Shown here: piece after piece, positions 1 to 64,000 of the stretch | Position numbering within the stretch: position 1 is the first letter of the stretch | Layout of the letters: every line of letters starts with the position of its first letter | DNA from: a bacterium | GTDB lineage: Bacteria > NPL-UPA2 > JAUVJM01 | Assembly (NCBI GenBank): GCA_030606215.1 | Contig: JAUWGW010000006.1 | Location: forward strand, 9,336 to 73,335 | Direction: 5' to 3' | Length of the DNA: 64,000 nucleotides | Program-made: the position numbers and the translations under genes | Notes under the pieces: generated by a model | Databases searched by the model: none | Seen by the model: only the letters and a program-made list of their open reading frames with translations | What the model was told of the DNA's origin: nothing

Positions 1-2
1 AG

Positions 3-698
3 GTTTTGTTTAACTTATTTGACCCGGAAATAAAATTAGCGTTTAAGGTTCGAGCTGGGTATCCTACTGATATGAGACACACATGCTGGGCATTTGGTTC
101 TCCCAAAGCTCATCTTTATGCATACTTGAATTCCAGGATTTTTCCCAACCTATGCAAATGTGATAATGGAAATTATACGCCTGACACTGTTCGGTTAGAA
201 ACAAGCTCAAGCGCAGTGGATGAACAGGCTGCTCTGGAAAAAATAGGGGTGGCAATGGTGGCGGCTCTTCAAGGATGCAAAAGTTTCTCATATGCTGGAA
301 ATCTCTGTGTGGATGACCTTTTTAGCGGTGTGCAGTTTGTAATAGATGTGGAGATATTTAATTATATCAAGGAAACGATAGAATCTTTCGATCCCCATCC
401 GGACATTTTCAGTATGGACGGGTTATATGAAATGCTGAGGGATGTAAGCATAGGAAAGGAGCAGTTCCTATCCCATCCGGACACAGCCGCAAAGTTAAGG
501 AATATTCTACCGTCATCGGAGCGGATTCATCGTGAGAAACTGAGCTCATGGTTTGAGCATAGAAAGACACTCAAAGATAGGGCAAGGGAAGAATGTATAG
601 AAAGGATAAAAAATTTCCCTGAGTATCATTTGCCTGAGGATAAGCAGAAAGAGCTGGATGCGATATACAAGAGAGCAAACGCTGACCTTGTGAAATAA
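3..698 (+). CDS. MttB-family methyltransferase, C-terminal part (cut by window edge)
   Basis: The frame is open to the left edge, so only about the last 230 residues of a protein normally near 470-500 residues are visible. What remains matches the C-terminal half of the MttB superfamily, which moves a methyl group from an N-methylated substrate to a corrinoid protein. Recognisable stretches are CWAFGSPKAHLYAY, YAGNLCVDDLFSGVQFVID and FLSHPDTAAKLR. No in-frame amber codon occurs in the visible part, so nothing can be said about pyrrolysine; many bacterial homologues lack it. The substrate is unknown. A URO-D family gene that could act as a partner methyltransferase lies at 8118-9170 on the same strand, but no corrinoid-protein gene is in the window. 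The next gene starts 19 bases after the stop. Confidence 0.8.
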   Translation, partial: VLFNLFDPEIKLAFKVRAGYPTDMRHTCWAFGSPKAHLYAYLNSRIFPNLCKCDNGNYTPDTVRLETSSSAVDEQAALEKIGVAMVAALQGCKSFSYAGNLCVDDLFSGVQFVIDVEIFNYIKETIESFDPHPDIFSMDGLYEMLRDVSIGKEQFLSHPDTAAKLRNILPSSERIHREKLSSWFEHRKTLKDRAREECIERIKNFPEYHLPEDKQKELDAIYKRANADLVK

Positions 699-717
699 AA
701 ATTGGGAGGGGTTGGGG

Positions 718-1749
718 ATGAAAAAGTTTCGTATTGGGATGATTCGTTGTGATACACATTCCTACTGGTATGGAGCATTTATGGCAAAATGCGATATTGC
801 GCTCTTGCAGAAAAACAGTGTTGCTGTCCATGATTACTTTTGCAGATTTAACGAACTGGCCATTTCGCTTGTTCCGGGACTTGAAATCGTCAGGGTATGG
901 GATTATGATTCCGCTACGGCACAGAAATTCTCCGAGACATTTCTTGGCAAACCACAGGTCTGCGAAACAGTGGAGGAAATGACAGATGGTATTGATGCGG
1001 TGTTTATTGCTGATTCCACTGGAGATGGATCAGACCATCTGGAACTTGCTTCGCCTTTTTTGAAGAAGGGGATACCTGCCTTTGTTGATAAGCCATTTGC
1101 TTCGAGGTTTAAAGATGCAAAGGCAATGGTGAGGCTGGCGAAGAAGAATGATGTGCCGCTTATGTCAGCATCTTTATTGCAAGGATATACCGATACGGCG
1201 ATAGAGTTTCGCCGTCGGTTCAAAGAGATCGGCCCTATCCAACTTGCGGTGAAAAAGGAAATAGAATTTCGCCGACGATTTAGAGAAACTAGCCCTATCC
1301 GACTTGCGGTGGTGAAAGGACTGACAAGCCTTGCCGGTGTCATTCACGGTATATCCATGGTGCAGGGCTTTTTCGGAGATGGTGTAGAGTGGGTGGAATG
1401 TATGGGTTCGCTTCCTCTGGAGTTCCTACTTCTGCATTATAAGAACGGGTTGCAAGCCATTGTGATGAGTCCTTCGAATGAGAGTTTTCACTACACCTGC
1501 TCCTTCCATTGTTCCGTCTATAGTAGGTTCGGTAAGATCCATAATCGTGGAGTTCTCCATATGCCACCCATAGGTGATTTTGAATTTCCCACGGGCACAC
1601 GGCGAATCGTACTTCAGTTTAAGCAGATGCTAAAAATACGTAAGCCTCCCATCCCTTATGAATTTCTACTTGAACTGATTGCTATCATGGATGCCGGAAG
1701 GATGGCTCAACAAAAAGGAAGGCGAATATATTTGAAGGATGTAAAATAA
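718..1749 (+). CDS. Gfo/Idh/MocA family oxidoreductase with internal 20-residue duplication
   Basis: This is a NAD(P)-dependent oxidoreductase-like protein of about 343 residues. An N-terminal Rossmann-type segment ([12 protein letters not shown], then [20 protein letters not shown]) leads to the family's EKP-like site, here [15 protein letters not shown] around residue 124. Sugars or sugar acids are the usual substrates of this family; here the substrate is unknown. I chose the ATG at 718 because GGGAGGGG lies just upstream; a TTG two codons earlier is in frame. Around residues 162-201 a 20-residue segment beginning IEFRRRF occurs twice in tandem (bases 1201-1260 and 1261-1320). It lies 17 bases upstream of a pseudopilin gene and belongs to the 1-9170 cluster. 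The first Rossmann motif is not a clean GxGxxG, so cofactor binding is uncertain. Confidence 0.82.
1201..1320 (+). repeat. Tandem in-frame 60-bp duplication
   Basis: Two adjacent 60-base units (1201-1260 and 1261-1320) align without gaps and differ at 15 of 60 positions by my count. Ten of these fall in the first 50 bases. They encode two copies of a 20-residue peptide starting IEFRRRF and containing PI(Q/R)LAV. The length keeps the reading frame of the Gfo/Idh/MocA gene. Confidence 0.9.
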
Positions 1750-1766
1750 GAAAGGGGGAATCAGGA

Positions 1767-2399
1767 ATGTTAAAGAGGATGACTGACAAATTGCATGGTT
1801 TTACCCTCATAGAGTTACTTGTCGTAGTTGCCATAATTGCTGTCCTGGCGGCAATGCTTTTGCCAGCATTAAGCCAGGCAAGGGAGAAAGCAAGGCAGGC
1901 AAAATGCATCAGTAATTTGAGACAACTTGGCACTATACTTATTATGTATAGCATTGATCGTGGGGGATGGATGGTACCCTGGTACGATGGTAGTAAAACC
2001 TGGACTAAGATATTAGACGATGAAAATTATGTTAGTAATACCTCTATTTACCTTTGTCCTTCCTATCCTCCCACGGAACACTCTTCACCTGTATACGCTT
2101 ATGGGTATAATACAAAGGATCCGACAAAAGCTGATTTGGGTATAGGGGAAACTTATCGACTGGATACCGTGAGTTCTTCCAGCTCATACTTTATCCTGGC
2201 AGATAGTATAGAGATAGCCGTGAAAAAACAAACCTACTATATACCTAGTGGAAATACTAGGGAAATACATTGTCGGCACAACGGAATGGCAGATTTACTT
2301 TATGCAGATGGTCATGTAGAAATTGAGAGTCCTGAGGAAATAGATGCCGCCGATAATGGATACTACTTGGCTTGGGGCCACATATATGTGGGAGAGTAA
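1767..2399 (+). CDS. Type II secretion-like pseudopilin (prepilin N-terminus, H-x9-DG tail)
   Basis: This is a 210-residue protein with a class III prepilin leader: G11|FTLIE with Glu at +5, followed by the hydrophobic helix [16 protein letters not shown]. After cleavage and methylation by a prepilin peptidase the product would sit in the envelope as a minor pilin-like subunit. The middle carries the [18 protein letters not shown] signature, and the end has [17 protein letters not shown], the H-x9-DG pattern of the large pseudopilin families of Planctomycetes, Lentisphaerae and related phyla. The ATG follows a GGGGGA ribosome site. No secretion machinery genes are nearby. It sits inside a glycan-use cluster, a common arrangement in those phyla; its role there is unknown. 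Confidence 0.9.
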
Positions 2400-2494
2400 A
2401 ATTTAACATCGGACAGAGTGAAATTTAGCACTTAGTGTGGAATATTTCTGAAAAGGGGCAAAAACATGGAAATGAAAGTAAAGGAGGGTTTGTC

Positions 2495-5245
2495 GTGCTT
2501 ATAAAATCTGTATTGTTTGTTTGGTTAGCTCTTTGTTTTTCTTCTTTGGGTATCGCTGAAGAACAGGGGCTGGTAGCCTATTACGATTTTAACGAAGGCT
2601 CGGAGCTAATAGCACATGATAGGAGTGGAAATAAGAATGATGGGAAGATAATAGGAGCTACCTGGGTAAAGGGTAGATATGGCACTGCTTTAGAGTTTGA
2701 TGGGATAAATGACTATGTTGACTGCGGGGAGAAACCAAGTTTTGATGTTAAAAATGTAGTTACCCTTGAGGCTTGGGTTTTACCTACGAAGGCCCCTTCT
2801 GGAGAACCAGCAATAGTAGGCAAAAAAATCTCCAGATATGCATTGACCTATTACAAAAATGGGAACTGTTACTTCTATATATCTGCTGGTGTTAATCATT
2901 GTGTAGCTCGCCACCTTGCCGTTGGTGTTTGGCATCACATTGTAGCAACATTTGATGGAACAACAATGAATCTGTACGTTGATGGAGATTTAAAGGACAC
3001 TCGCACCTCACTTTACAAAACGATAGATAGTCGTGGTGGAAATCTTTTTATTGGCAAGCGGGATAACGATTATTTCTGCGGCATAATTGACGAAGTTAGA
3101 ATATATAATCGTACTTTATCCGAAGAAGAAATTCAAACCCATTATCAGTCAGATGCAAGAATGAAAAAAGCTGTAGTAAATAATAAAACCGGAACAGATA
3201 CCATGACAAAATTCAGATATAGTCCTGATCAGAGAAGTGAACCCCTTCCACCCTGGCCGCCTGTAGAAGTGAGGAAGAGAAAAGTTATTGTATGGGGAAG
3301 AGAATACACCTTTTCTAATCTCCCTATCCCGGTCTCTATTATTTCTCAGGGGCAAGAGTTATTAGCTAGTTCTCCAAAGCTTGAAGTTCTGGTAGAGGGA
3401 AAACCGCTGGTATGGCAGCCAGTGCGAATTGAAAGAATTTCACCTGCGGTTGCCAAAGTAATTTCTCAGGGGAAAGCAGGAGACTTTCTAATTCAAGGAG
3501 AGAGCTTCGTTGAATTCGATGGGCTGGTCTGGGTTCAACTAAGGCTCAGTTGTACCCAGGAAAAGTTAGTCTCTATCAAAAATTTGAGCCTCAAAATTCC
3601 TCTGAAATCACCCCCAGTTCAGCTTTTTTCCCATCAGCTCGTTAGGACAGCTAATTTTCAAAGCTCGTTTCAGTTATTGACTACTCCAGAACAGTTCTAT
3701 TACACTGGCGCATTGCCTCATGAAGGTTGGAAAGGAGAATTTACCCCACAGGTCTGGGTAGGAAATGTCGATCGGGGACTGGCATGGATTAGTGAATCTC
3801 CACATTCATGGGAAATCGGTCATAAAGAAGCCGTATTGGAACTGATCCCAGACAGCAAAAAAGTGTGGCTGAACGTGACATTTGTATCAATTCCCATTAG
3901 ATTGGAAAAGGAAAGGAATATAGAATTCGGACTAATGGCGACCCCTGTGAAACCTTGGCCAACTGATAGATCTCTTTTGCGGGTATCCCATACTGGTGGG
4001 GGGGCTTTTGAAAAGCTCCGGGATACCTACATTATTCCGCGAAAGGAAGATGGAAAGACCGGACTTGACGACTTTGCCAAGGAGGGGGTTCGTACGCTCG
4101 TCCTGTGGGACTACTACTCGGATGTCTGGGGGTTTCCAAAGATTGTCAGCTCTAAGAATAGAGAGTTTGCTAAGGCATTTGTACAGAAGGCACATAAGCT
4201 GGGTATTCGTGTCATGCCATATCAGGCTACGTTGCAGATCCTGCCCGAAAGACATCCTGAATTTGAGGAACTCAAAAAGCGGTTTCAAGTTTATCCTCAG
4301 TGTGAAGAGAAGGGATATCACAAAGTTAAGCTAACAGATGACTTTATAATGTGGTATGCATCGCAAGCGGCAGCACATATGCGTGAATTTGACCTGGACG
4401 GTTACTACTTGGATACCTTTAATGACCCAGACCGTTTTAACCACAGTGATGTCGTAATGTATGATATACTGCAAACCCGAAAATTATACAAAGCCTTATA
4501 TGAGATAGTTTACAAGGAAAAGGGTAAGCATGGCATTATTTTCCTTCATGATTCTGCACCGCCTCTATTTCCCCTGGCAAGTTTTTCTGACCTCCGCCTA
4601 ACAGGTGAAATGCAATACTGGAGATTGGCTTTCCAGCACCTGACAAGAAGTAGCAATCCTTTGCTGCAGGCTATTCCACTTGAACAGATTCAGGTATGGG
4701 ATATGGGGGAGGTTGTAGGGGTGCCAACGGTTTGGTGCTGGAAGCATCCCGACAAAGAGTATAGGGTGAGAACCGGGTTGGATTTGCTAACATATAAGAC
4801 TGGGGAGTTATTCGATACGGAGGAAGTGTTTAGCATTATGGGACTTTTTCACATACCAATTTTTGCTCGACCTCTCTGGTGGCGATCCCCCAGCCCAGTG
4901 CCGAGAATGTCTCAGATATGGAAGCTGGAGGATGAATTTGGATTGCAGAATGCCAGATGGTACCCCTATTGGGAAAACGCAGGTCTCATTTCTGTCTCTC
5001 CCCCAGAAGTAAAAGTAAGCTTCTATCTCAAAGAAGACTGTTCATTACTAATGCATGTTGCTAATCTGGGAGAGAAGGAGAACATAACTCAGATTAAATT
5101 TACTAGCTCCTCCGGCCTGAAGAGCAAACGGTTTGAGATAATAAATGCTGTGGGAAGTTATCATGTTAGAGGAAGATTGGGGGGAGTGGAATTGAGATTA
5201 CCTCCAGGTCAATCCACACTCTTGATGCTTCGGGTGAAGAAATAA
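2495..5245 (+). CDS. Secreted LamG domain + glycoside hydrolase-like TIM barrel protein
   Basis: From the GTG at 2495 (AAGGAGGG seven bases upstream) the product is 916 residues with a signal peptide (LIKSVLFVWLALCFSSLGIAE). A longer frame from 2435 is possible but would bury that signal. Residues about 25-218 are a LamG/concanavalin-A-like domain (LVAYYDFNEGSE ... FDGINDYVDCG ... DEVRIYNRTLSEEEI). A beta-rich middle leads to a TIM-barrel-like region near residues 520-720, with the acidic motif DLDGYYLDTFNDPDRF near 632. LamG plus a barrel of this sort resembles GH123/DUF6067-like proteins, but I cannot assign a CAZy family. It likely binds and attacks an extracellular polysaccharide. A sugar-binding lipoprotein gene follows after 19 bases. 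Confidence 0.75.
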   Translation: MLIKSVLFVWLALCFSSLGIAEEQGLVAYYDFNEGSELIAHDRSGNKNDGKIIGATWVKGRYGTALEFDGINDYVDCGEKPSFDVKNVVTLEAWVLPTKAPSGEPAIVGKKISRYALTYYKNGNCYFYISAGVNHCVARHLAVGVWHHIVATFDGTTMNLYVDGDLKDTRTSLYKTIDSRGGNLFIGKRDNDYFCGIIDEVRIYNRTLSEEEIQTHYQSDARMKKAVVNNKTGTDTMTKFRYSPDQRSEPLPPWPPVEVRKRKVIVWGREYTFSNLPIPVSIISQGQELLASSPKLEVLVEGKPLVWQPVRIERISPAVAKVISQGKAGDFLIQGESFVEFDGLVWVQLRLSCTQEKLVSIKNLSLKIPLKSPPVQLFSHQLVRTANFQSSFQLLTTPEQFYYTGALPHEGWKGEFTPQVWVGNVDRGLAWISESPHSWEIGHKEAVLELIPDSKKVWLNVTFVSIPIRLEKERNIEFGLMATPVKPWPTDRSLLRVSHTGGGAFEKLRDTYIIPRKEDGKTGLDDFAKEGVRTLVLWDYYSDVWGFPKIVSSKNREFAKAFVQKAHKLGIRVMPYQATLQILPERHPEFEELKKRFQVYPQCEEKGYHKVKLTDDFIMWYASQAAAHMREFDLDGYYLDTFNDPDRFNHSDVVMYDILQTRKLYKALYEIVYKEKGKHGIIFLHDSAPPLFPLASFSDLRLTGEMQYWRLAFQHLTRSSNPLLQAIPLEQIQVWDMGEVVGVPTVWCWKHPDKEYRVRTGLDLLTYKTGELFDTEEVFSIMGLFHIPIFARPLWWRSPSPVPRMSQIWKLEDEFGLQNARWYPYWENAGLISVSPPEVKVSFYLKEDCSLLMHVANLGEKENITQIKFTSSSGLKSKRFEIINAVGSYHVRGRLGGVELRLPPGQSTLLMLRVKK

Positions 5246-5264
5246 GATCGTTAAAAATGATCGG

Positions 5265-6581
5265 ATGATGTTAAAGAAGAAGTTTGCAGACATCAAATCA
5301 CAGTCCTATTTTGACAGTGCCATTAGAACTCTATTCATAATACTGACAGCAAGCTCCATTTTTCTTTCTGGTTGTGGGAGGAAAGAGGAAGGCAAGGTCA
5401 GGTTAAAATATGCCATTTTCTCAACTCCGAAGTACATTCAGCTCGAGAAAGAACTGATTAAGGATTTTGAGAGTAAAAACCCTGACATAAAAGTAGAGTT
5501 GAGGACAGCGGGGTACGGGCTCCATCATGAAAAAATCCAGGTTGAGATAGTAGCCGGTATGGCTCCCGACCTCTGGCTTACTGATGGAGTTTATATCATG
5601 GAGTGGGCTGAACGCGGTGTCATAGAAGAACTGACAGAACTTTTTAATTCCAAGATGAAATCAGAAGAATATTTCGGGCTGCAGGCATTAAGAGATCCGG
5701 AAGGTAGATTGTGGGGTATTCCAAAAGAAATCCAAACCTTCGGATTATTCTATAATAAGGACATTTTTGACCGTTTCGGAGTCCAGTATCCGGACGATTC
5801 CTGGACATGGGATGAGGTTGTATGTGCCGCCAAATCGCTCACCAAGGATACAGATGGTGATGGAAGGGTAGATATTTATGGATTTGGACAGGGAGTAGTT
5901 ACTCTTATTTCAAACCTGATTTATCAATACGGTGGGTCCATACTGGATGAGAAACGCAGAAACTCGCTTCTCAATACACTTCCTGCACGACAAGCCATTG
6001 AATTTGGTCTCTCATTGTGTAAGCAAAAAGTCATGCCAACCCTTGCAGACAAGAGTACATTCAGCGAGCTAGAGATGTTTCGAATGGGAAAACTTGCCAT
6101 GTGCATAGGAAATTATGCTTATGTAAATGAAATAGAGACGACTTTCAATTACTCAGTGGCCTTACCTCCAAAGAAGGTGAATCGCCGGTGCTACTATGAC
6201 CCAAATGCTCTTGTCATAAGCCGGGGAAAATCCCAGGTTGTGAAGGATGCCGCCTGGAGGTATATTGAATATCACTCCAGTTTGGAGGCGCAGATTAAAC
6301 TCGGGAGGAGAGGAGAAGGACTGCCTTTTAACCGGAGAGCCGCCCTCTCAGTAGTAGATACTGAGGAAGCGAGGAAGCATAACCTCAAAGTATTTTATGA
6401 TATGGTTGATGAGTCAGTTGACTATGATGTGAATGGATGCTGGAGGAAATGGAGAAGAGATGCATTTCAAAAAGAAATTGAAAAGGGGGCATTGGGAATA
6501 GTTCCTATAGAGGAGGTGCCAGATAACGCCCACAGGGAAGTGCAAAAGGTCCTTGATGCGTATTATGGAAGTGATTCATGA
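5265..6581 (+). CDS. ABC transporter sugar-binding lipoprotein (family 1)
   Basis: A 438-residue extracytoplasmic solute-binding protein of the SBP_bac_1 type. A positively charged N-region and hydrophobic segment end in the lipobox LSGC with Cys37, so the mature protein is lipid-anchored. Typical features follow: LIKDFESKNPDIKVEL, the early APDLWLTDG segment, and TKDTDGDGRVDIYGFG, a common motif of carbohydrate binders. No permease or ATPase genes adjoin it, so it is a solo binding protein within this window. The start at 5265 has no clear ribosome site. Its stop overlaps the start of the next gene by four bases (ATGA), suggesting coupled translation. The substrate is probably an oligosaccharide released by the preceding enzyme; this is inferred from position only. 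Confidence 0.88.
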   Translation: MMLKKKFADIKSQSYFDSAIRTLFIILTASSIFLSGCGRKEEGKVRLKYAIFSTPKYIQLEKELIKDFESKNPDIKVELRTAGYGLHHEKIQVEIVAGMAPDLWLTDGVYIMEWAERGVIEELTELFNSKMKSEEYFGLQALRDPEGRLWGIPKEIQTFGLFYNKDIFDRFGVQYPDDSWTWDEVVCAAKSLTKDTDGDGRVDIYGFGQGVVTLISNLIYQYGGSILDEKRRNSLLNTLPARQAIEFGLSLCKQKVMPTLADKSTFSELEMFRMGKLAMCIGNYAYVNEIETTFNYSVALPPKKVNRRCYYDPNALVISRGKSQVVKDAAWRYIEYHSSLEAQIKLGRRGEGLPFNRRAALSVVDTEEARKHNLKVFYDMVDESVDYDVNGCWRKWRRDAFQKEIEKGALGIVPIEEVPDNAHREVQKVLDAYYGSDS

Positions 6582-8116
6582 ACGAATACAAGTTATATTG
6601 GGGTGATTTACATACACATCTTGAGGATTTCGACAACAGCGATGCAATCCTTCGTGATGCCCAAGAGAACATCGACTTTTGTGCCGTGCTCTGCTACCCA
6701 TTTGCCTGGGAAAGAAAACGCGGATTGCTAGTTGAAAGTGTCAGGCAACGGCCGGAATTTCTTCAATGGTGGGAAAAACTCCGGGAGTTGGCTCGCACGC
6801 ACCATCACCCCGGCCGCTTTGTCACCTTTCTGGGTTATGAATGGCATGGAAATCGAACACATTATGGTGACCACAATGTGATCTATTTTGATGAAAATAA
6901 TCCATTGGATGATGCATGGGCGTTAGAGGATCTGTACAGAAATCTACAGAAGCGCAGGGCAATTGCCATCCCTCACCACACGGGTTATTGTCGGGGATGG
7001 CGCGGTAAGAACTGGGATGTTTTTGACGAAAAGTTATCCCCTGTGATGGAGGTATTCTCTATACATGGCTCATCCGAAGGTTGCAACACACCGTTTCCCC
7101 TGGAGCAGAATAGTAGCATGGGGCCCCGGACCACAGGCGGTACGCTTCACGATGCCCTCGCGCGGGGTTATCAGGTTGGTGTTATTGGATCAAACGATGG
7201 TTCTGGACTTCCAGGTCGGTGGGGGATTGGACGGGCAGGTGTTTGGGCACGCGAGTGCACACGAGAAGCCATCTGGGAGGCATTGCTGGCGCGCCGCACA
7301 TATGCTACGACCGGAGATCGAATTAAGCTTGATTTTCAAATAAATGGTGCACCTATGGGATCAGTAATACAAAGAGATAGTTCAATAGATGCCGATGTAA
7401 TCATTGAAGGCTCTCACGCCATTGACCGAGTAGAGTTATTGCAAAATGGATACGTTATTGATACATACTGCCACAGTGGTTGCTGGGAAGACCAAGTACA
7501 AAAATCCGGACGGTTCAAGGTTTTTATAGAAGCTGGCTGGGGACCTGCGGCACACTATGGATATCAGCCGATGAATTGGAAGTGGTCGTGTCGTCTTGAT
7601 GTTGAATTGGGTCGTTTAGTGAGTGTGGAGAGATGCTTTTCGCTTTTAGGTCAGAGAGTTAAGTCACATAGTGAGAGCCACTGTACTTGGGAGCTGACTA
7701 CGGCAGGTCGTACAATCCGTAACAACCCCTTTGGAATGTGCCAGGGGATTGTCTTTGAGCTGGAGGGCGACCTCAAGACACGGCTTCGTTTGCAGATGGA
7801 GGGGGTGACACTCGAGCTGTCAGTCGGGGATCTCATAAGAGGATCCCATGTGGTTCCGCTCGTGGAAGAATCAAAACGCAGGGTGCAGGAGACCTTCGGC
7901 CTGGAGGAAAAGGAGTTGGGTAACTGTGATACATACTACTCCAATGCCCGAAAAATTAAACTGCACAAGGCAATTCCGGAGAGAGGTTACCGGGTCGCTC
8001 ACACGTTTCGCAATCTCAATCTGACTAAGGGTCGCAATTACTTCTATGTAAGAGTGTCGCAGCTCAATGGGCAGTTGGCATGGTCATCGCCGATTTGGAT
8101 GGACTCTAAGTCATGA
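6578..8116 (+). CDS. DUF3604 / PHP-like metal-dependent hydrolase
   Basis: A 512-residue protein beginning with LYWGDLHTH, the signature of DUF3604 proteins, a branch related to PHP metal-dependent phosphoesterases. Further possible metal-ligand histidines occur in FLGYEWHG, THYGDHNVIYF and AIPHHTGYC within the first 140 residues, then a VIGSNDGSG segment near residue 205 and a beta-rich C-terminal half (about 260-512). Family members often sit in sulfatase and glycan clusters, but the chemistry is not established. Translation is coupled to the upstream lipoprotein gene by a four-base overlap and a URO-D family gene starts one base after its stop. Confidence 0.8.
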   Translation: MNEYKLYWGDLHTHLEDFDNSDAILRDAQENIDFCAVLCYPFAWERKRGLLVESVRQRPEFLQWWEKLRELARTHHHPGRFVTFLGYEWHGNRTHYGDHNVIYFDENNPLDDAWALEDLYRNLQKRRAIAIPHHTGYCRGWRGKNWDVFDEKLSPVMEVFSIHGSSEGCNTPFPLEQNSSMGPRTTGGTLHDALARGYQVGVIGSNDGSGLPGRWGIGRAGVWARECTREAIWEALLARRTYATTGDRIKLDFQINGAPMGSVIQRDSSIDADVIIEGSHAIDRVELLQNGYVIDTYCHSGCWEDQVQKSGRFKVFIEAGWGPAAHYGYQPMNWKWSCRLDVELGRLVSVERCFSLLGQRVKSHSESHCTWELTTAGRTIRNNPFGMCQGIVFELEGDLKTRLRLQMEGVTLELSVGDLIRGSHVVPLVEESKRRVQETFGLEEKELGNCDTYYSNARKIKLHKAIPERGYRVAHTFRNLNLTKGRNYFYVRVSQLNGQLAWSSPIWMDSKS

Positions 8117-8117
8117 A

Positions 8118-9170
8118 ATGAAACAGGCAGAGGTCAAAAAAGCTTGGTTAACTGCAGGTAATCGAGCACGTGTCATAGCCACATTGAGTCATAAGAAATC
8201 AGACAAGGTGCCTTATAATGTAAGTTTTACCCGAAAGGCACGTGCTAAGATGATTGAATCTTATGGAGATCCTGATTTCGAATCAAAATTGGGAAATTGT
8301 CTGACAGTGATGCGTTGTGAGCCCAAAGATAGTTGGAAAGAGGTAAACCCCAATATTTGGGAGGACCAATTCAGAGTCCAGTGGAATCGGACCGTAGATA
8401 AAGATATAGGTGTGGTTTGTAATTGTTTAGTAACACCGGATAATATCAATGAATATGAATTTCCTGACCCAGATGATCCGTTAAGATATGATGATTATAA
8501 CGAGATTATTAAAACAAAGAAAGATGGATTTTTTGTAGTAGCTCTCGGATTTAGCCTATTTGAAAGAGCTTGGACTCTCACCGGTATGGAGAATTTACTT
8601 ATGGCGATGATCTCCGATAAGGATTTTGCCAATTCTTTGCTGGATAAGATTTTGGATTTCAATCTAAGAATAATCGAAAATGCTTGCCTCTTTGATATTG
8701 ATGCGATGATGTTTGGAGATGATTGGGGGCAGCAGACTGGTCTTATCATGGGCCCAAAACTTTGGCGGGAATTTATCAAGCCTCGTATCAAACAGATGTA
8801 TGAGTTAGTAAAATCAAAGGGCAAATTCGTCTTCATCCATTCTTGCGGCAAAGTGGATGAAATATTTCCAGATTTGATAGATTGTGGTGTGGATGTATTT
8901 AATCCGTTTCAACCTGAGGTAATGAATGTATTTGAGATGAAGAAGAGATATGGTAGTTCACTAAGTTTCTATGGTGGTATCAGCACCCAGCGGACTTTAC
9001 CCTATGGGACTGTCACTGAGGTGAAAGACGAAGTCAAGCGACTGCTCGATGTTATCGGGGAAAATGGGGGTTACATTGCAGCTCCTGCACACGCTATACC
9101 AGCTGATGCAAAGCCCGAAAACATTGCTGCCATGATAGAAGTTTTACAACATCAATTTCCACAAATATGA
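8118..9170 (+). CDS. Uroporphyrinogen decarboxylase family protein (MtaA/MtbA-like methyltransferase type)
   Basis: From the ATG at 8118 the product is 350 residues; a longer frame from 8067 would run through the end of the previous gene. It is a URO-D superfamily TIM barrel. The segment FIHSCGKVDEIFPDLIDCGVDVFNPFQPE (shown here only as family evidence, near residue 235) contains the H-x-C-G zinc-site pattern of corrinoid-linked methyltransferases rather than the residues of haem-pathway HemE. FGDDWGQQTGLIMGP and FYGGISTQRTLPYG are also typical. No haem genes are nearby, so a role in methyl transfer, perhaps with the MttB-family protein at the window start, is more likely than haem synthesis. 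Substrate unknown. Confidence 0.8.
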   Translation: MKQAEVKKAWLTAGNRARVIATLSHKKSDKVPYNVSFTRKARAKMIESYGDPDFESKLGNCLTVMRCEPKDSWKEVNPNIWEDQFRVQWNRTVDKDIGVVCNCLVTPDNINEYEFPDPDDPLRYDDYNEIIKTKKDGFFVVALGFSLFERAWTLTGMENLLMAMISDKDFANSLLDKILDFNLRIIENACLFDIDAMMFGDDWGQQTGLIMGPKLWREFIKPRIKQMYELVKSKGKFVFIHSCGKVDEIFPDLIDCGVDVFNPFQPEVMNVFEMKKRYGSSLSFYGGISTQRTLPYGTVTEVKDEVKRLLDVIGENGGYIAAPAHAIPADAKPENIAAMIEVLQHQFPQI

Positions 9171-9263
9171 AGATTGGATTAGCTTGAAGTTTGATAGATG
9201 ACATTTTTGACTTGCAATAACAGTAATGTCATTTACTACTTGTGATGAGAGGAAAAAGCTACA

Positions 9264-9353
9264 TCAAGTTTCGAAACATGATGGGTTAATGATGATGTTG
9301 TCTATCAATCTTGTTTTGCCGATCCACACGGCGAGAGCTATGAGCACAGCTTC
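9264..9353 (-). pseudogene. Relic of the 3' end of a second panC
   Basis: Read on the minus strand, 9353-9285 encodes EAVLIALAVWIGK then TRLIDNIIIN, matching the last residues of the intact PanC (PVLIAIAVWIGK, TRLIDNIIVN) encoded at 11381-11313. The frame then runs out to a TGA at 9264-9266. About ten codons differ and most of the differences are synonymous, so the copy diverged while still under selection, or came from a related genome. Homology stops abruptly at the Glu codon (9351-9353). Confidence 0.8.
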
Positions 9354-9451
9354 AAAGTGTAGTAAAGTAAACTATTCTTGATTATTCATTATTTAAATCT
9401 AACACAGGAATTCCGCAACTAAAAAACTTTTCTTGTAATCCACCATAAACT

Positions 9452-9465
9452 GGCACTTAAGTGCC
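9452..9465. promoter_or_regulatory. 14-bp perfect palindrome, possible operator
   Basis: GGCACTTAAGTGCC reads the same on both strands. It lies 51 bases upstream of the -35 element of the NagB-like gene. Operator function is a guess from position. Confidence 0.35.
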
Positions 9466-9516
9466 CAATCTGTTGGAGGAGCAAATCCGCATTGATTTTT
9501 TTCTAACAGGATTTTC

Positions 9517-9546
9517 TTGACGGGGGGTGGGAGTGAGTGATAATAT
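9517..9546 (+). promoter_or_regulatory. Putative sigma-70 promoter of the NagB-like gene
   Basis: TTGACG (9517-9522), an 18-base spacer and TAATAT (9541-9546). The predicted transcript would start near 9553, downstream of the GTG at 9537. That supports the ATG at 9618 as the true start of the following gene. Confidence 0.5.
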
Positions 9547-9617
9547 CAGTTACTGGGGAAGACGGTCTCTGGAGTCAAAAGGTGGTATTAGCCTGCGTTA
9601 ATTTGGAGGGAAGAGAC

Positions 9618-10568
9618 ATGGATTTAGTTTCTACGATAGAAGGTTCACTATTAGAAGGGTTTTTCCCTGAAGGTTGGGATTTGAAAAAATTGGATGAGTG
9701 CTGTAACAATGCACCTGAATCCATCACAGAATCTCAGGAATGGTGGCATTCTGATTTCAGACCTGTTCCCTGTGAGGATTTATCAGAGTTTAACACACTG
9801 ATGGGACATGAAATAGCTCTCAGAATAAAGGAGAGTAAAGAGGAGGGAAAGAAGATAATTTTTATTCTTCCGGTAGGTCCAATGGGAATGTATAAATGGG
9901 CGGTATACTTCTTAAAAGAGTGGGGAGTGGATTGTAAACATGTCTATGGATTCAATATGGATGAATGGAGTGATGGGAAGGGAAATACTTTGCCTTCTGA
10001 TAATCCCGGCGCATTTCAAAATGCTATGGAGGCGGCTTTCTATGGACCTTTAGGGGAATTAACTGTGCCGGCGGAACAGCGGCATTTTGCTGCTAAAGAT
10101 GTTTTGCCTGCCTATCCGGAGAAAATAGCAAAACTCAAGCAGGAAGGAGCGCAACTCGTAGTTGTCTTTGGTATAGGCAGAATTTTCCATATTGCTTTCT
10201 GGGAACCACATTTTGCCGCTGAGTTTAAAACGGAAGAGGAGTGGAAGAACCAGAGTTACAGATTGGGCGCCAAGCTCCATCCATTAACTATAGAGCAGAA
10301 TGCTATTACCAGTTTCAAAAGTAGAACTACACTGGTTCCCTGTTTTGCCAATACCATAGGTCCCGGTATATTTCTTGAGGCGGATTGGATTATAGGGGGT
10401 TGTGATGGTAGTTTAGGTCGTGGTATGATGTGGCAGGGGTTATCGTTATGGGTAACCTTAAGGCATGGTCCAAGTATCTGGATACCGTCAAGTTTTATGC
10501 CGACATTACCAGGCAAACTCTTCTTCCTCAAGGAATTGGCAGGTCCATTAGAAGCAGAATGTAACTAA
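9618..10568 (+). CDS. Glucosamine-6-phosphate deaminase-like protein (NagB/RpiA fold)
   Basis: I place the start at the ATG at 9618, with GGAGGG seven bases upstream; the frame extends to a GTG at 9537, which the predicted promoter overlaps. The 316-residue product has NagB-type landmarks: [15 protein letters not shown] (the phosphate-loop region), VYGFNMDEW (compare FNLDEY), [17 protein letters not shown] (compare GIGxDGHIAFNEP) and [17 protein letters not shown]. It is longer than classical NagB (about 240-270 residues) and the DGHIAF motif is altered, so the substrate may be a different amino sugar phosphate. A PIG-L deacetylase gene begins 13 bases downstream, giving a plausible deacetylation-deamination pair. 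Confidence 0.72.
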
Positions 10569-10581
10569 TGGAGGATTACGC

Positions 10582-11283
10582 ATGAACATCTTAGCTGTGG
10601 GGGCTCATCCTGATGATCTGGAGATTCTTTGTGCCGGGACGCTGGCGAAGTATTCCCGGGATGGACATAGGGTAAGCATGGCACATCTCTGTAATGGTAA
10701 CAAGGGACATCACCATATTCCACCAGATGAGCTGGCTAAAATTAGAGATAAAGAAGCTGCTTCTTCCGCTAAGATAATTGGGGCTGAGCACATCAACCTT
10801 GGTATAGAAGACCTGGATGTTTATCTGGAGCGGGAGCAGGTCTTAGCGTGTGTGGAATTGATTAGAAGGACAAAACCGGATGTGATTATTACCCATTCGC
10901 CAGATGATTATATGCCTGACCACACTGTGACTTCAAGTTTGATATTTAATGCCAGTTTCATTGCTACCTTGCCTCATACGAAGACTGAAAGTAAGTATTT
11001 TGAAAAAATAACCCCGCTTTATTATATGGATACCGTGGCCGGGGCTAAATTTCATCCTACTGAGTATGTGGATACCTCTGATACCTTTGCCATCAAGAAA
11101 AAGATGCTTTCCTGTCACCAGAGCCAGTTAAAGTGGCTTAGCGAGCATGATAAGGTTGACATACTGGAGTTTATAGAAGTAGTTGCCAGGTTTAGAGGAT
11201 TGCAATGTGGTGTTTTGTATGCAGAAGGTTTTCGGAAAGCTGAAGTTTGGGGTAGGAATGTTACAAAAAGGTTCCTGCCATAG
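10582..11283 (+). CDS. PIG-L / LmbE family N-acetyl-sugar deacetylase
   Basis: A 233-residue zinc-dependent deacetylase-like protein. The zinc-site motif AHPDDLE is at residues 8-14 and the second cluster HSPDDYMPDH near 106-115. PIG-L enzymes remove acetyl groups from N-acetylglucosamine-containing molecules (for example BshB and MshB in thiol synthesis, or sugar catabolism). It has a strong ribosome site (GGAGG) and follows the NagB-like gene directly, so deacetylation of an amino sugar before or after phosphorylation is the likely role. It ends 23 bases from the convergent end of panC, with no obvious terminator between them. Confidence 0.85.
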   Translation: MNILAVGAHPDDLEILCAGTLAKYSRDGHRVSMAHLCNGNKGHHHIPPDELAKIRDKEAASSAKIIGAEHINLGIEDLDVYLEREQVLACVELIRRTKPDVIITHSPDDYMPDHTVTSSLIFNASFIATLPHTKTESKYFEKITPLYYMDTVAGAKFHPTEYVDTSDTFAIKKKMLSCHQSQLKWLSEHDKVDILEFIEVVARFRGLQCGVLYAEGFRKAEVWGRNVTKRFLP

Positions 11284-11306
11284 AAGTCTTCACATCCAAA
11301 TGACTA

Positions 11307-12152
11307 TTATAAATTGACGATAATGTTGTCTATCAGTCTTGTTTTACCAATCCACACGGCAATGGCGATGAGGACAGGTTTATCTATACCGGCTATCTCC
11401 TGAAGATTTTCAGGGTCAACTATTGTAATATAATCAATCCGTGCGAGTTTTTCACTCTCTATCATTTCGGTTATTTCTTTTCTTATGAATTTCAATAACT
11501 TGTCTCCCCTAATTATTTCATCCTTCGCTTTGAGGAGCGCTCTGTATAAAACTGTCGCGGCTTTTCTCTCCTCCTCATTCAGATACGCATTTCTGGAACT
11601 CATCGCAAGTCCATCTTTCTCCCGAACAGTTGGACAAACGTGTATTTCCACACCCATATTCAAATCGGATACCATCTTTTTGATAATAACGACCTGCTGT
11701 GCATCTTTCTGCCCGAAATAGGCAGTGTCAGGTTCAATCAGATTGAATAATTTCGCAACAACGGTTGTTACGCCGCGAAAATGTGCCGGGCGGTTCTTCC
11801 CGCACATTACCTTGCTTAGACCTTCCACTTCAACAAAGGTAGAATAACCAGATGAATACATCTCCGAAACATCCGGAGCAAAGATAAAATCAACCTTTCC
11901 CCTTTCTGCTATTACTTCATCTCTATTCAAATCTCTCGGGTAACGTTCATAGTCCTCGCTTGGGTCAAACTGGGTTGGGTTGACAAATATGCTAACTATG
12001 AGAACATCACACTTCTTTCTTGCTTCTCTAATTAAACTTAAGTGACCTTCGTGAAAATACCCCATTGTTGGAACCAGAGCGATAGATTTCCCGTCTCTTT
12101 TAGCTTCACGCACAATTCCTCTCATCTCAGCGGCTGTTTTGACTGTCTTCAC
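11307..12152 (-). CDS. panC: Pantothenate synthetase
   Basis: PanC joins pantoate and beta-alanine using ATP, the last step of vitamin B5 synthesis. The nucleotidyltransferase HxGH-type motif is present as PTMGYFHEGHLSL near residues 28-40, followed by IFVNPTQFDPSEDYERYPR, FGQKDAQQ and MSSRNAYL. I favour the GTG at 12152, preceded by GGAGGAGG, giving 281 residues; an ATG at 12179 would add nine residues without a clear reason. The 5' end overlaps the M48 protease gene. It is the last gene of the long arg-lys run. Its final codons recur as a relic at 9285-9353. Confidence 0.95.
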   Translation of the reverse strand: MKTVKTAAEMRGIVREAKRDGKSIALVPTMGYFHEGHLSLIREARKKCDVLIVSIFVNPTQFDPSEDYERYPRDLNRDEVIAERGKVDFIFAPDVSEMYSSGYSTFVEVEGLSKVMCGKNRPAHFRGVTTVVAKLFNLIEPDTAYFGQKDAQQVVIIKKMVSDLNMGVEIHVCPTVREKDGLAMSSRNAYLNEEERKAATVLYRALLKAKDEIIRGDKLLKFIRKEITEMIESEKLARIDYITIVDPENLQEIAGIDKPVLIAIAVWIGKTRLIDNIIVNL

Positions 12153-12891
12153 TTTCCTCCTCCGATTCAAGAGCGGCAATTACAATCTCAACCTCGTGGA
12201 TTCTGTCTTCTATTGGCGGGTGAGTACTCAAAAAAGTTATCTGCACACCCCTTGCCTGCTCCCCGAGCTTTTCAAGAACACTTATCATTGCGTGGGGGTC
12301 ATACCCGCTTTGGTGTGTATAAATTGTCCCGAGACGGTCAGCTTGAAATTCATCTTTTCTGCTGTATCCAAGAATGATTAGTGTGAAGATGTCATCTGCA
12401 ATTTGTTGTACTTGCCTTGCTTCAGTTTTGTCGCCAAGAACAGCTAAGGCAAGGGTAGCCGCAAGCTGGTATCCGAAAACAGACTGGATTCTCTTAATCC
12501 CATGTCTTGCTGCTACATGTCCAGTCTCGTGACCGAGAATAGCGGCGAGTTCCGGTTCATCAACAATATCCAGGAGCCCTTTGTATATATAGATAAAGCC
12601 GCCTGGCAGGGCAAAGGCATTGATTTCAGGTGAATTTATTGCTTTGAAACTGTAAGGTATGTCGGGACGGTGAGAATTACTTGCCACAAGTTGACCAATT
12701 CTATTGACTCTACTATCCTCGTATGCCTCATTTTCCTTTTCAATCTGTTCAGCGACCTTTTTCCCGAGTGCAATTTCCTGCTCAACGGTATATAGAGTCC
12801 GCTCTTCTCTCCTGGTGACTGGATTGTAGACAGTAGCGCAACCGAGGAGGGAGATGAGGAGGAGGGATACGATGCAATTTGCAGTTTTCAT
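12127..12891 (-). CDS. M48 family metalloprotease lipoprotein
   Basis: A 254-residue zinc metalloprotease. The signal peptide ends in the lipobox LLGC with Cys18, so it is predicted to be a periplasm-facing lipoprotein. The zinc motif HETGH is at residues 121-125 in AAILGHETGHVAARHG, and NAFALPGG (91-98) is the usual segment before it. The domain resembles the BepA/LoiP group of envelope quality-control proteases. The gene is coupled to the upstream DUF151 gene by ATGA and overlaps panC at its end, so it is carried within the amino-acid biosynthesis operon, where its presence is functionally unexplained. Confidence 0.9.
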   Translation of the reverse strand: MKTANCIVSLLLISLLGCATVYNPVTRREERTLYTVEQEIALGKKVAEQIEKENEAYEDSRVNRIGQLVASNSHRPDIPYSFKAINSPEINAFALPGGFIYIYKGLLDIVDEPELAAILGHETGHVAARHGIKRIQSVFGYQLAATLALAVLGDKTEARQVQQIADDIFTLIILGYSRKDEFQADRLGTIYTHQSGYDPHAMISVLEKLGEQARGVQITFLSTHPPIEDRIHEVEIVIAALESEEESEDSQNSR

Positions 12892-13286
12892 GGAACTGTA
12901 CTCAGTTCAAGAAGGCTTTCTTCAGCGAAAATTGGAGCCTCAGCACGAAGTGCGAGAGCTATACCATCACTTGGACGAGCGTCAACTTCCTTGCTTCGTC
13001 CATCGCCTGTCCTCAATATAAGTTTTGCGAAAAATGTCCCCTGACGGAGTTTATGAATTACTACCATTTCAAGTTCGGCTTCAAGTTCCCTGATGGTATT
13101 CCGCAAAAGGTCGTGTGTCAGAGGACGCGGCAGTTCTACTCCGCTTATCTTAAGTCTTATAGCATCAGCTTCGTGCACACCAATGACGATAGGGAGGACC
13201 CGGCTGCCATTCTTCTCTCTCAGTATGATAAGCTGGTCTCTCCTCTTATCATCTATCCTGATTCTGAAAAGTTCCATTTTAACCAC
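12888..13286 (-). CDS. DUF151 bifunctional nuclease-like protein
   Basis: A 132-residue protein (or 129 if it starts at the Met at 13277) of the DUF151 family: LPIVIGVHEADAIRLKI, the acidic VDARPSDGIALALR segment and a C-terminal PIFAEESLLE. Family members include plant and bacterial proteins reported to have nuclease activity, but the cellular role is unclear. Its start lies within the end of folK (34-base overlap), and its stop overlaps the next start by four bases. Confidence 0.85.
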   Translation of the reverse strand: MVKMELFRIRIDDKRRDQLIILREKNGSRVLPIVIGVHEADAIRLKISGVELPRPLTHDLLRNTIRELEAELEMVVIHKLRQGTFFAKLILRTGDGRSKEVDARPSDGIALALRAEAPIFAEESLLELSTVP

Positions 13287-13765
13287 TTTTTCCCACCTCC
13301 CTTCTCAATTAGCAATTCTCTAATTGTCTGCCCTGACAGGGGTGAGCGCAAATCAGGAGCAATTTCTGCCAGAGGCACAAGGACAAAACTTCTTCTCTCA
13401 AGTTCCCGATGGGGGACCTGAAGTTCTTCCTCTTTTACGAGAAGGTCGCCGTAGAGGAGAATATCAAGGTCAATTATTCTTGGGCCAAAGTGCCTCCCTT
13501 CAGTCCTGCCAAGTTTTTTCTCCAATTTCTTCACGCAGTCCAGAAGTTCCGCGGGCGTGAGAACCGTTTCTATCTCAGCCGCGCAATTCACAAACTTTGG
13601 CTGGTTGAGCACTTCCTCAGGTTCTGTCTCATAGAGAGAAGAAACTCTGCATACCTTAATCTTGACTGTCTCGCGCAGTGATTTAATTGCATTTCTGATA
13701 TTTTCTATACGATTCCCGAGATTTGACCCAAGTCCAAGATATACTTTCACCCACTTCTCTTCCAC
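13253..13765 (-). CDS. folK: 2-amino-4-hydroxy-6-hydroxymethyldihydropteridine pyrophosphokinase
   Basis: HPPK transfers pyrophosphate from ATP to the pterin alcohol in folate synthesis. The 170-residue product shows the family signature in order: VYLGLGSNLGNR at the N-terminus, YETEPEEVLNQPKFVN, and GPRIIDLDILLYGDL near residues 95-110, which carries the paired Asp residues that bind magnesium. It is a stand-alone HPPK, not fused to FolB or FolP. It overlaps dapL by 19 bases and the DUF151 gene at its end. No other folate genes are in the window. Confidence 0.94.
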   Translation of the reverse strand: MEEKWVKVYLGLGSNLGNRIENIRNAIKSLRETVKIKVCRVSSLYETEPEEVLNQPKFVNCAAEIETVLTPAELLDCVKKLEKKLGRTEGRHFGPRIIDLDILLYGDLLVKEEELQVPHRELERRSFVLVPLAEIAPDLRSPLSGQTIRELLIEKGGGKKWLKWNFSESG

Positions 13766-14919
13766 ACAGCAATCCTTTCCACTGCTTCCTCTAATTTTTT
13801 CTTATCTATCGTCAAACTCATTCGTATGAATCCATCGCCATTTTCACCAAATCCTACTCCTGGTGTTGTGGCAACTCCTGCTCTCTCAAGGAGAGATAAC
13901 ACCAAACGCATGGAGCTATATCCTAAGAGAACAGGAGCCCATATGTAAAATGTAGCTTTTGGTTTTGGAATATCCCATCCTATTCTCTTCAACCCGTTGA
14001 CAAATGTGTCTCTACGTTCCTGATAAATTTTCAGAGTCCTCTTTATCTCTTCCTGGGAACCGTTCAGAGCTTCTATCCCTGCCCATTGAATTGCCTGAAA
14101 TATGCCTGAATCAAGATTGGTTTTAACTTTTCCGAGCCCGCTGATGATTTTGCTGTTGCCAACGATAAACCCTATCCGCCAGCCGGTCATATTATATGTT
14201 TTAGAAAGAGAATGAAATTCCACTCCAATTTCTTTTGCCCCATCCACCTCAAGGAAACTCGGAGCGATGTAACCATCATAACAGATTTCAGAATAAGCCG
14301 CATCATGACATACGATTATGTTGTGTCTTTCAGCAAAATTCCGAACCTCCGAGAAAAAAGTTCTGTCTGCAATCGCAGATGTTGGATTGTTTGGATAATT
14401 GAGAAACATCATCTTTGCTTTCTTCGCTATCGTTTCAGGGATACTGCTCAAATCTGGCAGGAAATTGTTTCCCGGGAGTAGAGGCATTGAGAAACATTTC
14501 CCACCGGCAAGTGTAATGCCTGCGCGATATACAGGATAACCCGGATCCGGAATAAGAGCAATATCCCCCTCGTTTATTACGGCAAGTGGAATATGCCCGA
14601 TCCCTTCCTTTGACCCTATAAGAGGGAGAATTTCAAGTTCCGGGTCAAGCTCTACTCCAAACCTCTTTTTATACCATGCGGCAAGACTTATTCTCAACTC
14701 TAACAAACCTTTGTAAGACGCATAACGGTGATTTTCATGCCTGGTGGAGAATTTCTGAAGAGAGCTTACAATGTGTTCAGGAGTAGCTATGTCAGGGTCA
14801 CCTACACCGAGATCAATAATGTCAACTCCCTTCCCTCTAACTTCTCTCTTCATCTCATCAAGTTTGGCAAAAAGATAGGGGGGCAGTTTTTTAAGCTTGT
14901 CTGAAAACTCAATATTCAT
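13747..14919 (-). CDS. dapL: LL-diaminopimelate aminotransferase
   Basis: A 390-residue class I/II PLP aminotransferase. The motifs IIDLGVGDPDIATPEHI, LNYPNNPTSA and SLSKTYNMTGWRIGF (PLP lysine near residue 235) match the LL-DAP aminotransferase branch, which converts tetrahydrodipicolinate to LL-diaminopimelate in one step. Position directly after dapB and the absence of dapD/dapC/dapE in the cluster support this over a generic aspartate aminotransferase. The start overlaps the end of dapB by four bases. Confidence 0.88.
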   Translation of the reverse strand: MNIEFSDKLKKLPPYLFAKLDEMKREVRGKGVDIIDLGVGDPDIATPEHIVSSLQKFSTRHENHRYASYKGLLELRISLAAWYKKRFGVELDPELEILPLIGSKEGIGHIPLAVINEGDIALIPDPGYPVYRAGITLAGGKCFSMPLLPGNNFLPDLSSIPETIAKKAKMMFLNYPNNPTSAIADRTFFSEVRNFAERHNIIVCHDAAYSEICYDGYIAPSFLEVDGAKEIGVEFHSLSKTYNMTGWRIGFIVGNSKIISGLGKVKTNLDSGIFQAIQWAGIEALNGSQEEIKRTLKIYQERRDTFVNGLKRIGWDIPKPKATFYIWAPVLLGYSSMRLVLSLLERAGVATTPGVGFGENGDGFIRMSLTIDKKKLEEAVERIAVWKRSG

Positions 14920-15716
14920 TGTTTTATAACATCCTGCATGTCATATAGTCCAGAACCTGCACCTGCTATAAATCTTATTGCTTTTATCACTCCTCTAACG
15001 AAAACCTCCCGACTTTCTGCACGATGTATCAATTCCACTCTTTCACCTGCTCCAGCAAAAATTACATTGTGTTCGCCGGTGACACTTCCGCCACGCACAG
15101 CATGTATTCCAATTGCCCCTGTTTTTCTCTCTCCTGTAGTTCCCTTGCGACCATATACTGCAATTTCTTTCAAGCTTTTGCCTCTTGCCTCTGCAATAAT
15201 TCCTGCCAACTTCAACGCTGTCCCACTCGGAGCATCTTTTTTCATACGATGATGGGTTTCCACAATTTCTACATCATATTCAGTCCCGAGGATTTTTGCC
15301 GCCTCACCTGCTATCTTAAATAGGAGGTTCACCCCGATACTCATATTTGGTGAAAGAAGCACCGGGATTTTTGAACTAAAATTTTTTATCCTCTCCTTTT
15401 CTTCGTCACTAAAACCTGTTGTCCCGATAACAACCCCATTATTTTTCTCCACTGCTGCTGGTAGATGGGAGAGTGCTGCACGAGGGGTGCTGAACTCAAC
15501 AAGAATATCCCCGCCACTTATAACTTTCTCCATGTCATCCACAAGCAAGATACCAGATTTAACCAAACCTATTACTTCTCCAACATCCTTATTGAGAAAC
15601 GGGTGTTCTTTCTTTTCAACTGCTCCGGCAAGTTCCATGTCGTCTTCTTCAGTCACTGCTTGCAGGAGCAGTTTCCCCATCTGTCCACCTGCTCCGCTTA
15701 TAACTACCCTTACCAT
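14916..15716 (-). CDS. dapB: 4-hydroxy-tetrahydrodipicolinate reductase
   Basis: DapB reduces the DapA product with NAD(P)H. The 266-residue protein starts with the Rossmann motif VVISGAGGQMGK, has ATTGFS-like IGTTGFSDEE, SPNMSIGVNLL, and the catalytic signature ETHHRMKKDAPSGTA near residue 155. The gene lies nine bases after dapA and is coupled to dapL by ATGA. Confidence 0.96.
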   Translation of the reverse strand: MVRVVISGAGGQMGKLLLQAVTEEDDMELAGAVEKKEHPFLNKDVGEVIGLVKSGILLVDDMEKVISGGDILVEFSTPRAALSHLPAAVEKNNGVVIGTTGFSDEEKERIKNFSSKIPVLLSPNMSIGVNLLFKIAGEAAKILGTEYDVEIVETHHRMKKDAPSGTALKLAGIIAEARGKSLKEIAVYGRKGTTGERKTGAIGIHAVRGGSVTGEHNVIFAGAGERVELIHRAESREVFVRGVIKAIRFIAGAGSGLYDMQDVIKQ

Positions 15717-15725
15717 TTTCCCTCC

Positions 15726-16784
15726 TCACTTATATGCAAGCGTATCCCAGTATGCGTCATTTGCGAGTCTTTCCCCAATATCCACTTCATAAGCTTTCTC
15801 TATCGGTTCTAATATCTGCGGATTTTTCTCCCAGACCAGCTTTGCGGCATTGCGGACAATCTCTACACCAGCGCGGGTCATTTTGCCGAGAGGCGGACGA
15901 CACAGCCCCGCAGGCATTCCAAGACCGTTCATCAATGTTTTTATTGGAAGCGGGTTCCTGAATTTATCTTCAACAGCTACTTTTCTTTTCCGCGATAGAG
16001 TTCTCTCATTCTTGCATTTGACAGTCACTATTCCGAATAGCGGCTGAAGCGCTTCTTGAATTGCTCTTGCTTCAGCCTGTTCGCCGGCAATGACCTTCCT
16101 TGTCATTTCCTCAATAGCCCCCGGGACAACATTTGAAATTACAGAGATAACACCTGAAGATTTAATCTTTGGATTAATCATCATCTCAAATGTCAGGTCA
16201 TCATCACCTGAGAGAATGTCAAAATCTTCCCCTATAAGTTCTCTTGTCCTCTTCATCCGCTGCAGATTACCTGTTGCCTCTTTCACAGCCCGTACATTTG
16301 GGCATTCCTGTGAAAGAATTGCAAGGTCCTCGGGACTAATGGCAGTTCCAGTCCGCCCAGGGATTACATAAGGTATAATGTAGATCTCAGGGCAGGTTTG
16401 AGCTATTTTCGCATAGTACTCCCTACGGAGTTCTATAGATGATGGTCCATTATAGTAACAATCTATGAGAAGCACAGATTCAATTCCTACCTCCTTTGCT
16501 TTCCTTGTCGCTTTGAGTGCTTCTTCCGTAGAATTACTCCCAGCCCCTGCTATAACACCACACCTTTTCTGGGAAAGGTCCAAACAGTTACTTATCACCT
16601 GCGTATGCTCCTCCCAGATAAGTGTTGGAGATTCTCCGGTTGTCCCTACAGGAAGGACCCCGGTTATGCTCTGTGAAATCTGGAACTCAATGTTCTTTTG
16701 AAACCCCTCCCAATCAATTTCATTCTCCTCTGTGAATGGTGTCACAAGAGCAGTCCATGCCCCTTCAAACTTCAATCTGCTCAT
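15726..16784 (-). CDS. dapA: 4-hydroxy-tetrahydrodipicolinate synthase, C-terminally extended
   Basis: DapA condenses pyruvate with aspartate semialdehyde, the first committed step to lysine. Catalytic residues of the aldolase family are all visible: T48-T49-G-E51, Tyr139 in IIPYVIPGRTG and the Schiff-base lysine K168 in VRAVKEATG. At 352 residues it is about 60 longer than typical DapA. The extra sequence follows a KCKNERTLSRKRKVAVEDK linker and ends in a tail after residue 300. The canonical Asn after Tyr139 is Val here. Context within dapF-dapA-dapB makes a different NAL-family aldolase unlikely. The start overlaps the end of dapF by four bases. Confidence 0.9.
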   Translation of the reverse strand: MSRLKFEGAWTALVTPFTEENEIDWEGFQKNIEFQISQSITGVLPVGTTGESPTLIWEEHTQVISNCLDLSQKRCGVIAGAGSNSTEEALKATRKAKEVGIESVLLIDCYYNGPSSIELRREYYAKIAQTCPEIYIIPYVIPGRTGTAISPEDLAILSQECPNVRAVKEATGNLQRMKRTRELIGEDFDILSGDDDLTFEMMINPKIKSSGVISVISNVVPGAIEEMTRKVIAGEQAEARAIQEALQPLFGIVTVKCKNERTLSRKRKVAVEDKFRNPLPIKTLMNGLGMPAGLCRPPLGKMTRAGVEIVRNAAKLVWEKNPQILEPIEKAYEVDIGERLANDAYWDTLAYK

Positions 16785-17602
16785 CTATTTACCTCCATGA
16801 TTAGTTCCCCTTCATATACAAATGTAGCGTTGCCTTGCAGGTAAACATCTGTGACTTTTCCATCTTCAGGTTTGAAGTGGACTACTAATGTAGAGTTCCC
16901 TCCCGTCTCAACACTAGTAGGAGGGTTAACCTTCCCCAATAAATGCCCCACAATAGCTCCTGCCACAGCTCCTGTCCCGCAGGCAAGAGTTTCAGCTTCA
17001 ACGCCTCTCTCATAGGTTCTCAGACGGATTTTTCTCCTGCCGACTACCTCAACAAAATCCACATTTGTTCCCTCTGGCTGAAACATTTTATGATAGCGTA
17101 TTTTCCTGCCAAGCTCAATATCTATTGCTTCAAGATTTTCCACAATAAGCACAGTATGCGGGACGCCTGTATTTATGGAACTTGCGGAGTATTCCCTGTT
17201 ATCTATTAAAAGTTTAAAGGAGAGCTTAATCCCGGTGGGTTCATACATTTTCAATTTGACTTCAGTGCCGATAACTTCAGCAGAAACCAATCCTGCAAGT
17301 GTTTCAAGGTTTACCTTCCTGCCGCTGATACCTTTACGGCTCGCAAATGCGGCAATACATCCGGCTCCGTTCCCGCACATCTCTGCTTCACTTCCATCAG
17401 GATTGAAAATACGCATTTTTAATTGGTCGGGTTTCCTGCTTTTTTCAAGAAGAAGCAATCCGTCTGCTCCAACTGAATATGAGCGCTTGCATAACTTAAG
17501 GGCAAGGGAAGCTCTATCATGACAAGTCCCGAATCGGTTATCAATGACAATGAAATCATTTCCGCCTGCACACATTTTAGTAAACTTTAACCCTGATTGC
17601 AT
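16781..17602 (-). CDS. dapF: Diaminopimelate epimerase
   Basis: DapF interconverts LL- and meso-diaminopimelate without a cofactor, using two cysteines. Both are present: Cys76 in AEMCGNGAGC and Cys208 in LACGTGAVAG. The N-terminus FTKMCAGGNDFIVIDNR is typical, though Cys11 replaces the more common His/Gln-Gly pattern. 273 residues is the normal size. It lies two bases after lysA and overlaps dapA by four bases. Confidence 0.96.
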   Translation of the reverse strand: MQSGLKFTKMCAGGNDFIVIDNRFGTCHDRASLALKLCKRSYSVGADGLLLLEKSRKPDQLKMRIFNPDGSEAEMCGNGAGCIAAFASRKGISGRKVNLETLAGLVSAEVIGTEVKLKMYEPTGIKLSFKLLIDNREYSASSINTGVPHTVLIVENLEAIDIELGRKIRYHKMFQPEGTNVDFVEVVGRRKIRLRTYERGVEAETLACGTGAVAGAIVGHLLGKVNPPTSVETGGNSTLVVHFKPEDGKVTDVYLQGNATFVYEGELIMEVNR

Positions 17603-17604
17603 AT

Positions 17605-18837
17605 TTAATATATTTCTCCACGTATTAAATCTTCATATTGTTCTCTTTCCCGTATAAGACGGAATTTATCCCCTTCTACAAGAAATTCAGAACACCTGGG
17701 ACGCGAATTGTAGGTTGAAGCCATTGAAAACCCGTAGGCACCTGCACTGAATATAGCCAAGAAATCCCCCGACTTCACTTTGAGGATTTTTCTATCACGT
17801 GCAAAAAAATCTCCTGTTTCACATATCGGTCCCACAATGTCTGCTGCAATTTCTTCAGACTCTCTCATTTGCACAGGTTTTATCTCATGGTACGCCCCAT
17901 AAAGCGAAGGGCGGATAAGGTCATTCATACCAGCGTCTACTACAATGAATGTCCGTGAACCGGATTCTTTGACGTACAGGACTTTTGTAACAAGTATACC
18001 GGCATTCCCGACAATAAATCGTCCTGGTTCTAAAATAATCTTCAAGCCTCTTTCCTTAACAAGCGGGATGACTGCCTGTGCAAATTCTTCTGCAGTAGAA
18101 GGCTTTTCATCCCTGTAGATTATCCCGAGCCCCCCGCCAATATTGAGCCATTTTAATTCAAAATTTAGCGCCTCTATAAAACCGACCACTTTCCTTATGC
18201 TTTCAGTGAACGGAGTGACACTTGTAATCTGAGACCCGATATGAAGATGGACACCTTTTAGCTCAACATTGTGGAAACTATCCCTCTTCTTGAAAATGTT
18301 ATCTGCTATATCAATTGTTAAACCAAACTTATCTTCACTTTTCCCTGTTCTGATATAAGCATGAGTTTCAACTTCCACGTCAGGATTCACACGAATTGCA
18401 ACCGCGGCTTTCTTCTTCATCCTGCCTGCTATTTCGTTTATGAGATGTAATTCTTGAATTGATTCCACATTGAACATGAGAATGCCTTTATTCAGAGCGT
18501 ATGTTATCTCGTCTTGAGTCTTCCCAACTCCTGCATAGACTATTTTCCCGGGAGCTATACCTGAAAGAAGTGCTTTGAAAAGTTCCCCGCCTGAGGTTAC
18601 ATCCGCACCTGCTTCCATTTCAGCAAGGAGCTTCAGGAGATAGATGTTAGAATTTGCTTTCAAAGAATAGCAGATGAGATGTGGTATTGATGAGAAAGCA
18701 GTATTTAACTTCCTGTAATGGTCGCTGACCGTCTTTCTGCTGTAGAGGTACAGTGGGGTTTTACTCTGAGAGGCAATATCATTAACTTTCACCTTCTCAC
18801 AGATAAGCTCCCCATTTAGATAGTGGAAATCATGCAT
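17605..18837 (-). CDS. lysA: Diaminopimelate decarboxylase
   Basis: LysA makes lysine from meso-diaminopimelate with PLP. The PLP lysine is K60 in CYSLKANSN; the glycine-rich phosphate site WLNIGGGLGI, the ILEPGRFIVGNAG segment and the active-site cysteine region GPICETGDFFARDR are all present. 410 residues is standard. Its start overlaps the end of argH by eight bases, which is where the arginine block joins the lysine block. Confidence 0.96.
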   Translation of the reverse strand: MHDFHYLNGELICEKVKVNDIASQSKTPLYLYSRKTVSDHYRKLNTAFSSIPHLICYSLKANSNIYLLKLLAEMEAGADVTSGGELFKALLSGIAPGKIVYAGVGKTQDEITYALNKGILMFNVESIQELHLINEIAGRMKKKAAVAIRVNPDVEVETHAYIRTGKSEDKFGLTIDIADNIFKKRDSFHNVELKGVHLHIGSQITSVTPFTESIRKVVGFIEALNFELKWLNIGGGLGIIYRDEKPSTAEEFAQAVIPLVKERGLKIILEPGRFIVGNAGILVTKVLYVKESGSRTFIVVDAGMNDLIRPSLYGAYHEIKPVQMRESEEIAADIVGPICETGDFFARDRKILKVKSGDFLAIFSAGAYGFSMASTYNSRPRCSEFLVEGDKFRLIREREQYEDLIRGEIY

Positions 18838-20179
18838 TTAGGGTTTTCCTTGCCTTTTCAATTAACCGCCTGACTTCTCGTGGAGATGTTGATTTTCTTC
18901 TTTTAACGGAAACCTCGGGTTTTAGAAGTTTCTTTACATCTGAGCCAAAACCGAAGGAATGAAAATCTTTGTCTGAGAGGTCAGTAAAGTTTTTCTTATT
19001 CTTAATACAGTGCAGAACCAGCTTCCCGACTTTCTCATGAGCTTTGCGGAAAGGAATACCCTTGGTCACAAGATATTCTGCTAAATCAGTCGCGGTAGTA
19101 AAACCTTCCTGAGCAAGGCTCGTAATCCTTTCAACATTCAAGTGTAGAGCCTTCAGAAACACTGGATAAACTTCAAGAGACCTTTTCAAAGTATCAACTG
19201 TATCAAAGAGAGGCTCTTTATCCTCCTGCATATCACGGTTATAGGAGAGCGGTAAACCTTTCATCATAGTAAGTGTATTCACAAGGTTCCCATATACCCT
19301 TCCACATTTGCCGCGGATAAGTTCTGCGATATCGGGGTTTTTCTTCTGCGGCATCATACTGCTGCCGGTGAGGACAGTTTCATCAAGAGTTATGAAATCA
19401 AATTCAGGGGATGCCCACATAATGAGCTCCTCACTCAACCTTGAAAGATGCATCATTAATATGGCACCGGCAGAAAGGAATTCCAGGATAAAATCTCTAT
19501 CGCTTACCGCATCTATGCTGTGTTCGCATACTCTTGAGAAGTTCAGGAGACGAGCGACGAATCTCGGCTCTATCGGTAGAGTTGAGCCGGCGAGTGCTCC
19601 TGCACCGAGAGGCAAACAGTCAACTTCTAAAAGAGCATTTCTTAACCTCTTCTTATCCCGTTCAAGCATATAGAAATACGTCATGATATGATGTGAGAAA
19701 AGTACCGGTTGAGCATGCTGAAGATGGGTAAAACCTGGCATTACTACATCAAGATTTCCTTCAGCTAAATTCAGGATACTTTTTTCCAGAGCTTTTAAAA
19801 GGTTCAAGATAGCCTTGATTTCATCGCGCAGGTATAGTCTCATATCAAGGGCGATCTGGTCATTCCTGCTTCTCGCAGTATGAAGTTTACCCGCTACCTT
19901 ACCTATCTTCTTATGTAAACGCTTCTCAATTGAGAGGTGGATATCTTCCTCCGGTGCGAGTTTACCGACTTCATCCGCAATTTTCTTCAGACCCTTTATT
20001 ATAATGTCTCTCTCCTTTAGCTTTATGATTTTGCATTTTGCAAGCATCTTTACATGCGCAATACTACCTTCTATATCATATTTAGCAAGCCGTATGTCAA
20101 ATGATATTGAGGCCGCGAAATCATCTATAACGGAACTTCTCGCATCTTGAAAAGCTCCCCCCCATAGTTTATCACTCAT
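18830..20179 (-). CDS. argH: Argininosuccinate lyase
   Basis: ArgH splits argininosuccinate into arginine and fumarate. The fumarase/aspartase-superfamily signature GSSMMPQKKNPD is near residue 280, HTARSRNDQIALDMRLYLRD near 100, and MPGFTHLQHAQPVLFSHH near 150. Length 449 is normal. It starts inside the end of argG (four-base overlap). Confidence 0.97.
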   Translation of the reverse strand: MSDKLWGGAFQDARSSVIDDFAASISFDIRLAKYDIEGSIAHVKMLAKCKIIKLKERDIIIKGLKKIADEVGKLAPEEDIHLSIEKRLHKKIGKVAGKLHTARSRNDQIALDMRLYLRDEIKAILNLLKALEKSILNLAEGNLDVVMPGFTHLQHAQPVLFSHHIMTYFYMLERDKKRLRNALLEVDCLPLGAGALAGSTLPIEPRFVARLLNFSRVCEHSIDAVSDRDFILEFLSAGAILMMHLSRLSEELIMWASPEFDFITLDETVLTGSSMMPQKKNPDIAELIRGKCGRVYGNLVNTLTMMKGLPLSYNRDMQEDKEPLFDTVDTLKRSLEVYPVFLKALHLNVERITSLAQEGFTTATDLAEYLVTKGIPFRKAHEKVGKLVLHCIKNKKNFTDLSDKDFHSFGFGSDVKKLLKPEVSVKRRKSTSPREVRRLIEKARKTLNA

Positions 20180-21357
20180 TTCTTATACCCCCTGAAAGGT
20201 AGTCCCCAGAGTTTAATAAATCCTTTTGCCAGAGTCCTGTCAAACTTATCTCCTTCTTCATATGTGGCAAGAGACAAATCATAGAGTGAGTTAGGAGATT
20301 TCCTGCCAACAGCTTCACACACACCTCTGTAAAGTTTAATTCTGACAGTTCCGGTTACTTTCTCCTGCGTCTTTCTGGTAAAGGCATCAAGCGCCTCTCT
20401 AAGAGGAGAATACCACATCCCATAATACACGACTTCCCCGAACTTCTGGCTGACCAACTCCTTGAAATGCGCTGTCTCCCTGTCAAGAATAAGGTTTTCA
20501 AGTTCCCTGTGAGATATATGGAGAATGGTAGCAGCCGGAGCTTCGTACACTTCCCTCGATTTAATCCCTACTACCCGGTTTTCTACAAGGTCAACCCTTC
20601 CAACACCGTTTTCCCCTCCGAGTTTATTCAACTGCTCAACAAGTTCTACAATCCCGTATTCTTTCCCGTTGATTTTCTTCGGAACGCCGCTCTCAAAGTA
20701 TATCTCTAAATATAACGGTTCATCTGGTGCGTCCTGTGGATTAACAGTCAATTGATAGGCTTTCTCCGGCACCTCTTTCCATGGATCCTCTAATTCACCA
20801 CACTCAATACTTACTCCCCATATATTTCTGTCAATACTGTATGGGTTTTCCTTTGTTGCAGAGACAGGGATATTATGTTCCTTCGCATAATCAACCTCAT
20901 CGGACCTTGTCTTTAAAGACCACTCCCTTAGCGGTGCTATTGCCTCAAGAGATGGGTTGAGAGCGCTGAAAGCAAGTTCAAACCTCACTTGGTCATTCCC
21001 CTTACCTGTGCAGCCGTGAGCTACAAATTGCGCACCAACTTTTTCTGCAATCTCGGTAACTTTCTTTGCAATGAGGGGTCGTCCCAGAGCAGTTGCAAGG
21101 AGATATTTCCCTTCATAAGAGGCTCCCGCCATGAGGGCAGGGAATACCCAGTCTTTCAAGAAACTCTCCCTCAAATCTTCAATATAGGCCTTTTTTGCTC
21201 CGCTTCTGAGAGCTTTATTCTTTAACTCATCCTGATTCAACCCCTGACCGAGTTCAGCAGAAAAAGTGATTACATCAAGTCCCTTCTCTTCCTGCAGCCA
21301 TTTAACACAGACTGAAGTATCCAACCCTCCGGAATAAGCAAGAACGACTTTAGCCAT
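20176..21357 (-). CDS. argG: Argininosuccinate synthase
   Basis: ArgG ligates citrulline and aspartate with ATP. The N-terminal PP-loop VVLAYSGGLDTSVCVKWL, the VAHGCTGKGNDQVRFE motif near residue 113 and the STKENPYSIDRNIWG-like SATKENPYSIDRNIWG segment near 165 are diagnostic. Length 393 is normal. The gene begins one base after the argF stop. Confidence 0.97.
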   Translation of the reverse strand: MAKVVLAYSGGLDTSVCVKWLQEEKGLDVITFSAELGQGLNQDELKNKALRSGAKKAYIEDLRESFLKDWVFPALMAGASYEGKYLLATALGRPLIAKKVTEIAEKVGAQFVAHGCTGKGNDQVRFELAFSALNPSLEAIAPLREWSLKTRSDEVDYAKEHNIPVSATKENPYSIDRNIWGVSIECGELEDPWKEVPEKAYQLTVNPQDAPDEPLYLEIYFESGVPKKINGKEYGIVELVEQLNKLGGENGVGRVDLVENRVVGIKSREVYEAPAATILHISHRELENLILDRETAHFKELVSQKFGEVVYYGMWYSPLREALDAFTRKTQEKVTGTVRIKLYRGVCEAVGRKSPNSLYDLSLATYEEGDKFDRTLAKGFIKLWGLPFRGYKK

Positions 21358-21358
21358 T

Positions 21359-22267
21359 TTATCCCCCTAATAATAGTAAAAGAATTGCTTTCTGGACATG
21401 TAGTCTATTTTCTGCCTGGTCAAGCACAACTGACGCCGGACCATCTATCACACCCTCTGTTATTTCTTCTCCCCTGTGTGCAGGTAAGCAGTGCATCACA
21501 AGTGTATCTTTCCCTGTTTTTTTGATAAGTTTCTCAGTAACACGGAAATTACCGAAAATTTCCTTTCTTTTCTCTTTCTCTTCCTCCTTACCCATACTTG
21601 CCCACACGTCTGTATATACGATATCGGCATCCACAACTGCTTCAAAAGCATCTCCAAGGACTTCAATTTTAGAACCGGTTTTCTTCGCCGTCTCTATCGC
21701 AGACTGGACAATTTCAGGTAGTGGTTCATATCCCGGAGGTGTCGCAATTGCCAGATCAAATCCAACTTTCGCTGCTCCATACAGCCAGGAATGAGCAACA
21801 TTATTTCCATCTCCGATAAAAGCCACTTTTATTTTTCTCATCCCCGCCTTCTCCCGTATGGTGTAAATGTCACTTAATACCTGACATGGATGCAACTTAT
21901 CTGAAAGTCCGTTAATCACAGGGACATCTGCCGCCTCAGCCATTTCTACAATTCTCTCATGAGCAAATGTCCTCATAACAATTCCATCAACATAGCGAGA
22001 GAGAACCTTCCCAACATCCTTGACTTGCTCTCTCACACCGAGCTGTATATCATCCTGCCCTAAATAAATACTGGAGCCTCCAAGTTGAAACATTGCCACT
22101 TCAAAAGAGACCCGGGTCCTGGTGGATGGTTTCTCAAAAATAAGTGCCAGGGTCTTCCCCGAAAGTGGTTCTTTTTTAGGGAAGCCTCCTTCTTTTAGAA
22201 GAGAAGTTTTTGAGAAAATCTCTTCTATGAAATCCCTTTCAAGTTCATGAATGGAGATTAAATTCAT
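21359..22267 (-). CDS. argF: Ornithine carbamoyltransferase
   Basis: Makes citrulline from ornithine and carbamoyl phosphate. The carbamoyl-phosphate motif STRTR is at residues 48-52 (FEKPSTRTRVSFE), HPCQVLSD is near 127, and the ornithine-site HCLPAHRGEE is near 255. Length 302 is normal. It overlaps the end of argD by 23 bases, so translation is probably coupled. No carAB is present in the window. Confidence 0.97.
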   Translation of the reverse strand: MNLISIHELERDFIEEIFSKTSLLKEGGFPKKEPLSGKTLALIFEKPSTRTRVSFEVAMFQLGGSSIYLGQDDIQLGVREQVKDVGKVLSRYVDGIVMRTFAHERIVEMAEAADVPVINGLSDKLHPCQVLSDIYTIREKAGMRKIKVAFIGDGNNVAHSWLYGAAKVGFDLAIATPPGYEPLPEIVQSAIETAKKTGSKIEVLGDAFEAVVDADIVYTDVWASMGKEEEKEKRKEIFGNFRVTEKLIKKTGKDTLVMHCLPAHRGEEITEGVIDGPASVVLDQAENRLHVQKAILLLLLGG

Positions 22268-23438
22268 TTAGAACCTCACCCAGCACTTTTATACCTGCGT
22301 CAATTTCTTCCTCAGTAACGATTAGAGGAGGAAGAAAACGGATAACGGTTTCAACTGTACAGTTCAGTAAAACTCCCCGCAAGGCACATTCTTTAACAAT
22401 TTCTTTGCATGGTGTATTCAATTCAATCCCGACCATCAGACCTTTCCCGCGAACATCAGAAATTAGATTGTGTTTTTCTTTGAGCCGGCAGAGTTTTTCA
22501 AAAAGGTATTTCCCGGTAGTTTTTGCTCTTTCAGCAAGATTTTCCTTAAGTATCACTTCAAGAGTTGCGGCACCGGCAGAACATGCAACTGGATTACCAC
22601 CGAATGTTGAGGCATGGCTCCCAGGAGTGAAAACTTCAGAAACTCTCTCAGTTGCAAGTGCCGCTCCGAGAGGGAGACCTCCACCAAGAGGCTTGGCTAG
22701 GGTCATTATATCAGGTTCTATCCCGTAATGCTCATACGCAAAAAGTTTGCCTGTTCTTCCAAGACCGCATTGAATTTCATCAAGAATCAAGAGTAAATTC
22801 CTCTCGTCACATAATCTGCGAAGGCCAACAATGAATTCTGCCTCAGCTGCTCTGACCCCGCCTTCCCCCTGCACAGGCTCAATCATAACTGCTATGGTTT
22901 TGTCCCCTATTACCTTCTCTACAGCAGAAAGGTCATTGAATGGGACATGTTTAAATCCTGGTATAAGTGGTGCAAATCCTTTTTTGATTTTCTCCTGTCC
23001 TGTTGCGGTCAGAGTAACAATGGTTCTCCCGTGAAATGAACCTTCCATTGTGATTATCTCATATTTCCCATTACCAAACTTCCTGCTAAGTTTTATAGCT
23101 GCTTCATTTGCTTCAGCTCCGCTGTTACAGAAGAAAACCTTATCAGCAAAAGAATTCTCAATCAATTTTTTACCGAGTTCTGCCTGAGGTCTGGTATAGT
23201 AAAGGTTTGAAGCGTGAATAAGTATCTCTGCCTGTTTCCTGATGGCATCCACAATTTCGGGATGGCAATGTCCCAGTGTGCTCACAGCTATACCTGCTAT
23301 TAAATCCAGATATTCTTTCCCGTGCGAATCCCATACCTTTGTTCCTTTCCCCCTGACGATACTTATTACGCGCTCGCCATATGTATTCATCAAAAAATCA
23401 TTAGAAAGCTTTTCAAAATCTACTCCGTCGGGGGTCAC
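22245..23438 (-). CDS. argD: Acetylornithine aminotransferase
   Basis: A PLP class III aminotransferase of 397 residues that makes N-acetylornithine; relatives also accept succinyl-diaminopimelate, but dapL makes that unnecessary here. FFCNSGAEANEAAIKLSR, ILDEIQCGLGRTGKLFAYEHYGI and the PLP lysine in TLAKPLGGGLPLGA (near residue 250) are clear. The N-terminal MTPDGVDFEKLSND is slightly extended; starting at the inner Met near residue 17 is possible. Overlaps argB by four bases. Confidence 0.94.
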   Translation of the reverse strand: MTPDGVDFEKLSNDFLMNTYGERVISIVRGKGTKVWDSHGKEYLDLIAGIAVSTLGHCHPEIVDAIRKQAEILIHASNLYYTRPQAELGKKLIENSFADKVFFCNSGAEANEAAIKLSRKFGNGKYEIITMEGSFHGRTIVTLTATGQEKIKKGFAPLIPGFKHVPFNDLSAVEKVIGDKTIAVMIEPVQGEGGVRAAEAEFIVGLRRLCDERNLLLILDEIQCGLGRTGKLFAYEHYGIEPDIMTLAKPLGGGLPLGAALATERVSEVFTPGSHASTFGGNPVACSAGAATLEVILKENLAERAKTTGKYLFEKLCRLKEKHNLISDVRGKGLMVGIELNTPCKEIVKECALRGVLLNCTVETVIRFLPPLIVTEEEIDAGIKVLGEVLNEFNLHS

Positions 23439-24250
23439 TTTACGATCTCCGTCCCTACACCTTTATCTGTAAATATCTCGAGGAGAAGGGAATGGTCGAT
23501 TCTTCCATCGATGATATGCGCTTTCCTGACACCTGCTTTCAAAGCTTTCACACAGGCAAGCACTTTCGGAATCATACCACTGCTTATCACCCTTCCCCTT
23601 ATCAGGACTTCACAATCATCAATTTTTAATGTTGAAATGATAGATTGCTCATTCATTATACCAGGAACATCCGTCATAAGAATAAGTTTTTCAGCCCCTA
23701 ATTTGGCGGCAATTCCTGATGCGGCCTCATCTGCATTTATATTGAATGTTTCATCATTTTCTCCCTTACCGAGAGGAGCAATTACTGGTATAACTTTCTC
23801 CTGTATTATGCTCAAAAGTTTACTGTCTATCCCACCCACCTCACCTACAAATCCGAAATCTTGACTTAGTTTCTTCGCTTTGATAAATTCCTTTCCATTC
23901 AACCCAACTGCTTTCCCGCCCGCTTCTTCAATCAACCCTATAATTTCCCTGTTTATATTCATCAAAGTATTCTCTACAATAGCGAGTGTTTCTCTGTCAG
24001 TCACTCTTAACCCATTTATAAACTTTGACTTCTTCCCCCTCGCTTTCATTTCTTCATTTATGGCTGTGCCTCCGCCGTGGATAAGAATTGGTCTTAGCCC
24101 GACAAATTTCATAAATACGACATCCTTAACAAAATCTTTTCTGAGCTTCTCTCCTCCTCCATACTTAATAACCACAAATTTGTCATGGAAACGCCTGATA
24201 TATGGCAGTGCTTCCATTAATACATTTACTTTTTCTATCGCTCTTTTCAT
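23435..24250 (-). CDS. argB: Acetylglutamate kinase
   Basis: Phosphorylates N-acetylglutamate. The 271-residue product has VVIKYGGGEKLRKDF, ILIHGGGTAINEEM and NINADEAASGIAAKLGAEKLILMTDVPGI. An N-terminal helix of about 25 residues (IEKVNVLMEALPYIRRFHDKF) precedes the kinase core; this helix is typical of arginine-inhibited hexameric enzymes that work with ArgJ. Feedback inhibition by arginine is therefore likely but inferred. Confidence 0.95.
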   Translation of the reverse strand: MKRAIEKVNVLMEALPYIRRFHDKFVVIKYGGGEKLRKDFVKDVVFMKFVGLRPILIHGGGTAINEEMKARGKKSKFINGLRVTDRETLAIVENTLMNINREIIGLIEEAGGKAVGLNGKEFIKAKKLSQDFGFVGEVGGIDSKLLSIIQEKVIPVIAPLGKGENDETFNINADEAASGIAAKLGAEKLILMTDVPGIMNEQSIISTLKIDDCEVLIRGRVISSGMIPKVLACVKALKAGVRKAHIIDGRIDHSLLLEIFTDKGVGTEIVK

Positions 24251-24277
24251 TTTATGAACCAGGCTCTTGTAGTTTTG

Positions 24278-25465
24278 CTATGTATTAGTTCGCACGTACT
24301 CTTCAGTCAAATCACTCGTCCACACAGTATAGTCTTTCTTGCCAAGATTCAGGTAAATAGATACCTTTATCTCTCCGTCTGCTAAAACTTCTTTCACTTT
24401 TCTTTCATCGTAATCTGTCGCACATCCATTCTTCATAACCCGCACATCTCCCATAAAAATTGACAATTTCCGTTCCATTACATTGACTCCTGCGCTGCCA
24501 GCAGCAGATGCTATTCTTCCCCAGTTAGGGTTCTCCCCTCCCAATGCAATCTTGACCAGACTTGAATTAGCGATATTGAAACCTATTTTCTTTGCATCCT
24601 CCTGGCTTTGGGCACCAGCTACTTTTATCTCAATGAACTTTTTTGCTCCCTCGCCATCCTTTACAATCATTTTCGCCATTTTATGCGTTACATAGTTAAG
24701 AGCTTTCTGAAACTCATTAAAGGATTCACTGCCGCTGTGGATTTTTCTGTTACCTGCAATTCCATTTGCAAGGATGAAGACACTATCATTTGTGCTCCTA
24801 TCTCCGTCTACTGTAATTCTGTGAAATGATTTATCAACGGAATCTCTAAAAGCTTTCTCAAGTGCGGATTTGCTTATTGACGCATCGGTTGTTATGAAAC
24901 ATAGCATTGTAGCCATTGATGGGCATATCATACCCGCTCCTTTACCCATAGCGCCAATTGACACACTTTTCCCGCTAACTTCAAAGCTCACGGCTGCTTC
25001 CTTGTGGAAAGTATCAGTGGTCATTATTGCCTGAGCCGCTGAAGTATTTCCCTTGCAGTTAAGGCTTTTCACAAGATACCTGATTCTTGACCTTATTTTA
25101 GCCACTGGCAGGAACTGGCCAATGATTCCTGTTGAGGCGATAAGAATATCTTCCTTGCTTACCCCAAGTTCTCTTGCGACAAGAGCTGTTATGAGTTTTG
25201 CATCTTTATATCCCCTCGCTCCTGTACAGGCATTTGCATTACCGCTATTTACAATAATTGCCCTTGCTTTTGCATCTTGCAGATGTTCCCGGCTGAGTTT
25301 CACAGATGCTGACTGAATTTTGTTTGTTGTAAATACGGCTGAAGCCAGTGTTTCCCCTTCTGAATAAATTAGAGCAAGATCTTTCCCCCTCCTTTTTATT
25401 CCACAGTGGATACCACATGCAGAAACCCCGGCTGGTGCTGTAATTCCTCCAGAAATTTCTTTCAT
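24278..25465 (-). CDS. argJ: Glutamate N-acetyltransferase / amino-acid acetyltransferase
   Basis: ArgJ recycles the acetyl group from acetylornithine to glutamate, and in bifunctional forms also uses acetyl-CoA. The autocatalytic processing site is visible as MICPSMATMLCF with Thr186 as the nucleophile (usual form ATMLxF). GNANACTG and the C-terminal SDLTEEYVRTNT are also typical. At 395 residues it is full length. It is the first gene of a 15-gene run. ArgC is not adjacent, unlike the common argCJBD order. Its promoter lies so close that the mRNA may be nearly leaderless. Confidence 0.95.
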   Translation of the reverse strand: MKEISGGITAPAGVSACGIHCGIKRRGKDLALIYSEGETLASAVFTTNKIQSASVKLSREHLQDAKARAIIVNSGNANACTGARGYKDAKLITALVARELGVSKEDILIASTGIIGQFLPVAKIRSRIRYLVKSLNCKGNTSAAQAIMTTDTFHKEAAVSFEVSGKSVSIGAMGKGAGMICPSMATMLCFITTDASISKSALEKAFRDSVDKSFHRITVDGDRSTNDSVFILANGIAGNRKIHSGSESFNEFQKALNYVTHKMAKMIVKDGEGAKKFIEIKVAGAQSQEDAKKIGFNIANSSLVKIALGGENPNWGRIASAAGSAGVNVMERKLSIFMGDVRVMKNGCATDYDERKVKEVLADGEIKVSIYLNLGKKDYTVWTSDLTEEYVRTNT

Positions 25466-25468
25466 ATG

Positions 25469-25505
25469 CTTAAGAATTATACCTCTTAAGAAGCTAAAAA
25501 GTCAA
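25469..25505 (-). promoter_or_regulatory. argJ promoter with inverted repeat around the -10
   Basis: On the minus strand TTGACT (25505-25500) and a perfect TATAAT (25481-25476) are separated by 18 bases. The -10 sits between the arms of CTTAAGA/TCTTAAG (25490-25484 and 25475-25469), a likely repressor site. The predicted start of transcription falls only a few bases before the ArgJ ATG at 25465. Confidence 0.6.
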
Positions 25506-25539
25506 AAACAAAAAGTGAGCAGGATGCAATCCCGCTCAC
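25502..25539 (-). terminator. Rho-independent terminator after rpsI
   Basis: On the minus strand an 11-bp stem (GTGAGCGGGAT / ATCCTGCTCAC, one G-T pair) with a three-base loop at 25539-25515 is followed by TTTTTGTTTTT. It ends the rplM-rpsI operon and separates it from argJ. Its T-tract overlaps the argJ -35. Confidence 0.85.
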
Positions 25540-25596
25540 CCAATGGATAACTACTCTTCTACTTGTAAATATTCGGTGGCCTGTGTTTGAGTCCCT

Positions 25597-25623
25597 GTCA
25601 TTCCTGCGGAAGCAGGAATCCAG
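25597..25623 (+). repeat. Short palindromic repeat, family A
   Basis: A 27-base unit starting GTCATTCCTGCGG and ending AAGCAGGAATCCAG. ATTCCTGC and GCAGGAAT are inverted arms. A near-identical unit occurs inverted at 38561-38585, and a C/G-varied one directly at 38518-38543. Confidence 0.75.
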
Positions 25624-25652
25624 AGTAGATGACCGACATAGATTCTCGCTTG

Positions 25653-26039
25653 TTATCTCTTTGAAAACTGGAAGCGCGCTCTTGCTCCACGCTGGCCGTA
25701 CTTCTTTCGCTCTTTCATACGCGAGTCACGGGTCAAAAAACCACCTTTCCTGAGCGTTAATCCGAGAGCATCATCTGATTGGAGAAGTGCTCGAGCTGTT
25801 CCCAGTCTTATTGCTCCAGCCTGCCCTGAGATTCCACCTCCTCTAACTTTTGCCATGACATTGAACTTACTGACTGTTCCTGTTGCCTCAAGAGGTTCTC
25901 TTGTAACCTTCTCGAGGATTTTGCTGCTGAAATATTTTTCAGGGGGAAATCCGTTTACAGATATTCCTCCATTACCGGGCAATAACCACACCCGGGCAAC
26001 AGATTCTTTTCTTCGCCCAGTTCCGTAGTAACTAACCAT
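25653..26039 (-). CDS. rpsI: 30S ribosomal protein S9
   Basis: A 128-residue S9 (uS9): [16 protein letters not shown] at the start, [15 protein letters not shown] in the middle and the conserved basic tail ending QFSKR, which reaches the tRNA P site. Its start overlaps the end of rplM by eight bases, the usual L13-S9 pairing. Confidence 0.98.
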
Positions 26040-26421
26040 TAACCACCACCGGTTTCTGCGCAGAATGCGGGTGCTCCTCCCCGCGATACACCCTGAGCCT
26101 GCACAACATTCTCCGACTTAGGCGATTCTTTGGCATCATCCCTTTTACAGCTTTCATCAAAACTTTTTCCGGTCTCTCAGCAATTAGTTTCTGGAAACTA
26201 ACAAGTTTCACCCCGCCAGGGAAACCGCTATGGGAGAAATATTCTTTGTTCTCCCTTTTCTTCCCCGTAAGCACAATTTTCTCGGCGTTTATTACAATAA
26301 CGTGGTCCCCGGCATCCAGGTTTGGTGCATAACTTGCCCTATGTTTCCCGCGCAGTAAACTTACAATCCCTGTAGCTAACCGCCCGAGGACTTTCCCCTT
26401 AGCGTCAATCAGATACCACAT
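26032..26421 (-). CDS. rplM: 50S ribosomal protein L13
   Basis: L13 (uL13): [15 protein letters not shown], the [18 protein letters not shown] segment and [13 protein letters not shown]. At 129 residues it lacks the dozen or so residues that usually precede WYVIDA. The ATG at 26421 lies one base after the stop of the small membrane protein gene, leaving no room for a longer form in that frame with a normal start. The missing N-terminal stretch is not part of the conserved fold. Confidence 0.97.
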
Positions 26422-26422
26422 C

Positions 26423-26671
26423 TCATTCTTCTTTCTTCTCTTCTCCAGGCTTTTGTTCTTCCTTCTTCTCCTCTTTCTTGCTTCTTATCTTGTCTTTGAT
26501 TGACCCAAGCCCTGCTCCAATTGCGACACAACCACCGAGAATCAGTAATGCCGGGACAGTAGCCACAAGCCCTTTCAACAAAAAGATTATCCCTCTCTGT
26601 CCAAACCACTCAAGAATCAACCCGGCTATCCCGAGCACAATCGCCACTATTCCACCAAGTAGACTAAGCAC
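26423..26671 (-). CDS. Small two-helix membrane protein with Lys/Glu-rich tail
   Basis: An 82-residue protein of unknown function starting at a GTG with GGGGGTGG upstream. Two hydrophobic segments (about residues 1-18 and 27-55, rich in Gly, Leu and Ile) are followed by SIKDKIRSKKEEKKEEQK, a highly charged tail. It sits between an O-antigen-ligase-like gene (three bases upstream) and rplM (one base downstream), so it is translated with ribosomal proteins. I do not recognise a family. Confidence 0.7.
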   Translation of the reverse strand: MLSLLGGIVAIVLGIAGLILEWFGQRGIIFLLKGLVATVPALLILGGCVAIGAGLGSIKDKIRSKKEEKKEEQKPGEEKKEE

Positions 26672-26674
26672 TGT

Positions 26675-28351
26675 TCATCCACCCCCTTTCAATGTTTTCG
26701 GTGAATTATACAATTGCAATTTTTCCCTGTCAACTCTTTTTTCCTCTTGAATAGCTTTAAGAAGAGAAAAACTCTCTTCATCATATGGATTCTGATTTAA
26801 AGCTTCCCTCAGATGATGGATAGCTTCTCTCTTTCTCCCCATAGAAGCTGAGACAACTGCAATATTGTAGTGAGCCCTGGCAAAGTTCGGGGATAACTTC
26901 AAAATCTCATTGTAAATAAAGAGAGATTCTCCCGGTCTATTTGAAATAGCGTAGAGATATCCGAGTTTATAGAGAGTACTAAGGTTAGATGGAAAATGTT
27001 TCAGGCTTCTTTCCAAAAAATAAATTGCCCCATCTACTTCCCCTTTATTCTGGCAATCCATCCCTTTTTTGTAATAAATCTGACTTTTTATCTCTCTCAA
27101 ACCAGATGGGATAGATATGAGAATAGTTATAGAGAGAAAGATTGGAATAAAATAAGAGAGAACCTGACTCACTTTTCTATTCCCGGGGAGAGAGCTTGAT
27201 GCCAGACCAAGACTCAAATAAAAAAAAGGCGGGACGGAATATGTTCTTAAGTTTGTGGAAAAGAGGTTATCTGCGAGGACAGCTAAAACCCCCGCTCCGA
27301 GACCGGTTAAGATATGCCAGTTTTCACCTTCCCGTAACTTCTTATTAAGAAGGAAGAAGAAGAAGACAATAAAGAGGATGAAAAAAAATAAGGAAGGGAT
27401 ACCGGTCTCAGCCGCCATTTCAAGATATTCATTGTGAGCGTGGTCAGTTATTGCAACTGTCTCTTCTCTTCCAAAATATTCTCTTGGTCGGAACTTTTGA
27501 AAAGAAGTCTCAAATTTACCAGGACCAAATCCTAAGAGAGGTTTTTCTTTAATCATTCTTATTGTACCGGTATAATACTGGCAGCGAATATTTTCTTGAA
27601 GCTCTGAAATTGAAGATGGTATGAAAAGTGTTGCAATGAGGAAAATAAATGAGAAAATAAAAAAAAGAGCTTTTCTACCCATCTTTATTTTATCTCTCAG
27701 GAAATAGTATAGAACAAATAGAACTGAGGCAGAAAAACCGAAGAAAGCCGCCTGGGACTTACTGATATAGAGGCTGAAGAGGAAAAGAAACAGCGCGGGG
27801 ATAAGAAATGGCATGTCTTTTCTCTTTTCAAGGATAAGGGAAATTAAAATGGGTATTGGCAGAATTATGTAACCTGCGAAAAAATTTCTATTTCCGAAAG
27901 ATGCAATTATTCTGCCTTCCCTGAAATACTGTGAAATTACCCAGGTGGAAGCAATGCTGGCGGAAATGAGCCAGGCGTAAATTACCCATCGTTCCCTCAA
28001 AACCTCTTTCAGATTAAATCCTATGAGAAAAATGGCAAGAAAGGTGATAGAAATATTTAACTGTTTGAAAGAAACAAGCGGGGAAGATGAAAAAGCTAAG
28101 GAGATGAGAAATAAAATATAATAAAGGAAAAGGGGAAAGAAAAGTAAAGAATTAAAAAATAGATTCCTTCTCTTTATGAGAAAATAAAATAAAAAAAGAA
28201 GTACAAAACATTGACATAAAGGAAATTTTATTAATGTGTAATCATAAGCCGCCCGCAGTCTAAAAAGAGTCCCCACTAAAAAAAATAGGGAGAGGATAAA
28301 GAAAGGAGGGAAAATTTTCTTCCCTCCCTTAGAAGAGAAACGAACTGCCAT
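26675..28351 (-). CDS. O-antigen ligase/polymerase-like membrane protein with C-terminal TPRs
   Basis: A 558-residue polytopic membrane protein: about ten or more hydrophobic segments up to residue 410, then tetratricopeptide repeats (GLREIKSQIYYKKGMD onward; YKLGYLYAISNRPGES, AHYNIAVVSASMGRKR). The Wzy_C signature is the periplasmic loop MIKEKPLLGFGPGKF followed by DHAHNEYLEMAAETG, which is typical of O-antigen ligases and polymerases acting on undecaprenyl-linked glycans. The gene starts nine bases after the pseudopilin stop. No strong ribosome site is seen. A short hairpin-prone AAGGGAGGGAAG/TTTTCCCTCC stretch lies just inside the gene (about 28304-28332). Confidence 0.85.
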   Translation of the reverse strand: MAVRFSSKGGKKIFPPFFILSLFFLVGTLFRLRAAYDYTLIKFPLCQCFVLLFLFYFLIKRRNLFFNSLLFFPLFLYYILFLISLAFSSSPLVSFKQLNISITFLAIFLIGFNLKEVLRERWVIYAWLISASIASTWVISQYFREGRIIASFGNRNFFAGYIILPIPILISLILEKRKDMPFLIPALFLFLFSLYISKSQAAFFGFSASVLFVLYYFLRDKIKMGRKALFFIFSFIFLIATLFIPSSISELQENIRCQYYTGTIRMIKEKPLLGFGPGKFETSFQKFRPREYFGREETVAITDHAHNEYLEMAAETGIPSLFFFILFIVFFFFLLNKKLREGENWHILTGLGAGVLAVLADNLFSTNLRTYSVPPFFYLSLGLASSSLPGNRKVSQVLSYFIPIFLSITILISIPSGLREIKSQIYYKKGMDCQNKGEVDGAIYFLERSLKHFPSNLSTLYKLGYLYAISNRPGESLFIYNEILKLSPNFARAHYNIAVVSASMGRKREAIHHLREALNQNPYDEESFSLLKAIQEEKRVDREKLQLYNSPKTLKGGG

Positions 28352-28360
28352 GTTAAGCCA

Positions 28361-28951
28361 CTACGGATTTACAAGAGCACCCTTTGTTGTCGTGCTACCA
28401 TAACCATCATTAGGAATCTCGGAACTTATATCTGCCTTCTTCACCCAATCTGAATGCCCATCCATGTAGAGTGCATTTATTCCGTCGGTGGAATGGTTGG
28501 TACCAGTAGTTAACTCATCTGCCCAAACCGATGCCGCGCTGCCAGACTGGTCAACTGCCATGGCAGTATCATTCTCTGTGCTGGCATCGATGGCACTCAG
28601 GTTGTAAGCCAGTGCATAGGAAATGTTCCCTGCTGCAAGACTTAAATTATCCGTATCCTTGGTGTCAGTACTGCTCGGGCAAAAGAGAACACCACCTGAA
28701 CAATATGTTCCATCAGTTACCAGGACCTGGAAGTCATTCACTGTGTTTTGGGTAGAACCAGCAGGGTACTCCTCATCATAGTCCATCGAATACATTGCCA
28801 ATCCCAAGGCAATCTGCTTCTGGTTGCTCATACAGACGGCTCTTCTTGCCTGCTCTCTTGCTCTGCTCAATGCCGGCAGGAGCATTGCCGCCAAAATCGC
28901 AATAATTGCGATAACAACTAACAACTCTATCAACGTAAAACCTCTTTTCAT
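28361..28951 (-). CDS. Type II secretion-like pseudopilin
   Basis: A 196-residue prepilin-like protein from the ATG at 28951 (a GTG at 28963 is also in frame but overlaps the GGGGG ribosome site). The leader is [28 protein letters not shown] with Glu at +5, then [19 protein letters not shown]. The C-terminal half contains [13 protein letters not shown], a variant of the DG-type ending of this pseudopilin family. It is the first gene of the operon that runs on to rplM-rpsI, driven by the promoter at 28989-29018. Confidence 0.92.
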
Positions 28952-28988
28952 TTTTGTTGTCACCCCCTTTCAACTTTGGTCTATTCAA

Positions 28989-29018
28989 TTTATAACATAC
29001 CTCACTTTATCTTGTCAA
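28989..29018 (-). promoter_or_regulatory. Promoter of the pseudopilin-rplM-rpsI operon
   Basis: Minus strand TTGACA (29018-29013), 18-base spacer, TATAAA (28994-28989). Its -35 overlaps the -35 of the divergent leuC promoter. Confidence 0.7.
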
Positions 29019-29040
29019 GCCCAAAATTAAATGATATAAT
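29012..29040 (+). promoter_or_regulatory. Promoter of the leuC-leuD-icd operon
   Basis: TTGTCA (29012-29017), exactly 17 bases, then a perfect TATAAT (29035-29040). It is back to back with the promoter at 28989-29018, sharing the -35 bases, so the two transcripts probably compete for polymerase. Confidence 0.7.
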
Positions 29041-29078
29041 TGCATAGATTTTTGATGAGGCAATTTTGGGGGAGAACA

Positions 29079-30338
29079 GTGGGCAGGACTGTTGTTGAGA
29101 AGATACTGAGTGAGCACAGCGGGAGAGAGGTTTGCGCTGGAGAATTTACTGTAGCAGCTGTTGATTTAATCCTTGCCCAGGATGGAACAGCGCCGCTTGC
29201 AATTGACGTTTTCAATCAGCTTGGGGTGGGGAAACTGGCAATTCCCGGGAAGTCAGCATTTTTCATAGACCATGCTTCCCCTCCACCGCGTAGAGAACTT
29301 GCAAATGACCATGCGAAAATACGAAAGTTTGTCTCTGAGCATAGTGCAGTTATTTTTGATATAGGGGACGGAGTTTGTCATCAGGTGATGACGGAAAAGT
29401 GTACCTCACCAGGCGATATTCTTATTGGTGCTGATTCACATACAGTAACAGGTGGAGCTGTTGGGGCATTTGCTGTTGGAATGGGTTCAACTGATGTTGC
29501 TGTAGGGCTCGCATATGGCAAGAACTGGTTTCGTGTGCCCGAAACTTTTAAGATTCTTCTAAAGGGAATGTTCAGCAAAGCTGTTTTCCCGAAAGATTTA
29601 ATTCTTCACCTGATTGGTCTCATCAAAGCGGATGGTGCAAACTATAAATGTCTTGAGTTTACAGGAGAATCTCTCAGGCATATGAGTATTCCGGATAGGA
29701 TGACAGTTGCAAATATGTCGGTGGAAGCAGGTGCAAAATGTGGAATATTTCCGTCAGATGAGAGGACAAAAATGTTCCTGACTGAACTCGGCAGGGAAGA
29801 TAAATTCAGAAGAATTGAAGCTGATAAGGATGCTGAGTATGAAGAAACAATTGAAATTGACCTTTCAACTTTAAGACCTATGGTCTCGCTCCCTCACAGA
29901 GTGGATAGAGTTCTGCCTGTAGACGCTCCTGAATTAAAGGAAATAGAAATCAACCAGATTTTTATTGGTAGTTGCACAAACGGGAGAATTGAAGATTTGA
30001 GAATCGCATCCTCCATCATAAAAGGGAAGAGGAAACATGAGAATGTTCGTCTCATTGTAATTCCGGCCTCCCGCCTCACTTTCAAGCAGGCGATGGATGA
30101 AGGGATTCTTGAAATATTCAATGAATTTGGGGCATCTATAAATAATCCTGGTTGTGGTCCGTGCTGTGGAGTTCATCAGGGCATTCCTTCTGATGGAGAA
30201 AATGTCCTTTCTACCTCAAACAGGAATTTCAAGGGCAGAATGGGTAATCCTGAGGCTTTTGTCTATCTGTCCTCACCGGCTACAGCCGCCGCTTCGGCAA
30301 TAACAGGTAGAATTACTGACCCAAGGGAGGGGATGTGA
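29079..30338 (+). CDS. leuC: LeuC/homoaconitase-type dehydratase, large subunit
   Basis: A 419-residue aconitase-superfamily large subunit. I start it at the GTG at 29079 (VGRTVVEKILSEHSG, with GGGGGA upstream), the standard start of the archaeal-type LeuC group; earlier in-frame codons overlap the -10. The 4Fe-4S cysteines are in IGSCTNGRIEDLR (near residue 290) and NPGCGPCCGVHQG (near 350). ADSHTVTGGAVGAFAVGMGSTD is also typical. Annotation as 3-isopropylmalate dehydratase is conventional, but direct linkage to leuD and icd without leuA or leuB suggests it may act on citrate, i.e. as an aconitase. Confidence 0.88.
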   Translation: MGRTVVEKILSEHSGREVCAGEFTVAAVDLILAQDGTAPLAIDVFNQLGVGKLAIPGKSAFFIDHASPPPRRELANDHAKIRKFVSEHSAVIFDIGDGVCHQVMTEKCTSPGDILIGADSHTVTGGAVGAFAVGMGSTDVAVGLAYGKNWFRVPETFKILLKGMFSKAVFPKDLILHLIGLIKADGANYKCLEFTGESLRHMSIPDRMTVANMSVEAGAKCGIFPSDERTKMFLTELGREDKFRRIEADKDAEYEETIEIDLSTLRPMVSLPHRVDRVLPVDAPELKEIEINQIFIGSCTNGRIEDLRIASSIIKGKRKHENVRLIVIPASRLTFKQAMDEGILEIFNEFGASINNPGCGPCCGVHQGIPSDGENVLSTSNRNFKGRMGNPEAFVYLSSPATAAASAITGRITDPREGM

Positions 30339-30832
30339 AACCTACAGGGAGAGTATGGAAATTTGGGGATAGCATCAGCACTGACCTCATCTGCCCTGGA
30401 AGGTATTACCACCTTCGTTCAAATTTGAATGAGCTTGCAAAACATGTTCTTGAAGACGCTCGCAGTGAATTTGCTGGTTGTGTCAAGAAAGGGGATTTTA
30501 TTGTTGCGGGAGCAAATTTTGGTCTTGGTTCAAGCAGAGAGCATGCCGCAATAATAATTAAGATGGCAGGAATCTCAGTGGTTTTGGCAAAATCCTGCGC
30601 GCGGATCTTTTATCGCAATGCGTATAATATTGGGCTTCCCGTAATTTTGTGCGATACTGTTAAAATAAATGACAGGGATGAACTTCGTATAGAGATGGAG
30701 AGCGGAGAGATAAAAAACTGTACCACGGGCGAGACTCTGCATTTCTCTCCAATCCCGCAGATAATGGCAGATATTTTAAAAGAAGGCGGGTTGGTTTCAT
30801 ATTTAAAGAAATATGGGGATATCAAGATATGA
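30335..30832 (+). CDS. leuD: LeuD/homoaconitase-type dehydratase, small subunit
   Basis: The 165-residue swivel-domain partner: [32 protein letters not shown] (the substrate-binding GSSREH motif; the usual Cys before GSS is Leu) and [17 protein letters not shown]. The specificity loop after PGRY reads YHLRS. In characterised archaeal enzymes an Arg in this loop (YLRT) marks the homoaconitase subunit, whereas isopropylmalate enzymes carry YLVY. This favours a tricarboxylic substrate. It overlaps leuC by four bases and icd by four bases. Confidence 0.87.
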
Positions 30833-32019
30833 AATTTGACCGTGTAAAGCCGCCATCAAATGGTGAGAAAATATCCTTCCACGGCGGTAAACTTCAGGTG
30901 CCGCAGAACCCTGTAATTCCTTATATTGAAGGAGATGGTGTGGGGCCGGACATTATGAAGGCTGCAAGGCGGGTTTTTGATTCTGCAGTCGCTAAAGCAT
31001 ATGGCGGCAGGAGAAAAATTATATGGTTTGAAATTTTCGCAGGTGAAAAAGCGAACAACTCCTGTGGAGAATATCTCCCAAAGGATACTCTTGAAGCTAT
31101 AGAGAATTATGTTGTTGCAATAAAAGGCCCTCTGACAACACCTGTTGGAGGCGGATATAGAAGTCTGAATGTTACAATCAGGCAGGAACTTGACCTCTAT
31201 GCCTGTGTGCGTCCTGTGAGATATTTTAAGGGTGTTCCTTCACCTCTTAAACATCCGGAGAAATTAAATGTTGTCATATTTCGTGAGAATACTGAAGATG
31301 TCTATGTTGGAAACGAGTGGGAAGCAGGAACAGGGGAAGCAAAGACGATAATAGAGTATCTGAACACTAAATTCGGAACGAAGATAAGAGAGGCTTCGGG
31401 AATTGGAATTAAGCCGATGAGTGAGTTTGCAACAAAAAGGCTTATGAGGAAAGCTATAAAGTATGCAATTGAGGAGGGCAGGAATTCTATCACTATAATG
31501 CATAAAGGGAATATAATGAAATATACTGAAGGCGCTTTCAGAGAATGGGCGTATGAGGTGGCAAGAGAAGAGTTCCCTGGCCTTAAAATCATAATTAAAG
31601 ATAGAATTGCAGATAGTATGTTCCAGCAAATTCTGACAAGACCTGATGAATATGATATTATTGTTGCGCCCAATCTGAATGGAGATTATATCTCTGATGC
31701 GTGTGCGGCACAGGTAGGAGGTCTTGGCATTGCGCCGGGTGCAAATATGGGGGATTTCGTAGCTCTCTTTGAAGCAACACATGGAACTGCACCAAAATAT
31801 GCTAACCAGGATAAAGTTAACCCGGGCTCTCTTATTCTGTCAGGGGTGATGATGTTTGATTATATAGGGTTGAAAGAAGCATCAAAGATAATTATAGATG
31901 CTTTTCAAGAAACAATTCTGCAGAAAAAGGTCACCTACGATTTAGCGCGCCAGATGGAGGGGGCTGTAGAGCTTAAAACTTCTGAGTTCGCCTCCGCAAT
32001 TATAGAAAATATGAGTTAG
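30829..32019 (+). CDS. icd: Isocitrate dehydrogenase
   Basis: A 396-residue enzyme of the E. coli-like NADP type: [17 protein letters not shown], then [17 protein letters not shown] and [13 protein letters not shown], which contains the isocitrate-binding Ser and Arg residues, [14 protein letters not shown] and the Mg-binding Asp region [12 protein letters not shown] ... NLNGDYISD. It oxidises isocitrate to 2-oxoglutarate, the precursor of glutamate and thus of arginine. Coupled to leuD by a four-base overlap. Confidence 0.95.
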
Positions 32020-32032
32020 AGGAGTAACTATC

Positions 32033-33592
32033 ATGCGAAAGATGAAAATTGCCTGCCTTGTTATTGCCATTTTATTAGTAGTAGCTGGTGTGGCACTGAT
32101 GCACATTGAGTTTTCCCATCCAGAGCTCAGAAACGCAGTTGCTTCAAGATTGAGCGCTTCTCTCGGGATACCTGTGAGAATGGAGAAACTTTCTCTCAGA
32201 CTCTCGCAGGGAATAAAAGTCAAAAATCTCTCATTGGGCGCTGAGGACGCAGAAATTCTCTCTGCAAAAGGGATAATTCTCCAGTGTAATTTCCTTCAAA
32301 TGCTTCGCAGACAATTCAATGTGCGAAGTGTAGTTGTTGAAAAGCCAGTTCTCACATTGCGAAAAGAGCAGATTGGATTCCTGCTCCTTCCACTGATTGC
32401 CACCAGTCAGCATTCTTCTTCCAGTAACTCGGAATTCCAGTTTCAGCTTGCGGAAGCTCGGGTGCGTAGTGGCAAAGTAAATGTTGAGCGTGAAGAAAGT
32501 GGTTCTCTCGCGGTTGATGAAATTGACCTTGAGGTGTCTTCGGAGGGAAAAGGAAAGCCTGTTAAGATTAAAGGAGCGGGGACAATGCAGGCATTTGACT
32601 TCTCCATGCTTGGTTCATATCAAGCAGGTGAGAAGAGCCCGGTCGATTTTAGAATAACTACTGATGTAGACTGGAGCAGAATAAATGAGACACTTAGCAA
32701 ACTAAATCTGAGAGCGCCAGCCAATCTCAAAGGGAGAGGAAAAAGCACAGTTGATATTATCCTCACAGGCAGCCCCGGTGAATTGAATGTAGATGTAACC
32801 AGCGACCTCACAGAAAATGAGCTCTCCTATGGTAACCTGCATAAGCCAGGCGGATTTGTGACAAAATTTAAGATGAGCTCTGTATATTCTTCTGGGAGCC
32901 TAAGAGTGGATGATATTGTTGTGATTATTGGTGAAGGTAGGTTGACCGGCTCGGGGGAGATTTTGCAGGGCGGGAAATATAAATTCTCCATAAAAGGCGA
33001 AAACATAGATATGGAGAAACTTTTGAGTATAAAGGAGAAAGATGAGGTAAAACTTAATATGAGTGGAAAAGCAAAGATGCAAGCGCAAATTGCTAATAGT
33101 GGCGGGGGCACGCAGGGGCTAAATGGAGGAGGTAGTCTACAAATTCAAAATGGTCTGGTTAAATCGTTTTCATGGCTTGAAGACCTTTTTTCAACAATTA
33201 ATCTGCCTGAGCTTATGCCGTTTAAATATACAAAAATTATCGGAAGTTTTAATATTATAGATGGGAAAGTGGATATTACAGAAACTATAGTCCATGGGGA
33301 AGATGCTGTTCTTGCTACTGAAGAAGGGGAAATTGACCTTGTCAAAAAAACGAAGAATATCTCAGCTGACTTAGCACTTGCCCCGCATCTTGTGAAAAGG
33401 CAGCGTTTCAAATTCAAGGAGTTTGACAAATTTTTCTATGTGGATGAGAATGGTTTCGCACATTTAGCCGTTGTCTGGAGAGGACCGCTCTCAAAAGGAA
33501 CTCCTGATTTAACAGCTTCCTTCCTCAAAACAGGAATAAAAAAATATGGCAGCGAGTTACTGGAGAAGTTATTTGGGGAAGATGAGGATTAG
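32033..33592 (+). CDS. AsmA-like envelope protein
   Basis: A 519-residue protein with one N-terminal membrane anchor (KIACLVIAILLVVAGVALM), then AsmA-type sequence: SRLSASLGIPVRMEKLSLRL followed by repeated beta-rich segments and the C-terminal block VKSFSWLEDLFSTINLPEL ... KYTKIIGSFNIIDGKVDITE, where many AsmA proteins end their lipid-transport groove. Such proteins sit in the periplasm between inner and outer membranes. The ATG follows AGGAG. It is 13 bases after icd, so probably in the same transcript, though functionally unrelated. Confidence 0.82.
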   Translation: MRKMKIACLVIAILLVVAGVALMHIEFSHPELRNAVASRLSASLGIPVRMEKLSLRLSQGIKVKNLSLGAEDAEILSAKGIILQCNFLQMLRRQFNVRSVVVEKPVLTLRKEQIGFLLLPLIATSQHSSSSNSEFQFQLAEARVRSGKVNVEREESGSLAVDEIDLEVSSEGKGKPVKIKGAGTMQAFDFSMLGSYQAGEKSPVDFRITTDVDWSRINETLSKLNLRAPANLKGRGKSTVDIILTGSPGELNVDVTSDLTENELSYGNLHKPGGFVTKFKMSSVYSSGSLRVDDIVVIIGEGRLTGSGEILQGGKYKFSIKGENIDMEKLLSIKEKDEVKLNMSGKAKMQAQIANSGGGTQGLNGGGSLQIQNGLVKSFSWLEDLFSTINLPELMPFKYTKIIGSFNIIDGKVDITETIVHGEDAVLATEEGEIDLVKKTKNISADLALAPHLVKRQRFKFKEFDKFFYVDENGFAHLAVVWRGPLSKGTPDLTASFLKTGIKKYGSELLEKLFGEDED

Positions 33593-33594
33593 TG

Positions 33595-34029
33595 ATGAAC
33601 GTGAATATTGTATGGGGTGAAATTAATGTATCAACGGATAAACGGTTCAAGATAATAGATATAACTCAGGACGTGAGAAAGATTGTCGAGAATGGAAAGG
33701 TGAAAGAGGGAACTGTAACAATTTTCAATCCCCATGTTACATGTGCCGTCTGTATTAATGAACATGACACTGAACTCTGGGAAGATTTGTTAGAAGCGTA
33801 TCAGAAACTTGCTCCTCTAAAAGGAAACTACCGGCACAACGCCAAATACAGCGGCATCCAGGGTGAGCAAAACACACACGCCCATATACTCAATACCCTG
33901 ATTGGGGCAAGTGTGAATCTTCCTGTGAGAGATGGGAAACTGATTCTCGGAACCTGGCAATCAGTCCTGTTTGTAGAACTGGATGGCTGTAGAAGAAGAA
34001 AACTGACAGTGCAGGTTACCGGGAAATAG
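33595..34029 (+). CDS. YjbQ / UPF0047 family protein
   Basis: A protein of about 144 residues. NPHVTCAVCINEHD, YRHN and the C-terminal LILGTWQSVLFVELDGCRRRKL are the family signature (the usual form ends WQ-I-ELDGPR-R). Members are annotated as thiamine-phosphate synthase-like, but the natural role is uncertain. The ATG at 33595 follows the AsmA stop; a GTG one codon earlier overlaps that stop. Confidence 0.9.
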   Translation: MNVNIVWGEINVSTDKRFKIIDITQDVRKIVENGKVKEGTVTIFNPHVTCAVCINEHDTELWEDLLEAYQKLAPLKGNYRHNAKYSGIQGEQNTHAHILNTLIGASVNLPVRDGKLILGTWQSVLFVELDGCRRRKLTVQVTGK

Positions 34030-34049
34030 ATAGTAGTTTCCGAGAAATT

Positions 34050-34069
34050 TTCCGAGGCCCTCCTCGGAA
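34050..34069. terminator. Hairpin between convergent genes
   Basis: TTCCGAGG and CCTCGGAA form a perfect 8-bp stem with loop CCCT between the ends of the YjbQ gene and the oxidoreductase gamma gene. There is no T-tract, so termination is likely but not certain. Confidence 0.45.
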
Positions 34070-34082
34070 CAGCTTCCACATC

Positions 34083-34622
34083 CTATCGCTGTGCAAAATC
34101 CCCCCCACTGATGAGGGATTTTCTATTTACTTCAAGTAATCCATGCCACCTTTCGGGAAGCACATCTTGCAGAAGACGGCATGCTTTCTCGACTGATGTT
34201 AACTTTTTCAACGAGAGATACGCTCCAAGCATGACCATATTTGCAGAGCGGATGTTTCCGGCATCTTCAGCAAGTTTATTGGCAGGCAATTTTATCACCT
34301 TAATATCGCTGCGCTCCGGTTCTTTATCAATAAGGGAGGAATTGAGAATTAATAACCCTTCTTTCTTAAGCCTTGGGCAGAACTTATCAAGTGATGGTTT
34401 ATTCATAACAACAATGGTTGATGGGCTGGAACTGAGAGGAGATGCAATTTCTTCTTTTGAGATAATCACTGTGCAGTTAGCTGTTCCGCCTCTTACTTCA
34501 GCTCCGTATGATGGCATATAAGTGAGGCGATACCCTTCCTTCATTGCAATATAGGCAATGAATTTACCCATAAACATTACACCCTGCCCGCCAAATCCGG
34601 AAATAACTATTTCTTCATGCAT
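34083..34622 (-). CDS. 2-oxoacid:ferredoxin oxidoreductase, gamma subunit
   Basis: A 179-residue gamma subunit: [16 protein letters not shown] at the start, then [22 protein letters not shown], both diagnostic for the POR/KOR/VOR gamma domain. It works with the alpha and beta subunits encoded just upstream to decarboxylate a 2-oxoacid to acyl-CoA while reducing ferredoxin. It overlaps the beta gene by eight bases. Confidence 0.93.
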
Positions 34623-35358
34623 CTTTCAAATTTCCCTTTATAACGCCCAATGGGAAATTGGGTATCATTTTTTCCTCAATCCATTCCTTTGCTTCTTTTG
34701 GCGAAAGTCTCCAGTAACTTGGACATGGGGAGAGAATCTCAACAAGAGAGAATCCTTTATTCTCAAGTTGAACCTGGAAAGCCTTCTTTATAGCCAGTTT
34801 GGTTTTCCTGATATTTGCAGGATTACTGATAGCTGTCCTGCAGAGAAAAACTGTTCCAGGGAGGATAGCAAGTAATTCTGAAACTTTTAAAGGGTATCCT
34901 GCACTCGAATCTCGTCCGCCTGGAGTAGTAGCTGTTACCTGTCCGAGCATTGTAGTTGGTGCCATCTGTCCGCCTGTCATTCCATATACTGCATTGTTAA
35001 CAAAAATTACAGTTATCCTTTCCCCTCTATTTGCGGCATGGATTATTTCCGATGTCCCTATTGCGGCAAGGTCACCATCACCCTGGTAGGTAAAAACTAC
35101 CCTCTCCGGAAGAATACGCTTTATTCCTGTAGCAACGGCGGGTGTTCGTCCATGTGCGGCTTCTGTCATATCTATATTGAAGTAATCATATGCAATAACG
35201 GCGCATCCTACAGGCGCAACTCCAATAGTCTTCTCCCTGATACCGAGTTCATCAATCACCTCTCCGAGCAGGCGGTGAATCACACCATGCCCGCAGCCAG
35301 GACAATAATGTGTCCAGACATCTTTCATTGATTCGGGAAGCGAGAAAACTTTTTTCAT
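34615..35358 (-). CDS. 2-oxoacid:ferredoxin oxidoreductase, beta subunit (TPP-binding)
   Basis: From the ATG at 35358 the product is 247 residues; the longer frame to 35439 runs back into the alpha gene. [14 protein letters not shown] at the N-terminus and [14 protein letters not shown], with [17 protein letters not shown], form the thiamine pyrophosphate and magnesium site. Start and stop of the alpha gene overlap (ATGA). Confidence 0.93.
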
Positions 35359-36407
35359 AGAAGTTCTCTTATCTTCCGACTGATTTCCTCTGCAGTAGGT
35401 ACTCCACCACCTGTTCTTCCATAGAAATGAACAGGACATTTTCCACTGACAGCTAATCTAACATCTTCCACCATCTGCCCTGCGCTCATCTCAATAACGA
35501 GAAAACAATTTATCCGTGAGGATACATCTGCTATAACCTTTTCAGGAAATGGCCAGAGAGTTATCGGTCTTATAATTCCTGCTCTTATCCCTTCACTCTT
35601 TACCTGGTTTAGAGCCGCTTTTGCAATACGGGCTGAGGTCCCATAAGCAACAAGGATTATCTCAGCATCATCAATCCCTTCCTCTTCGTAGAGAATTTCC
35701 TTTTCCTTCATAACTCTGAATTTATCCTGAAGGTGTCTATTGTGTTTTTCAAGTTCCCCTTCTTTCAGAATAAGTGAGCGGATGATTCTGGGGGAACGGC
35801 CTTTTGCACCTGTTAGAATCCAGTCTTTCTCAGGGCAAGCAAGCTTGCCAACCCTTTTTTTGATTTTAACAGGTTCCATCATCTGTCCGAGGATACCATC
35901 TCCAAGAATAAGCACAGGATTTCTATATCTGTCAGCTAAATCAAAGGCAGCTCCCATGAGTTCAGCAAGTTCCTGGACATTAGCAGGTCCAAAAACTATC
36001 AAATTGTAATCTCCGTGTCCTCCTCCTTTTGTTGCCTGGAAATAATCGGATTGCGCAGGAGCGATATTACCAAGTCCCGGGCCTCCGCGCATCATGTTCA
36101 CAATTACAGCAGGAAGTTCATTCCCTGCAAGGTAGGATATTCCCTCCTGTTTCAGACTTATGCCGGGACTTGAGGAGGAAGTCATGGCACGTGCGCCGGC
36201 AAGAGAAGCTCCAAACACCATACTAATAGCCGCCAGCTCACTTTCTGCTTGTATGAATACACCGCCCTCCTCAGGCATCCTTCTTGCCATATAGGCAGTC
36301 AACTCATTCTGAGGAGTTATTGGATACCCGGCGTAGAACCTGCATCCTGCCTGGATTGCAGCTTCCCCAACAACCTCATTCCCGCACATTAATACCTTTT
36401 CACTCAT
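35355..36407 (-). CDS. vorB: 2-oxoacid:ferredoxin oxidoreductase, alpha subunit (VorB type)
   Basis: A 350-residue alpha subunit. [41 protein letters not shown] and the [17 protein letters not shown] segment match the VorB group, usually named 3-methyl-2-oxobutanoate:ferredoxin oxidoreductase, though close relatives use 2-oxoglutarate or other 2-oxoacids. In most genomes a small ferredoxin-like delta subunit gene precedes it; here the preceding gene is a membrane glycosyltransferase, so the electron acceptor subunit must be encoded elsewhere or absent. Confidence 0.88.
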
Positions 36408-38475
36408 GGACTATCTCGTAAACAAATACGCCTCTTTCAAGAAATAGTTGCCTGAGGTATTTTTCGGATGTCAGGAACTCAGCAAACATCTCACTTGCTT
36501 TCTCGCTTGCCCAGTTAAATGAGTGGTAATGTTGAGCTACCCTTTTGACTTCGGAGGCATTAAACAGAATATGTGTGATTCCAAGTGTGTGGAGCTTATC
36601 GCAGATCTCTTTGCTTGATGAGCTTTCATTGACAATTTCAACAATGATGTTTGTATCAAGCGGACTGTTTGATACAACCTCGCGATTACAGTAGTATGTC
36701 TGGTTCTCCCCTATGAAAAGGAGCTTTGCATCCTCTGGAAGTTCATTATTTATGTAACGAAAGGCAGGATACTGGTAGAGGGGTGAGTCAATCAGAAACT
36801 CATCCCGATTTTTTATGCCTGTAGCCACTTTCAGCAAATCATATTTAGCTATTGTCAGCGGTAGCCATGCTAAATTAAAAAGAAACACAAAAAGAATAAC
36901 AAGATGTATGAACAAAGTCAACTGCTTGTTTCTTTTGTAGCTTTCCACAGCGTATGCTGAAGCTATGCTCAGAGCCGGGAGACAGGGGATGAGGAATCTT
37001 GTATCCTGATGAGTAAAGAAAACCCAGAGCAAAAAATATATACCACCATAAATTAAAAAGAGTTTTACAACGGGTTTCACAGAACGGATGAATAAAAGAC
37101 AGGGCAGTAATAATATAAATGCAGGGCCAATCTTTTTATCCATATTAATTCTCCAGAGGAGCGAGAGAATATGCCCTATCCCTAAGTTTTGCGGCTGGTG
37201 ATGTTTCATAAATCTTTCAGGGTTAAAAGTCTCGCCGAACGGATGCCCGAAGAATTTATAAAAGAAATTGTGAAAAAAAGGATATACAGGGTTATGAGTG
37301 AAAAAGGCATTTTTTATAAGCCATGGGGATGCAACCAGTAAACTGATGAAAATAAAAAGAGCTATTTTTTTAAAGCAAAGGATGGGAATTTCCTTATCGC
37401 TAAACTCTTTAATTACAATTGCTAAAAGCAGGATTGGAAGAAGGAGCAGTAAAGCTGTATACTTTGTTCCGATGGACAACCCGCAGAATATGGCTGATAC
37501 AAATAACCAGGTTTTTTTCTTTGCTGAAAACCAGTTGAGAAATGCCGCTACAGCCAGAAATTCATACAGGGTTAACATCAGGTCATTAAAAGCCCATCCT
37601 GAGAGAAGACCAACAAACGGAATATTGTAGAAAATGAGCGAGGCGAGTAAACTTACCTTCTTATTAAAATGTTTCACTGAAAAGGAATAAATAGCAAGTA
37701 TTATGAAGATGCCCATTGAAAAGTGAACTAATTTCGCAAGTGTATCTCCATAGAGAAGCAAGCTGAAAAGATAAAGAAATTCCGTTGTCATCGGGAAATT
37801 TGCGTATACATTGTGAGGTATGTAGAAAATCTGATGTTCTCCTGCATAAAGCTTCGGGATAGCAAGGTGATATGCGAGGCTGTCATAATTAAGTTCTGGA
37901 GTAAAAACCTGGATAAGGTAAAGACAAATGCTGATGATGAGGATAACGCCAAATATGACTACAAATTGGGAATTGCCTTTTCCATTTTGAATTTCACACT
38001 TTTCTTGAGGAAAGTGCAAGTGCCCCGCTTTCTTTTGTTTCCCCTCCCTCGAGGGGAGGGGGTAAGGGGGAGGGTGATGGTTACGAAGTTTTCTTAAGAA
38101 TGTGCGGAGTTGTGGGATGGAGAAGGCTAAGAGGATTACTAATAGTGTATAAGCAGCAGTTCTGTAAAGAAGGTGGAGAAAACCAAAAATAAAAATTAGA
38201 AAGCTCAAAATCCCAAATCCGAGTGAACTGGAAAAGACAAAAGTTTCCAGGGAAGAGCTAAAATATATTTTCAAATAGCGAAATACTCTCTCACCAAGAG
38301 AAAATGCAATAATAATTATGGCAAAAAGTAATATGAAGTTGATTGAAGAGGAAACAATGTGGTGAAGGAGAAGGAAGTGTTCATTATAGTTGATAAAACG
38401 CAGGGCCACCCCAACCACCCATACAAGGACGAAGCATATTACGATAGGTGATTTAACCCTGTAACTCATTCTCAC
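36400..38475 (-). CDS. GT39/ArnT-like membrane glycosyltransferase with embedded repeat peptide
   Basis: A 691-residue polytopic protein with about a dozen hydrophobic segments. FTPELNYDSLAYHLAIPKLY, near residue 210, is the first extracytoplasmic loop with the acidic residue expected of GT-C glycosyltransferases that use polyprenyl-phosphate sugars; GLSIGTKYTALLLLLP and HQDTRFLIPCLPALSIASAY are also typical. The C-terminal 140 residues are soluble. Residues about 133-160 (PPPYPLPSREGKQKKA) are encoded by a GC-rich palindromic repeat, so they look like an in-frame insertion in a loop. The start may be GTG 38475 or ATG 38469. It overlaps vorB by eight bases. Confidence 0.8.
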   Translation of the reverse strand: MRMSYRVKSPIVICFVLVWVVGVALRFINYNEHFLLLHHIVSSSINFILLFAIIIIAFSLGERVFRYLKIYFSSSLETFVFSSSLGFGILSFLIFIFGFLHLLYRTAAYTLLVILLAFSIPQLRTFLRKLRNHHPPPYPLPSREGKQKKAGHLHFPQEKCEIQNGKGNSQFVVIFGVILIISICLYLIQVFTPELNYDSLAYHLAIPKLYAGEHQIFYIPHNVYANFPMTTEFLYLFSLLLYGDTLAKLVHFSMGIFIILAIYSFSVKHFNKKVSLLASLIFYNIPFVGLLSGWAFNDLMLTLYEFLAVAAFLNWFSAKKKTWLFVSAIFCGLSIGTKYTALLLLLPILLLAIVIKEFSDKEIPILCFKKIALFIFISLLVASPWLIKNAFFTHNPVYPFFHNFFYKFFGHPFGETFNPERFMKHHQPQNLGIGHILSLLWRINMDKKIGPAFILLLPCLLFIRSVKPVVKLFLIYGGIYFLLWVFFTHQDTRFLIPCLPALSIASAYAVESYKRNKQLTLFIHLVILFVFLFNLAWLPLTIAKYDLLKVATGIKNRDEFLIDSPLYQYPAFRYINNELPEDAKLLFIGENQTYYCNREVVSNSPLDTNIIVEIVNESSSSKEICDKLHTLGITHILFNASEVKRVAQHYHSFNWASEKASEMFAEFLTSEKYLRQLFLERGVFVYEIVHE
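38035..38085 (-). repeat. Palindromic repeat inserted in frame in a coding sequence
   Basis: The stretch around 38041-38062 is a C/G-rich palindrome centred on CCCTCGAGGGG and followed by GTAAGGGGGAGGGTG. It encodes PPPYPLPSREGK in the glycosyltransferase. Its base composition is unlike the AT-rich flanks, and similar C-rich sequence occurs between genes at 43866-43935. Confidence 0.65.
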
Positions 38476-38517
38476 TCTCTTTATGGATTAGTGTGAGTTC
38501 AGTGAATCCCATTTCTT

Positions 38518-38585
38518 GTCATTCCCGCGCAAGCGGGAATCCATCCCGGGCTCCAACTTTAGATTCCTGCTTCCGCAGGAATGAC
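38518..38585. repeat. Inverted pair of family A palindromic repeats
   Basis: A unit starting GTCATTCCCGCGCAAGCGGG (38518) is followed by an inverted unit ending TTCCGCAGGAATGAC (38585). Each unit is itself a hairpin, and the whole could form a cruciform. The right unit is nearly identical to the copy at 25597-25623. It lies just after the MFS gene stop and upstream of the glycosyltransferase gene. Confidence 0.75.
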
Positions 38586-38590
38586 GTGGT

Positions 38591-39820
38591 TCAGTAAACT
38601 TTCTCGCGTAGTCTGCGCGCCCGGAGAGAAAGTCCGCTCTGGATAAGCACTCCTGTAAGCACCACCGCTGAGCAAAACCAATATACAGTAGCCATTGAGT
38701 ATCTCTGATAGATTATTCCGCCGATAGAGGAGCCGCAAATAAGACCGGCAGCAATAAGCGACTCGTGTATAGCCATACGTTTTGGTCTATCCGTGCTTCC
38801 AGATACACCGTGAAAAAGGCTGTACGTGTAGCCTAAGGCCATTAACAGTCCTATCCCTCCCAAAATGAGCCCCAATAATAAAGGTGAATGAGTATAAACC
38901 ATCAAGATCAATAAAATTGCAAGAGATACCTGTCCCAAAAGCATCGGTAAACTTCTAAAGTGCCAGAAAGTTGTTCTCCCCAGCATGATAAAACCGGAAG
39001 TTGTAAATAGAGCGCGTGATAAGAATAACAGACCGATGACACTTTTCCTCATAAATAAATCAGCCCTCGCAGAGACAGGGAAAATGTTGAGTATTACACC
39101 CATTATAACATAGGTAGTATAAAGACCGACCCACGCTGGATAACGAACTAGTGTATCCTGCCCTTTTTCAAGACTCCGCCTTTCAAGCGGTAATTTAGTG
39201 TCTCTGTCCTTCCGGATACGCGGCAGTGAGAGGATTGCCCCGATAATCATGAAACTGGTTAAGAGAAAGAGTGCGCTGCCGGCATAAATTGGCAGTTCTG
39301 TCCCCTTTTCGCTCAAGTATCCTGCCAGAAAAGGACCGATTATCATTCCTGCACTCCAGGAAAAGTTAAACTTAGATATTGTCTTACTCAGTTCAATCCC
39401 TTCAACCTTCTGTGAGAGCCAGCCCATTAGAGGTGGCCAGAAAAGAGAAGTCGAAAAACCGTACAAGCCGTAGAATATGTAGACCCAGATGAGTGAGTCA
39501 GAACTGTGTATTGCAAGAGTAAAAACACACATACAGGATGTGGCTATTACCAGAGTATACCGTGGCAGAATATGGTCAAAAAGCGGGCGTATGAATATGC
39601 AGCCTGAAATAAAACAGAGTGACCAAAATGCAACGAGGAGTCCGATCTGGCTTCCGGATGCATTGAAAATATCGCGCATATAAAAGACTATTCCAAGGGA
39701 TACCAATCCTGCGCCAACAGCTGCGAGAAAGGCCGATGAAAAAATGACCGTTGTTTTCCCAATACCAGTGTAGAATGACCTTATCAACTGGCGTCGTTGA
39801 CTAATATATCGCGGTTTCAA
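38591..39820 (-). CDS. Major facilitator superfamily transporter
   Basis: A 409-residue protein with about twelve hydrophobic segments. An MFS-like arrangement is seen: the loop after helix 2 (FIRPLFDHILPRYTLV), LMGWLSQKVEGIEL and FNFSWSAGMIIGPFLAGYLSEK near residue 150. The substrate cannot be told. Start codon is TTG at 39820 and the nearest ribosome-like site (GGAGAG) is rather far, so the start is uncertain. The neighbours do not help with function. Confidence 0.83.
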   Translation of the reverse strand: MKPRYISQRRQLIRSFYTGIGKTTVIFSSAFLAAVGAGLVSLGIVFYMRDIFNASGSQIGLLVAFWSLCFISGCIFIRPLFDHILPRYTLVIATSCMCVFTLAIHSSDSLIWVYIFYGLYGFSTSLFWPPLMGWLSQKVEGIELSKTISKFNFSWSAGMIIGPFLAGYLSEKGTELPIYAGSALFLLTSFMIIGAILSLPRIRKDRDTKLPLERRSLEKGQDTLVRYPAWVGLYTTYVIMGVILNIFPVSARADLFMRKSVIGLLFLSRALFTTSGFIMLGRTTFWHFRSLPMLLGQVSLAILLILMVYTHSPLLLGLILGGIGLLMALGYTYSLFHGVSGSTDRPKRMAIHESLIAAGLICGSSIGGIIYQRYSMATVYWFCSAVVLTGVLIQSGLSLRARRLREKVY

Positions 39821-39939
39821 AATAGATGTACACTCTCCTTTCCACTTCGGTTATGGGTCTTATTTTACAGTGCATTAAACCGAAAAACAATGGCTAAATA
39901 AGAAAGCGACAGGAGAAAGAAGTGAAGAAGTGAATGTGA

Positions 39940-39969
39940 TTGACAGCACACTATCGAAGCTGTTATCAT
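39940..39969 (+). promoter_or_regulatory. Putative promoter of the PIN toxin operon
   Basis: TTGACA (39940-39945), 18-base spacer, TATCAT (39964-39969), about 70 bases before the PIN gene. The rest of the 221-base gap (39821-40041) shows no gene. Confidence 0.5.
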
Positions 39970-40041
39970 TGAAATGTTTGGGGCATAAAAAAATATGTAC
40001 AGTGGGGTCAATAATCCTTTACAAAACACAAATGGAGGCAC

Positions 40042-40515
40042 ATGAGAAAAATTCGGATCTATGTTGATACTTCTGTGATTGGAGGTTGTTGTGATCCTGA
40101 ATTTGAAGAATGGTCTGAAGGGCTCCTTTCAGATTTCAAAGTAGGCATATTCTCTTTAGTTCTCTCTTCGGTTACAGATGCAGAGATTGAAGATGGCCCC
40201 GAAGAAGTTAAAAAAGTATATCAGGAGTTTAAGGATTGCGAGCATGAATTTCTTGACCTGGACCCTGAAGCAATAGAACTTGCTGAGGTATACCTGAGAC
40301 ATGGTATTTTATCCTCAAATTATAGAGATGATGCCCGGCATATTGCTATGGCAACTGTGGCAGGTGTAGATATATTGGTAAGCTGGAACTTTCACCATAT
40401 TGTGCATTTTGACAAAATTCGGCAATTCAATGCAGTCAATCTTGAGAAAGGTTATAGAACAATATCAATCCATTCGCCAAGGGAGGTGACAACCCATGCC
40501 AGTGAAAGCAGTTGA
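40042..40515 (+). CDS. PIN-domain protein, likely VapC-like toxin
   Basis: A 157-residue PIN-fold protein: IYVDTSVIGG carries the first acidic residue (Asp9), a central run of acidic residues follows (ITDAEIEDGPEEV type), and NYRDDARHIAMATVAGVDILVSWNF carries the later Asp residues of the metal site. PIN toxins cut RNA. GGAGG precedes the ATG. The 3' end overlaps a 55-residue gene by 20 bases, in the order toxin then antitoxin. Confidence 0.82.
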   Translation: MRKIRIYVDTSVIGGCCDPEFEEWSEGLLSDFKVGIFSLVLSSVTDAEIEDGPEEVKKVYQEFKDCEHEFLDLDPEAIELAEVYLRHGILSSNYRDDARHIAMATVAGVDILVSWNFHHIVHFDKIRQFNAVNLEKGYRTISIHSPREVTTHASESS

Positions 40516-40663
40516 GATGGTTAGAAAGATACGCGATAAGCACTATGCAGAGACAAAAGACTTATCAGCAGGGGAACAATTGGAATATATACGGAGGAAA
40601 GCTGAGAGACTATCCCGAGATTTCCAGGGCAGTCAGCATTCGGCAGCCGGCAAGGTAAGGTAG
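40496..40663 (+). CDS. Small antitoxin-like partner of the PIN protein
   Basis: A 55-residue, highly charged, mostly helical protein (VKAVEMVRKIRDKHYAETK ... LEYIRRKAERLSRDF). Its ATG at 40496 has GGGAGGTGA upstream and lies inside the end of the PIN gene, so translation is coupled. Size, charge and position fit a type II antitoxin that wraps the toxin; no DNA-binding domain is visible. I recognise similar short proteins next to PIN genes but not a named family. Confidence 0.72.
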   Translation: MPVKAVEMVRKIRDKHYAETKDLSAGEQLEYIRRKAERLSRDFQGSQHSAAGKVR

Positions 40664-40740
40664 AGAACTGTCCATGGCTACTCTATAGCAGCCATTTCGT
40701 CTTTGGACCCCAAAAGCGAAATAATATGCTAAAATAACCC

Positions 40741-40875
40741 ATGGAAATGCCAAAAATAAAGTCCAAATTGGTCCATGCCCTCTTGGACTGCATCCCCATC
40801 ACCGAAGTCCAAAAACAAGTCGGCCACAAAAGATTGGCAACCACCCAGATTTACTCTAATCTTGCACCAGAGTAG
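40741..40875 (+). pseudogene. Tyrosine recombinase C-terminal relic
   Basis: The reading frame 40741-40875 encodes 44 residues ending VQKQVGHKRLATTQIYSNL, the end of the catalytic domain of a phage-type integrase, with the GH(K) histidine and the nucleophilic Tyr. A preceding VHALLDCIPITE matches the segment just before it. The rest of the catalytic domain is missing, so this is a fragment of a lost mobile element. Confidence 0.8.
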
Positions 40876-40917
40876 GTTAGGGAAGCGTATGAAAAATGAT
40901 AGATGAAAGGGAGAAAA

Positions 40918-41289
40918 ATGAAAAAGTACAATAAAATAATGGACGTTTCTATTCCCATTCTTTATTTGGGGATATGGCTCGCGTTTGTATTTTTTTGTAA
41001 ACGTTCCGGCTTTTTTGATGCCATAGACGCAACCTCCTTCTTAATTGTCTCATTTCTTGTTATGTTTTTCAGTATGATAACGAAATCCACCTCGTGGGGA
41101 ATTGGAAATAAGTTCTTTAATATCAAAGGTAGTTCGGAAAGGCACATAGAGTATAGTTGGCATGAAAACTGGGAAAATGGTAAGCAAAAAAGTGGCTACA
41201 CAATCACAATTGACCATGATAATCCTGAGGTAATTAAGCAATTAATGACCCACCACCATTGCTTGGTTAGTAATAGAGAAGACAACTAG
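40918..41289 (+). CDS. Small membrane protein, unknown function
   Basis: From the ATG at 40918 (GGGAG upstream) a 123-residue protein. Two hydrophobic segments (PILYLGIWLAFVFFC and ATSFLIVSFLVMFFSMI) are followed by a soluble part with HHH and several Trp/His residues. No family recognised. It lies next to an integrase relic and has AT-rich sequence, suggesting it arrived with mobile DNA. Confidence 0.55.
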   Translation: MKKYNKIMDVSIPILYLGIWLAFVFFCKRSGFFDAIDATSFLIVSFLVMFFSMITKSTSWGIGNKFFNIKGSSERHIEYSWHENWENGKQKSGYTITIDHDNPEVIKQLMTHHHCLVSNREDN

Positions 41290-41292
41290 AAA

Positions 41293-41430
41293 ATGAACCT
41301 TGAGTTTAATTGTCCATATTGCAATAAGGTACTCGTAGGTAAACTCCCTACCAAAAGCGCAGAAAAACCTCACCTTCAGAGCCCCAATTTCTATGTCCCA
41401 AAATCGCCTTCTAATTCACATTTTTGCTAA
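41293..41430 (+). CDS. Short ORF with CxxC (zinc-ribbon start), uncertain
   Basis: A 45-residue ORF beginning MNLEFNCPYCNKVLVGKLP. The CPYC knuckle resembles half a zinc ribbon, but the matching second knuckle is absent, so it may be a truncated gene. There is no clear ribosome site. Confidence 0.3.
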   Translation: MNLEFNCPYCNKVLVGKLPTKSAEKPHLQSPNFYVPKSPSNSHFC

Positions 41431-41511
41431 TTTCAGCAAAATAAACTTGCAAGTTTTTAGTTTTTATGTTTTAAATGGGGACAAGTGATAAGATATCCCA
41501 TTATATTTTAG

Positions 41512-41526
41512 CGGAAATAATTTCCG
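41512..41526. promoter_or_regulatory. Palindrome upstream of the macrodomain gene
   Basis: CGGAAATAATTTCCG is a perfect inverted repeat around one central A, 43 bases before the ATG at 41570. It could be an operator; no clear promoter was recognised around it. Confidence 0.35.
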
Positions 41527-41569
41527 AAACATCAGAAATGAAAAAGCTTTGAAATTGAGGGGGGGAGAG

Positions 41570-42109
41570 ATGGAGGTAAGAATTAATCATTCAAAACTTG
41601 AACTTAAGGAAGGGGATATTACAGAGGCCGACACCGAAGCAGTTGTGAATGCGGCAAACAGGAGTCTTCTTGGAGGCGGTGGGGTTGATGGTGCAATTCA
41701 CCGCGTGGGAGGTCCAGAAATTCTTGAAGAATGCAGGAAACTTGGTGGCTGTGAAACAGGTGATGCAAAGATTACAACCGGAGGGAATCTCAAAGCAAAA
41801 TGTGTGATTCATACTGTTGGTCCGGTTTATCAAGGTGGAGGAAAGGGCGAAGCAGAATTACTTGCAAGCTGCTACCGCAGGAGTCTTGATGCTGCAAGAG
41901 AAAATGGTATAAAGAGTGTTTCTTTCCCGTCAATAAGCACAGGGGCGTATCGGTATCCTATGGAGGAAGCCGCTAAAATTGCTCTCAGGACTGTTACAGA
42001 TTATCTGAAGAAACACCAGGAAGTTGAACTTGTCCGTTTTGTTCTATACGGCAAGTCAGCCTATGATACATATTCACAAGCGCTCGCTGCACTCACCGAA
42101 AACACCTGA
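41570..42109 (+). CDS. Macrodomain protein (O-acetyl-ADP-ribose deacetylase-like)
   Basis: A 179-residue stand-alone macrodomain from the ATG at 41570 (GGGGGGAGAG upstream). The ADP-ribose pocket is intact: KEGDITEADTEAVVNAAN, LLGGGGVDGAIHRVGGPE, TGDAKITTGG, VIHTVGPVYQGGG and FPSISTGAYRYPMEEAA. Proteins of this type (E. coli YmdB, MacroD) remove ADP-ribose or deacetylate O-acetyl-ADP-ribose; some counter DarT-like toxins. No ADP-ribosyltransferase is seen beside it. Confidence 0.93.
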   Translation: MEVRINHSKLELKEGDITEADTEAVVNAANRSLLGGGGVDGAIHRVGGPEILEECRKLGGCETGDAKITTGGNLKAKCVIHTVGPVYQGGGKGEAELLASCYRRSLDAARENGIKSVSFPSISTGAYRYPMEEAAKIALRTVTDYLKKHQEVELVRFVLYGKSAYDTYSQALAALTENT

Positions 42110-42191
42110 AGGTACACCTCCACCCTTCCTTCCCCCTCTAAATCCTCTCGCCGAATAGTTTTGTCCCGATACGGACTATATTAGCTCCTTC

Positions 42192-42848
42192 TTACTCTTT
42201 CCTGAACAGCGGTATTAAAAAGAGTCCTGCGAAAAATCCGCCAATGTGAGCTAACCATGCGACATTTGTCTGATGCAAAGAGTAAGCGTTTATGAACTGC
42301 AGGATAATCCATAAACTCAGGATAATGAGAGCAGGTATTTCTACAAGCCGTATAAAGAAACCAAAAGTGATAAGCGTAAGTATTTTGGCTTTTGGGGAAA
42401 GAATGAGATAAGCTCCAAGCACACCTGATATTGCGCCGCTTGCTCCTACCAGGGGAATTATTGATTCGGGACTACTTCCTATATGAACAATACTTGCGAC
42501 TACACCACATATTAAATAGAAAAAGATAAAACGCAAATGCCCGACTCTGTCTTCAACATTCCTGCCAAAGATCCAGAGATAAAGCATATTCCCAATAATG
42601 TGAAGGAGCCCGCCATGAAGGAACATTGATGACAGAAGTGTCAGTTGAACCGGGTGTCCAAGTAGCGGGGGCTTATCCACTCCGTGTGAGATTTCATAGG
42701 GAATCGCTCCGGCCTGCATGATAAGTTCTTCCCTTGCTTCCGGCTCCAGGGAGAGTTGATACATAAAAACAGCTATATTTATGAGAATAATTAAGATGGT
42801 AACAAATGGGAATGTCTCTGTAGGAATATTGTCTTTTAGCGGAATCAT
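42192..42848 (-). CDS. Rhomboid family intramembrane serine protease
   Basis: A 218-residue protein with six to seven membrane segments. The catalytic dyad is visible: Ser137 in VGASGAISG and His201 in WLAHIGGFFAG; HGGLLHIIGNMLYLWIFG near residue 78 is the conserved loop and helix 2. Rhomboids cut membrane proteins within the bilayer. It is the last gene of the TPR-ExbB-ExbD run and overlaps the preceding small gene by four bases. Confidence 0.95.
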   Translation of the reverse strand: MIPLKDNIPTETFPFVTILIILINIAVFMYQLSLEPEAREELIMQAGAIPYEISHGVDKPPLLGHPVQLTLLSSMFLHGGLLHIIGNMLYLWIFGRNVEDRVGHLRFIFFYLICGVVASIVHIGSSPESIIPLVGASGAISGVLGAYLILSPKAKILTLITFGFFIRLVEIPALIILSLWIILQFINAYSLHQTNVAWLAHIGGFFAGLFLIPLFRKE

Positions 42849-43066
42849 TCCTCCACTTTCTTATTTATACTACTGCAGCGGGGGCAGGTGGATAGGTCAT
42901 CTTTAGCATCAATATAGACATATGTACATATAGAACAGCACCAGATATTTTCTGTGTTCAGTGAAGGAAGACTTTTCCTTCCTTCTGTGCGAATCCAGAC
43001 AAACAGTAATATACAGCAGATTGTTAAGAGTTGTAATCCAACTGTAGAAGTGAAGCTACTTTCCAT
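42845..43066 (-). CDS. Small membrane-anchored zinc-ribbon protein
   Basis: A 73-residue protein: one N-terminal membrane helix (GLQLLTICCILLFVWIRT) then a rubredoxin-like or zinc-ribbon unit with the knuckles CCSIC and CPRC. Function unknown. It overlaps the TonB-like gene (11 bases) and the rhomboid gene (four bases), so it is firmly within the operon. Confidence 0.7.
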   Translation of the reverse strand: MESSFTSTVGLQLLTICCILLFVWIRTEGRKSLPSLNTENIWCCSICTYVYIDAKDDLSTCPRCSSINKKVEE

Positions 43067-43424
43067 CGCTGTCCTCCAACTCCTCAGTCAGCGGGGGAGT
43101 TTCCTTTTCATGAATTTCTATTTCCAGAAGCTCCTTATCCCCATTTTTCAGGAATGAACTAATATTCTCAGGTTCTGGTAAAAACTCAATATCAATCACG
43201 GGCCACAAGACTTCCCAGACCTTTCTGCTCTTTAAAAGGTTTGATCTGGCAGGGGCTGTTCCAGATAATTTTTCCCCAATCATTGAGAACTTTTCCCCGG
43301 GCATTCTTATGAATGAGATGGTTACTTTCTCCTGATGCTCTCTTCTCCCATTGAGGTTGAGGGCAGGATAGGTGGAAAGAATTGCAATATGCAATATGAT
43401 GGATATAGGAATTGCTATTTTCAT
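43056..43424 (-). CDS. TonB-like N-terminal anchor protein lacking a TonB C-terminal domain
   Basis: A 122-residue protein with an N-terminal hydrophobic anchor containing a His (KIAIPISIILHIAILSTYPAL), similar to the TonB/TolA anchor that contacts ExbB-ExbD. The rest is charged and lacks both the Pro/Lys-rich spacer and a TonB C-terminal domain. It follows ExbD (four-base overlap), the normal place for tonB or tolA. The identification rests on context and the anchor; the function may differ from classical energy transduction. Confidence 0.5.
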   Translation of the reverse strand: MKIAIPISIILHIAILSTYPALNLNGRREHQEKVTISFIRMPGEKFSMIGEKLSGTAPARSNLLKSRKVWEVLWPVIDIEFLPEPENISSFLKNGDKELLEIEIHEKETPPLTEELEDSDGK

Positions 43425-43816
43425 TTCTCTGGTTCTGTTGCGATGGCAATTTGTTTGATCCCGCTATCCCGTGCAATACCCATAATTTCAATAACATCCT
43501 TATGTGTAACATTCCCATCTGCCTCTATGATAAGCAGAGGGTTTCCCCCTTTCTTCCCCGCAAGTTTTGCTGTTAGTTGAAGAAGAATTGACAGCCCTTC
43601 TTTGCTGACCTTCCTGCGATTTAAAAAGATTACCCCGCCAGGTGTCAGAGTAACTGTTGGATTATCCTTTGCCACAATATCCCCGCTGATTCTCGGAGGA
43701 AGTTCCACTTTCGCCGCAGATTGATAAAGAAAATTCCCTGAGAGAGTTAGAAAAGTTGCAATCAGAACGAAAATATCAATGAAAGGAATGAGAACCACAC
43801 TCATATTTATTTTCAC
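43421..43816 (-). CDS. ExbD/TolR family biopolymer transport protein
   Basis: A 131-residue protein with one membrane helix near the N-terminus, VLIPFIDIFVLIATFLTLS, containing the essential Asp (PFID) of ExbD/TolR, and a periplasmic domain with PLLIIEADGNVTHKDVIEIMGIARDSGI. It forms a proton-driven motor with the ExbB-like protein. 125 bases separate it from ExbB, filled mostly by a repeat. Confidence 0.92.
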   Translation of the reverse strand: MKINMSVVLIPFIDIFVLIATFLTLSGNFLYQSAAKVELPPRISGDIVAKDNPTVTLTPGGVIFLNRRKVSKEGLSILLQLTAKLAGKKGGNPLLIIEADGNVTHKDVIEIMGIARDSGIKQIAIATEPEK

Positions 43817-43865
43817 TTCTTTCCCCCTTACTACTTAATTTTCTATTTTGTGAAGTCTGTGGCCT

Positions 43866-43935
43866 GCATTCACCCTCTCCTTAATCCTCCCCCTTGAAGC
43901 CCGCCTGCCGGCGAGGCAGGGCGAAGGAGATAGGT
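43866..43935. repeat. GC-rich hairpin element between exbB and exbD
   Basis: A C-rich stretch followed by CCTGCCGGCGAGGCAGG, which folds into a strong hairpin, fills most of the 125-base gap. It resembles the C-rich element in the glycosyltransferase gene at 38035-38085. It could also lower expression of the downstream genes. Confidence 0.55.
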
Positions 43936-43941
43936 GGGGGC

Positions 43942-44568
43942 TTATTGTTCAGGGAAAATGTCAGCAAGTTCGGATATAGTCCTGTCAGAATCTCGTCTGA
44001 TTTCATCTATTCTGCTTAAGAAATAGTTATGAGCTAAAATGGTTGGTATCGCAACCATAAGGCCCGCCGCAGTGGTGAACAGTGCTTCTCCGAAACCAGC
44101 GTCTAAATTTCCTTGACCGATAAGTTCCATCTCGCTCTGCAATTGCATGAAAACTTCAATCATTCCTAGGACTGTTCCGAGGAAACCAAGCAGAGGCGCT
44201 ATATAAGAAATGGTCGCAAGAACCGGGAGATATTTTTCGAACTGTGAAAGTTCAAGCTGTGCTCTTTCCTCCATTGCCTCGCAAATCTTCGTTTTCCCCC
44301 TGTCATGTTTCAATACACCGGATTTGATAATCCTTGTGATTGCAGAGGGATACTTATCACATAGAGAGATAGCTTCTATAATTTTTTCCCTTTTCAGGAT
44401 TGGCGACAGTTTACTCATAAATTTTGCCCTGTTAAGTCCGCCCTTATGAAAACTTATGAAGCGGTCTATTATCATAGCAAACGACACAACGGAACAGAAA
44501 AGTATGAGATAGATAAGAACCTGTCCATGAAAAGCAAGGTCTTTTCCCATCTGAAATAGATTAACCAT
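43942..44568 (-). CDS. ExbB/TolQ/MotA family proton channel protein
   Basis: A 208-residue protein with three hydrophobic segments: LIYLILFCSVVSFAMIID near the N-terminus, YLPVLATISYIAPLLGFLGTV and GLMVAIPTILAHNYFL. LLGFLGTVLGMIEVF and GFGEALFTTAAGLMVAIP are the conserved channel helices. It works with ExbD to couple proton flow to envelope tasks. It starts one base after the TPR gene. Confidence 0.94.
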   Translation of the reverse strand: MVNLFQMGKDLAFHGQVLIYLILFCSVVSFAMIIDRFISFHKGGLNRAKFMSKLSPILKREKIIEAISLCDKYPSAITRIIKSGVLKHDRGKTKICEAMEERAQLELSQFEKYLPVLATISYIAPLLGFLGTVLGMIEVFMQLQSEMELIGQGNLDAGFGEALFTTAAGLMVAIPTILAHNYFLSRIDEIRRDSDRTISELADIFPEQ

Positions 44569-44569
44569 T

Positions 44570-47209
44570 TTATTCTCCCTTCATTATTTTTTCTATTCTC
44601 TGGCGTGCTAACTCTCCCTTCACCCCATCCGGGTCAGCAGACAGTATCTTCCTGTAAAAACTTACCGCTTCCTCAATCTTGCCCTGTTTTTCAAAGCAGA
44701 TTGCGGCAGATTCCGTAGCCTTAAGCACCAGATTAAAACAGGCAGGATAGAGATAGACAACCTTTAAATATTCAAAAATTGCTTCTTCAAATTCCCCGAG
44801 TTTATGGAAGCAGGAGGCTATTCTGAACTGTATCTCTGCAGACTGTTTTTCATCTCCTGTCTCCCCGATTTTTTCAAATGTCCGGACTGCTTCTCTATAT
44901 CTACCTAATTTCTGTAAAGTTTTGCCCATCTGGAAGTATGTCTCTTGTGCAAATTCATCTTCGCCCTTCTTTACGATTTCACGATATATGCTCAATGCTT
45001 TATTATCCTTACCCTGAAGAGCTAATAGATTCCCAATTCGTAATTTCACTTCTGTAACTCTGGGATTCTCAGGGAAATTTCTTATAATCTCATTGAATTC
45101 TCCCGCAGCTTGCTCATATTTATTTTCTTTCTCAAAACATCTTCCGAGCCAGTAGTGAGCATCAGCTTTCGCCTCTTCCTCAGGAGATTCAATCAGTGAT
45201 AATAATATATCTTTTGCCTTACCAAATTCTTTCTTCTCATAGAAGCCCCTTCCAAGCCAGAGTTTCGCTTCCGTTGAGCTCCTCCCTTCAGGGGAGAACG
45301 AGATATATTTCCCGAATATAAGTTCTGCAGTATCTAAATTGCCGAGCTGGAGCTGGCATAACCCCATCCTGAAATGAGATTCATGCGCTTCAACACTATC
45401 CGGGGAAAGTTTCCCGACCTTCTGGTAAGTGTTTATAGCTTCTTGATACAATTTTTTCTGGCATTGAATATTACCCAGATTGAAGAAGGCTCCTGACAGA
45501 AGCTCACTTTCCGGGAACTTTTCAATAAAGTTTTCATAATACTTTCCTGCCTCTTCTATTTTCCCTGAGTGAAGCATACATACTGCAAGCCAGTATTGCG
45601 CATCATCGCTGATGTAATTTTCTCCATTAATAAGAGGTTTAAAAACAACTCCTGCCTTTTGAAACTTGCCTTCCTGATAAAGGAGCTTACCAGCCTGGAA
45701 TTTTGCTAAGTTGGAAAGTTCCCCCTTAACATTATTATAACTTGCTATTGCTTCTTTGAGCAACCCTTCCTTAGTGAGACAATCCCCAGTCTTCATATAT
45801 GAGAGGTCTTTATCTCCCACTTTCTCGAAAAATTTCCTTGCTTCCTGGTATTTGCCCATGTTTAAGAGTGACTGCCCGATGCAACAGGTTGCCTCGGGCG
45901 TCAATTCGCTATCTGGAAACTTCTCACAGAACTTCTTGAATGCATCAATTGCGTCTCTGTAATTTCCTCCTTTGAAGAGGCTTGCTCCTATATAGAAATG
46001 ACCTTTCTCTTCCCATTCTCTTCCAAACTCTCCGTCTATCAATTTCTTATATTCCTGACTTGCCTGTATAAATTCCTCCCGGGAGAAGAAACTATTTCCC
46101 AATTGGTAAAGGATAACAGGTTGCGCTTTCTCCGCCCATTCACTTTGAGGGTAATTATTCAGCAAGTTTTCTAAAGTTGAGATAGCTTCCTTCTCCTTCT
46201 CAGGGTTTATTAAACATCTCCCGAGATGATACAGCGCAGGCGGCGTTACCTTGCTTGCGGGGAATTTCTCCAGCAGCTCACGATAAAGAATAATTGCAGT
46301 ATTGAGTTCACCGCAGGATTCATGAATATAGGCAATAGCGTATTGAGCTTCATCAACATACTCGCTCTCGGGAAATGAAGTGATAAGTTTTTTAAAACTT
46401 TCGATTGCCTCCTCACTATTCCCGAGCTTGAAGAAGGTCATCCCAGTTCCATATTGAGCGTCATCAGCATACTGGTTTTGGGGGAAATTCTTTAAGATCC
46501 TCTGAAAAGAGAATCGCGCTTCTTTCAATCTTCCAGATGAAAGATACACCTGGCCTAACCGGAATTGGGCGGGCGCGATGAGTTTACTGTCAGGGAATTT
46601 TGCAATGATAGTCTTGAATGAAGATATTGCATCCCCTAACAGGTTCATTTTGATGAGGCAGATGCCTCTTGAAAAAAGTGCGTGTTCAATGTAAGGAGAG
46701 TCGGGATATTTTTTCTGTAATTGTAGATATATTTCGCATGCCTCCTCAAATTTATTAGCTTTGATGAGCGCCTCAGCGAGCCAGTATGTAGCCGCTGGTG
46801 CAAACTCACTTTCTGGATAATCTCGCAGAAACTTTTCAAAAGTAGAGATGGTTTTAGCAAAATCATTTTCTCCAAAGAAACATTTGCCAATCCGGTATAC
46901 GGCTTTCTCTCTTACCTCATTAGATTTACTGGCAAGCGTATATTCCTCTCTTGCCTTTGAAAATTTTCCCTGTTTGAATTCACATTCTGCGAGAAAAAAA
47001 TGAGCCAGTGGCACTTTTTTACTTCTGGGATATTTAATGATGAATTTCTCAAGCTGCTTCCCCGCTATTTCATAAAGTCCATCGGAATAAGCGCCTTCTG
47101 CCAGTGAGAAATCTTCTTCCTCCCCGGAGAAGGCAAACTGAGTTATTATGGAAAGAAATACAACAACAAAAATGGGGAAAGGTCCTAATTCCTTATGCCG
47201 CATGGACAT
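44570..47209 (-). CDS. Large periplasmic TPR protein
   Basis: An 879-residue protein with a signal peptide (PFPIFVVVFLSIITQFAFSG) and more than twenty tetratricopeptide repeats, including YfiO/YbgF-like units such as AQYGTGMTFFKLGNSEEAIE and YWLAEALIKANKFEEACE. It presumably scaffolds envelope complexes; large TPR proteins are commonly encoded upstream of exbB-exbD in several Gram-negative phyla. The ATG follows GGGAGGAG. It is the first gene of the run down to the rhomboid gene. Confidence 0.88.
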   Translation of the reverse strand: MSMRHKELGPFPIFVVVFLSIITQFAFSGEEEDFSLAEGAYSDGLYEIAGKQLEKFIIKYPRSKKVPLAHFFLAECEFKQGKFSKAREEYTLASKSNEVREKAVYRIGKCFFGENDFAKTISTFEKFLRDYPESEFAPAATYWLAEALIKANKFEEACEIYLQLQKKYPDSPYIEHALFSRGICLIKMNLLGDAISSFKTIIAKFPDSKLIAPAQFRLGQVYLSSGRLKEARFSFQRILKNFPQNQYADDAQYGTGMTFFKLGNSEEAIESFKKLITSFPESEYVDEAQYAIAYIHESCGELNTAIILYRELLEKFPASKVTPPALYHLGRCLINPEKEKEAISTLENLLNNYPQSEWAEKAQPVILYQLGNSFFSREEFIQASQEYKKLIDGEFGREWEEKGHFYIGASLFKGGNYRDAIDAFKKFCEKFPDSELTPEATCCIGQSLLNMGKYQEARKFFEKVGDKDLSYMKTGDCLTKEGLLKEAIASYNNVKGELSNLAKFQAGKLLYQEGKFQKAGVVFKPLINGENYISDDAQYWLAVCMLHSGKIEEAGKYYENFIEKFPESELLSGAFFNLGNIQCQKKLYQEAINTYQKVGKLSPDSVEAHESHFRMGLCQLQLGNLDTAELIFGKYISFSPEGRSSTEAKLWLGRGFYEKKEFGKAKDILLSLIESPEEEAKADAHYWLGRCFEKENKYEQAAGEFNEIIRNFPENPRVTEVKLRIGNLLALQGKDNKALSIYREIVKKGEDEFAQETYFQMGKTLQKLGRYREAVRTFEKIGETGDEKQSAEIQFRIASCFHKLGEFEEAIFEYLKVVYLYPACFNLVLKATESAAICFEKQGKIEEAVSFYRKILSADPDGVKGELARQRIEKIMKGE

Positions 47210-47254
47210 TTAACTCCTCCCTTGGAGAAAATGGGATGTGTCCCTATTTTGGGT

Positions 47255-47944
47255 CTACATTGCCATCTTATGATCTTTCTGTCTGTTCACAACTTTTTTC
47301 CAGAGCCTATCATCAAGATGACTCACATCATTAATTGAAATGAGAACCGGGACTGCATCATTTTCTCCCTGGGATTTAAAAAGAATTCTCGCTATACCAG
47401 TTTCCAAAATTCCAATATGTGCATAGGCTAACGGAAGATGCCACTGGAGTAGATGAGACAGAATCACAATACTCATGCCACCATGACATACAAGACAAAT
47501 TGTTTTTTCTCTATTGGGTTCTTCTACTTTATATATAAATCCATCTCTTACATAACTGTATTGTGAGAGTAATTTATCAAGCCCCGAAGAGACTTCTTCA
47601 TAAACCTCTCTCAACTCTTTCCCTGCCCAGTATCCATCCTCCCAGAAAATTGGGTCAGCAAATTTCCCTTTCTTGAGATATTCGTTATGGGGTTTCGCCC
47701 AGGGGTAATCTCCCTTATCAACTTCCCTGAGCCAGTGAAGGACTTCTGGCTTAATACCTGTAGCCTTAGAGATATGCTCTGCTGTCCTGATAGCCCTTCC
47801 AAGAGGACTCACATATAGGGCATCTATTTTTTCAAGTCTTGTGATTCTCTCCGCAAGTTGAACTGCCTGTTGTTCTCCTTCTTCAGTAATTGAATCTGTA
47901 TCGTAGATTGGATTCGCATGCCTGACAATTAGGATTTGAAGCAT
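47255..47944 (-). CDS. Histidine phosphatase family protein
   Basis: A 229-residue phosphoglycerate-mutase-like protein. The phosphohistidine motif is VRHANP at residues 7-12 (the usual RHG/RHA), VSPLGRAIRTAEHIS is near 45, and the second catalytic histidine is in CLVCHGGMSIVILSH near 155. Substrates in this family range from phosphosugars to signalling molecules; none can be chosen here. GGAAGGAG precedes the ATG. A 45-base gap separates it from the TPR gene. Confidence 0.9.
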   Translation of the reverse strand: MLQILIVRHANPIYDTDSITEEGEQQAVQLAERITRLEKIDALYVSPLGRAIRTAEHISKATGIKPEVLHWLREVDKGDYPWAKPHNEYLKKGKFADPIFWEDGYWAGKELREVYEEVSSGLDKLLSQYSYVRDGFIYKVEEPNREKTICLVCHGGMSIVILSHLLQWHLPLAYAHIGILETGIARILFKSQGENDAVPVLISINDVSHLDDRLWKKVVNRQKDHKMAM

Positions 47945-48019
47945 TTTTTCACACTCCTTCCCTCATACAATTATATGAACTAACGGGATGAAAATCAATA
48001 GAATTGATTTTGCATCATT

Positions 48020-49336
48020 CTATTTTGGCGCCATACAAAAATCTTTTGCTTTCGCCAGGTCTTCGGGTATCAAAAATCTTACAGTTGTTCGTTCAATAGC
48101 ACGCTCACCTCGGAGTGCTAAATTTAAGCAATAAGCTTTGTCAGGTTTATATGTGCCAATGAAACTCCTAAGGGATTTGCTTATCTTGAATTCTCTTAAA
48201 TCAACAGCTTTGACTTCAAAAGGAATGGGTTTGAGACTTGGAATCACAAAGTCTACTTCTGCGCCAGCCTTGGTCCGCCAAAAGTTTATGGGACTTGAAT
48301 ACTTCAAGCGCTCGCCCAAACAAAGGTAGGAGAAATTCTCAAAAAGGCTGCCCTTATCAGGGCGAAATTCGAAATCCCCAAAGCTTCCGATAGCAAAATT
48401 TCTTATACCGTGGTCACGAAAATAAACCTTAGGGCTTTTCAAGAGTTCTTTCCTGGGATTTCTATGAAAAGGTTTTACAAAATCCAGGATAAAGGTTTGT
48501 TCCAAATAAAACAGGTAGTGTTCTAGTGTATTCTTATGGATACTCAAAGTGTTGGAGAGCTCATGCTTATTTACCAGATTTCCTATTTGCGAAGAAAGAA
48601 TCTTAACAAGGTTGCGGAATGCCTCTTCGTTTTCGATGTTAAGAAAAGACTTGATATCCTTCTCGATGTAACTTTGGAATATCTCTTTGAGAAGCTGCAG
48701 TTTTAAATCTTCTTCCTTGGCCAGAGCAACTGCAGGGTATCCTCCATATGTGACATAATGATTCAAAACTCTTCTAAAGTCCTCTTTTTTCTCTATGACT
48801 TCATTGACACTCTTCCTTGGGAATAGGGCCTGAGAAAGTTCTTCCAGGTTGAAAGGATTAAGACGAAAAACTACCTTTCTTCCAGTAAGAGCTTCATGAA
48901 TTTTGCTTCTAATCTCCAGTGAACTTGAACCTGAGACTATCAGTTTAGCTGGTAGGTGAAGATCATAAATACCTTTTAGAAATAAACCCGGTTCCTTTAA
49001 ACGTTGAACTTCATCAATCAACACGTAGGACTTCCTTTTTGATTTGATTATTAAATCAACCAAATAATCCGGATTATCAAAAAACTGAAGCTGATGAGGA
49101 ACATCAAGGTTAAAATAGTATATGTTGTCAGTCTTCGGGAGAAGGGCATCGTTTATTAACTGATAAAGGAGAACACTTTTTCCGGTTTGGTGAGCACCAG
49201 TAACAATAATTATTTCTTCTCTCTCAATCCATGGTGCTATTTTCTCTTTTATCTTACGCTGAACTACCTGGGGTGGCAGCTTTACCCCAAGCCTTTCCAA
49301 CTCCTTTTTCTTTTTGCTATATCTCATTTTTGCCAT
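48020..49336 (-). CDS. AAA ATPase with DUF4143 C-terminal domain
   Basis: A 438-residue protein. The Walker A motif GAHQTGKS is at residues 47-54, Walker B YVLIDEVQRL near 104-113 and a sensor-like SGSSSLEIR near 138. The C-terminal half is DUF4143, with WRTKAGAEVDFVI near 348, a nuclease-like ExD/ExK motif seen in this family. Such ATPases are abundant in mobile and defence regions, but their function is unknown. It has its own promoter at 49381-49408. Confidence 0.88.
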   Translation of the reverse strand: MAKMRYSKKKKELERLGVKLPPQVVQRKIKEKIAPWIEREEIIIVTGAHQTGKSVLLYQLINDALLPKTDNIYYFNLDVPHQLQFFDNPDYLVDLIIKSKRKSYVLIDEVQRLKEPGLFLKGIYDLHLPAKLIVSGSSSLEIRSKIHEALTGRKVVFRLNPFNLEELSQALFPRKSVNEVIEKKEDFRRVLNHYVTYGGYPAVALAKEEDLKLQLLKEIFQSYIEKDIKSFLNIENEEAFRNLVKILSSQIGNLVNKHELSNTLSIHKNTLEHYLFYLEQTFILDFVKPFHRNPRKELLKSPKVYFRDHGIRNFAIGSFGDFEFRPDKGSLFENFSYLCLGERLKYSSPINFWRTKAGAEVDFVIPSLKPIPFEVKAVDLREFKISKSLRSFIGTYKPDKAYCLNLALRGERAIERTTVRFLIPEDLAKAKDFCMAPK

Positions 49337-49380
49337 GATGCAACTCCCTCACTATTTGCACATGTACTTTTAGCAAGGTT

Positions 49381-49408
49381 ATTATAACATAGCAAAATAG
49401 TTAGTCAA
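49381..49408 (-). promoter_or_regulatory. Promoter of the DUF4143 ATPase gene
   Basis: Minus strand TTGACT (49408-49403), 16-base spacer, perfect TATAAT (49386-49381), with the gene starting 45 bases downstream and GGGAG before the ATG. Confidence 0.65.
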
Positions 49409-49460
49409 GTACTTCTTGCCTTATCACGGAAATCCAGTTTGGTGTTCCTGCCCTTCCGTC

Positions 49461-49570
49461 GTTTAGACCTTGAGTCGTTTGTGAGGCGTTTATTAGGCAT
49501 TTTAGGCATTTATTAGGCGTTTGAGCCCTTTGTGAGCCTTTCATGATTCCTTTGAGTCCTTTCAATCAAA
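49461..49570. repeat. Degenerate tandem repeat, about 20-bp period
   Basis: Units such as GCGTTTATTAG, GCATTTTAG, GCATTTATTAG, GCGTTTGAG and CCCTTTGTGAG follow one another, alternating roughly 11 and 9 bases. The pattern fades rightwards (CCTTTGAG, TCCTTTCAAT). No gene is seen on either strand. Confidence 0.6.
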
Positions 49571-49615
49571 TATTTTTGTCCGATATCTGTCCATTATTTG
49601 TCCTTTATCATTCAT

Positions 49616-49786
49616 TCATAAGCTCGTTGCTGCAAGAATATATAACCTTTTTCCTATTTTGCGCAGGGGACAGCCTGTTTTCTCCCTCCAGTTACGCCTT
49701 TGAATGGTATTTCTTGAAATTCCCAGGATCTCTGATATTTGTTCAACAGTTAAAATATCTTTACACTCATACTCTGACTTTTCCAC
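49616..49786 (-). CDS. Small HTH (excisionase/MerR-like) protein at the end of the hsd operon
   Basis: A 56-residue protein starting at the GTG at 49786, inside the end of hsdS. It reads DILTVEQISEILGISRNTI then QRRNWREKTGCPLRKIGKRL, the helix-turn-helix plus wing of HTH_17/excisionase-type proteins. The ribosome site is weak, so it is probably translated by coupling to hsdS. It could regulate the operon through the palindrome at 53739-53771. It is short and easy to miss. Confidence 0.72.
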   Translation of the reverse strand: MEKSEYECKDILTVEQISEILGISRNTIQRRNWREKTGCPLRKIGKRLYILAATSL

Positions 49787-50603
49787 TTAATAATACCTGC
49801 GTCAAACCTTTCTTGATATCTTCCAATCTTTCCTCATGAACAATTTCCTTATTTATTTCTTCATCAACAGATGACAAAATTTCAGCAATCTTTTCCTGTT
49901 CGGCAAGAGTGGGAAGAGGAATTTTTGTCTTCTTAAACTTCTTATGGCCGATTCCGCGGGTCAGCAATTCCTGCATCAACCCCCTTTTTAGCTCTTTCGT
50001 CTTTTCTATGATCTCCTTCCTTTTCTCAATTGCCTCATCTACGGTTGATAGGATCTTGGCGATCTTTTTTTGTTCGGGCAGAGGTGGAAGGGGTATTACA
50101 ATTCTCTCAATGCTTTTTCCACTAACATTAGGCTGTGCTCCGCCGGCAGCATCTATGAGCAAATCTTCTTTGAACCTTTTCGTCAACACTACCTGTCCTA
50201 AATATCTCTTTGCAATACGGTTTGAATCTTCAATCATAAATCTGCCAACACGTTGGTTAAGCAATGCTGGTAGGTCTTTCTTTGAAACAACCCCTATTTT
50301 TCCGGTTGTTGCACCGGACATAGCAACAAGTACATCCCCATCTTCAAGCAGAAAATCACTAAATTCCTTAGCAAAAGAGGCTGGAAGATATACACATTCA
50401 TTTAACATAATCCCACTAGAGGTTACATTTGATATTCTGACTAAAGGCACACCTCTTCCTTTATAATCGCTACTTTCAAAAGCGAATCCTCCCTGGAGAC
50501 GTACTGTTTCCCCAAGATTGACAATTTCCCAATCCACTGGAATCTCGCCAATCTCCGTTTTCTTAAATTTGTCTTCGGTTCTTAAGCTATCTGCTTGTAC
50601 CAC
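49767..50603 (-). CDS. hsdS: Type I restriction-modification specificity subunit lacking the second TRD
   Basis: A 278-residue HsdS, well short of the usual 380-450. Residues 12-170 form one target-recognition domain (KKTEIGEIPVDWEIVNLGE ... VSGKSIERIVIPLPPLPEQ), then the coiled-coil spacer (IAKILSTVDEAIEKRKEII ... RGLMQELLTRGIGHKKFKKT). Where a second EIGEIPxxW-type domain should follow, the protein jumps straight to KIPLPTLAEQEKIAEILSS and the second coiled coil. The second TRD thus appears deleted. Half-sized HsdS proteins can pair to recognise palindromic sites. Start is GTG, overlapping the winged-helix gene by 17 bases. Confidence 0.85.
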   Translation of the reverse strand: MVQADSLRTEDKFKKTEIGEIPVDWEIVNLGETVRLQGGFAFESSDYKGRGVPLVRISNVTSSGIMLNECVYLPASFAKEFSDFLLEDGDVLVAMSGATTGKIGVVSKKDLPALLNQRVGRFMIEDSNRIAKRYLGQVVLTKRFKEDLLIDAAGGAQPNVSGKSIERIVIPLPPLPEQKKIAKILSTVDEAIEKRKEIIEKTKELKRGLMQELLTRGIGHKKFKKTKIPLPTLAEQEKIAEILSSVDEEINKEIVHEERLEDIKKGLTQVLLSGKVRV

Positions 50604-51639
50604 TTTTGGCTCCCAAGACCCTGGTTATAAAGTTCTGGAATTCTTTCTCATATTTTTCAGCAGTAATATTGATGTACGGAGCAGGAGGTAAGTCAAGACC
50701 GCTTGCCAAAAATCCAATACTGATTCCCTCCATCGCCTGACGCAGCTTTGAACTCCTCATATAATCTGACCCGGTTTTTTGAATATCGGCTAAGACATTC
50801 CACACATCTGTCAGCGCAGCGTAGAGTGAAATCCAATCAACCCAAAGCGGCTTTTTCGCATCTTCGTATTCCATTCCACAGAGAAATTCCCACCACCTTT
50901 TCTCTGGCAGCCAATACTCTATCTTCCGTTTACCTTTAATGCGCGTAAGCACTAAACCTGATTCTGCAAGTTCAATCAATGCATCCTGTGTTCCCCGAAC
51001 AGACAGGCCGATTGCCTTAGCTACTTCGGAAGGATGTCCTGCGCCGTAGACTAAAAGATACAAAATACATTCAGAGCGTGAACCTATACCAAACATTGCT
51101 CTCAACAGAAAACGGATGGTGTTTCCTGCCATGACCGGTACGGGCTTCGACGTTTTCCGCACCGTAAAACTTTCGCGCAAAAATCCGTATTCTTTGAATA
51201 TGTTTGATTCCGTAACCGGTTTTGGGTAGGGCTTTCCTTCTTTCGTTTTGAAAAGCATTTCGTCCTGCGTACTTGTTTTAGCTCTATGGAGCAATGCTAA
51301 AGTCTTCCATTTACGCTGGTATGTTCCTGCCTCGCGCGACAGAAAACAAGCAACCGCGCTCATAAGTCGTTGCGTTCTTTCATCTTTCTGTTTCATAATT
51401 CCGCGCAGGCGCTGAATATCAATCCACTTTCCGTTTACAACAAGCCAGTCGAGTATCTCATCAAAGAAGCGTGGCTCGTACCGACCCATTTCCAGTGAAA
51501 AGAGAAGGAGAGCTTCCAGATCGATCGCCCATTCATGCTTTGAGCGCGCACCACCTGCTACACCCAGGGCAGACCACTGCCCCCAGAGAAAATCTAAAAC
51601 TTCCTTCAGAAAGAATTCCCTAAAGTTTATCTGCGACAT
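50587..51639 (-). CDS. Winged-helix protein of the hsd operon, unknown function
   Basis: A 350-residue protein I do not recognise as a named family. Residues about 185-245 look like a winged helix (RSECILYLLVYGAGHPSEVA, then KAIGLSVRGTQDALIELAES and a wing LTRIKGKRKIEYWL). The N-terminal 180 residues are helical and Trp-rich. It overlaps the nucleotidyltransferase gene upstream by 20 bases and hsdS downstream by 17 bases, so the three are translated together. Together with the upstream gene it resembles the regulator/antitoxin plus nucleotidyltransferase logic of AbiE-type modules, although sequence similarity to AbiEi is not obvious to me. Confidence 0.7.
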   Translation of the reverse strand: MSQINFREFFLKEVLDFLWGQWSALGVAGGARSKHEWAIDLEALLLFSLEMGRYEPRFFDEILDWLVVNGKWIDIQRLRGIMKQKDERTQRLMSAVACFLSREAGTYQRKWKTLALLHRAKTSTQDEMLFKTKEGKPYPKPVTESNIFKEYGFLRESFTVRKTSKPVPVMAGNTIRFLLRAMFGIGSRSECILYLLVYGAGHPSEVAKAIGLSVRGTQDALIELAESGLVLTRIKGKRKIEYWLPEKRWWEFLCGMEYEDAKKPLWVDWISLYAALTDVWNVLADIQKTGSDYMRSSKLRQAMEGISIGFLASGLDLPPAPYINITAEKYEKEFQNFITRVLGAKSGTSR

Positions 51640-52225
51640 CTTTGTAACCTATTTCTTTAAGAAAATCCTTAAGGACTTTTCTGTAACCCTCGGAAATGTC
51701 ATGTGTCATACTCCAACGAGCCGCTTTTTCTAATTCCTCTGCAATAGGTTTTAATGCAAGTAGGTCACCGTAATGAACATCACCTCTATCCCGATCTACT
51801 ACAGCATAGAGCTTAAAATGAATCTGGTCATACCGGCTGAGAAAGTGAATTGTTAGATTCTTTCCATAAGTACGGGTTTCCACCCTATCCATAAGACCGT
51901 CAGGCAATCCTAAATCCATAACAGACGCCGGTCCGGGATTAAGCCAGTTGTCGGTCAAATCAAAATCTTTCTGCACTCTCGTGGCTGCATCCTCAACTGC
52001 AGGATTCATAGGTTTGGTGGCTTTGACTAAAGTAATAGAGCCGTCACTCTTCTTATCTACAAATGCGACAACATCCACGTCTTCGGTAACACGGCTCACG
52101 TACCCCAATATATTGAGAGCTGCCCCTCCGCACACAACCATTTCGCAGTGCATCACCCCCCGCACTTCCAGTTGCTCGGCGAGTGCTGTGAGTACAGATT
52201 CTATTTGTTGTTTGCCTTCAAACAT
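51620..52225 (-). CDS. DUF6036/AbiEii-like nucleotidyltransferase
   Basis: A 201-residue protein with the nucleotidyltransferase core MVVCGGAALNILGYVSRVTE then DVDVVAFV: the GG pair at 33-34 and the metal-binding D49-x-D51. A later acidic/charged region (DQIHFKLYAVVDRDRGDVHY) is typical of DUF6036-like NTases, many of which are toxins that modify tRNA or proteins. It lies two bases after hsdM and overlaps the winged-helix gene. Toxin activity is inferred from family and context only. Confidence 0.72.
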   Translation of the reverse strand: MFEGKQQIESVLTALAEQLEVRGVMHCEMVVCGGAALNILGYVSRVTEDVDVVAFVDKKSDGSITLVKATKPMNPAVEDAATRVQKDFDLTDNWLNPGPASVMDLGLPDGLMDRVETRTYGKNLTIHFLSRYDQIHFKLYAVVDRDRGDVHYGDLLALKPIAEELEKAARWSMTHDISEGYRKVLKDFLKEIGYKDVADKL

Positions 52226-52227
52226 GC

Positions 52228-53715
52228 TTACACCCTATAACGCAATTCTCTTAAATAGCCTGACACCTTCCTATCAATATTTTTATATTCTTCCTTGAGT
52301 TTCTTCAGGTCATCGATAGTTTTCTGAATATCAATGTTCTCTTCTTGTTCTGTAACATCAATATATCGTGTGATGTTAAGGTTGTGGTCGTTCTCCCTTA
52401 TTTCATTAATCCGTACAGGACGACAATACTTATCTATCGTGCTATATTCTCCAAAGGCTGATACAATTTTCTCAATGTCTTCTTTACGCAGCTTATTCTG
52501 CTTCTTTCCCTCTTGATAGTCGCCTGCACCGTAAAGGAAGAACGCCTTTCCTCTCCTCTCTTTAGGCTTGTCTCTGTTGATTATGAACAAGCACGCAGGA
52601 ATGCCCGCGCCATAGAATAACTTAGGTGGCAAGCCTATGACGCCTTCAAGGAGGTCTTCTTCGACTATACCCTTTCTAATCTTTCCTTCTGCCCCTCCGC
52701 GGAATAAGACTCCATGCGGTAGGACAACACCGACTCTCCCTTTAGGGTTCGCAATAGCTATCATGTGCTGGACAAATGCGTAGTCACCGTATCCCTTCGG
52801 AGGTATCCCGAACCTGAACCTTTTGTAGGGGTCATTCTGAGCATTTTCATAGCCCCAATTCTTGAGTGAAAAAGGCGGATTTGCTATTACAATATCAAAT
52901 TGCATTAGTTGTCCCTTGGTGAGCAGCTTAGGTTCCCGTAAGGTATCAGCTCTCCGGATCTTTGCACTTTGTAATCCATGAAGGAGCAGATTCATCTTGC
53001 AGATTGCCCATGTCCCAACATTGATCTCCTGACCATACAGAGCAATGTTCTTAGGATTTTGCCCCTTTCCCTGTAAGTGGCACACGGATTGTATCAACAT
53101 TCCACCTGAACCACACGCAGGGTCACAAATTCTCATTCCTTCTTTCGGATCCAGAATGTCTACTAATAGCTCAACAACCTCCTTGGGTGTATAGAACTCC
53201 CCTCCTTTCTTGCCAGCGCTTGAAGCAAATTGGGCGATAAGATATTCATATGCATCACCCAGGATATCGGGTTTCTCCAAATCTTCATTTCTCAACCTAA
53301 TTTTGGAGAAGTGGTTGATAAGCTGGGAAAGTATATGGTCCGGCAGCCGGTCTTTATCGTTAAAGTCAACAGCAGAAAGAACGCCTTCCAGAGTTTCCGG
53401 GTTTTCTTCTTCCAAGGAGTCGTTTGCTTTGTTGATAGCTTCACCTATGTTCTGGGTCAGTGATTTAAGATAATCCCATCGCGCCCTTTTGGGAACGAAA
53501 AAGTCGTGATAATCGCGGTCTTCATACGCAATCTTTTTGCTGCCTGTCTCATGTAGTATTCTCTCAACCTCTTCGTCAAACACGTCGGATAATCGCTTCA
53601 AAAACAAGAGCCCGAAAATGTAATTCTTGTAATCTGCGGCGTCAATATGACCCCGCAGAATGTCCGCGGATGCCCAGAGGTGATACTTCAGGGCTTGCGA
53701 GTTTACCTTTTCCAT
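52228..53715 (-). CDS. hsdM: Type I restriction-modification system DNA methyltransferase subunit
   Basis: A 495-residue adenine-N6 methyltransferase. Residues 1-130 are the HsdM N-terminal domain (DILRGHIDAADYKNYIFGLL, LFLKRLSDVFDEE), SAM-binding motif I is DPACGSGGM at 198-206 and catalytic motif IV is NPPF at 279-282; GGEFYTPKEVVELLV is the usual link. The C-terminal helix contacts HsdS. No hsdR is found on either side, so unless it is elsewhere the system methylates without cutting. It is the first gene of a five-gene operon with promoter and operator at 53739-53792. Confidence 0.95.
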   Translation of the reverse strand: MEKVNSQALKYHLWASADILRGHIDAADYKNYIFGLLFLKRLSDVFDEEVERILHETGSKKIAYEDRDYHDFFVPKRARWDYLKSLTQNIGEAINKANDSLEEENPETLEGVLSAVDFNDKDRLPDHILSQLINHFSKIRLRNEDLEKPDILGDAYEYLIAQFASSAGKKGGEFYTPKEVVELLVDILDPKEGMRICDPACGSGGMLIQSVCHLQGKGQNPKNIALYGQEINVGTWAICKMNLLLHGLQSAKIRRADTLREPKLLTKGQLMQFDIVIANPPFSLKNWGYENAQNDPYKRFRFGIPPKGYGDYAFVQHMIAIANPKGRVGVVLPHGVLFRGGAEGKIRKGIVEEDLLEGVIGLPPKLFYGAGIPACLFIINRDKPKERRGKAFFLYGAGDYQEGKKQNKLRKEDIEKIVSAFGEYSTIDKYCRPVRINEIRENDHNLNITRYIDVTEQEENIDIQKTIDDLKKLKEEYKNIDRKVSGYLRELRYRV

Positions 53716-53738
53716 GAGAGGTTCCTTTCCTTATGTGC

Positions 53739-53771
53739 TGTATATTTACTTACTACGTAAGTAAATATACA
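53739..53771. promoter_or_regulatory. 15+15 bp palindrome over the hsdM -10 (operator)
   Basis: Arms TGTATATTTACTTAC and GTAAGTAAATATACA are perfect reverse complements around a TAC spacer. It covers the -10 and expected transcription start of hsdM, so a dimeric repressor bound here would shut the operon. Confidence 0.75.
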
Positions 53772-53792
53772 ACATGTTAGGAGAGTTGTCAA
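53764..53792 (-). promoter_or_regulatory. hsdM operon promoter
   Basis: Minus strand perfect TTGACA (53792-53787), 17-base spacer, TATATT (53769-53764). The gene starts about 50 bases downstream. Confidence 0.75.
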
Positions 53793-53858
53793 GTTTTATT
53801 TCTTATCTGTATAGTTTGACTGCACTAACAGTGAGGATAAACTATAATAAGAGGGATA

Positions 53859-53972
53859 TTATTCGCTTTGAAAAATACCGCTCTTCTCTCTTAGGCTAAT
53901 ATGACCATGCGGTGTAACTATGATGTGGTCTATCGCCGTAATACCAACCGCAAGGCATGCTGAAATGATAAA
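53859..53972 (-). pseudogene. radC 3'-end relic
   Basis: Minus-strand reading gives ISACLAVGITAIDHIIVTPH then GHISLREKSGIFQSE and a stop at 53859, the last part of the JAB/RadC domain (compare the GIxLLDHIIIG-SFxExG pattern). Nothing recognisable continues upstream, and the usual HNHPSGDP motif is missing. radC genes are common next to type I systems in genomic islands. Confidence 0.65.
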
Positions 53973-54150
53973 CTTAATCTAAGAGATAAAAATACTTTTT
54001 CTTACATAAAACGAGCCTTTCCATAGTAAAGGTTAGTAGTGACTACCTTCTACGAAAATTGTTCTGACGAGAAAATTTCATTTACCGTCTAAGCAATTTC
54101 CGGAAAGTCCCGCGACGGTAATTATAGGGATTTGTGGATATGCATTGGAT

Positions 54151-54172
54151 TCGGGGTCCGGGACGACCCCGA
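54151..54172. terminator. Hairpin 3' of tRNA-Ser(GCU)
   Basis: TCGGGGTC and GACCCCGA form a perfect 8-bp stem with loop CGGGAC just past the tRNA 3' end. No T-tract follows on the minus strand. The rest of 53973-54150 shows no gene. Confidence 0.4.
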
Positions 54173-54184
54173 CTACCTGTGATG

Positions 54185-54274
54185 TGGCGGAGAGGCCGGG
54201 ATTCGAACCCGGGGTGGAGTTGCCCCCACAACTGCTTAGCAGGCAGCTGCCTTCAACCGCTCGGCCACCTCTCC
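54185..54274 (-). tRNA. tRNA-Ser (anticodon GCU)
   Basis: A 90-base class II tRNA with encoded CCA. The acceptor arms GGAGAGG/CCTCTCC pair, the anticodon loop is CTGCTAA (anticodon GCT) on stem GCTGC/GCAGT, a long variable arm follows, and the T-arm is CCGGGTTCGAATCCCGG. The hsd island lies on its 3' side, the usual side for integration at a tRNA gene. Confidence 0.95.
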
Positions 54275-54482
54275 TGATCTGGTTACCAAGTAGGCTGTGT
54301 TATTCTCCCACATTTAACTTACGTCTGTCAAACAAAATTTATTGGAAGTGTGGGAAGTGAGTTATGGTTGGTGGCAGGATTCAGTACAGATGATTATGGA
54401 GAGGATAGCTCAGGCAATTGTTAGATTAGGCTAATAAAGGACCGATTATTGTATTTGACATAAAGCCGAAGGTAAATTTAAG

Positions 54483-54511
54483 TTGACAAAATTATATTTG
54501 TATGTTTTAAT
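54483..54511 (+). promoter_or_regulatory. Promoter of abiEi
   Basis: TTGACA (54483-54488), 17 bases, TTTAAT (54506-54511), 30 bases before the ATG, which has GGGGGG upstream. The rest of the gap 54275-54482 shows nothing I recognise. Confidence 0.6.
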
Positions 54512-54541
54512 TCTTAATAGATACCTAAGGGGGGTATGTAA

Positions 54542-55321
54542 ATGGCTTCAAAAAATACTATTTTAACGGAAAAACGGCTCAAAGATATTGAGGATATTAT
54601 TGCTTCTTTTGGTCGAATTGTATCCACTGACGATGTTTATAAGACTTTAGGCGGAAAATACTCAAAATTTGTCCTAAAGAAAAGGATATACGAGTTACGA
54701 GAAAAAGGGTGGCTTATCCCTTTAAAAAGGGGGCTTTATTTTATCTCGGATATTTCTTCACGTGGTTTTGTGAATATCTCGCCTTTTATCATTGCCAGTG
54801 CTTTTGATAAAAATTCTTATATTTCATTAGATTCGGCTTTAAGTTTCTATGGTCTCTTTGAGCAGATGCTACGCACGACTTCATCTGTAACCAGCCTTAA
54901 GTCCAAAAAATACGTATTTCAGGATAACACTTATCGATATCTCAAGATAAACAAAAAACTATATTTTGGTTTTAGAACTGAAAATTTGGAAGGCTATTAT
55001 GTCAAAGTAGCAGAGCTTGAAAAGGTAGTTTTGGATTACCTCTATTTTAAGAATGACACCTATTCCATAGATTTGTTGTTAGAGAAACTACAAGAGGCAA
55101 AAGATAGGCTCGATTTTAAGAAACTCTTTAATTATGCACGAAAATTTCCCGAAACAACCAAGAGAAAATTAGGATTTATTTTAGATTTATTTAAAATAGA
55201 TACCGAAGAGCTGCACAAGGATGTAGAAATGAAAGGCTATAGTAAGCTTACTCCCAATTCAAAAAAATTTAACGCAAAATGGAGGCTTTATTATGAAGAT
55301 AGATTTACTGGACAGGTCTAG
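54542..55321 (+). CDS. AbiEi-type antitoxin / transcriptional regulator
   Basis: A 259-residue AbiEi-family protein of the type IV AbiE toxin-antitoxin and abortive-infection system. An N-terminal winged helix (DIEDIIASFGRIVSTDDVYK ... LKKRIYELREKGWLIPLKRG) is followed by the AbiEi_1/4-type domain with ISLDSALSFYGLFEQ and VKVAELEKVVLDYLYF. AbiEi normally represses its own operon and counters AbiEii. Its stop overlaps an AbiEii fragment (29 bases), so the operon was intact once. Confidence 0.85.
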   Translation: MASKNTILTEKRLKDIEDIIASFGRIVSTDDVYKTLGGKYSKFVLKKRIYELREKGWLIPLKRGLYFISDISSRGFVNISPFIIASAFDKNSYISLDSALSFYGLFEQMLRTTSSVTSLKSKKYVFQDNTYRYLKINKKLYFGFRTENLEGYYVKVAELEKVVLDYLYFKNDTYSIDLLLEKLQEAKDRLDFKKLFNYARKFPETTKRKLGFILDLFKIDTEELHKDVEMKGYSKLTPNSKKFNAKWRLYYEDRFTGQV

Positions 55322-55442
55322 GCTTGAGATTTTAAATAAACGCGGCCCCAGATACCACTTACAGGATGCCGAAAAAGATTATTTTTTATCGGTGATTCTT
55401 AGCTCTGCTCAGAATGACGGGAGATTGTTTCCCCCGTATTAA
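55293..55442 (+). pseudogene. AbiEii nucleotidyltransferase, truncated after about 40 residues
   Basis: From the ATG at 55293 (GGAGG upstream) the frame reads KIDLLDRSRLEILNK then YHLQDAEKDYFLSVILSS, the AbiEii N-terminus just before the VFKGGTAL nucleotide site. At about 55411 it runs into a palindromic repeat and stops at 55442. The catalytic core is missing, so no active toxin can be made from here. Confidence 0.78.
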
Positions 55443-55463
55443 ATGCGGGGTCGCAATGACACT
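55411..55463. repeat. Palindromic repeat, family B, at the abiEii break
   Basis: GAATGACGGGAG on the left and GGGTCGCAATGAC on the right bracket hairpin-forming CCCCCGTATTAAATGCGGGG. The element ends the abiEii homology and lies next to the uvrA stop, where it may also act as a terminator. Confidence 0.55.
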
Positions 55464-55470
55464 GTAATAG

Positions 55471-58317
55471 TCACATTTTCAGCCGCATAACTTTTCTTAA
55501 AAATTTCCCTGTGTAGGACTTGTCAACCCCGGCAACTTTTTCTGGCGTTCCTTCAGCTACAATCCAGCCGCCTTCATCCCCTCCTTCCGGGCCGAGGTCA
55601 ATAATATAGTCGGCTGTTTTGATGACATCCAGATTGTGTTCAATAACGACAACAGTATTCCCTGCATCGGTAAGCCGCGCCAGCACATTCAGGAGTTTAT
55701 CAATATCTGCAAAATGTAAGCCGGTTGTCGGCTCATCAAGGATGTAAAGTGTTTTCCCCGTGCTTTTCTTACTGAGTTCTTTTGAAAGTTTCACTCTCTG
55801 CGCTTCACCTCCCGAGAGAGTTGTAGCTGATTGCCCAAGCTTTATGTAGCCCAGTCCGACATCGTAAACAGTCTGCAGTTTCTTCTTTATCTGGGGAATA
55901 TTCTTGAAGAATTCAAGATTCTCCTCCACTGACATTTCAAGAACATCAGCAATATTTTTCCCTTTATAACGGATCTCAAGTGTTTCTCTGTTGTAACGCC
56001 TTCCTTTACACTCCTGGCATCTGACATAGACATCCGGGAGAAAATGCATTTCAATTTTTATGATACCACCTCCCTGGCAATTCTCGCATCTCCCCCCTTT
56101 CACATTAAAACTGAACCTGCCGGGTTTGTAACCGCGCATCCTTGCTTCAGGGACACGAGAGAGAAGCTGCCGTATGAAAGCAAATACTCCTGTATACGTA
56201 GCCGGGTTAGAGCGGGGGGTTCTCCCAATGGGGGACTGGTCTATCACTATAACCTTATCAATATGCTTAACTCCCAGGAGACGATCGTGCTCACCGGGTT
56301 TAGCATGAGATTTGTATAAAATCTGGTTGAGGGCTTTGTGCAGGATTTCATCGATAAGTGTGCTTTTACCGGAACCTGATACTCCGGTAACACATGTAAG
56401 GACCCCTACCGGTATGCGCACATCAATATTTTTAAGATTGTTTTCCCTTGCTCCTTTTATAGTGATAAATTTAGCGCCAGTTGCTCTTCGCTTCTCGGGT
56501 ATTCTAATGGAAAGTGCACCTTTTAGATATTTCCCTGTTAGAGACCTGCTGCATCTCAAAATCTCGGAGAGTTTGCCGCAGGCAACTACTTCGCCTCCAC
56601 TCAACCCTGCTCCAGGTCCAAGGTCAATTATGTAGTCTGCACTGCGGATTGTCGTCTCATCATGTTCCACGACAATAACTGTGTTTCCCAGATCCCTCAA
56701 TTGACGCAGAGTCTTGAGGAGCCTGCGGTTATCTCGCTGATGAAGACCAATACTCGGCTCATCCAGTATGTAGAGAACTCCCGCAAGTCCTGAACCAATC
56801 TGTGTTGCCAGGCGAATACGTTCTGCTTCACCTCCGGAAAGTGTTCCTGCGGCTCTATCCAGCGTCAGATAATCAAGCCCAACATCTGACATAAAAGTCA
56901 GCCTCTGGATTACTTCCTTTACTATTTTCTCTGCAATTGCTTCCTTCTCCGTCGGAAGTTTTAAAGAGGAGAAGAGGCGGAGAGCCTCTTTTACGCTCAT
57001 CTTCGTTATGTCTGCAATGGACTTCTTTATCATACGGACTGCAAGACTTTCCGGACGGAGTCGCATACCTCTACAATCAGGGCATGGGAGAACACTCATA
57101 TAATGGTGAATCTGTTCCTTGACATATTCACTTTCAGTTTCATGGAATCTTCGCTCAAGGTTGAGTATCACTCCTTCAAAACTGCTTTTGTAGCGATGAT
57201 AACGCCTTTTGCGCCAGAATCCCTGCTCAATCTCTTCATCACCTGAACCATACAGGATAGTTCTCTTCTCCTGTTCAGTCAGCTTTTTGAAAGGAGTATC
57301 CAGGTCAATATCATAATGTCTGGAAAGAGCGCGAAGAAGCCGGCGATAATATAGAATCAGTGCTCTCCCTCCCCTGCGCCATGGTTCAACCGCTCCTTCG
57401 TTTATACTTTTTGTCTTATCGGGAATAACTAAATCAATGTCAAGTTCCAGCCTTGTCCCTAATCCATCACAGGTCGGACATGCCCCATACGGGCTGTTGA
57501 ATGAAAACATACGAGGAGTCAACTCTTCATAACTTATCCCGCAGCGCACGCAGGCAAAATGTTCACTGAAAATTTCATCATGCTGCTTTTTCCCGGAAGT
57601 TTTGCAGTTTATCATAACAATTCCGGAACCCAGAGGAAGCGCTATCTCTACTGAATCTGTCAGGCGGTTTCTTATATCCTGCTTGATTACGAGACGGTCG
57701 ACAACCACTTCAATGTTATGTTTCTTGTATTTCGCAAGTTTAATTTCTTCATCAATATCATAAATTTTTCCATCAACCCTGACGCGCACAAAACCGTCAC
57801 GGCGCACCTTATCGAATATTTCCCGGTATTCCCCTTTCCTCCCGCGCACAAGGGGAGCGAGGATGAGAATTTTTGTTCCTTCCTTGAAGTTCATTATTCT
57901 GTCAACTATCTGCTGGACTGTCTGGGGTTTAATCTCACGACCGCATTTGTAACAGTAAGGTGTTCCGGCTCTTGCGAAAAGCAGTCTCAGGTAATCATAG
58001 ATTTCTGTAACAGTTCCCACTGTGGAACGCGGGTTTGCTCCTGCTGTTCTCTGCCCGATAGAGATTGCCGGAGAAAGCCCCTCAATATATTCCACATCGG
58101 GCTTCTCCATCTGCTCTAAGAATTGTCTTGCATATGCGGAGAGACTTTCCACATACCTGCGCTGACCTTCTGCATATATTGTGTCAAATGCGAGGGAGGA
58201 TTTGCCTGAACCGCTTAACCCTGTTATCACAGTGAGTTTATCACGCGGAATCTCAAGATTGATTCCTTTAAGGTTATGTTCCCTCGCCCCTCTAATTATG
58301 ATTTTGTCATAACCCAT
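55471..58317 (-). CDS. uvrA: Excinuclease ABC subunit A
   Basis: UvrA finds bulky DNA lesions and loads UvrB in nucleotide excision repair. The 948-residue protein has both ATPase halves: Walker [14 protein letters not shown] (near 31) and [13 protein letters not shown] (near 640), two signature/Walker B regions ([34 protein letters not shown] ... [12 protein letters not shown]), and zinc knuckles [28 protein letters not shown] and [14 protein letters not shown]. Length is normal. Confidence 0.98.
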
Positions 58318-58347
58318 CTTTTAACGCCTTTTGTGTCTTATTTCCTA

Positions 58348-58376
58348 ATTATAGCACCAGGATTTGCGATAAACAA
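58348..58376 (-). promoter_or_regulatory. uvrA promoter
   Basis: Minus strand TTGTTT (58376-58371), 17 bases, perfect TATAAT (58353-58348), 31 bases before the ATG. No LexA-type box was recognised. Confidence 0.55.
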
Positions 58377-58399
58377 TTTAATACTAAAACAAAAGCTTG

Positions 58400-58427
58400 T
58401 TGACATCTGTTTATCAGAGGGTATACT
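58400..58427 (+). promoter_or_regulatory. Promoter of the Gfo/Idh/MocA gene
   Basis: Perfect TTGACA (58400-58405), 16 bases, TATACT (58422-58427), about 29 bases before the ATG at 58456. Confidence 0.65.
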
Positions 58428-58455
58428 AAATCGTTGTAGATACAGGGGAGTGGAA

Positions 58456-59601
58456 ATGGAAAAGGTCAGAATTGGAATAATCGGAGTTACTGGGCGGGGA
58501 GAGTTATACAAATACTGGCACAAACCTGATGGAAGGTCGGTAGTTGTAGGTGGAGCAGATGTGAGACAGGATGCATTAGACGAATTTCGGACAAATTTAG
58601 GTAATGACCTATTTGTAACTCTGGACTACCGCAAATTGCTCTCCAGGGACGATATTGATGCAGTGGCAATTACCTCCCCGGATTTCACCCATGAGGAATA
58701 TGCTGTTGCGGCTCTTGAGGCTGGCAAAGATGTTTTCTGCGAGAAACCGATGGCGATTACGACGGATGGTTGTGACAGGATACTTAAAGCATGGGAAACA
58801 TCCGGGAAAAAGTTGATGATTGGGCACAACATGCGGTATATGAGAATATTCCGCACAATGAAAGAGATTGCTGGCTCAGGTGTGATTGGTGAAATAAAAG
58901 CTGTCTGGGTACGTCACTTTGTCGGATATGGGGGAGACTGGTATTTTCATGACTGGCACGCTGTTCGCAAGAAGAGCACAGGACTCCTTCTCCAGAAAGC
59001 CTGCCATGATATTGACATGATTCACTGGATTACCGGTGTTTACACAAAGAAAGTAGCCGCTTTCGGAAGTCTTGACTTCTTCGGAGGCGATAAACGCAAT
59101 GACCTTGTGTGCTCATCTTGCAGTGAGAAGGATACCTGCGCCGAAGCGCAGTTCGACACAAGACAGCAATGCGCTTTCCGAAAGGAAATAGATGTTGAGG
59201 ACAATACAGTCGTTATCATGGAACTGGAAAACGGTATCAAAGCGTCATACCAGCAATGCCATTTTGCGCCTGACTATTTCCGTAACTACACCTTCATCGG
59301 GACTGAAGGCAGGATGGAAAATCTTGACGATGATTCAAAAGTTATCGTTCTGACAAGAGACCAATCAAAAGAATGGAAAAATTATGCAAACCGAACTTAT
59401 GAGATAAAACCTGCTGTGGGAGAGCATGGTGGAGCAGACCCTGTTATCTGTAAAGATTTTGTTGATATGGTAGTTTCTGACAAAGCTCCACTGGCAATTC
59501 CTGAAGCAGGACGGATGAGTGTGGCAACAGGATGCGCCGCTACTGAATCCTTGAGGAATGGCGGTAAAGTGATAGAAGTGCCTCCGCTGCCACAGCTCTG
59601 A
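58456..59601 (+). CDS. Gfo/Idh/MocA family oxidoreductase with Cys-rich insert
   Basis: From the ATG at 58456 (GGGGAG upstream) the product is 381 residues; the longer frame starts inside uvrA and ahead of the promoter. VRIGIIGVTGRGELYKYW is the nucleotide-binding start, DIDAVAITSPDFTHEEYAVAALEAGKD (seen near residue 65) and EKPMAITTDGCDRIL near 97 are the family's catalytic Lys region. A Cys-rich stretch, CSSCSEKDTC ... QQCAF near 217-240, could bind metal and occurs in a subset of sugar dehydrogenase-like members. Substrate unknown. Confidence 0.88.
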   Translation: MEKVRIGIIGVTGRGELYKYWHKPDGRSVVVGGADVRQDALDEFRTNLGNDLFVTLDYRKLLSRDDIDAVAITSPDFTHEEYAVAALEAGKDVFCEKPMAITTDGCDRILKAWETSGKKLMIGHNMRYMRIFRTMKEIAGSGVIGEIKAVWVRHFVGYGGDWYFHDWHAVRKKSTGLLLQKACHDIDMIHWITGVYTKKVAAFGSLDFFGGDKRNDLVCSSCSEKDTCAEAQFDTRQQCAFRKEIDVEDNTVVIMELENGIKASYQQCHFAPDYFRNYTFIGTEGRMENLDDDSKVIVLTRDQSKEWKNYANRTYEIKPAVGEHGGADPVICKDFVDMVVSDKAPLAIPEAGRMSVATGCAATESLRNGGKVIEVPPLPQL

Positions 59602-59661
59602 CGATTTTGATTTTGACATGAGTACTGTGGCAAGGTAGAATCAAAAAGGAAGAGGTAGAAA

Positions 59662-61326
59662 ATGAGAAGTGATGCGGCTAAAAAGGGATTGGAGAGAACT
59701 CCGCACAGGAGTTTATTATACGCAACAGGTATAACCAAGGGTGAAATGGGGAAGCCGTTTATTGGTATAGCCTCAAGTTTCACCGACCTGATACCCGGGC
59801 ATGTTGATATGAGAGCACTTGAAAGGTTCATTGAAAGAGGAATTTGTGCCGGAGGCGGAGTCCCGTTTGTCTTCGGAATATCAGGGGTATGTGATGGAAT
59901 AGCAATGGGACATTCCGGGATGAATTATTCTCTCCCCACAAGGGAACTTATTGCTGATGTAATTGAATCTGCAGCTTGTGCGCACCAGCTTGACGGGCTC
60001 GTTCTTCTCACAAACTGTGATAAAATCACTCCCGGCATGCTTATGGCAGCCGCCAGAGTTGATATACCCGCAATTGTCTTAACTGCAGGTCCAATGCTCT
60101 CAGGCAGATGGGGAGGCAGACGGCTTTCTCTTGTCAGGGATACTTTTGAAGCTGTTGGAAGATATGGGAGTGGCAAAATAGATTCAAGCGAGCTTGAAAA
60201 TCTTGAAATAAACGCATGCCCTGGAGTTGGTTCCTGTCAGGGACTGTATACGGCAAATACTATGGCTTGTATCACTGAGGCTCTCGGTATGTCATTACCT
60301 GGATGTGCCACGGCACTTGCGGTTTCTGCCAAGAAGAAACGGCTTGCTTATGAAAGCGGTATGAGAGTTATGGAACTTGTTGAAGAGGGGCTTTCTCCAG
60401 GGAAGATAATGACGCTACCTGCTTTTGAAAATGCTATAAGGATTGATATGGCACTTGGTGGTTCCTCAAATACTGTCTTACATATCTCCGCTATAGCTAA
60501 AGAAGCAGGGATTGAACTTCCATTGAAAGTCTTTGATAAAATAAGCCGCGAGACTCCCCACTTAACAGCTCTTCGTCCGGGTGGAGATTATTTCATGGAA
60601 GATTTAGAATATGCTGGCGGTATTCCGGCTATTCTCAATGTATTGAGTGAAAAGTTACATGATTGCCCAACAGTAAGTGGAAAAACCATAGCTGAGATAG
60701 CTCGCTCAGGAGAAGTATTTGATGAGGATGTTATAACGCCACTGAATAATCCATGCCACACTGAAGGAGGGATAGCAATTCTGTGGGGGAATCTTGCTCC
60801 CCAGGGAGCAGTTGTGAAACAGAGCGCTGTCAGTGAGAAAGTGATGCGGTTCAAAGGGAAAGCGCGCATTTTTGAGGGAGAAGAGCCGGCAATGAAAGCC
60901 ATACTTGATAAAAAAATAGAGCCTGGAGACATGGTTGTGATACGGTATGAAGGGCCAAAAGGCGGTCCAGGGATGAAGGAAATGCTCTCGCCAACTTCTG
61001 CAATTGTTGGGATGGGATTGGCTGATTCAGTGGCTCTCATAACAGATGGTCGTTTTTCAGGAGGGACAAAAGGCCCGTGTGTCGGGCATATATCCCCTGA
61101 AGCAATGGAAGGCGGCCCGATAGCTATTGTTGAGGAAGGGGATGAGATTCTCATAGATATTCCCAAACGCCGTCTTGAACTTTTGATAAGTGAAGAGGAA
61201 ATTAAGAAACGTCTTTCAGGATGGACAGCACCCGAACCAAAGATAAAACATGGTTGGCTCGCGCGATATAGCAGGTTGGTAAGTTCTGCTTCAACAGGAG
61301 CAGTTTTGGAGGGAGGTAAGAAGTGA
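59662..61326 (+). CDS. ilvD: Dihydroxy-acid dehydratase
   Basis: IlvD dehydrates dihydroxy acids to the 2-oxo precursors of valine and isoleucine with an Fe-S cluster. The 554-residue protein carries [18 protein letters not shown] (cluster Cys near 122), [18 protein letters not shown] near 190 and the downstream [12 protein letters not shown] and [20 protein letters not shown]. The ATG follows GGAAGAGG, 60 bases after the previous gene. ilvC is not in the window. Confidence 0.97.
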
Positions 61327-62993
61327 AAAAAACTGGAGCAGAGGTTATACTTGAATCACTGCGTAAGGAAAAAGTTGAGGTAGTCTTCGGAATACTTGGC
61401 GGAGCAGTTCTCCCGGTTTTTGATGCGATGTATGATTTCCCGATAAAGTTTATCCTCACAAGACACGAGCAGGGAGCCGCGCACATGGCAGATGGATATG
61501 CCCGTGCAACAGGTAAAGCAGGAGTATGTATGGCAACCTCAGGCCCGGGTGGTACGAATTTAGTTACAGGGATTGCAACTGCGCATATGGATTCAATTCC
61601 GATTGTTGCAATTACAGGGCAGGTATTTACAACGATGATAGGGAATGATGCCTTCCAGGAAGCAGATATCACGGGTATAACACGCCCTATTACAAAACAT
61701 AATTATCTTGTCAAGAAAGTTGATGACCTCGCAGATATAATAAAAGAAGCATTCTACATTGCATCTACAGGAAGACCGGGTCCTGTTCTCATTGATGTGC
61801 CAAAGGATGTCCAGATGGCCGAGACTTCATATAAGTATCCTTCAGAAATTAAACTGCGAAGTTATAAACCAACCTATACCGGACATATTCGCCAGATAAA
61901 GAAAGCAGCCGAGGCAATAGCAAAAGCTGAAAGACCTATCATCTATGCCGGTGGCGGGGTTATAAGCTCAGGGGCGGCAGATGAGTTGACAAGACTTGCA
62001 CGGAAGACAAACATTCCCGTTACAACGACTTTGCTCGGGCTTGGCGGTTTCCCTGAAACTGATAAACTTTCACTCGGGATGCTCGGTATGCACGGGACTC
62101 AGTACGCTAATCACGCCATTATGGAAAGTGACCTCATCATAGCTATAGGCGCAAGGTTTGATGACAGGGTTACAGGGAAAATAGACGAGTTTGCGCCTGA
62201 GGCGGAGATAATCCATATAGATATTGACCCATCTTCAATAAGCAAAAATGTCCAGGTCGACATCCCGATAGTTGGCGATGCAAAACTTATCCTCAGGGAA
62301 CTTATGAAGTATGTTGATAAGAAAGAACCCGGTCCATGGCATAAGAGGATAAATAACTGGAAGAAAAAGTATCCTCTATCTTATAAGAAAGATGGAAAGT
62401 TGAGACCACAGTTTGTCATTGAGCAGATTTATGAAGTTACAAATGGAGAGGCAATTATTACTACTGAAGTGGGACAGAATCAGATGTGGGCGGCGCAGTT
62501 CTACAAATATACAGAGCCCCGGACGTTCCTTTCTTCAGGCGGGCTTGGGACAATGGGTTATGGTTTCCCTGCAGGGATAGGTGCCCAGGTTGGCTGCCCC
62601 AAGAAAATAGTTTTTGACATTGCTGGTGATGGTAGTTTCCAGATGAATATTCAGGAGCTCGCAACCGCTGTTGTAAATAAAATTCCGGTAAAGGTTGCAA
62701 TACTGAATAACCAGTATCTCGGTATGGTCCGTCAATGGCAGGAACTTTTCTACAAAAAACGTTACTCCCATACAAGTCTTGCCGGGGGACCTGATTTTGT
62801 TAAAGTTGCACAGGCTTACGGGGCATGCGGGATATGCGTTAAGAAAAAAGATGAAGTGAGACCTGCTCTTAAGAAAGCTCTTTCCGTAGATGGACCTGTA
62901 GTGATGGATTTCAGAGTTGTAGAAGAGGAAAATGTATATCCAATGGTTCCTGCAGGAGCTGCTGTAAACCAGATGATAAGTGGAATGGCATGA
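61323..62993 (+). CDS. ilvB: Acetolactate synthase, large subunit
   Basis: A 556-residue TPP enzyme that makes acetolactate or acetohydroxybutyrate. [19 protein letters not shown] (compare GYPGG), the TPP-activating Glu in [20 protein letters not shown], the FAD-domain [15 protein letters not shown] and the TPP-binding [15 protein letters not shown] ... [16 protein letters not shown] are present. The usual GYPGGA loop reads GILGGA. GTG start, overlapping ilvD by four bases. Confidence 0.96.
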
Positions 62994-63048
62994 CAACCGA
63001 ACGGGGTTTAGTGAGTAGTTACAGTGGAACTAAATCGGAGAATTCGTC

Positions 63049-63534
63049 ATGAAACATACAATTTCTGTTCTTGTTGAAAATAAGGCTGGTGTGCTCTCGC
63101 ATGTAGCAGGATTATTCAGCAGCCGCGGTTTTAGTATTGATAGCCTTGCTGTCGGGGAAACCAGCGATCCAACAGTCTCAAGGATGACAATTGTTGTTGA
63201 TGCGGATGAAAGGATACTTGAGCAGATTATGAAACAGCTGCGGAAACTCATTGATGTAATCAAAGTTCAGGATTTAACAGGAGGGGATTTTATTGACAGA
63301 GAACTTGTTCTTATCAAAGTGGATGCGGGACCAAAGAAACGTTCGGAAATAATGCAGGCTGTGGATACTTTCCGCGCACGCATCGTTGATGTGAATCCAA
63401 AAAGTATCACGGTTGAGGTAACAGGAGATAGAGGGAAAATAAATGCCGTGCTGGAACTTCTGCGAGGGTTCGGGATAAAGGAAATTGTAAGAACAGGCCG
63501 TATTGCAATGGCAAGGCGAAACAAAAACCAGTGA
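63049..63534 (+). CDS. ilvN: Acetolactate synthase, regulatory subunit
   Basis: A 161-residue small subunit (IlvN/IlvH type). The N-terminal ACT domain starts HTISVLVENKAGVLSHVAGL and includes FSSRGFSIDSLAVGETSDP, where valine binds; the C-terminal half GPKKRSEIMQAVDTFRARIV ends in GIKEIVRTGRIAM. Valine feedback is expected from the family. GGAG precedes the ATG. A tRNA gene follows after 20 bases. Confidence 0.96.
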   Translation: MKHTISVLVENKAGVLSHVAGLFSSRGFSIDSLAVGETSDPTVSRMTIVVDADERILEQIMKQLRKLIDVIKVQDLTGGDFIDRELVLIKVDAGPKKRSEIMQAVDTFRARIVDVNPKSITVEVTGDRGKINAVLELLRGFGIKEIVRTGRIAMARRNKNQ

Positions 63535-63554
63535 ACTGCCCCATTCCATAATCT

Positions 63555-63645
63555 GGAGAGGTGCCCGAGTGGCTGAAGGGGGCGGTCTCGAAAACCGTTT
63601 GGCAGTTAATCTGTCACGGGGGTTCAAATCCCTCCCTCTCCGCCA
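63555..63645 (+). tRNA. tRNA-Ser (anticodon CGA)
   Basis: A 91-base class II tRNA with CCA encoded. Acceptor GGAGAGG/CCTCTCC, anticodon loop CTCGAAA (anticodon CGA) on stem GCGGT/ACCGT, long variable arm, T-arm GGGGGTTCAAATCCCTC. It is only 20 bases after ilvN, so it may be processed from the same transcript. Confidence 0.95.
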
Positions 63646-63698
63646 GTGATACCAAAAATTCTTGATTTTATTCCCAAGAAGGTATATATTACTAACAT

Positions 63699-63896
63699 AT
63701 GGATACAAAAAAATTAGGCAAGAAAATCAAGTTAGCACGAGTAGAGGCTGATTTAACCCAGACTCAGCTTGCTAAAAAAATCAAAGCCAAACAAAAAAGC
63801 ATCTCTCGTTATGAAACCAGTGCATCACTACCATCCATAGAAACTCTGGTCAAACTTGCCAAGCCTTTTTCGCCACTTTTTTTACAATCTTTCTAG
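63699..63896 (+). CDS. Short XRE-type HTH protein
   Basis: A 65-residue Cro/C1-type helix-turn-helix: KLGKKIKLARVEADLTQTQL then AKKIKAKQKSISRYETSAS and LPSIETLVKLAK. The domain is complete up to helix 4, but the usual LDYF ending is replaced by PFSPLFLQSF just after a run of T, so a frameshift or truncation is possible. The ribosome site AAGAAGG is far from the ATG. Regulatory target unknown. Confidence 0.7.
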   Translation: MDTKKLGKKIKLARVEADLTQTQLAKKIKAKQKSISRYETSASLPSIETLVKLAKPFSPLFLQSF

Positions 63897-63960
63897 CCAT
63901 CCCGTCGCACAGCCTTATTTTTTTATATTATATATAGTGCTAACATTCTTTGTTTTTTAC

Positions 63961-63989
63961 TTGACAAGATATTCGGTATGTGTTATATT
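63961..63989 (+). promoter_or_regulatory. Strong promoter pointing out of the window
   Basis: Perfect TTGACA (63961-63966), 17 bases, TATATT (63984-63989) with a TG one base before the -10 (extended -10). No gene follows within the window. Confidence 0.7.
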
Positions 63990-64000
63990 TTCTGTAGTGC

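Follow-up and report, generated by a model that had tools for sequence, protein, structure and literature searches.

The LeuC-like and LeuD-like genes that directly precede an isocitrate dehydrogenase gene in the 64,000-nucleotide stretch analysed here (the window) are predicted from sequence to encode a heterodimeric aconitase feeding 2-oxoglutarate synthesis, a reading to which we assign a probability of roughly 0.86. In the proposed pathway, a Re-type citrate synthase of the HMGL family, encoded at another locus of the genome, would form citrate from oxaloacetate and acetyl-CoA. The two LeuCD-type subunits would associate into a [4Fe-4S] enzyme that converts citrate to isocitrate by dehydration to cis-aconitate followed by rehydration, and the NADP-isocitrate dehydrogenase (ICD) encoded by the next gene would yield the 2-oxoglutarate from which glutamate, arginine and further amino acids are made. 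These steps would constitute the oxidative half of a split TCA cycle, with isomerisation in the leucine route, and probably also that of citramalate, left to a separate LeuCD of a leuACDB operon.

The locus and its neighbours

The large-subunit, small-subunit and dehydrogenase genes overlap by four bases at each junction, and our open reading frames and coordinates agree with those of the first-pass annotation (Table 1), which had also remarked correctly that neither leuA nor leuB lies beside the pair. A longer version of the LeuC-like gene, starting from a TTG at 29040, is also possible. Within NCBIfam, the large subunit matches PRK00402 and TIGR01343 above their cut-offs (549 and 535 bits), the 549-bit match being to the 'aconitase/3-isopropylmalate dehydratase large subunit family'; the small subunit matches the LeuD/DmdB model TIGR02087 at 189 bits (cut-off 109). 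The domains that a single-chain aconitase carries on one polypeptide of at least 640 aa (domains 1-3 plus 4) are here divided between products of 419 and 165 aa, and the single-chain aconitate hydratase model NF005558 (cut-off 612) scores 390.6 bits with the large subunit and 80.8 with the small.

Table 1. Features of the window (positions count from its first letter).
Feature	Position	Strand	Remarks
panC, dapL, dapB, dapA, dapF, lysA, argH, argG, argF, argD, argB, argJ	11307-26421	-	compact run
dapL-dapB-dapA-dapF-lysA	13747..18837	-	DAP lysine route
argF-argD-argB-argJ	21359..25465	-	arginine biosynthesis; consumes glutamate/2-oxoglutarate
Type IV pilin-like protein	28361-28963	-	N-methylation motif, DUF1559 match
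LeuC-like large subunit of proposed two-subunit aconitase	29079-30338	+	GTG start, GGGGGAG upstream, 419 aa
LeuD-like small subunit (swivel domain)	30335-30832	+	GTG start, 165 aa
NADP-dependent isocitrate dehydrogenase (ICD, icd)	30829-32019	+	ATG start
AsmA/YhdP-like protein	32033..33592	+	starts 13 bases after icd
2-oxoacid:ferredoxin oxidoreductase gamma, beta, alpha	34083..36407	-	alpha best fits VorB family PRK07119

The dehydrogenase is a true ICD: it scores 632.7 against the NADP isocitrate dehydrogenase equivalog TIGR00183 (cut-off 567.3), shares 61% identity with E. coli Icd, carries Ser112 and Asn114 at the positions of Icd S113 and N115, two residues that LeuB lacks, and keeps the NADP residues K344, Y345, V351, Y391 and R395. 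The arginine genes in the window supply an obvious consumer for 2-oxoglutarate, and the earlier suggestion that the pair provides isocitrate for icd and 2-oxoglutarate for the arginine pathway is supported. Around the locus, the AsmA/YhdP-like gene may be co-transcribed with icd, and the 2-oxoacid:ferredoxin oxidoreductase is a possible user of 2-oxoglutarate or of branched 2-oxoacids. The compact panC-dap-arg run is followed by genes reading as ribosomal proteins S9 and L13, and the pilin-like gene lies immediately upstream of the LeuC-like gene in divergent orientation.

Active-site residues and phylogenetic placement

We compared the pair with the substrate residues of mitochondrial aconitase (mAcn; Q72, R447, R452, R580, S643-R644 and others) known from mAcn structures and UniProt. 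All cluster and substrate residues checked are present (Q72, D165-H167, C358, C421, C424, R447, R452, R580 and S643-R644). In the large subunit, Cys299, Cys359 and Cys362 are the [4Fe-4S] ligands, Gln34 corresponds to Q72 and Arg382/Arg387 to R447/R452; in the small subunit, Arg28 corresponds to R580 and SSREH at 66-70 to S642-S643-R644. Among 18 mAcn active-site positions compared in the large subunit, nearly all are invariant across the superfamily and only Q72 discriminates. This position is Gln in 38/39 sequences of two clades, class I (the window type) and class II, and in all six single-chain aconitases; it is Asn in 35/35 bacterial leucine-type sequences and His in E. coli LeuC and in both the isopropylmalate isomerase (IPMI) and the homoaconitase (HACN) of M. 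jannaschii.

The specificity loop of the small subunit provides another discriminating position. In IPMI and HACN this loop sets substrate preference, as stated in a passage of PMC7308503 that cites Jeyakanthan 2010. Its class I form is PGRxxHLRSNLxEL, and the loop Arg occurs in 14/14 class I sequences, in the four single-chain aconitases whose loop is readable (LPLRSNIP, LKYRSNIP) and in 0/23 leucine-type sequences. The register was taken from a HMMER alignment, in which LKYRSNIP of a related aconitase aligns ungapped to LKFRGHLD of 1aco with the Arg at residue 580; MAFFT misplaced the pig mAcn fragment, which lacks upstream sequence. The window protein has the same spacing between the Arg and a downstream conserved Phe as the aconitases have, whereas in methanogen HACN (YLRT) it is one residue longer. 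The first-pass annotation had read YHLRS in this loop, which is indeed there within YYHLRSNL, and had likened it to YLRT; the Arg stands, but its register is 1-2 residues off the HACN Arg and matches that of aconitase LRSN (mAcn R580).

Class II small subunits (L031, L032, L084, L085, L087, L089-L093, L095, L104) have the loop SGRYKF..DMKEL with no Arg, although class II shares with class I its association with ICD and synthase genes and the Gln equivalent to Q72; the pair at L090 is from Coriobacteriaceae EMTCatB1. Either the role does not strictly require the Arg, and the class II loop reads citrate in another way, or class II acts on a different substrate.

In a quick tree of 103 rows, class I (24 rows) forms a starred clade with support of 100, adjoins class II (98) and stands apart from the leucine clade and from both M. 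jannaschii enzymes. A phylogeny with characterised homoaconitases had been proposed in the first-pass annotation; M. jannaschii HACN lies outside the window clade both here and in the smaller tree described below. That tree also joined the aconitases to the long-branched E. coli LeuC, probably an artefact. When the loop was removed and the longest rows were left out (57 rows), support for class I was weak (45/0), and the single-chain aconitases grouped next to class I, a split supported at 98/99. Against an aconitase profile, class I large subunits reached 333-368 bits and every other LeuC-type sequence at most 332.5. These profile scores and the 57-row placement suggest that class I is close to the aconitases in sequence, which is not proof of ancestry. 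Constraint tests gave p-AU values of 0.325 for classes I and II together, 0.253 for aconitases with M. jannaschii HACN and 0.29 for aconitases with the leucine-type; as these alternative attachment positions were not rejected (p-AU 0.25-0.33), we make no claim of ancestry. A survey of archaeal fusions proposes that AcnA may have arisen when HACN or IPMI subunits were fused (PMC11237513). That class I is instead the living form of the two-subunit enzyme that was fused into single-chain aconitases, the ancestor being a heterodimeric aconitase and not a homoaconitase or IPMI, is an idea we consider conceivable but unlikely.

Genome content and recurring gene neighbourhoods

The host genome (1.52 Mb, 34 contigs, 92.9% complete) was searched family by family. 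It holds exactly two PF00330/PF00694 gene sets: one is the window pair, and the other lies on contig C29 within an ilvC-leuA-leuC-leuD-leuB run that contains a complete leuACDB operon (ilvC named from its translation). The C29 LeuC passes the IPMI equivalog cut-off of TIGR02083 (642 against 610.65), whereas the window LeuC scores 461.1; the window pair also lies outside the leucine clade. No single-chain aconitase was found in the host genome, as neither of its two PF00330 genes has such a length, although at 92.9% completeness one could sit in the missing part. The arrangement that the first-pass annotation had named as contrary to its reading, a canonical aconitase with no second LeuCD, is therefore not what the genome contains; its suggested search returned the reverse.

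Si-citrate synthase (PF00285) was likewise absent from the host genome. The HMGL family (PF00682) has three members there: LeuA, a citramalate synthase (C11) and a 417-aa protein on contig C8 that passes no equivalog cut-off. The C8 gene has the context expected of a Re-citrate synthase, with HMGL family membership, no Si-citrate synthase in the genome and linkage to aconitase and ICD genes in relatives, and on these grounds its product is probably a Re-citrate synthase. Annotation frequently mislabels genes for such enzymes as homocitrate or isopropylmalate synthase (PMC12016533).

Nine genomes of the phylum were sampled. All of them lack a PF00285 Si-citrate synthase and carry a C8 synthase orthologue, and the aconitase-family frames matched in them do not exceed 453 aa. 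In two (G001, G002) the synthase, 70% identical to that on C8, lies directly upstream of the LeuC orthologue with a four-base overlap, and LeuD follows; two others (G004, G005) have the order LeuC-LeuD-ICD. Together these arrangements link synthase, LeuCD and ICD in one pathway.

Gene-context analysis placed related pairs in Melainabacteria, Chloroflexota/Dehalococcoidia, Zixiibacteriota, Actinomycetota, Syntrophorhabdales, Omnitrophota, Margulisbacteria/WOR-1 and Pelotomaculum; no relative of the pair was found in viral contigs. The full order synthase-LeuC-LeuD-ICD occurs in a Gastranaerophilales operon (L067), and L077, from Dehalococcoidia, reads LeuC-LeuD-ICD..synthase. A second type of HMGL synthase takes the synthase position at L070 and L104, and a KorABC-like set lies directly upstream of LeuC-LeuD at L081. 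An ICD-type neighbour is present at 15/32 loci of the window-type clades versus 0/28 leucine-type loci, and a LeuB-type neighbour at 0/32 versus 13/28 (Fisher p about 1e-5, the loci not being independent). In a Clostridiales locus (L176), an HMGL synthase, a 646-aa canonical aconitase (NF005558, 1018 bits) and ICD stand in a row, so that the canonical enzyme fills the slot that LeuCD holds elsewhere. In Thermodesulfovibrio (L182), ICD and synthase adjoin and a canonical aconitase is encoded elsewhere in the genome.

Phylogenetic profiles, although drawn from genomes that are not independent samples, follow the same division. No aconitase-family frame of at least 600 aa was found in any of the 32 genomes carrying such a LeuCD pair; comparison genomes reached via leucine-type loci have one in seven of eight cases (641-876 aa). 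Si-citrate synthase is absent from 27 of the 32; 19 have a C8-type synthase, and another five have the second HMGL type. At a Syntrophorhabdales locus (L073:4179-5996), a very diverged 605-aa HMGL protein is encoded just ahead of a class I LeuC-LeuD-ICD set, at a distance of four bases, and is a candidate Syntrophus-type Re-citrate synthase; the Syntrophus enzyme described by Kim and colleagues in 2013 is reportedly of similar size.

Two further groups of loci were noted. Ten, mostly from Gastranaerophilales (L066, L069, L071, L074, L078, L086, L088, L096, L097, L033), have a LeuC-like gene of the two clades, and a profile search of all ORFs in their fetched flanks found no LeuD-like gene, so the small subunit is either elsewhere or very diverged. 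LeuC-like proteins of about 600 aa and 35-38% identity (L110:2016-3824, L134:4158-5966, L139:2600-4402), encoded near ordinary LeuC-like genes and, in two loci, near a LeuB-like gene, are another aconitase-superfamily variant.

Alternative functions and comparison with known systems

A homoaconitase acting on homocitrate and homoaconitate, in an alpha-aminoadipate lysine route or in chain elongation, would account for HacB2_Meth being the best match of the small subunit and for the fit of the large subunit to TIGR01343, the 'homoaconitate hydratase family'; some homoaconitases, reportedly including those studied by Jia and colleagues in 2006, also hydrate cis-aconitate. Nonetheless, both subunits score under the homoaconitase equivalog cut-offs (HacB2_Meth 196.3 against 230, HacA_Meth 425.1 against 550), the partner dehydrogenase passes the ICD equivalog and falls far below homoisocitrate models, and no homocitrate-pathway partner accompanies the pair. 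With a DAP route in the window, homoaconitase is not needed for lysine synthesis. The Gln in place of the His of M. jannaschii HACN, the differing loop register and the position of that enzyme outside the clade also argue against this assignment, which we regard as very unlikely. Dual specificity is known among related archaeal enzymes (Yasutake 2004 and Jeyakanthan 2010, as cited in a passage of PMC7308503), and a broad isomerase handling citrate, homocitrate and isopropylmalate alike could be imagined on that precedent; given that class I has the aconitase residue at both discriminating positions and that the same genome encodes a dedicated LeuCD, it is highly improbable.

Least credible is a second isopropylmalate or citramalate isomerase for leucine or isoleucine synthesis that stands beside icd by chance. 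It would share the fold and two-subunit organisation of the window pair, and the citramalate synthase does need an isomerase, but the leuACDB operon has its own LeuCD, ICD and Re-citrate-synthase neighbours recur across phyla where LeuB never does, and the substrate residues are of aconitase type. The first-pass annotation had allowed for citrate or homocitrate as substrate; we favour citrate, in view of the true ICD, the DAP lysine route and the linked Re-citrate-synthase-like gene.

Compared with known enzymes, the proposed aconitase has the same Q72, R447, R452, R580, S643-R644 and three cluster cysteines as mitochondrial aconitase and the single-chain aconitase of about 645 aa (NF005558/PRK07229), and shares with the latter the LRSN loop and the gene slot between HMGL synthase and icd. 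It differs in being encoded by two overlapping genes with no linker, in scoring below the family's curated threshold and in an identity of 36-41%. The architecture, domain order and lengths are those of IPMI LeuCD, the large subunit being about 45% identical to the genome's own LeuC, but the window pair has Gln for Asn at the Q72 position, the Arg loop, a separate clade and no leuA/leuB context. Methanocaldococcus homoaconitase HacAB (MJ1003/MJ1271) also has two subunits and an Arg in the small-subunit specificity loop; it differs in its His at the Q72 position, the other Arg register, its homoisocitrate dehydrogenase partner and its clade. The Re-citrate synthase route to glutamate is known from Clostridium kluyveri, Dehalococcoides, C. 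difficile, Syntrophus and Heliomicrobium. It likewise uses an HMGL-family synthase instead of Si-citrate synthase, then aconitase and isocitrate dehydrogenase to reach 2-oxoglutarate; here, in contrast, we attribute the aconitase step to a heterodimer of LeuCD type, of which we found no published description among open-licence papers.

Many uncultured anaerobes appear to have neither citrate synthase nor aconitase, so that their glutamate route looks broken. Judging by the sequences, the two-piece enzyme most likely occurs in many little-studied anaerobes that lack a single-chain aconitase. In genomes of several phyla this gap would be closed by a heterodimeric aconitase that bears the annotation LeuCD or 'homoaconitate hydratase family' and works with a Re-type citrate synthase that has gone unrecognised. 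Two residues could serve to correct annotation: the large-subunit Gln at the Q72 position and, for class I only, the small-subunit LRSN Arg. Class I pairs are also candidates for how single-chain aconitase arose.

Follow-up and report, generated by a model that had tools for sequence, protein, structure and literature searches.

Between the type I genes hsdM and hsdS of the bacterial DNA analysed here, a gene for a nucleotidyltransferase (NT) and one for a winged-helix protein (WH) are found, and the gene for the restriction subunit is missing. What is such a pair doing inside a type I operon, and has the nucleotidyltransferase taken the place of the nuclease, as the initial annotation proposed? 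The window, meaning the whole 64,000-nucleotide stretch (GCA_030606215.1 JAUWGW010000006.1:9336-73335), belongs to a 1.52-Mb draft genome of 34 contigs that is 93% complete.

Organization of the operon

Five genes on the minus strand are read behind one sigma-70-like promoter. They nearly touch or overlap, as had been described from the sequence at the outset: the gap between hsdM and NT is 2 nt, and the NT/WH, WH/hsdS and hsdS/HTH junctions overlap by 17–20 nt. The features, in the direction of transcription, are as follows.

53810..53846, minus strand: candidate 37-bp inverted-repeat operator TATAGTTTA-TCCTCACTGTTAGTGCAGT-CAAACTATA, 17 nt upstream of the -35 box
53764..53792, minus strand: sigma-70-type promoter TTGACA-N17-TATATT before hsdM, the one strong promoter for the operon
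53736..53774, minus strand: second palindrome, each arm 18 nt, spanning the -10 box before hsdM; window copy only
52228..53715, minus strand: hsdM, 495 aa, with N-terminal domain and NPPF motif (Pfam HsdM_N and N6_Mtase)
51620..52225, minus strand: NT, nucleotidyltransferase, 201 aa (Pfam DUF6036), probable toxin
50587..51639, minus strand: WH, winged-helix protein, 350 aa (N-terminal half helical, winged helix at ~180-256, C-terminus helical), probable antitoxin/autorepressor
49767..50603, minus strand: hsdS, 278 aa (Methylase_S), which keeps TRD1 and the two conserved helical regions but has TRD2 deleted
49616..49786, minus strand: HTH gene, 56 aa (HTH_17), which overlaps hsdS at its end; hsdR occupies this position in relatives

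HsdM matches the NCBIfam model hsdM (TIGR00497) above its cut-off, and NT is assigned to DUF6036 (PF19502) with 37.9 bits against a cut-off of 23.6, above the Pfam gathering score. WH matches no Pfam family, and no homologue of the 56-aa HTH protein was found in related loci. Relatives have TTGACA, or a sequence close to it, at the corresponding position, again with a spacer of 17 nt. The palindrome over the -10 box, for which no shuffle gave even a 15-nt arm, is absent from relatives and is possibly the site of another regulator. Besides a tRNA, no RNA elements over curated cut-offs were detected in the operon.

Several neighbouring features were recorded. Short direct repeats (tttattaggc-like units; 49480-49545) lie just past the operon, where hsdR would be expected, and just downstream is an AAA_14/DUF4143 ATPase gene (PADLOC PDC-S01; 48020-49336). 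On the other side are a tRNA-Ser(GCT) gene (54185-54274) and, beside it, an AbiEi-like antitoxin gene (54542-55321; PADLOC AbiEi, E 1e-33) with no adjoining AbiEii.

Distribution of the NT-WH pair

A two-sequence WH profile searched against 386 genomes reached the cut-off in 23, of which ~18 exceed short winged-helix matches, and the NT-WH pair, for the most part unlinked to hsd genes, occurs in about 5% of the sampled genomes. An NT ORF or fragment lies directly 5' of WH, usually overlapping it, in 16 of 17 fetched neighbourhoods; the exception, L054, has an NT fragment only. When the same 386 genomes were searched for NT, 17 of the 18 genomes recovered were WH genomes, and NT and WH are neighbours in nearly every genome that has either. 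The weakest NT hit (G188; L132, 1483-2671) is a more distant NT with a different, overlapping partner of 223 aa, an indication that such nucleotidyltransferases are paired with several types of partner.

A GTDB scan added 55 loci, mostly labelled in their record titles as Verrucomicrobiota, Elusimicrobiota, Spirochaetota or other candidate phyla. These are an uneven sample, since the scan used a four-row alignment of window-type WH sequences (a broad 17-row alignment had no conserved stretches); additional phylum-wise searches that began from NT yielded few genomes. No WH homologue was detected in phage records or IMG/VR contigs and plasmids gave a single short winged-helix match, on which grounds a phage or viral origin was rejected. 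Around stand-alone pairs, known defence genes are not in excess relative to distant genes on the same contigs, in a small sample with roughly comparable counts. At one locus (L109, 8977-14226), WH is fused into a 1749-aa frame with a P-loop NTPase region, directly downstream of NT; the C-terminal stretch of this fusion appears nuclease-like by eye, and Pfam gave weak AAA matches only.

Type I operons that carry the pair

The order hsdM-NT-WH-hsdS was found in 15 distinct relatives from several phyla, with NT damaged or replaced in some. NT and WH are a conserved couple that recurs at this position, and in this respect the initial annotation was supported. In these relatives, WH is preceded by an HsdM 67-81% identical to that of the window, and the gene between the two is NT, an NT remnant or, in L070 (1519-3039), an AAA_14/DUF4143 ATPase. 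WH is followed by hsdS in every relative whose contig continues. In the WH tree, the window-type hsd-linked copies share one clade (99/91) with the hsd-free copies L136, L072 and L056. Less similar HsdMs adjoin the pair in L084, L085, L087, L092 and L094, with varying gene orders. Judged from these comparisons, NT-WH is a toxin-antitoxin (TA)-like cassette that has become established, together with a control site of its own, within a type I operon family of several phyla.

The gene for the restriction subunit is present in all nine relatives whose contigs extend more than ~1 kb beyond hsdS (L048, L061, L062, L063, L065, L066, L068, L069 and L111), and eight of the nine also carry a YgjP-like metallopeptidase gene (PF01863). 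The distance from hsdS to hsdR is within ~160 bp in six; other genes intervene in L066, L068 and L111. This interval holds variable cargo (one Schlafen/AlbA_2, the others without a Pfam family), and thus the operon family acquires extra genes at more than one place.

Given hsdR in every testable relative, the window is the exception and its lack of hsdR a secondary loss; no other hsdR-less copy was seen among those with sufficient contig. That no hsdR adjoins the window operon, as first noted, was borne out, and a search of its own genome (93% complete) with the HsdR of a relative gave no cognate match either. The only HSDR_N match there is on contig C13, in a different, complete type I system. 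This system (L016, 1211-9603: hsdR, a transposase-like gene, an AbiEi-AbiEii pair, hsdM and hsdS) has another winged-helix and nucleotidyltransferase pair within its hsd genes, between hsdR and hsdM. No hsdR remnants were found 3' of the window hsdS, and hsdS itself has lost TRD2 by a near-exact in-frame deletion, from KFKKTKI to PLPTLAEQ (junction near 49920). Two TRDs are present in nine of ten aligned HsdS proteins of relatives, that of L064 being itself cut down. Of the components of a type I RM system, the window thus has an HsdM with both domains and neither a two-TRD HsdS nor an HsdR. One-TRD S subunits can act as homodimers (PMC3874165), and by analogy the window HsdS could do so. The operon has probably been reduced to a solitary methyltransferase and an intact NT-WH module; compared with its relatives, the window copy, with hsdR and the second TRD lost secondarily, is to all appearances a stripped-down version of a wider arrangement.

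A candidate operator at the hsdM and NT promoters

An inverted repeat of 37 bp, with the general form TATAGTTTA-N19-TAAACTATA, precedes hsdM in window-type operons. The form in the window is TATAGTTTA-N19-CAAACTATA, and the same half-sites and N19 spacing are found before hsdM in L060, L061, L062, L063 and L065, making six operons with the window. In the same clade, the repeat also stands before NT in hsd-free L136 (N19) and L072 (N20). Scanning 1.02 Mb with up to two mismatches allowed gave nine sites (one on a duplicate contig), all at these promoters, and the window's own genome has one exact match to the operator search pattern. Of 11 upstream regions that are non-redundant, 9 contain the half-site AACTATA, compared with a mean of 1.4 and a maximum of 5 in dinucleotide shuffles. 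The operator is altered in L066 and L067 and unrecognisable in L048, L068, L075, L110 and L111. Outside window-type operons, other palindromes just 5' of NT are commoner than in shuffles (15 of 44 at p<=0.05), a count that upstream-gene terminators could inflate and whose binomial P of ~2e-9 assumes independent rows, which relatives are not.

Because hsd-free copies have the operator too, the simplest candidate for the protein that binds it is WH, the DNA-binding member of the pair. The sequence points to WH as a promoter-binding autoregulator; for the sensing of methylation state by WH or by HsdM-HsdS, which had been proposed at first, we found no support. With the operator in front of hsdM, WH would set the expression of the whole operon. 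Two small, coupled, overlapping genes with an operator or palindromes at their promoter are sequence features of TA systems, and the pair has them.

Predicted structures and active site

The NT model (mean pLDDT 89.9) matches MenT1 (Z 8.2; 4.2 A over 151 residues), ANT(2'')-Ia (8.2), a fungal nucleotidyltransferase-like protein (Z 8.2) and MenT3 (7.3). The likeness to MenT toxins is weak: identity does not exceed ~20% and the best Z is 8.2, a score that antibiotic nucleotidyltransferases reach as well. Since the fold scores are modest, the assignment of NT is carried by the shared motif hG[GS]...D-h-D. Across 14 NT sequences, G33, G34, D49, D51, K138 and D154 are invariant and R45 is nearly so. 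By position, and aligned by eye, G33-G34, R45, D49, D51, K138 and D154 correspond to G49-G50, R63, D67, D69, K173 and D192 of AbiEii. Toxicity of AbiEii required the counterparts of these NT residues, except for the second motif I glycine (PMC3985639). The motif III arginine and the exact motif IV of AbiEii are not conserved in NT. NT looks like a toxin-type nucleotidyltransferase with an intact active site.

The AlphaFold2 model of WH (mean pLDDT 84.2) has a clear ArsR/MarR-like winged helix at ~180-256 (Z up to 10.1). Searches with Foldseek and VIA-align matched this winged helix alone and gave no whole-fold match.

One-sided decay of NT

A costly toxin is expected to decay while its partner is kept. 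Among the 63 loci where no contig end cuts NT or WH, NT is deleted, fragmented or frameshifted beside an intact WH in 11, and the reverse was seen in none (sign test 11:0, p ~0.001); the NT of L060 has an in-frame TAG besides, and counting it gives 12. The search that began from NT showed the same pattern. Selection of the loci relied on short motifs from the first quarter of WH, and any break further along the protein would still have come to light. Draft-assembly errors are possible for some of the NT breaks, but the longer WH should suffer them at least as often. A pure antitoxin would not be needed once NT is lost, and the retention of WH in these loci indicates that it may have a further role.

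Interpretation

Counterparts in NT of most residues needed for AbiEii toxicity, one-sided decay of NT and an inverted repeat that travels with the pair together suggest a TA-like module. On balance, we think it somewhat more likely than not that NT is a toxin and WH its antitoxin and repressor, and that the operator of the pair now controls a type I RM operon. NT, of pol-beta type, would stop growth by nucleotide transfer to RNA or another cell component, and WH, its translationally coupled partner, would act as repressor of the unit by binding the 37-bp inverted repeat and would also neutralise NT. In members of one clade, the module lies within a type I operon, flanked by hsdM and hsdS, and its operator is now upstream of hsdM. 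If a phage were to switch off the operon or WH, or to titrate either of them, NT might be freed as a second line of defence. In the genome studied here, hsdR and half of hsdS were lost later, with NT-WH left intact. The sequences themselves show the conserved pair and its linkage to hsdM, hsdS and hsdR, the loss of hsdR and TRD2 from the window copy, an operator that accompanies the pair, intact active-site residues and the one-sided decay, whereas toxicity, neutralisation, binding of the operator by WH and any part in phage resistance are inferences.

A broader proposal is more tentative, and we would give it somewhat less than an even chance: that a new and widespread TA family (DUF6036 with a 350-aa WH) put a type I operon under its own operator, so that restriction and toxin are co-regulated by the antitoxin and, in the nuclease-less window copy, the toxin is the sole remaining effector. 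The pair, the WH family and the accompanying operator appear undescribed in the literature searched, in which no paper naming DUF6036 was found, itself weak evidence.

Alternatively, the chief role of WH could be to regulate transcription of the RM operon, in the manner of RptR and C proteins, with NT as an accessory RNA- or metabolite-modifying enzyme that is not a toxin. The operator at the hsdM promoter, the retention of WH where NT is broken and the ATPase in the NT position of L070 would all fit such a role. However, NT and WH are also paired in hsd-free contexts across many phyla, and decay of NT alone is what a costly toxin predicts; we regard this alternative as unlikely, though worth keeping in mind.

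A similarly doubtful reading, given slightly less weight, concerns the window copy only and is compatible with the toxin and antitoxin roles favoured above: the operon may be a decaying, non-functional type I remnant with NT-WH as a passenger. Loss of hsdR and the cut-down hsdS are consistent with decay, as is the cut-down hsdS of L064, whereas hsdM, NT, WH, the promoter and the operator are all intact, and a one-TRD S subunit can function as a homodimer (PMC3874165).

In the initial annotation, NT was taken to occupy the place of the nuclease, and one hypothesis was a working nuclease-less defence in which NT is activated by loss of methylation or by foreign DNA. In the window, the NT, WH and HsdM frames remain open and the operator intact despite the loss of hsdR, and the genome yielded no cognate hsdR, as this proposal would have it. 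Yet hsdR follows hsdS in nine of nine testable relatives, which means that the pair and the nuclease occur side by side and that no replacement took place; moreover, the window hsdS is down one TRD, no other hsdR-less copy was seen where the contig suffices, and nothing ties NT to methylation. NT as an hsdR substitute was therefore rejected, and the nuclease-less defence as a whole is improbable.

Least credible is a reversal of roles, with NT as antitoxin and WH as toxin: MNT-type nucleotidyltransferases are antitoxins in HEPN-MNT pairs, but WH has a DNA-binding winged helix and, in an alignment inspected by eye, no conserved RX4-6H HEPN motif, no HEPN family match was obtained at the thresholds used, and WH stays intact where NT is destroyed, which is unexpected of a toxin.

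Comparison with known systems

With NT as the presumed toxin and WH as its antitoxin, one close counterpart is AbiE, a type IV TA system that likewise has a nucleotidyltransferase and a winged-helix partner in one operon, with inverted repeats at the promoter and catalytic motifs that are similar in part (PMC3985639, PMC7319586). The gene order is reversed, NT being first in NT-WH, and the proteins differ: WH has 350 aa with a central winged helix, and NT is DUF6036 rather than DUF1814. NT scores 21.4 bits against AbiEii (PF08843, DUF1814), just under the cut-off of 22.5 and far below its match to DUF6036. Comparison of WH with AbiEi (COG5340) profiles gave a probability of 0.3%, and PADLOC reported no AbiEi match to WH. 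Membership of AbiE was rejected on these grounds, the partner being unrelated to AbiEi and NT being DUF6036. MenT1 and MenT3 resemble NT in fold, whereas their identity to NT is ~20% or less and their partner protein is different. MADS was also rejected, with MAD1, MAD2 and MAD5 scoring 14, 89.3 and 36.5 bits against cut-offs of 80, 720 and 400.

An effector or TA pair within a type I operon is of a kind already known. EcoprrI/PrrC (PMC3874165) likewise nests the gene of a latent growth-stopping effector, a role that is putative for NT, in a type I hsd operon; however, the effector in that case is an anticodon nuclease that the RM complex holds, whereas NT is a nucleotidyltransferase with a dedicated partner. 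In the RRDM island of enteropathogenic E. coli, the order is RptR-HsdM-HsdS-DarTG2-HsdR-M48 (PMC12255303). Both arrangements embed a TA pair, a presumed one in the case of NT-WH, in a type I RM operon, and both have a gene for a metallopeptidase downstream of hsdR (YgjP-like, PF01863, in the relatives of the window operon) and a dedicated regulator that acts on repeats at the operon promoter, putatively WH in our case. They differ in that NT-WH lies between hsdM and hsdS, whereas DarTG2 lies between hsdS and hsdR; in that the presumed regulator is the WH of the pair itself, on a 37-bp inverted repeat, whereas RRDM has RptR and TAGCTA; and in that the window copy is without hsdR and the peptidase.

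TA pairs nested in type I operons, such as PrrC and DarTG2, are thought to back up restriction, and NT-WH is another pair, retained in one such operon across several phyla. Since its operator is found both with and without hsd genes, the control of restriction genes by an antitoxin can be asked about directly, and the window copy, in which the nuclease is gone and the pair kept, is a natural experiment on the role of such a pair without restriction.
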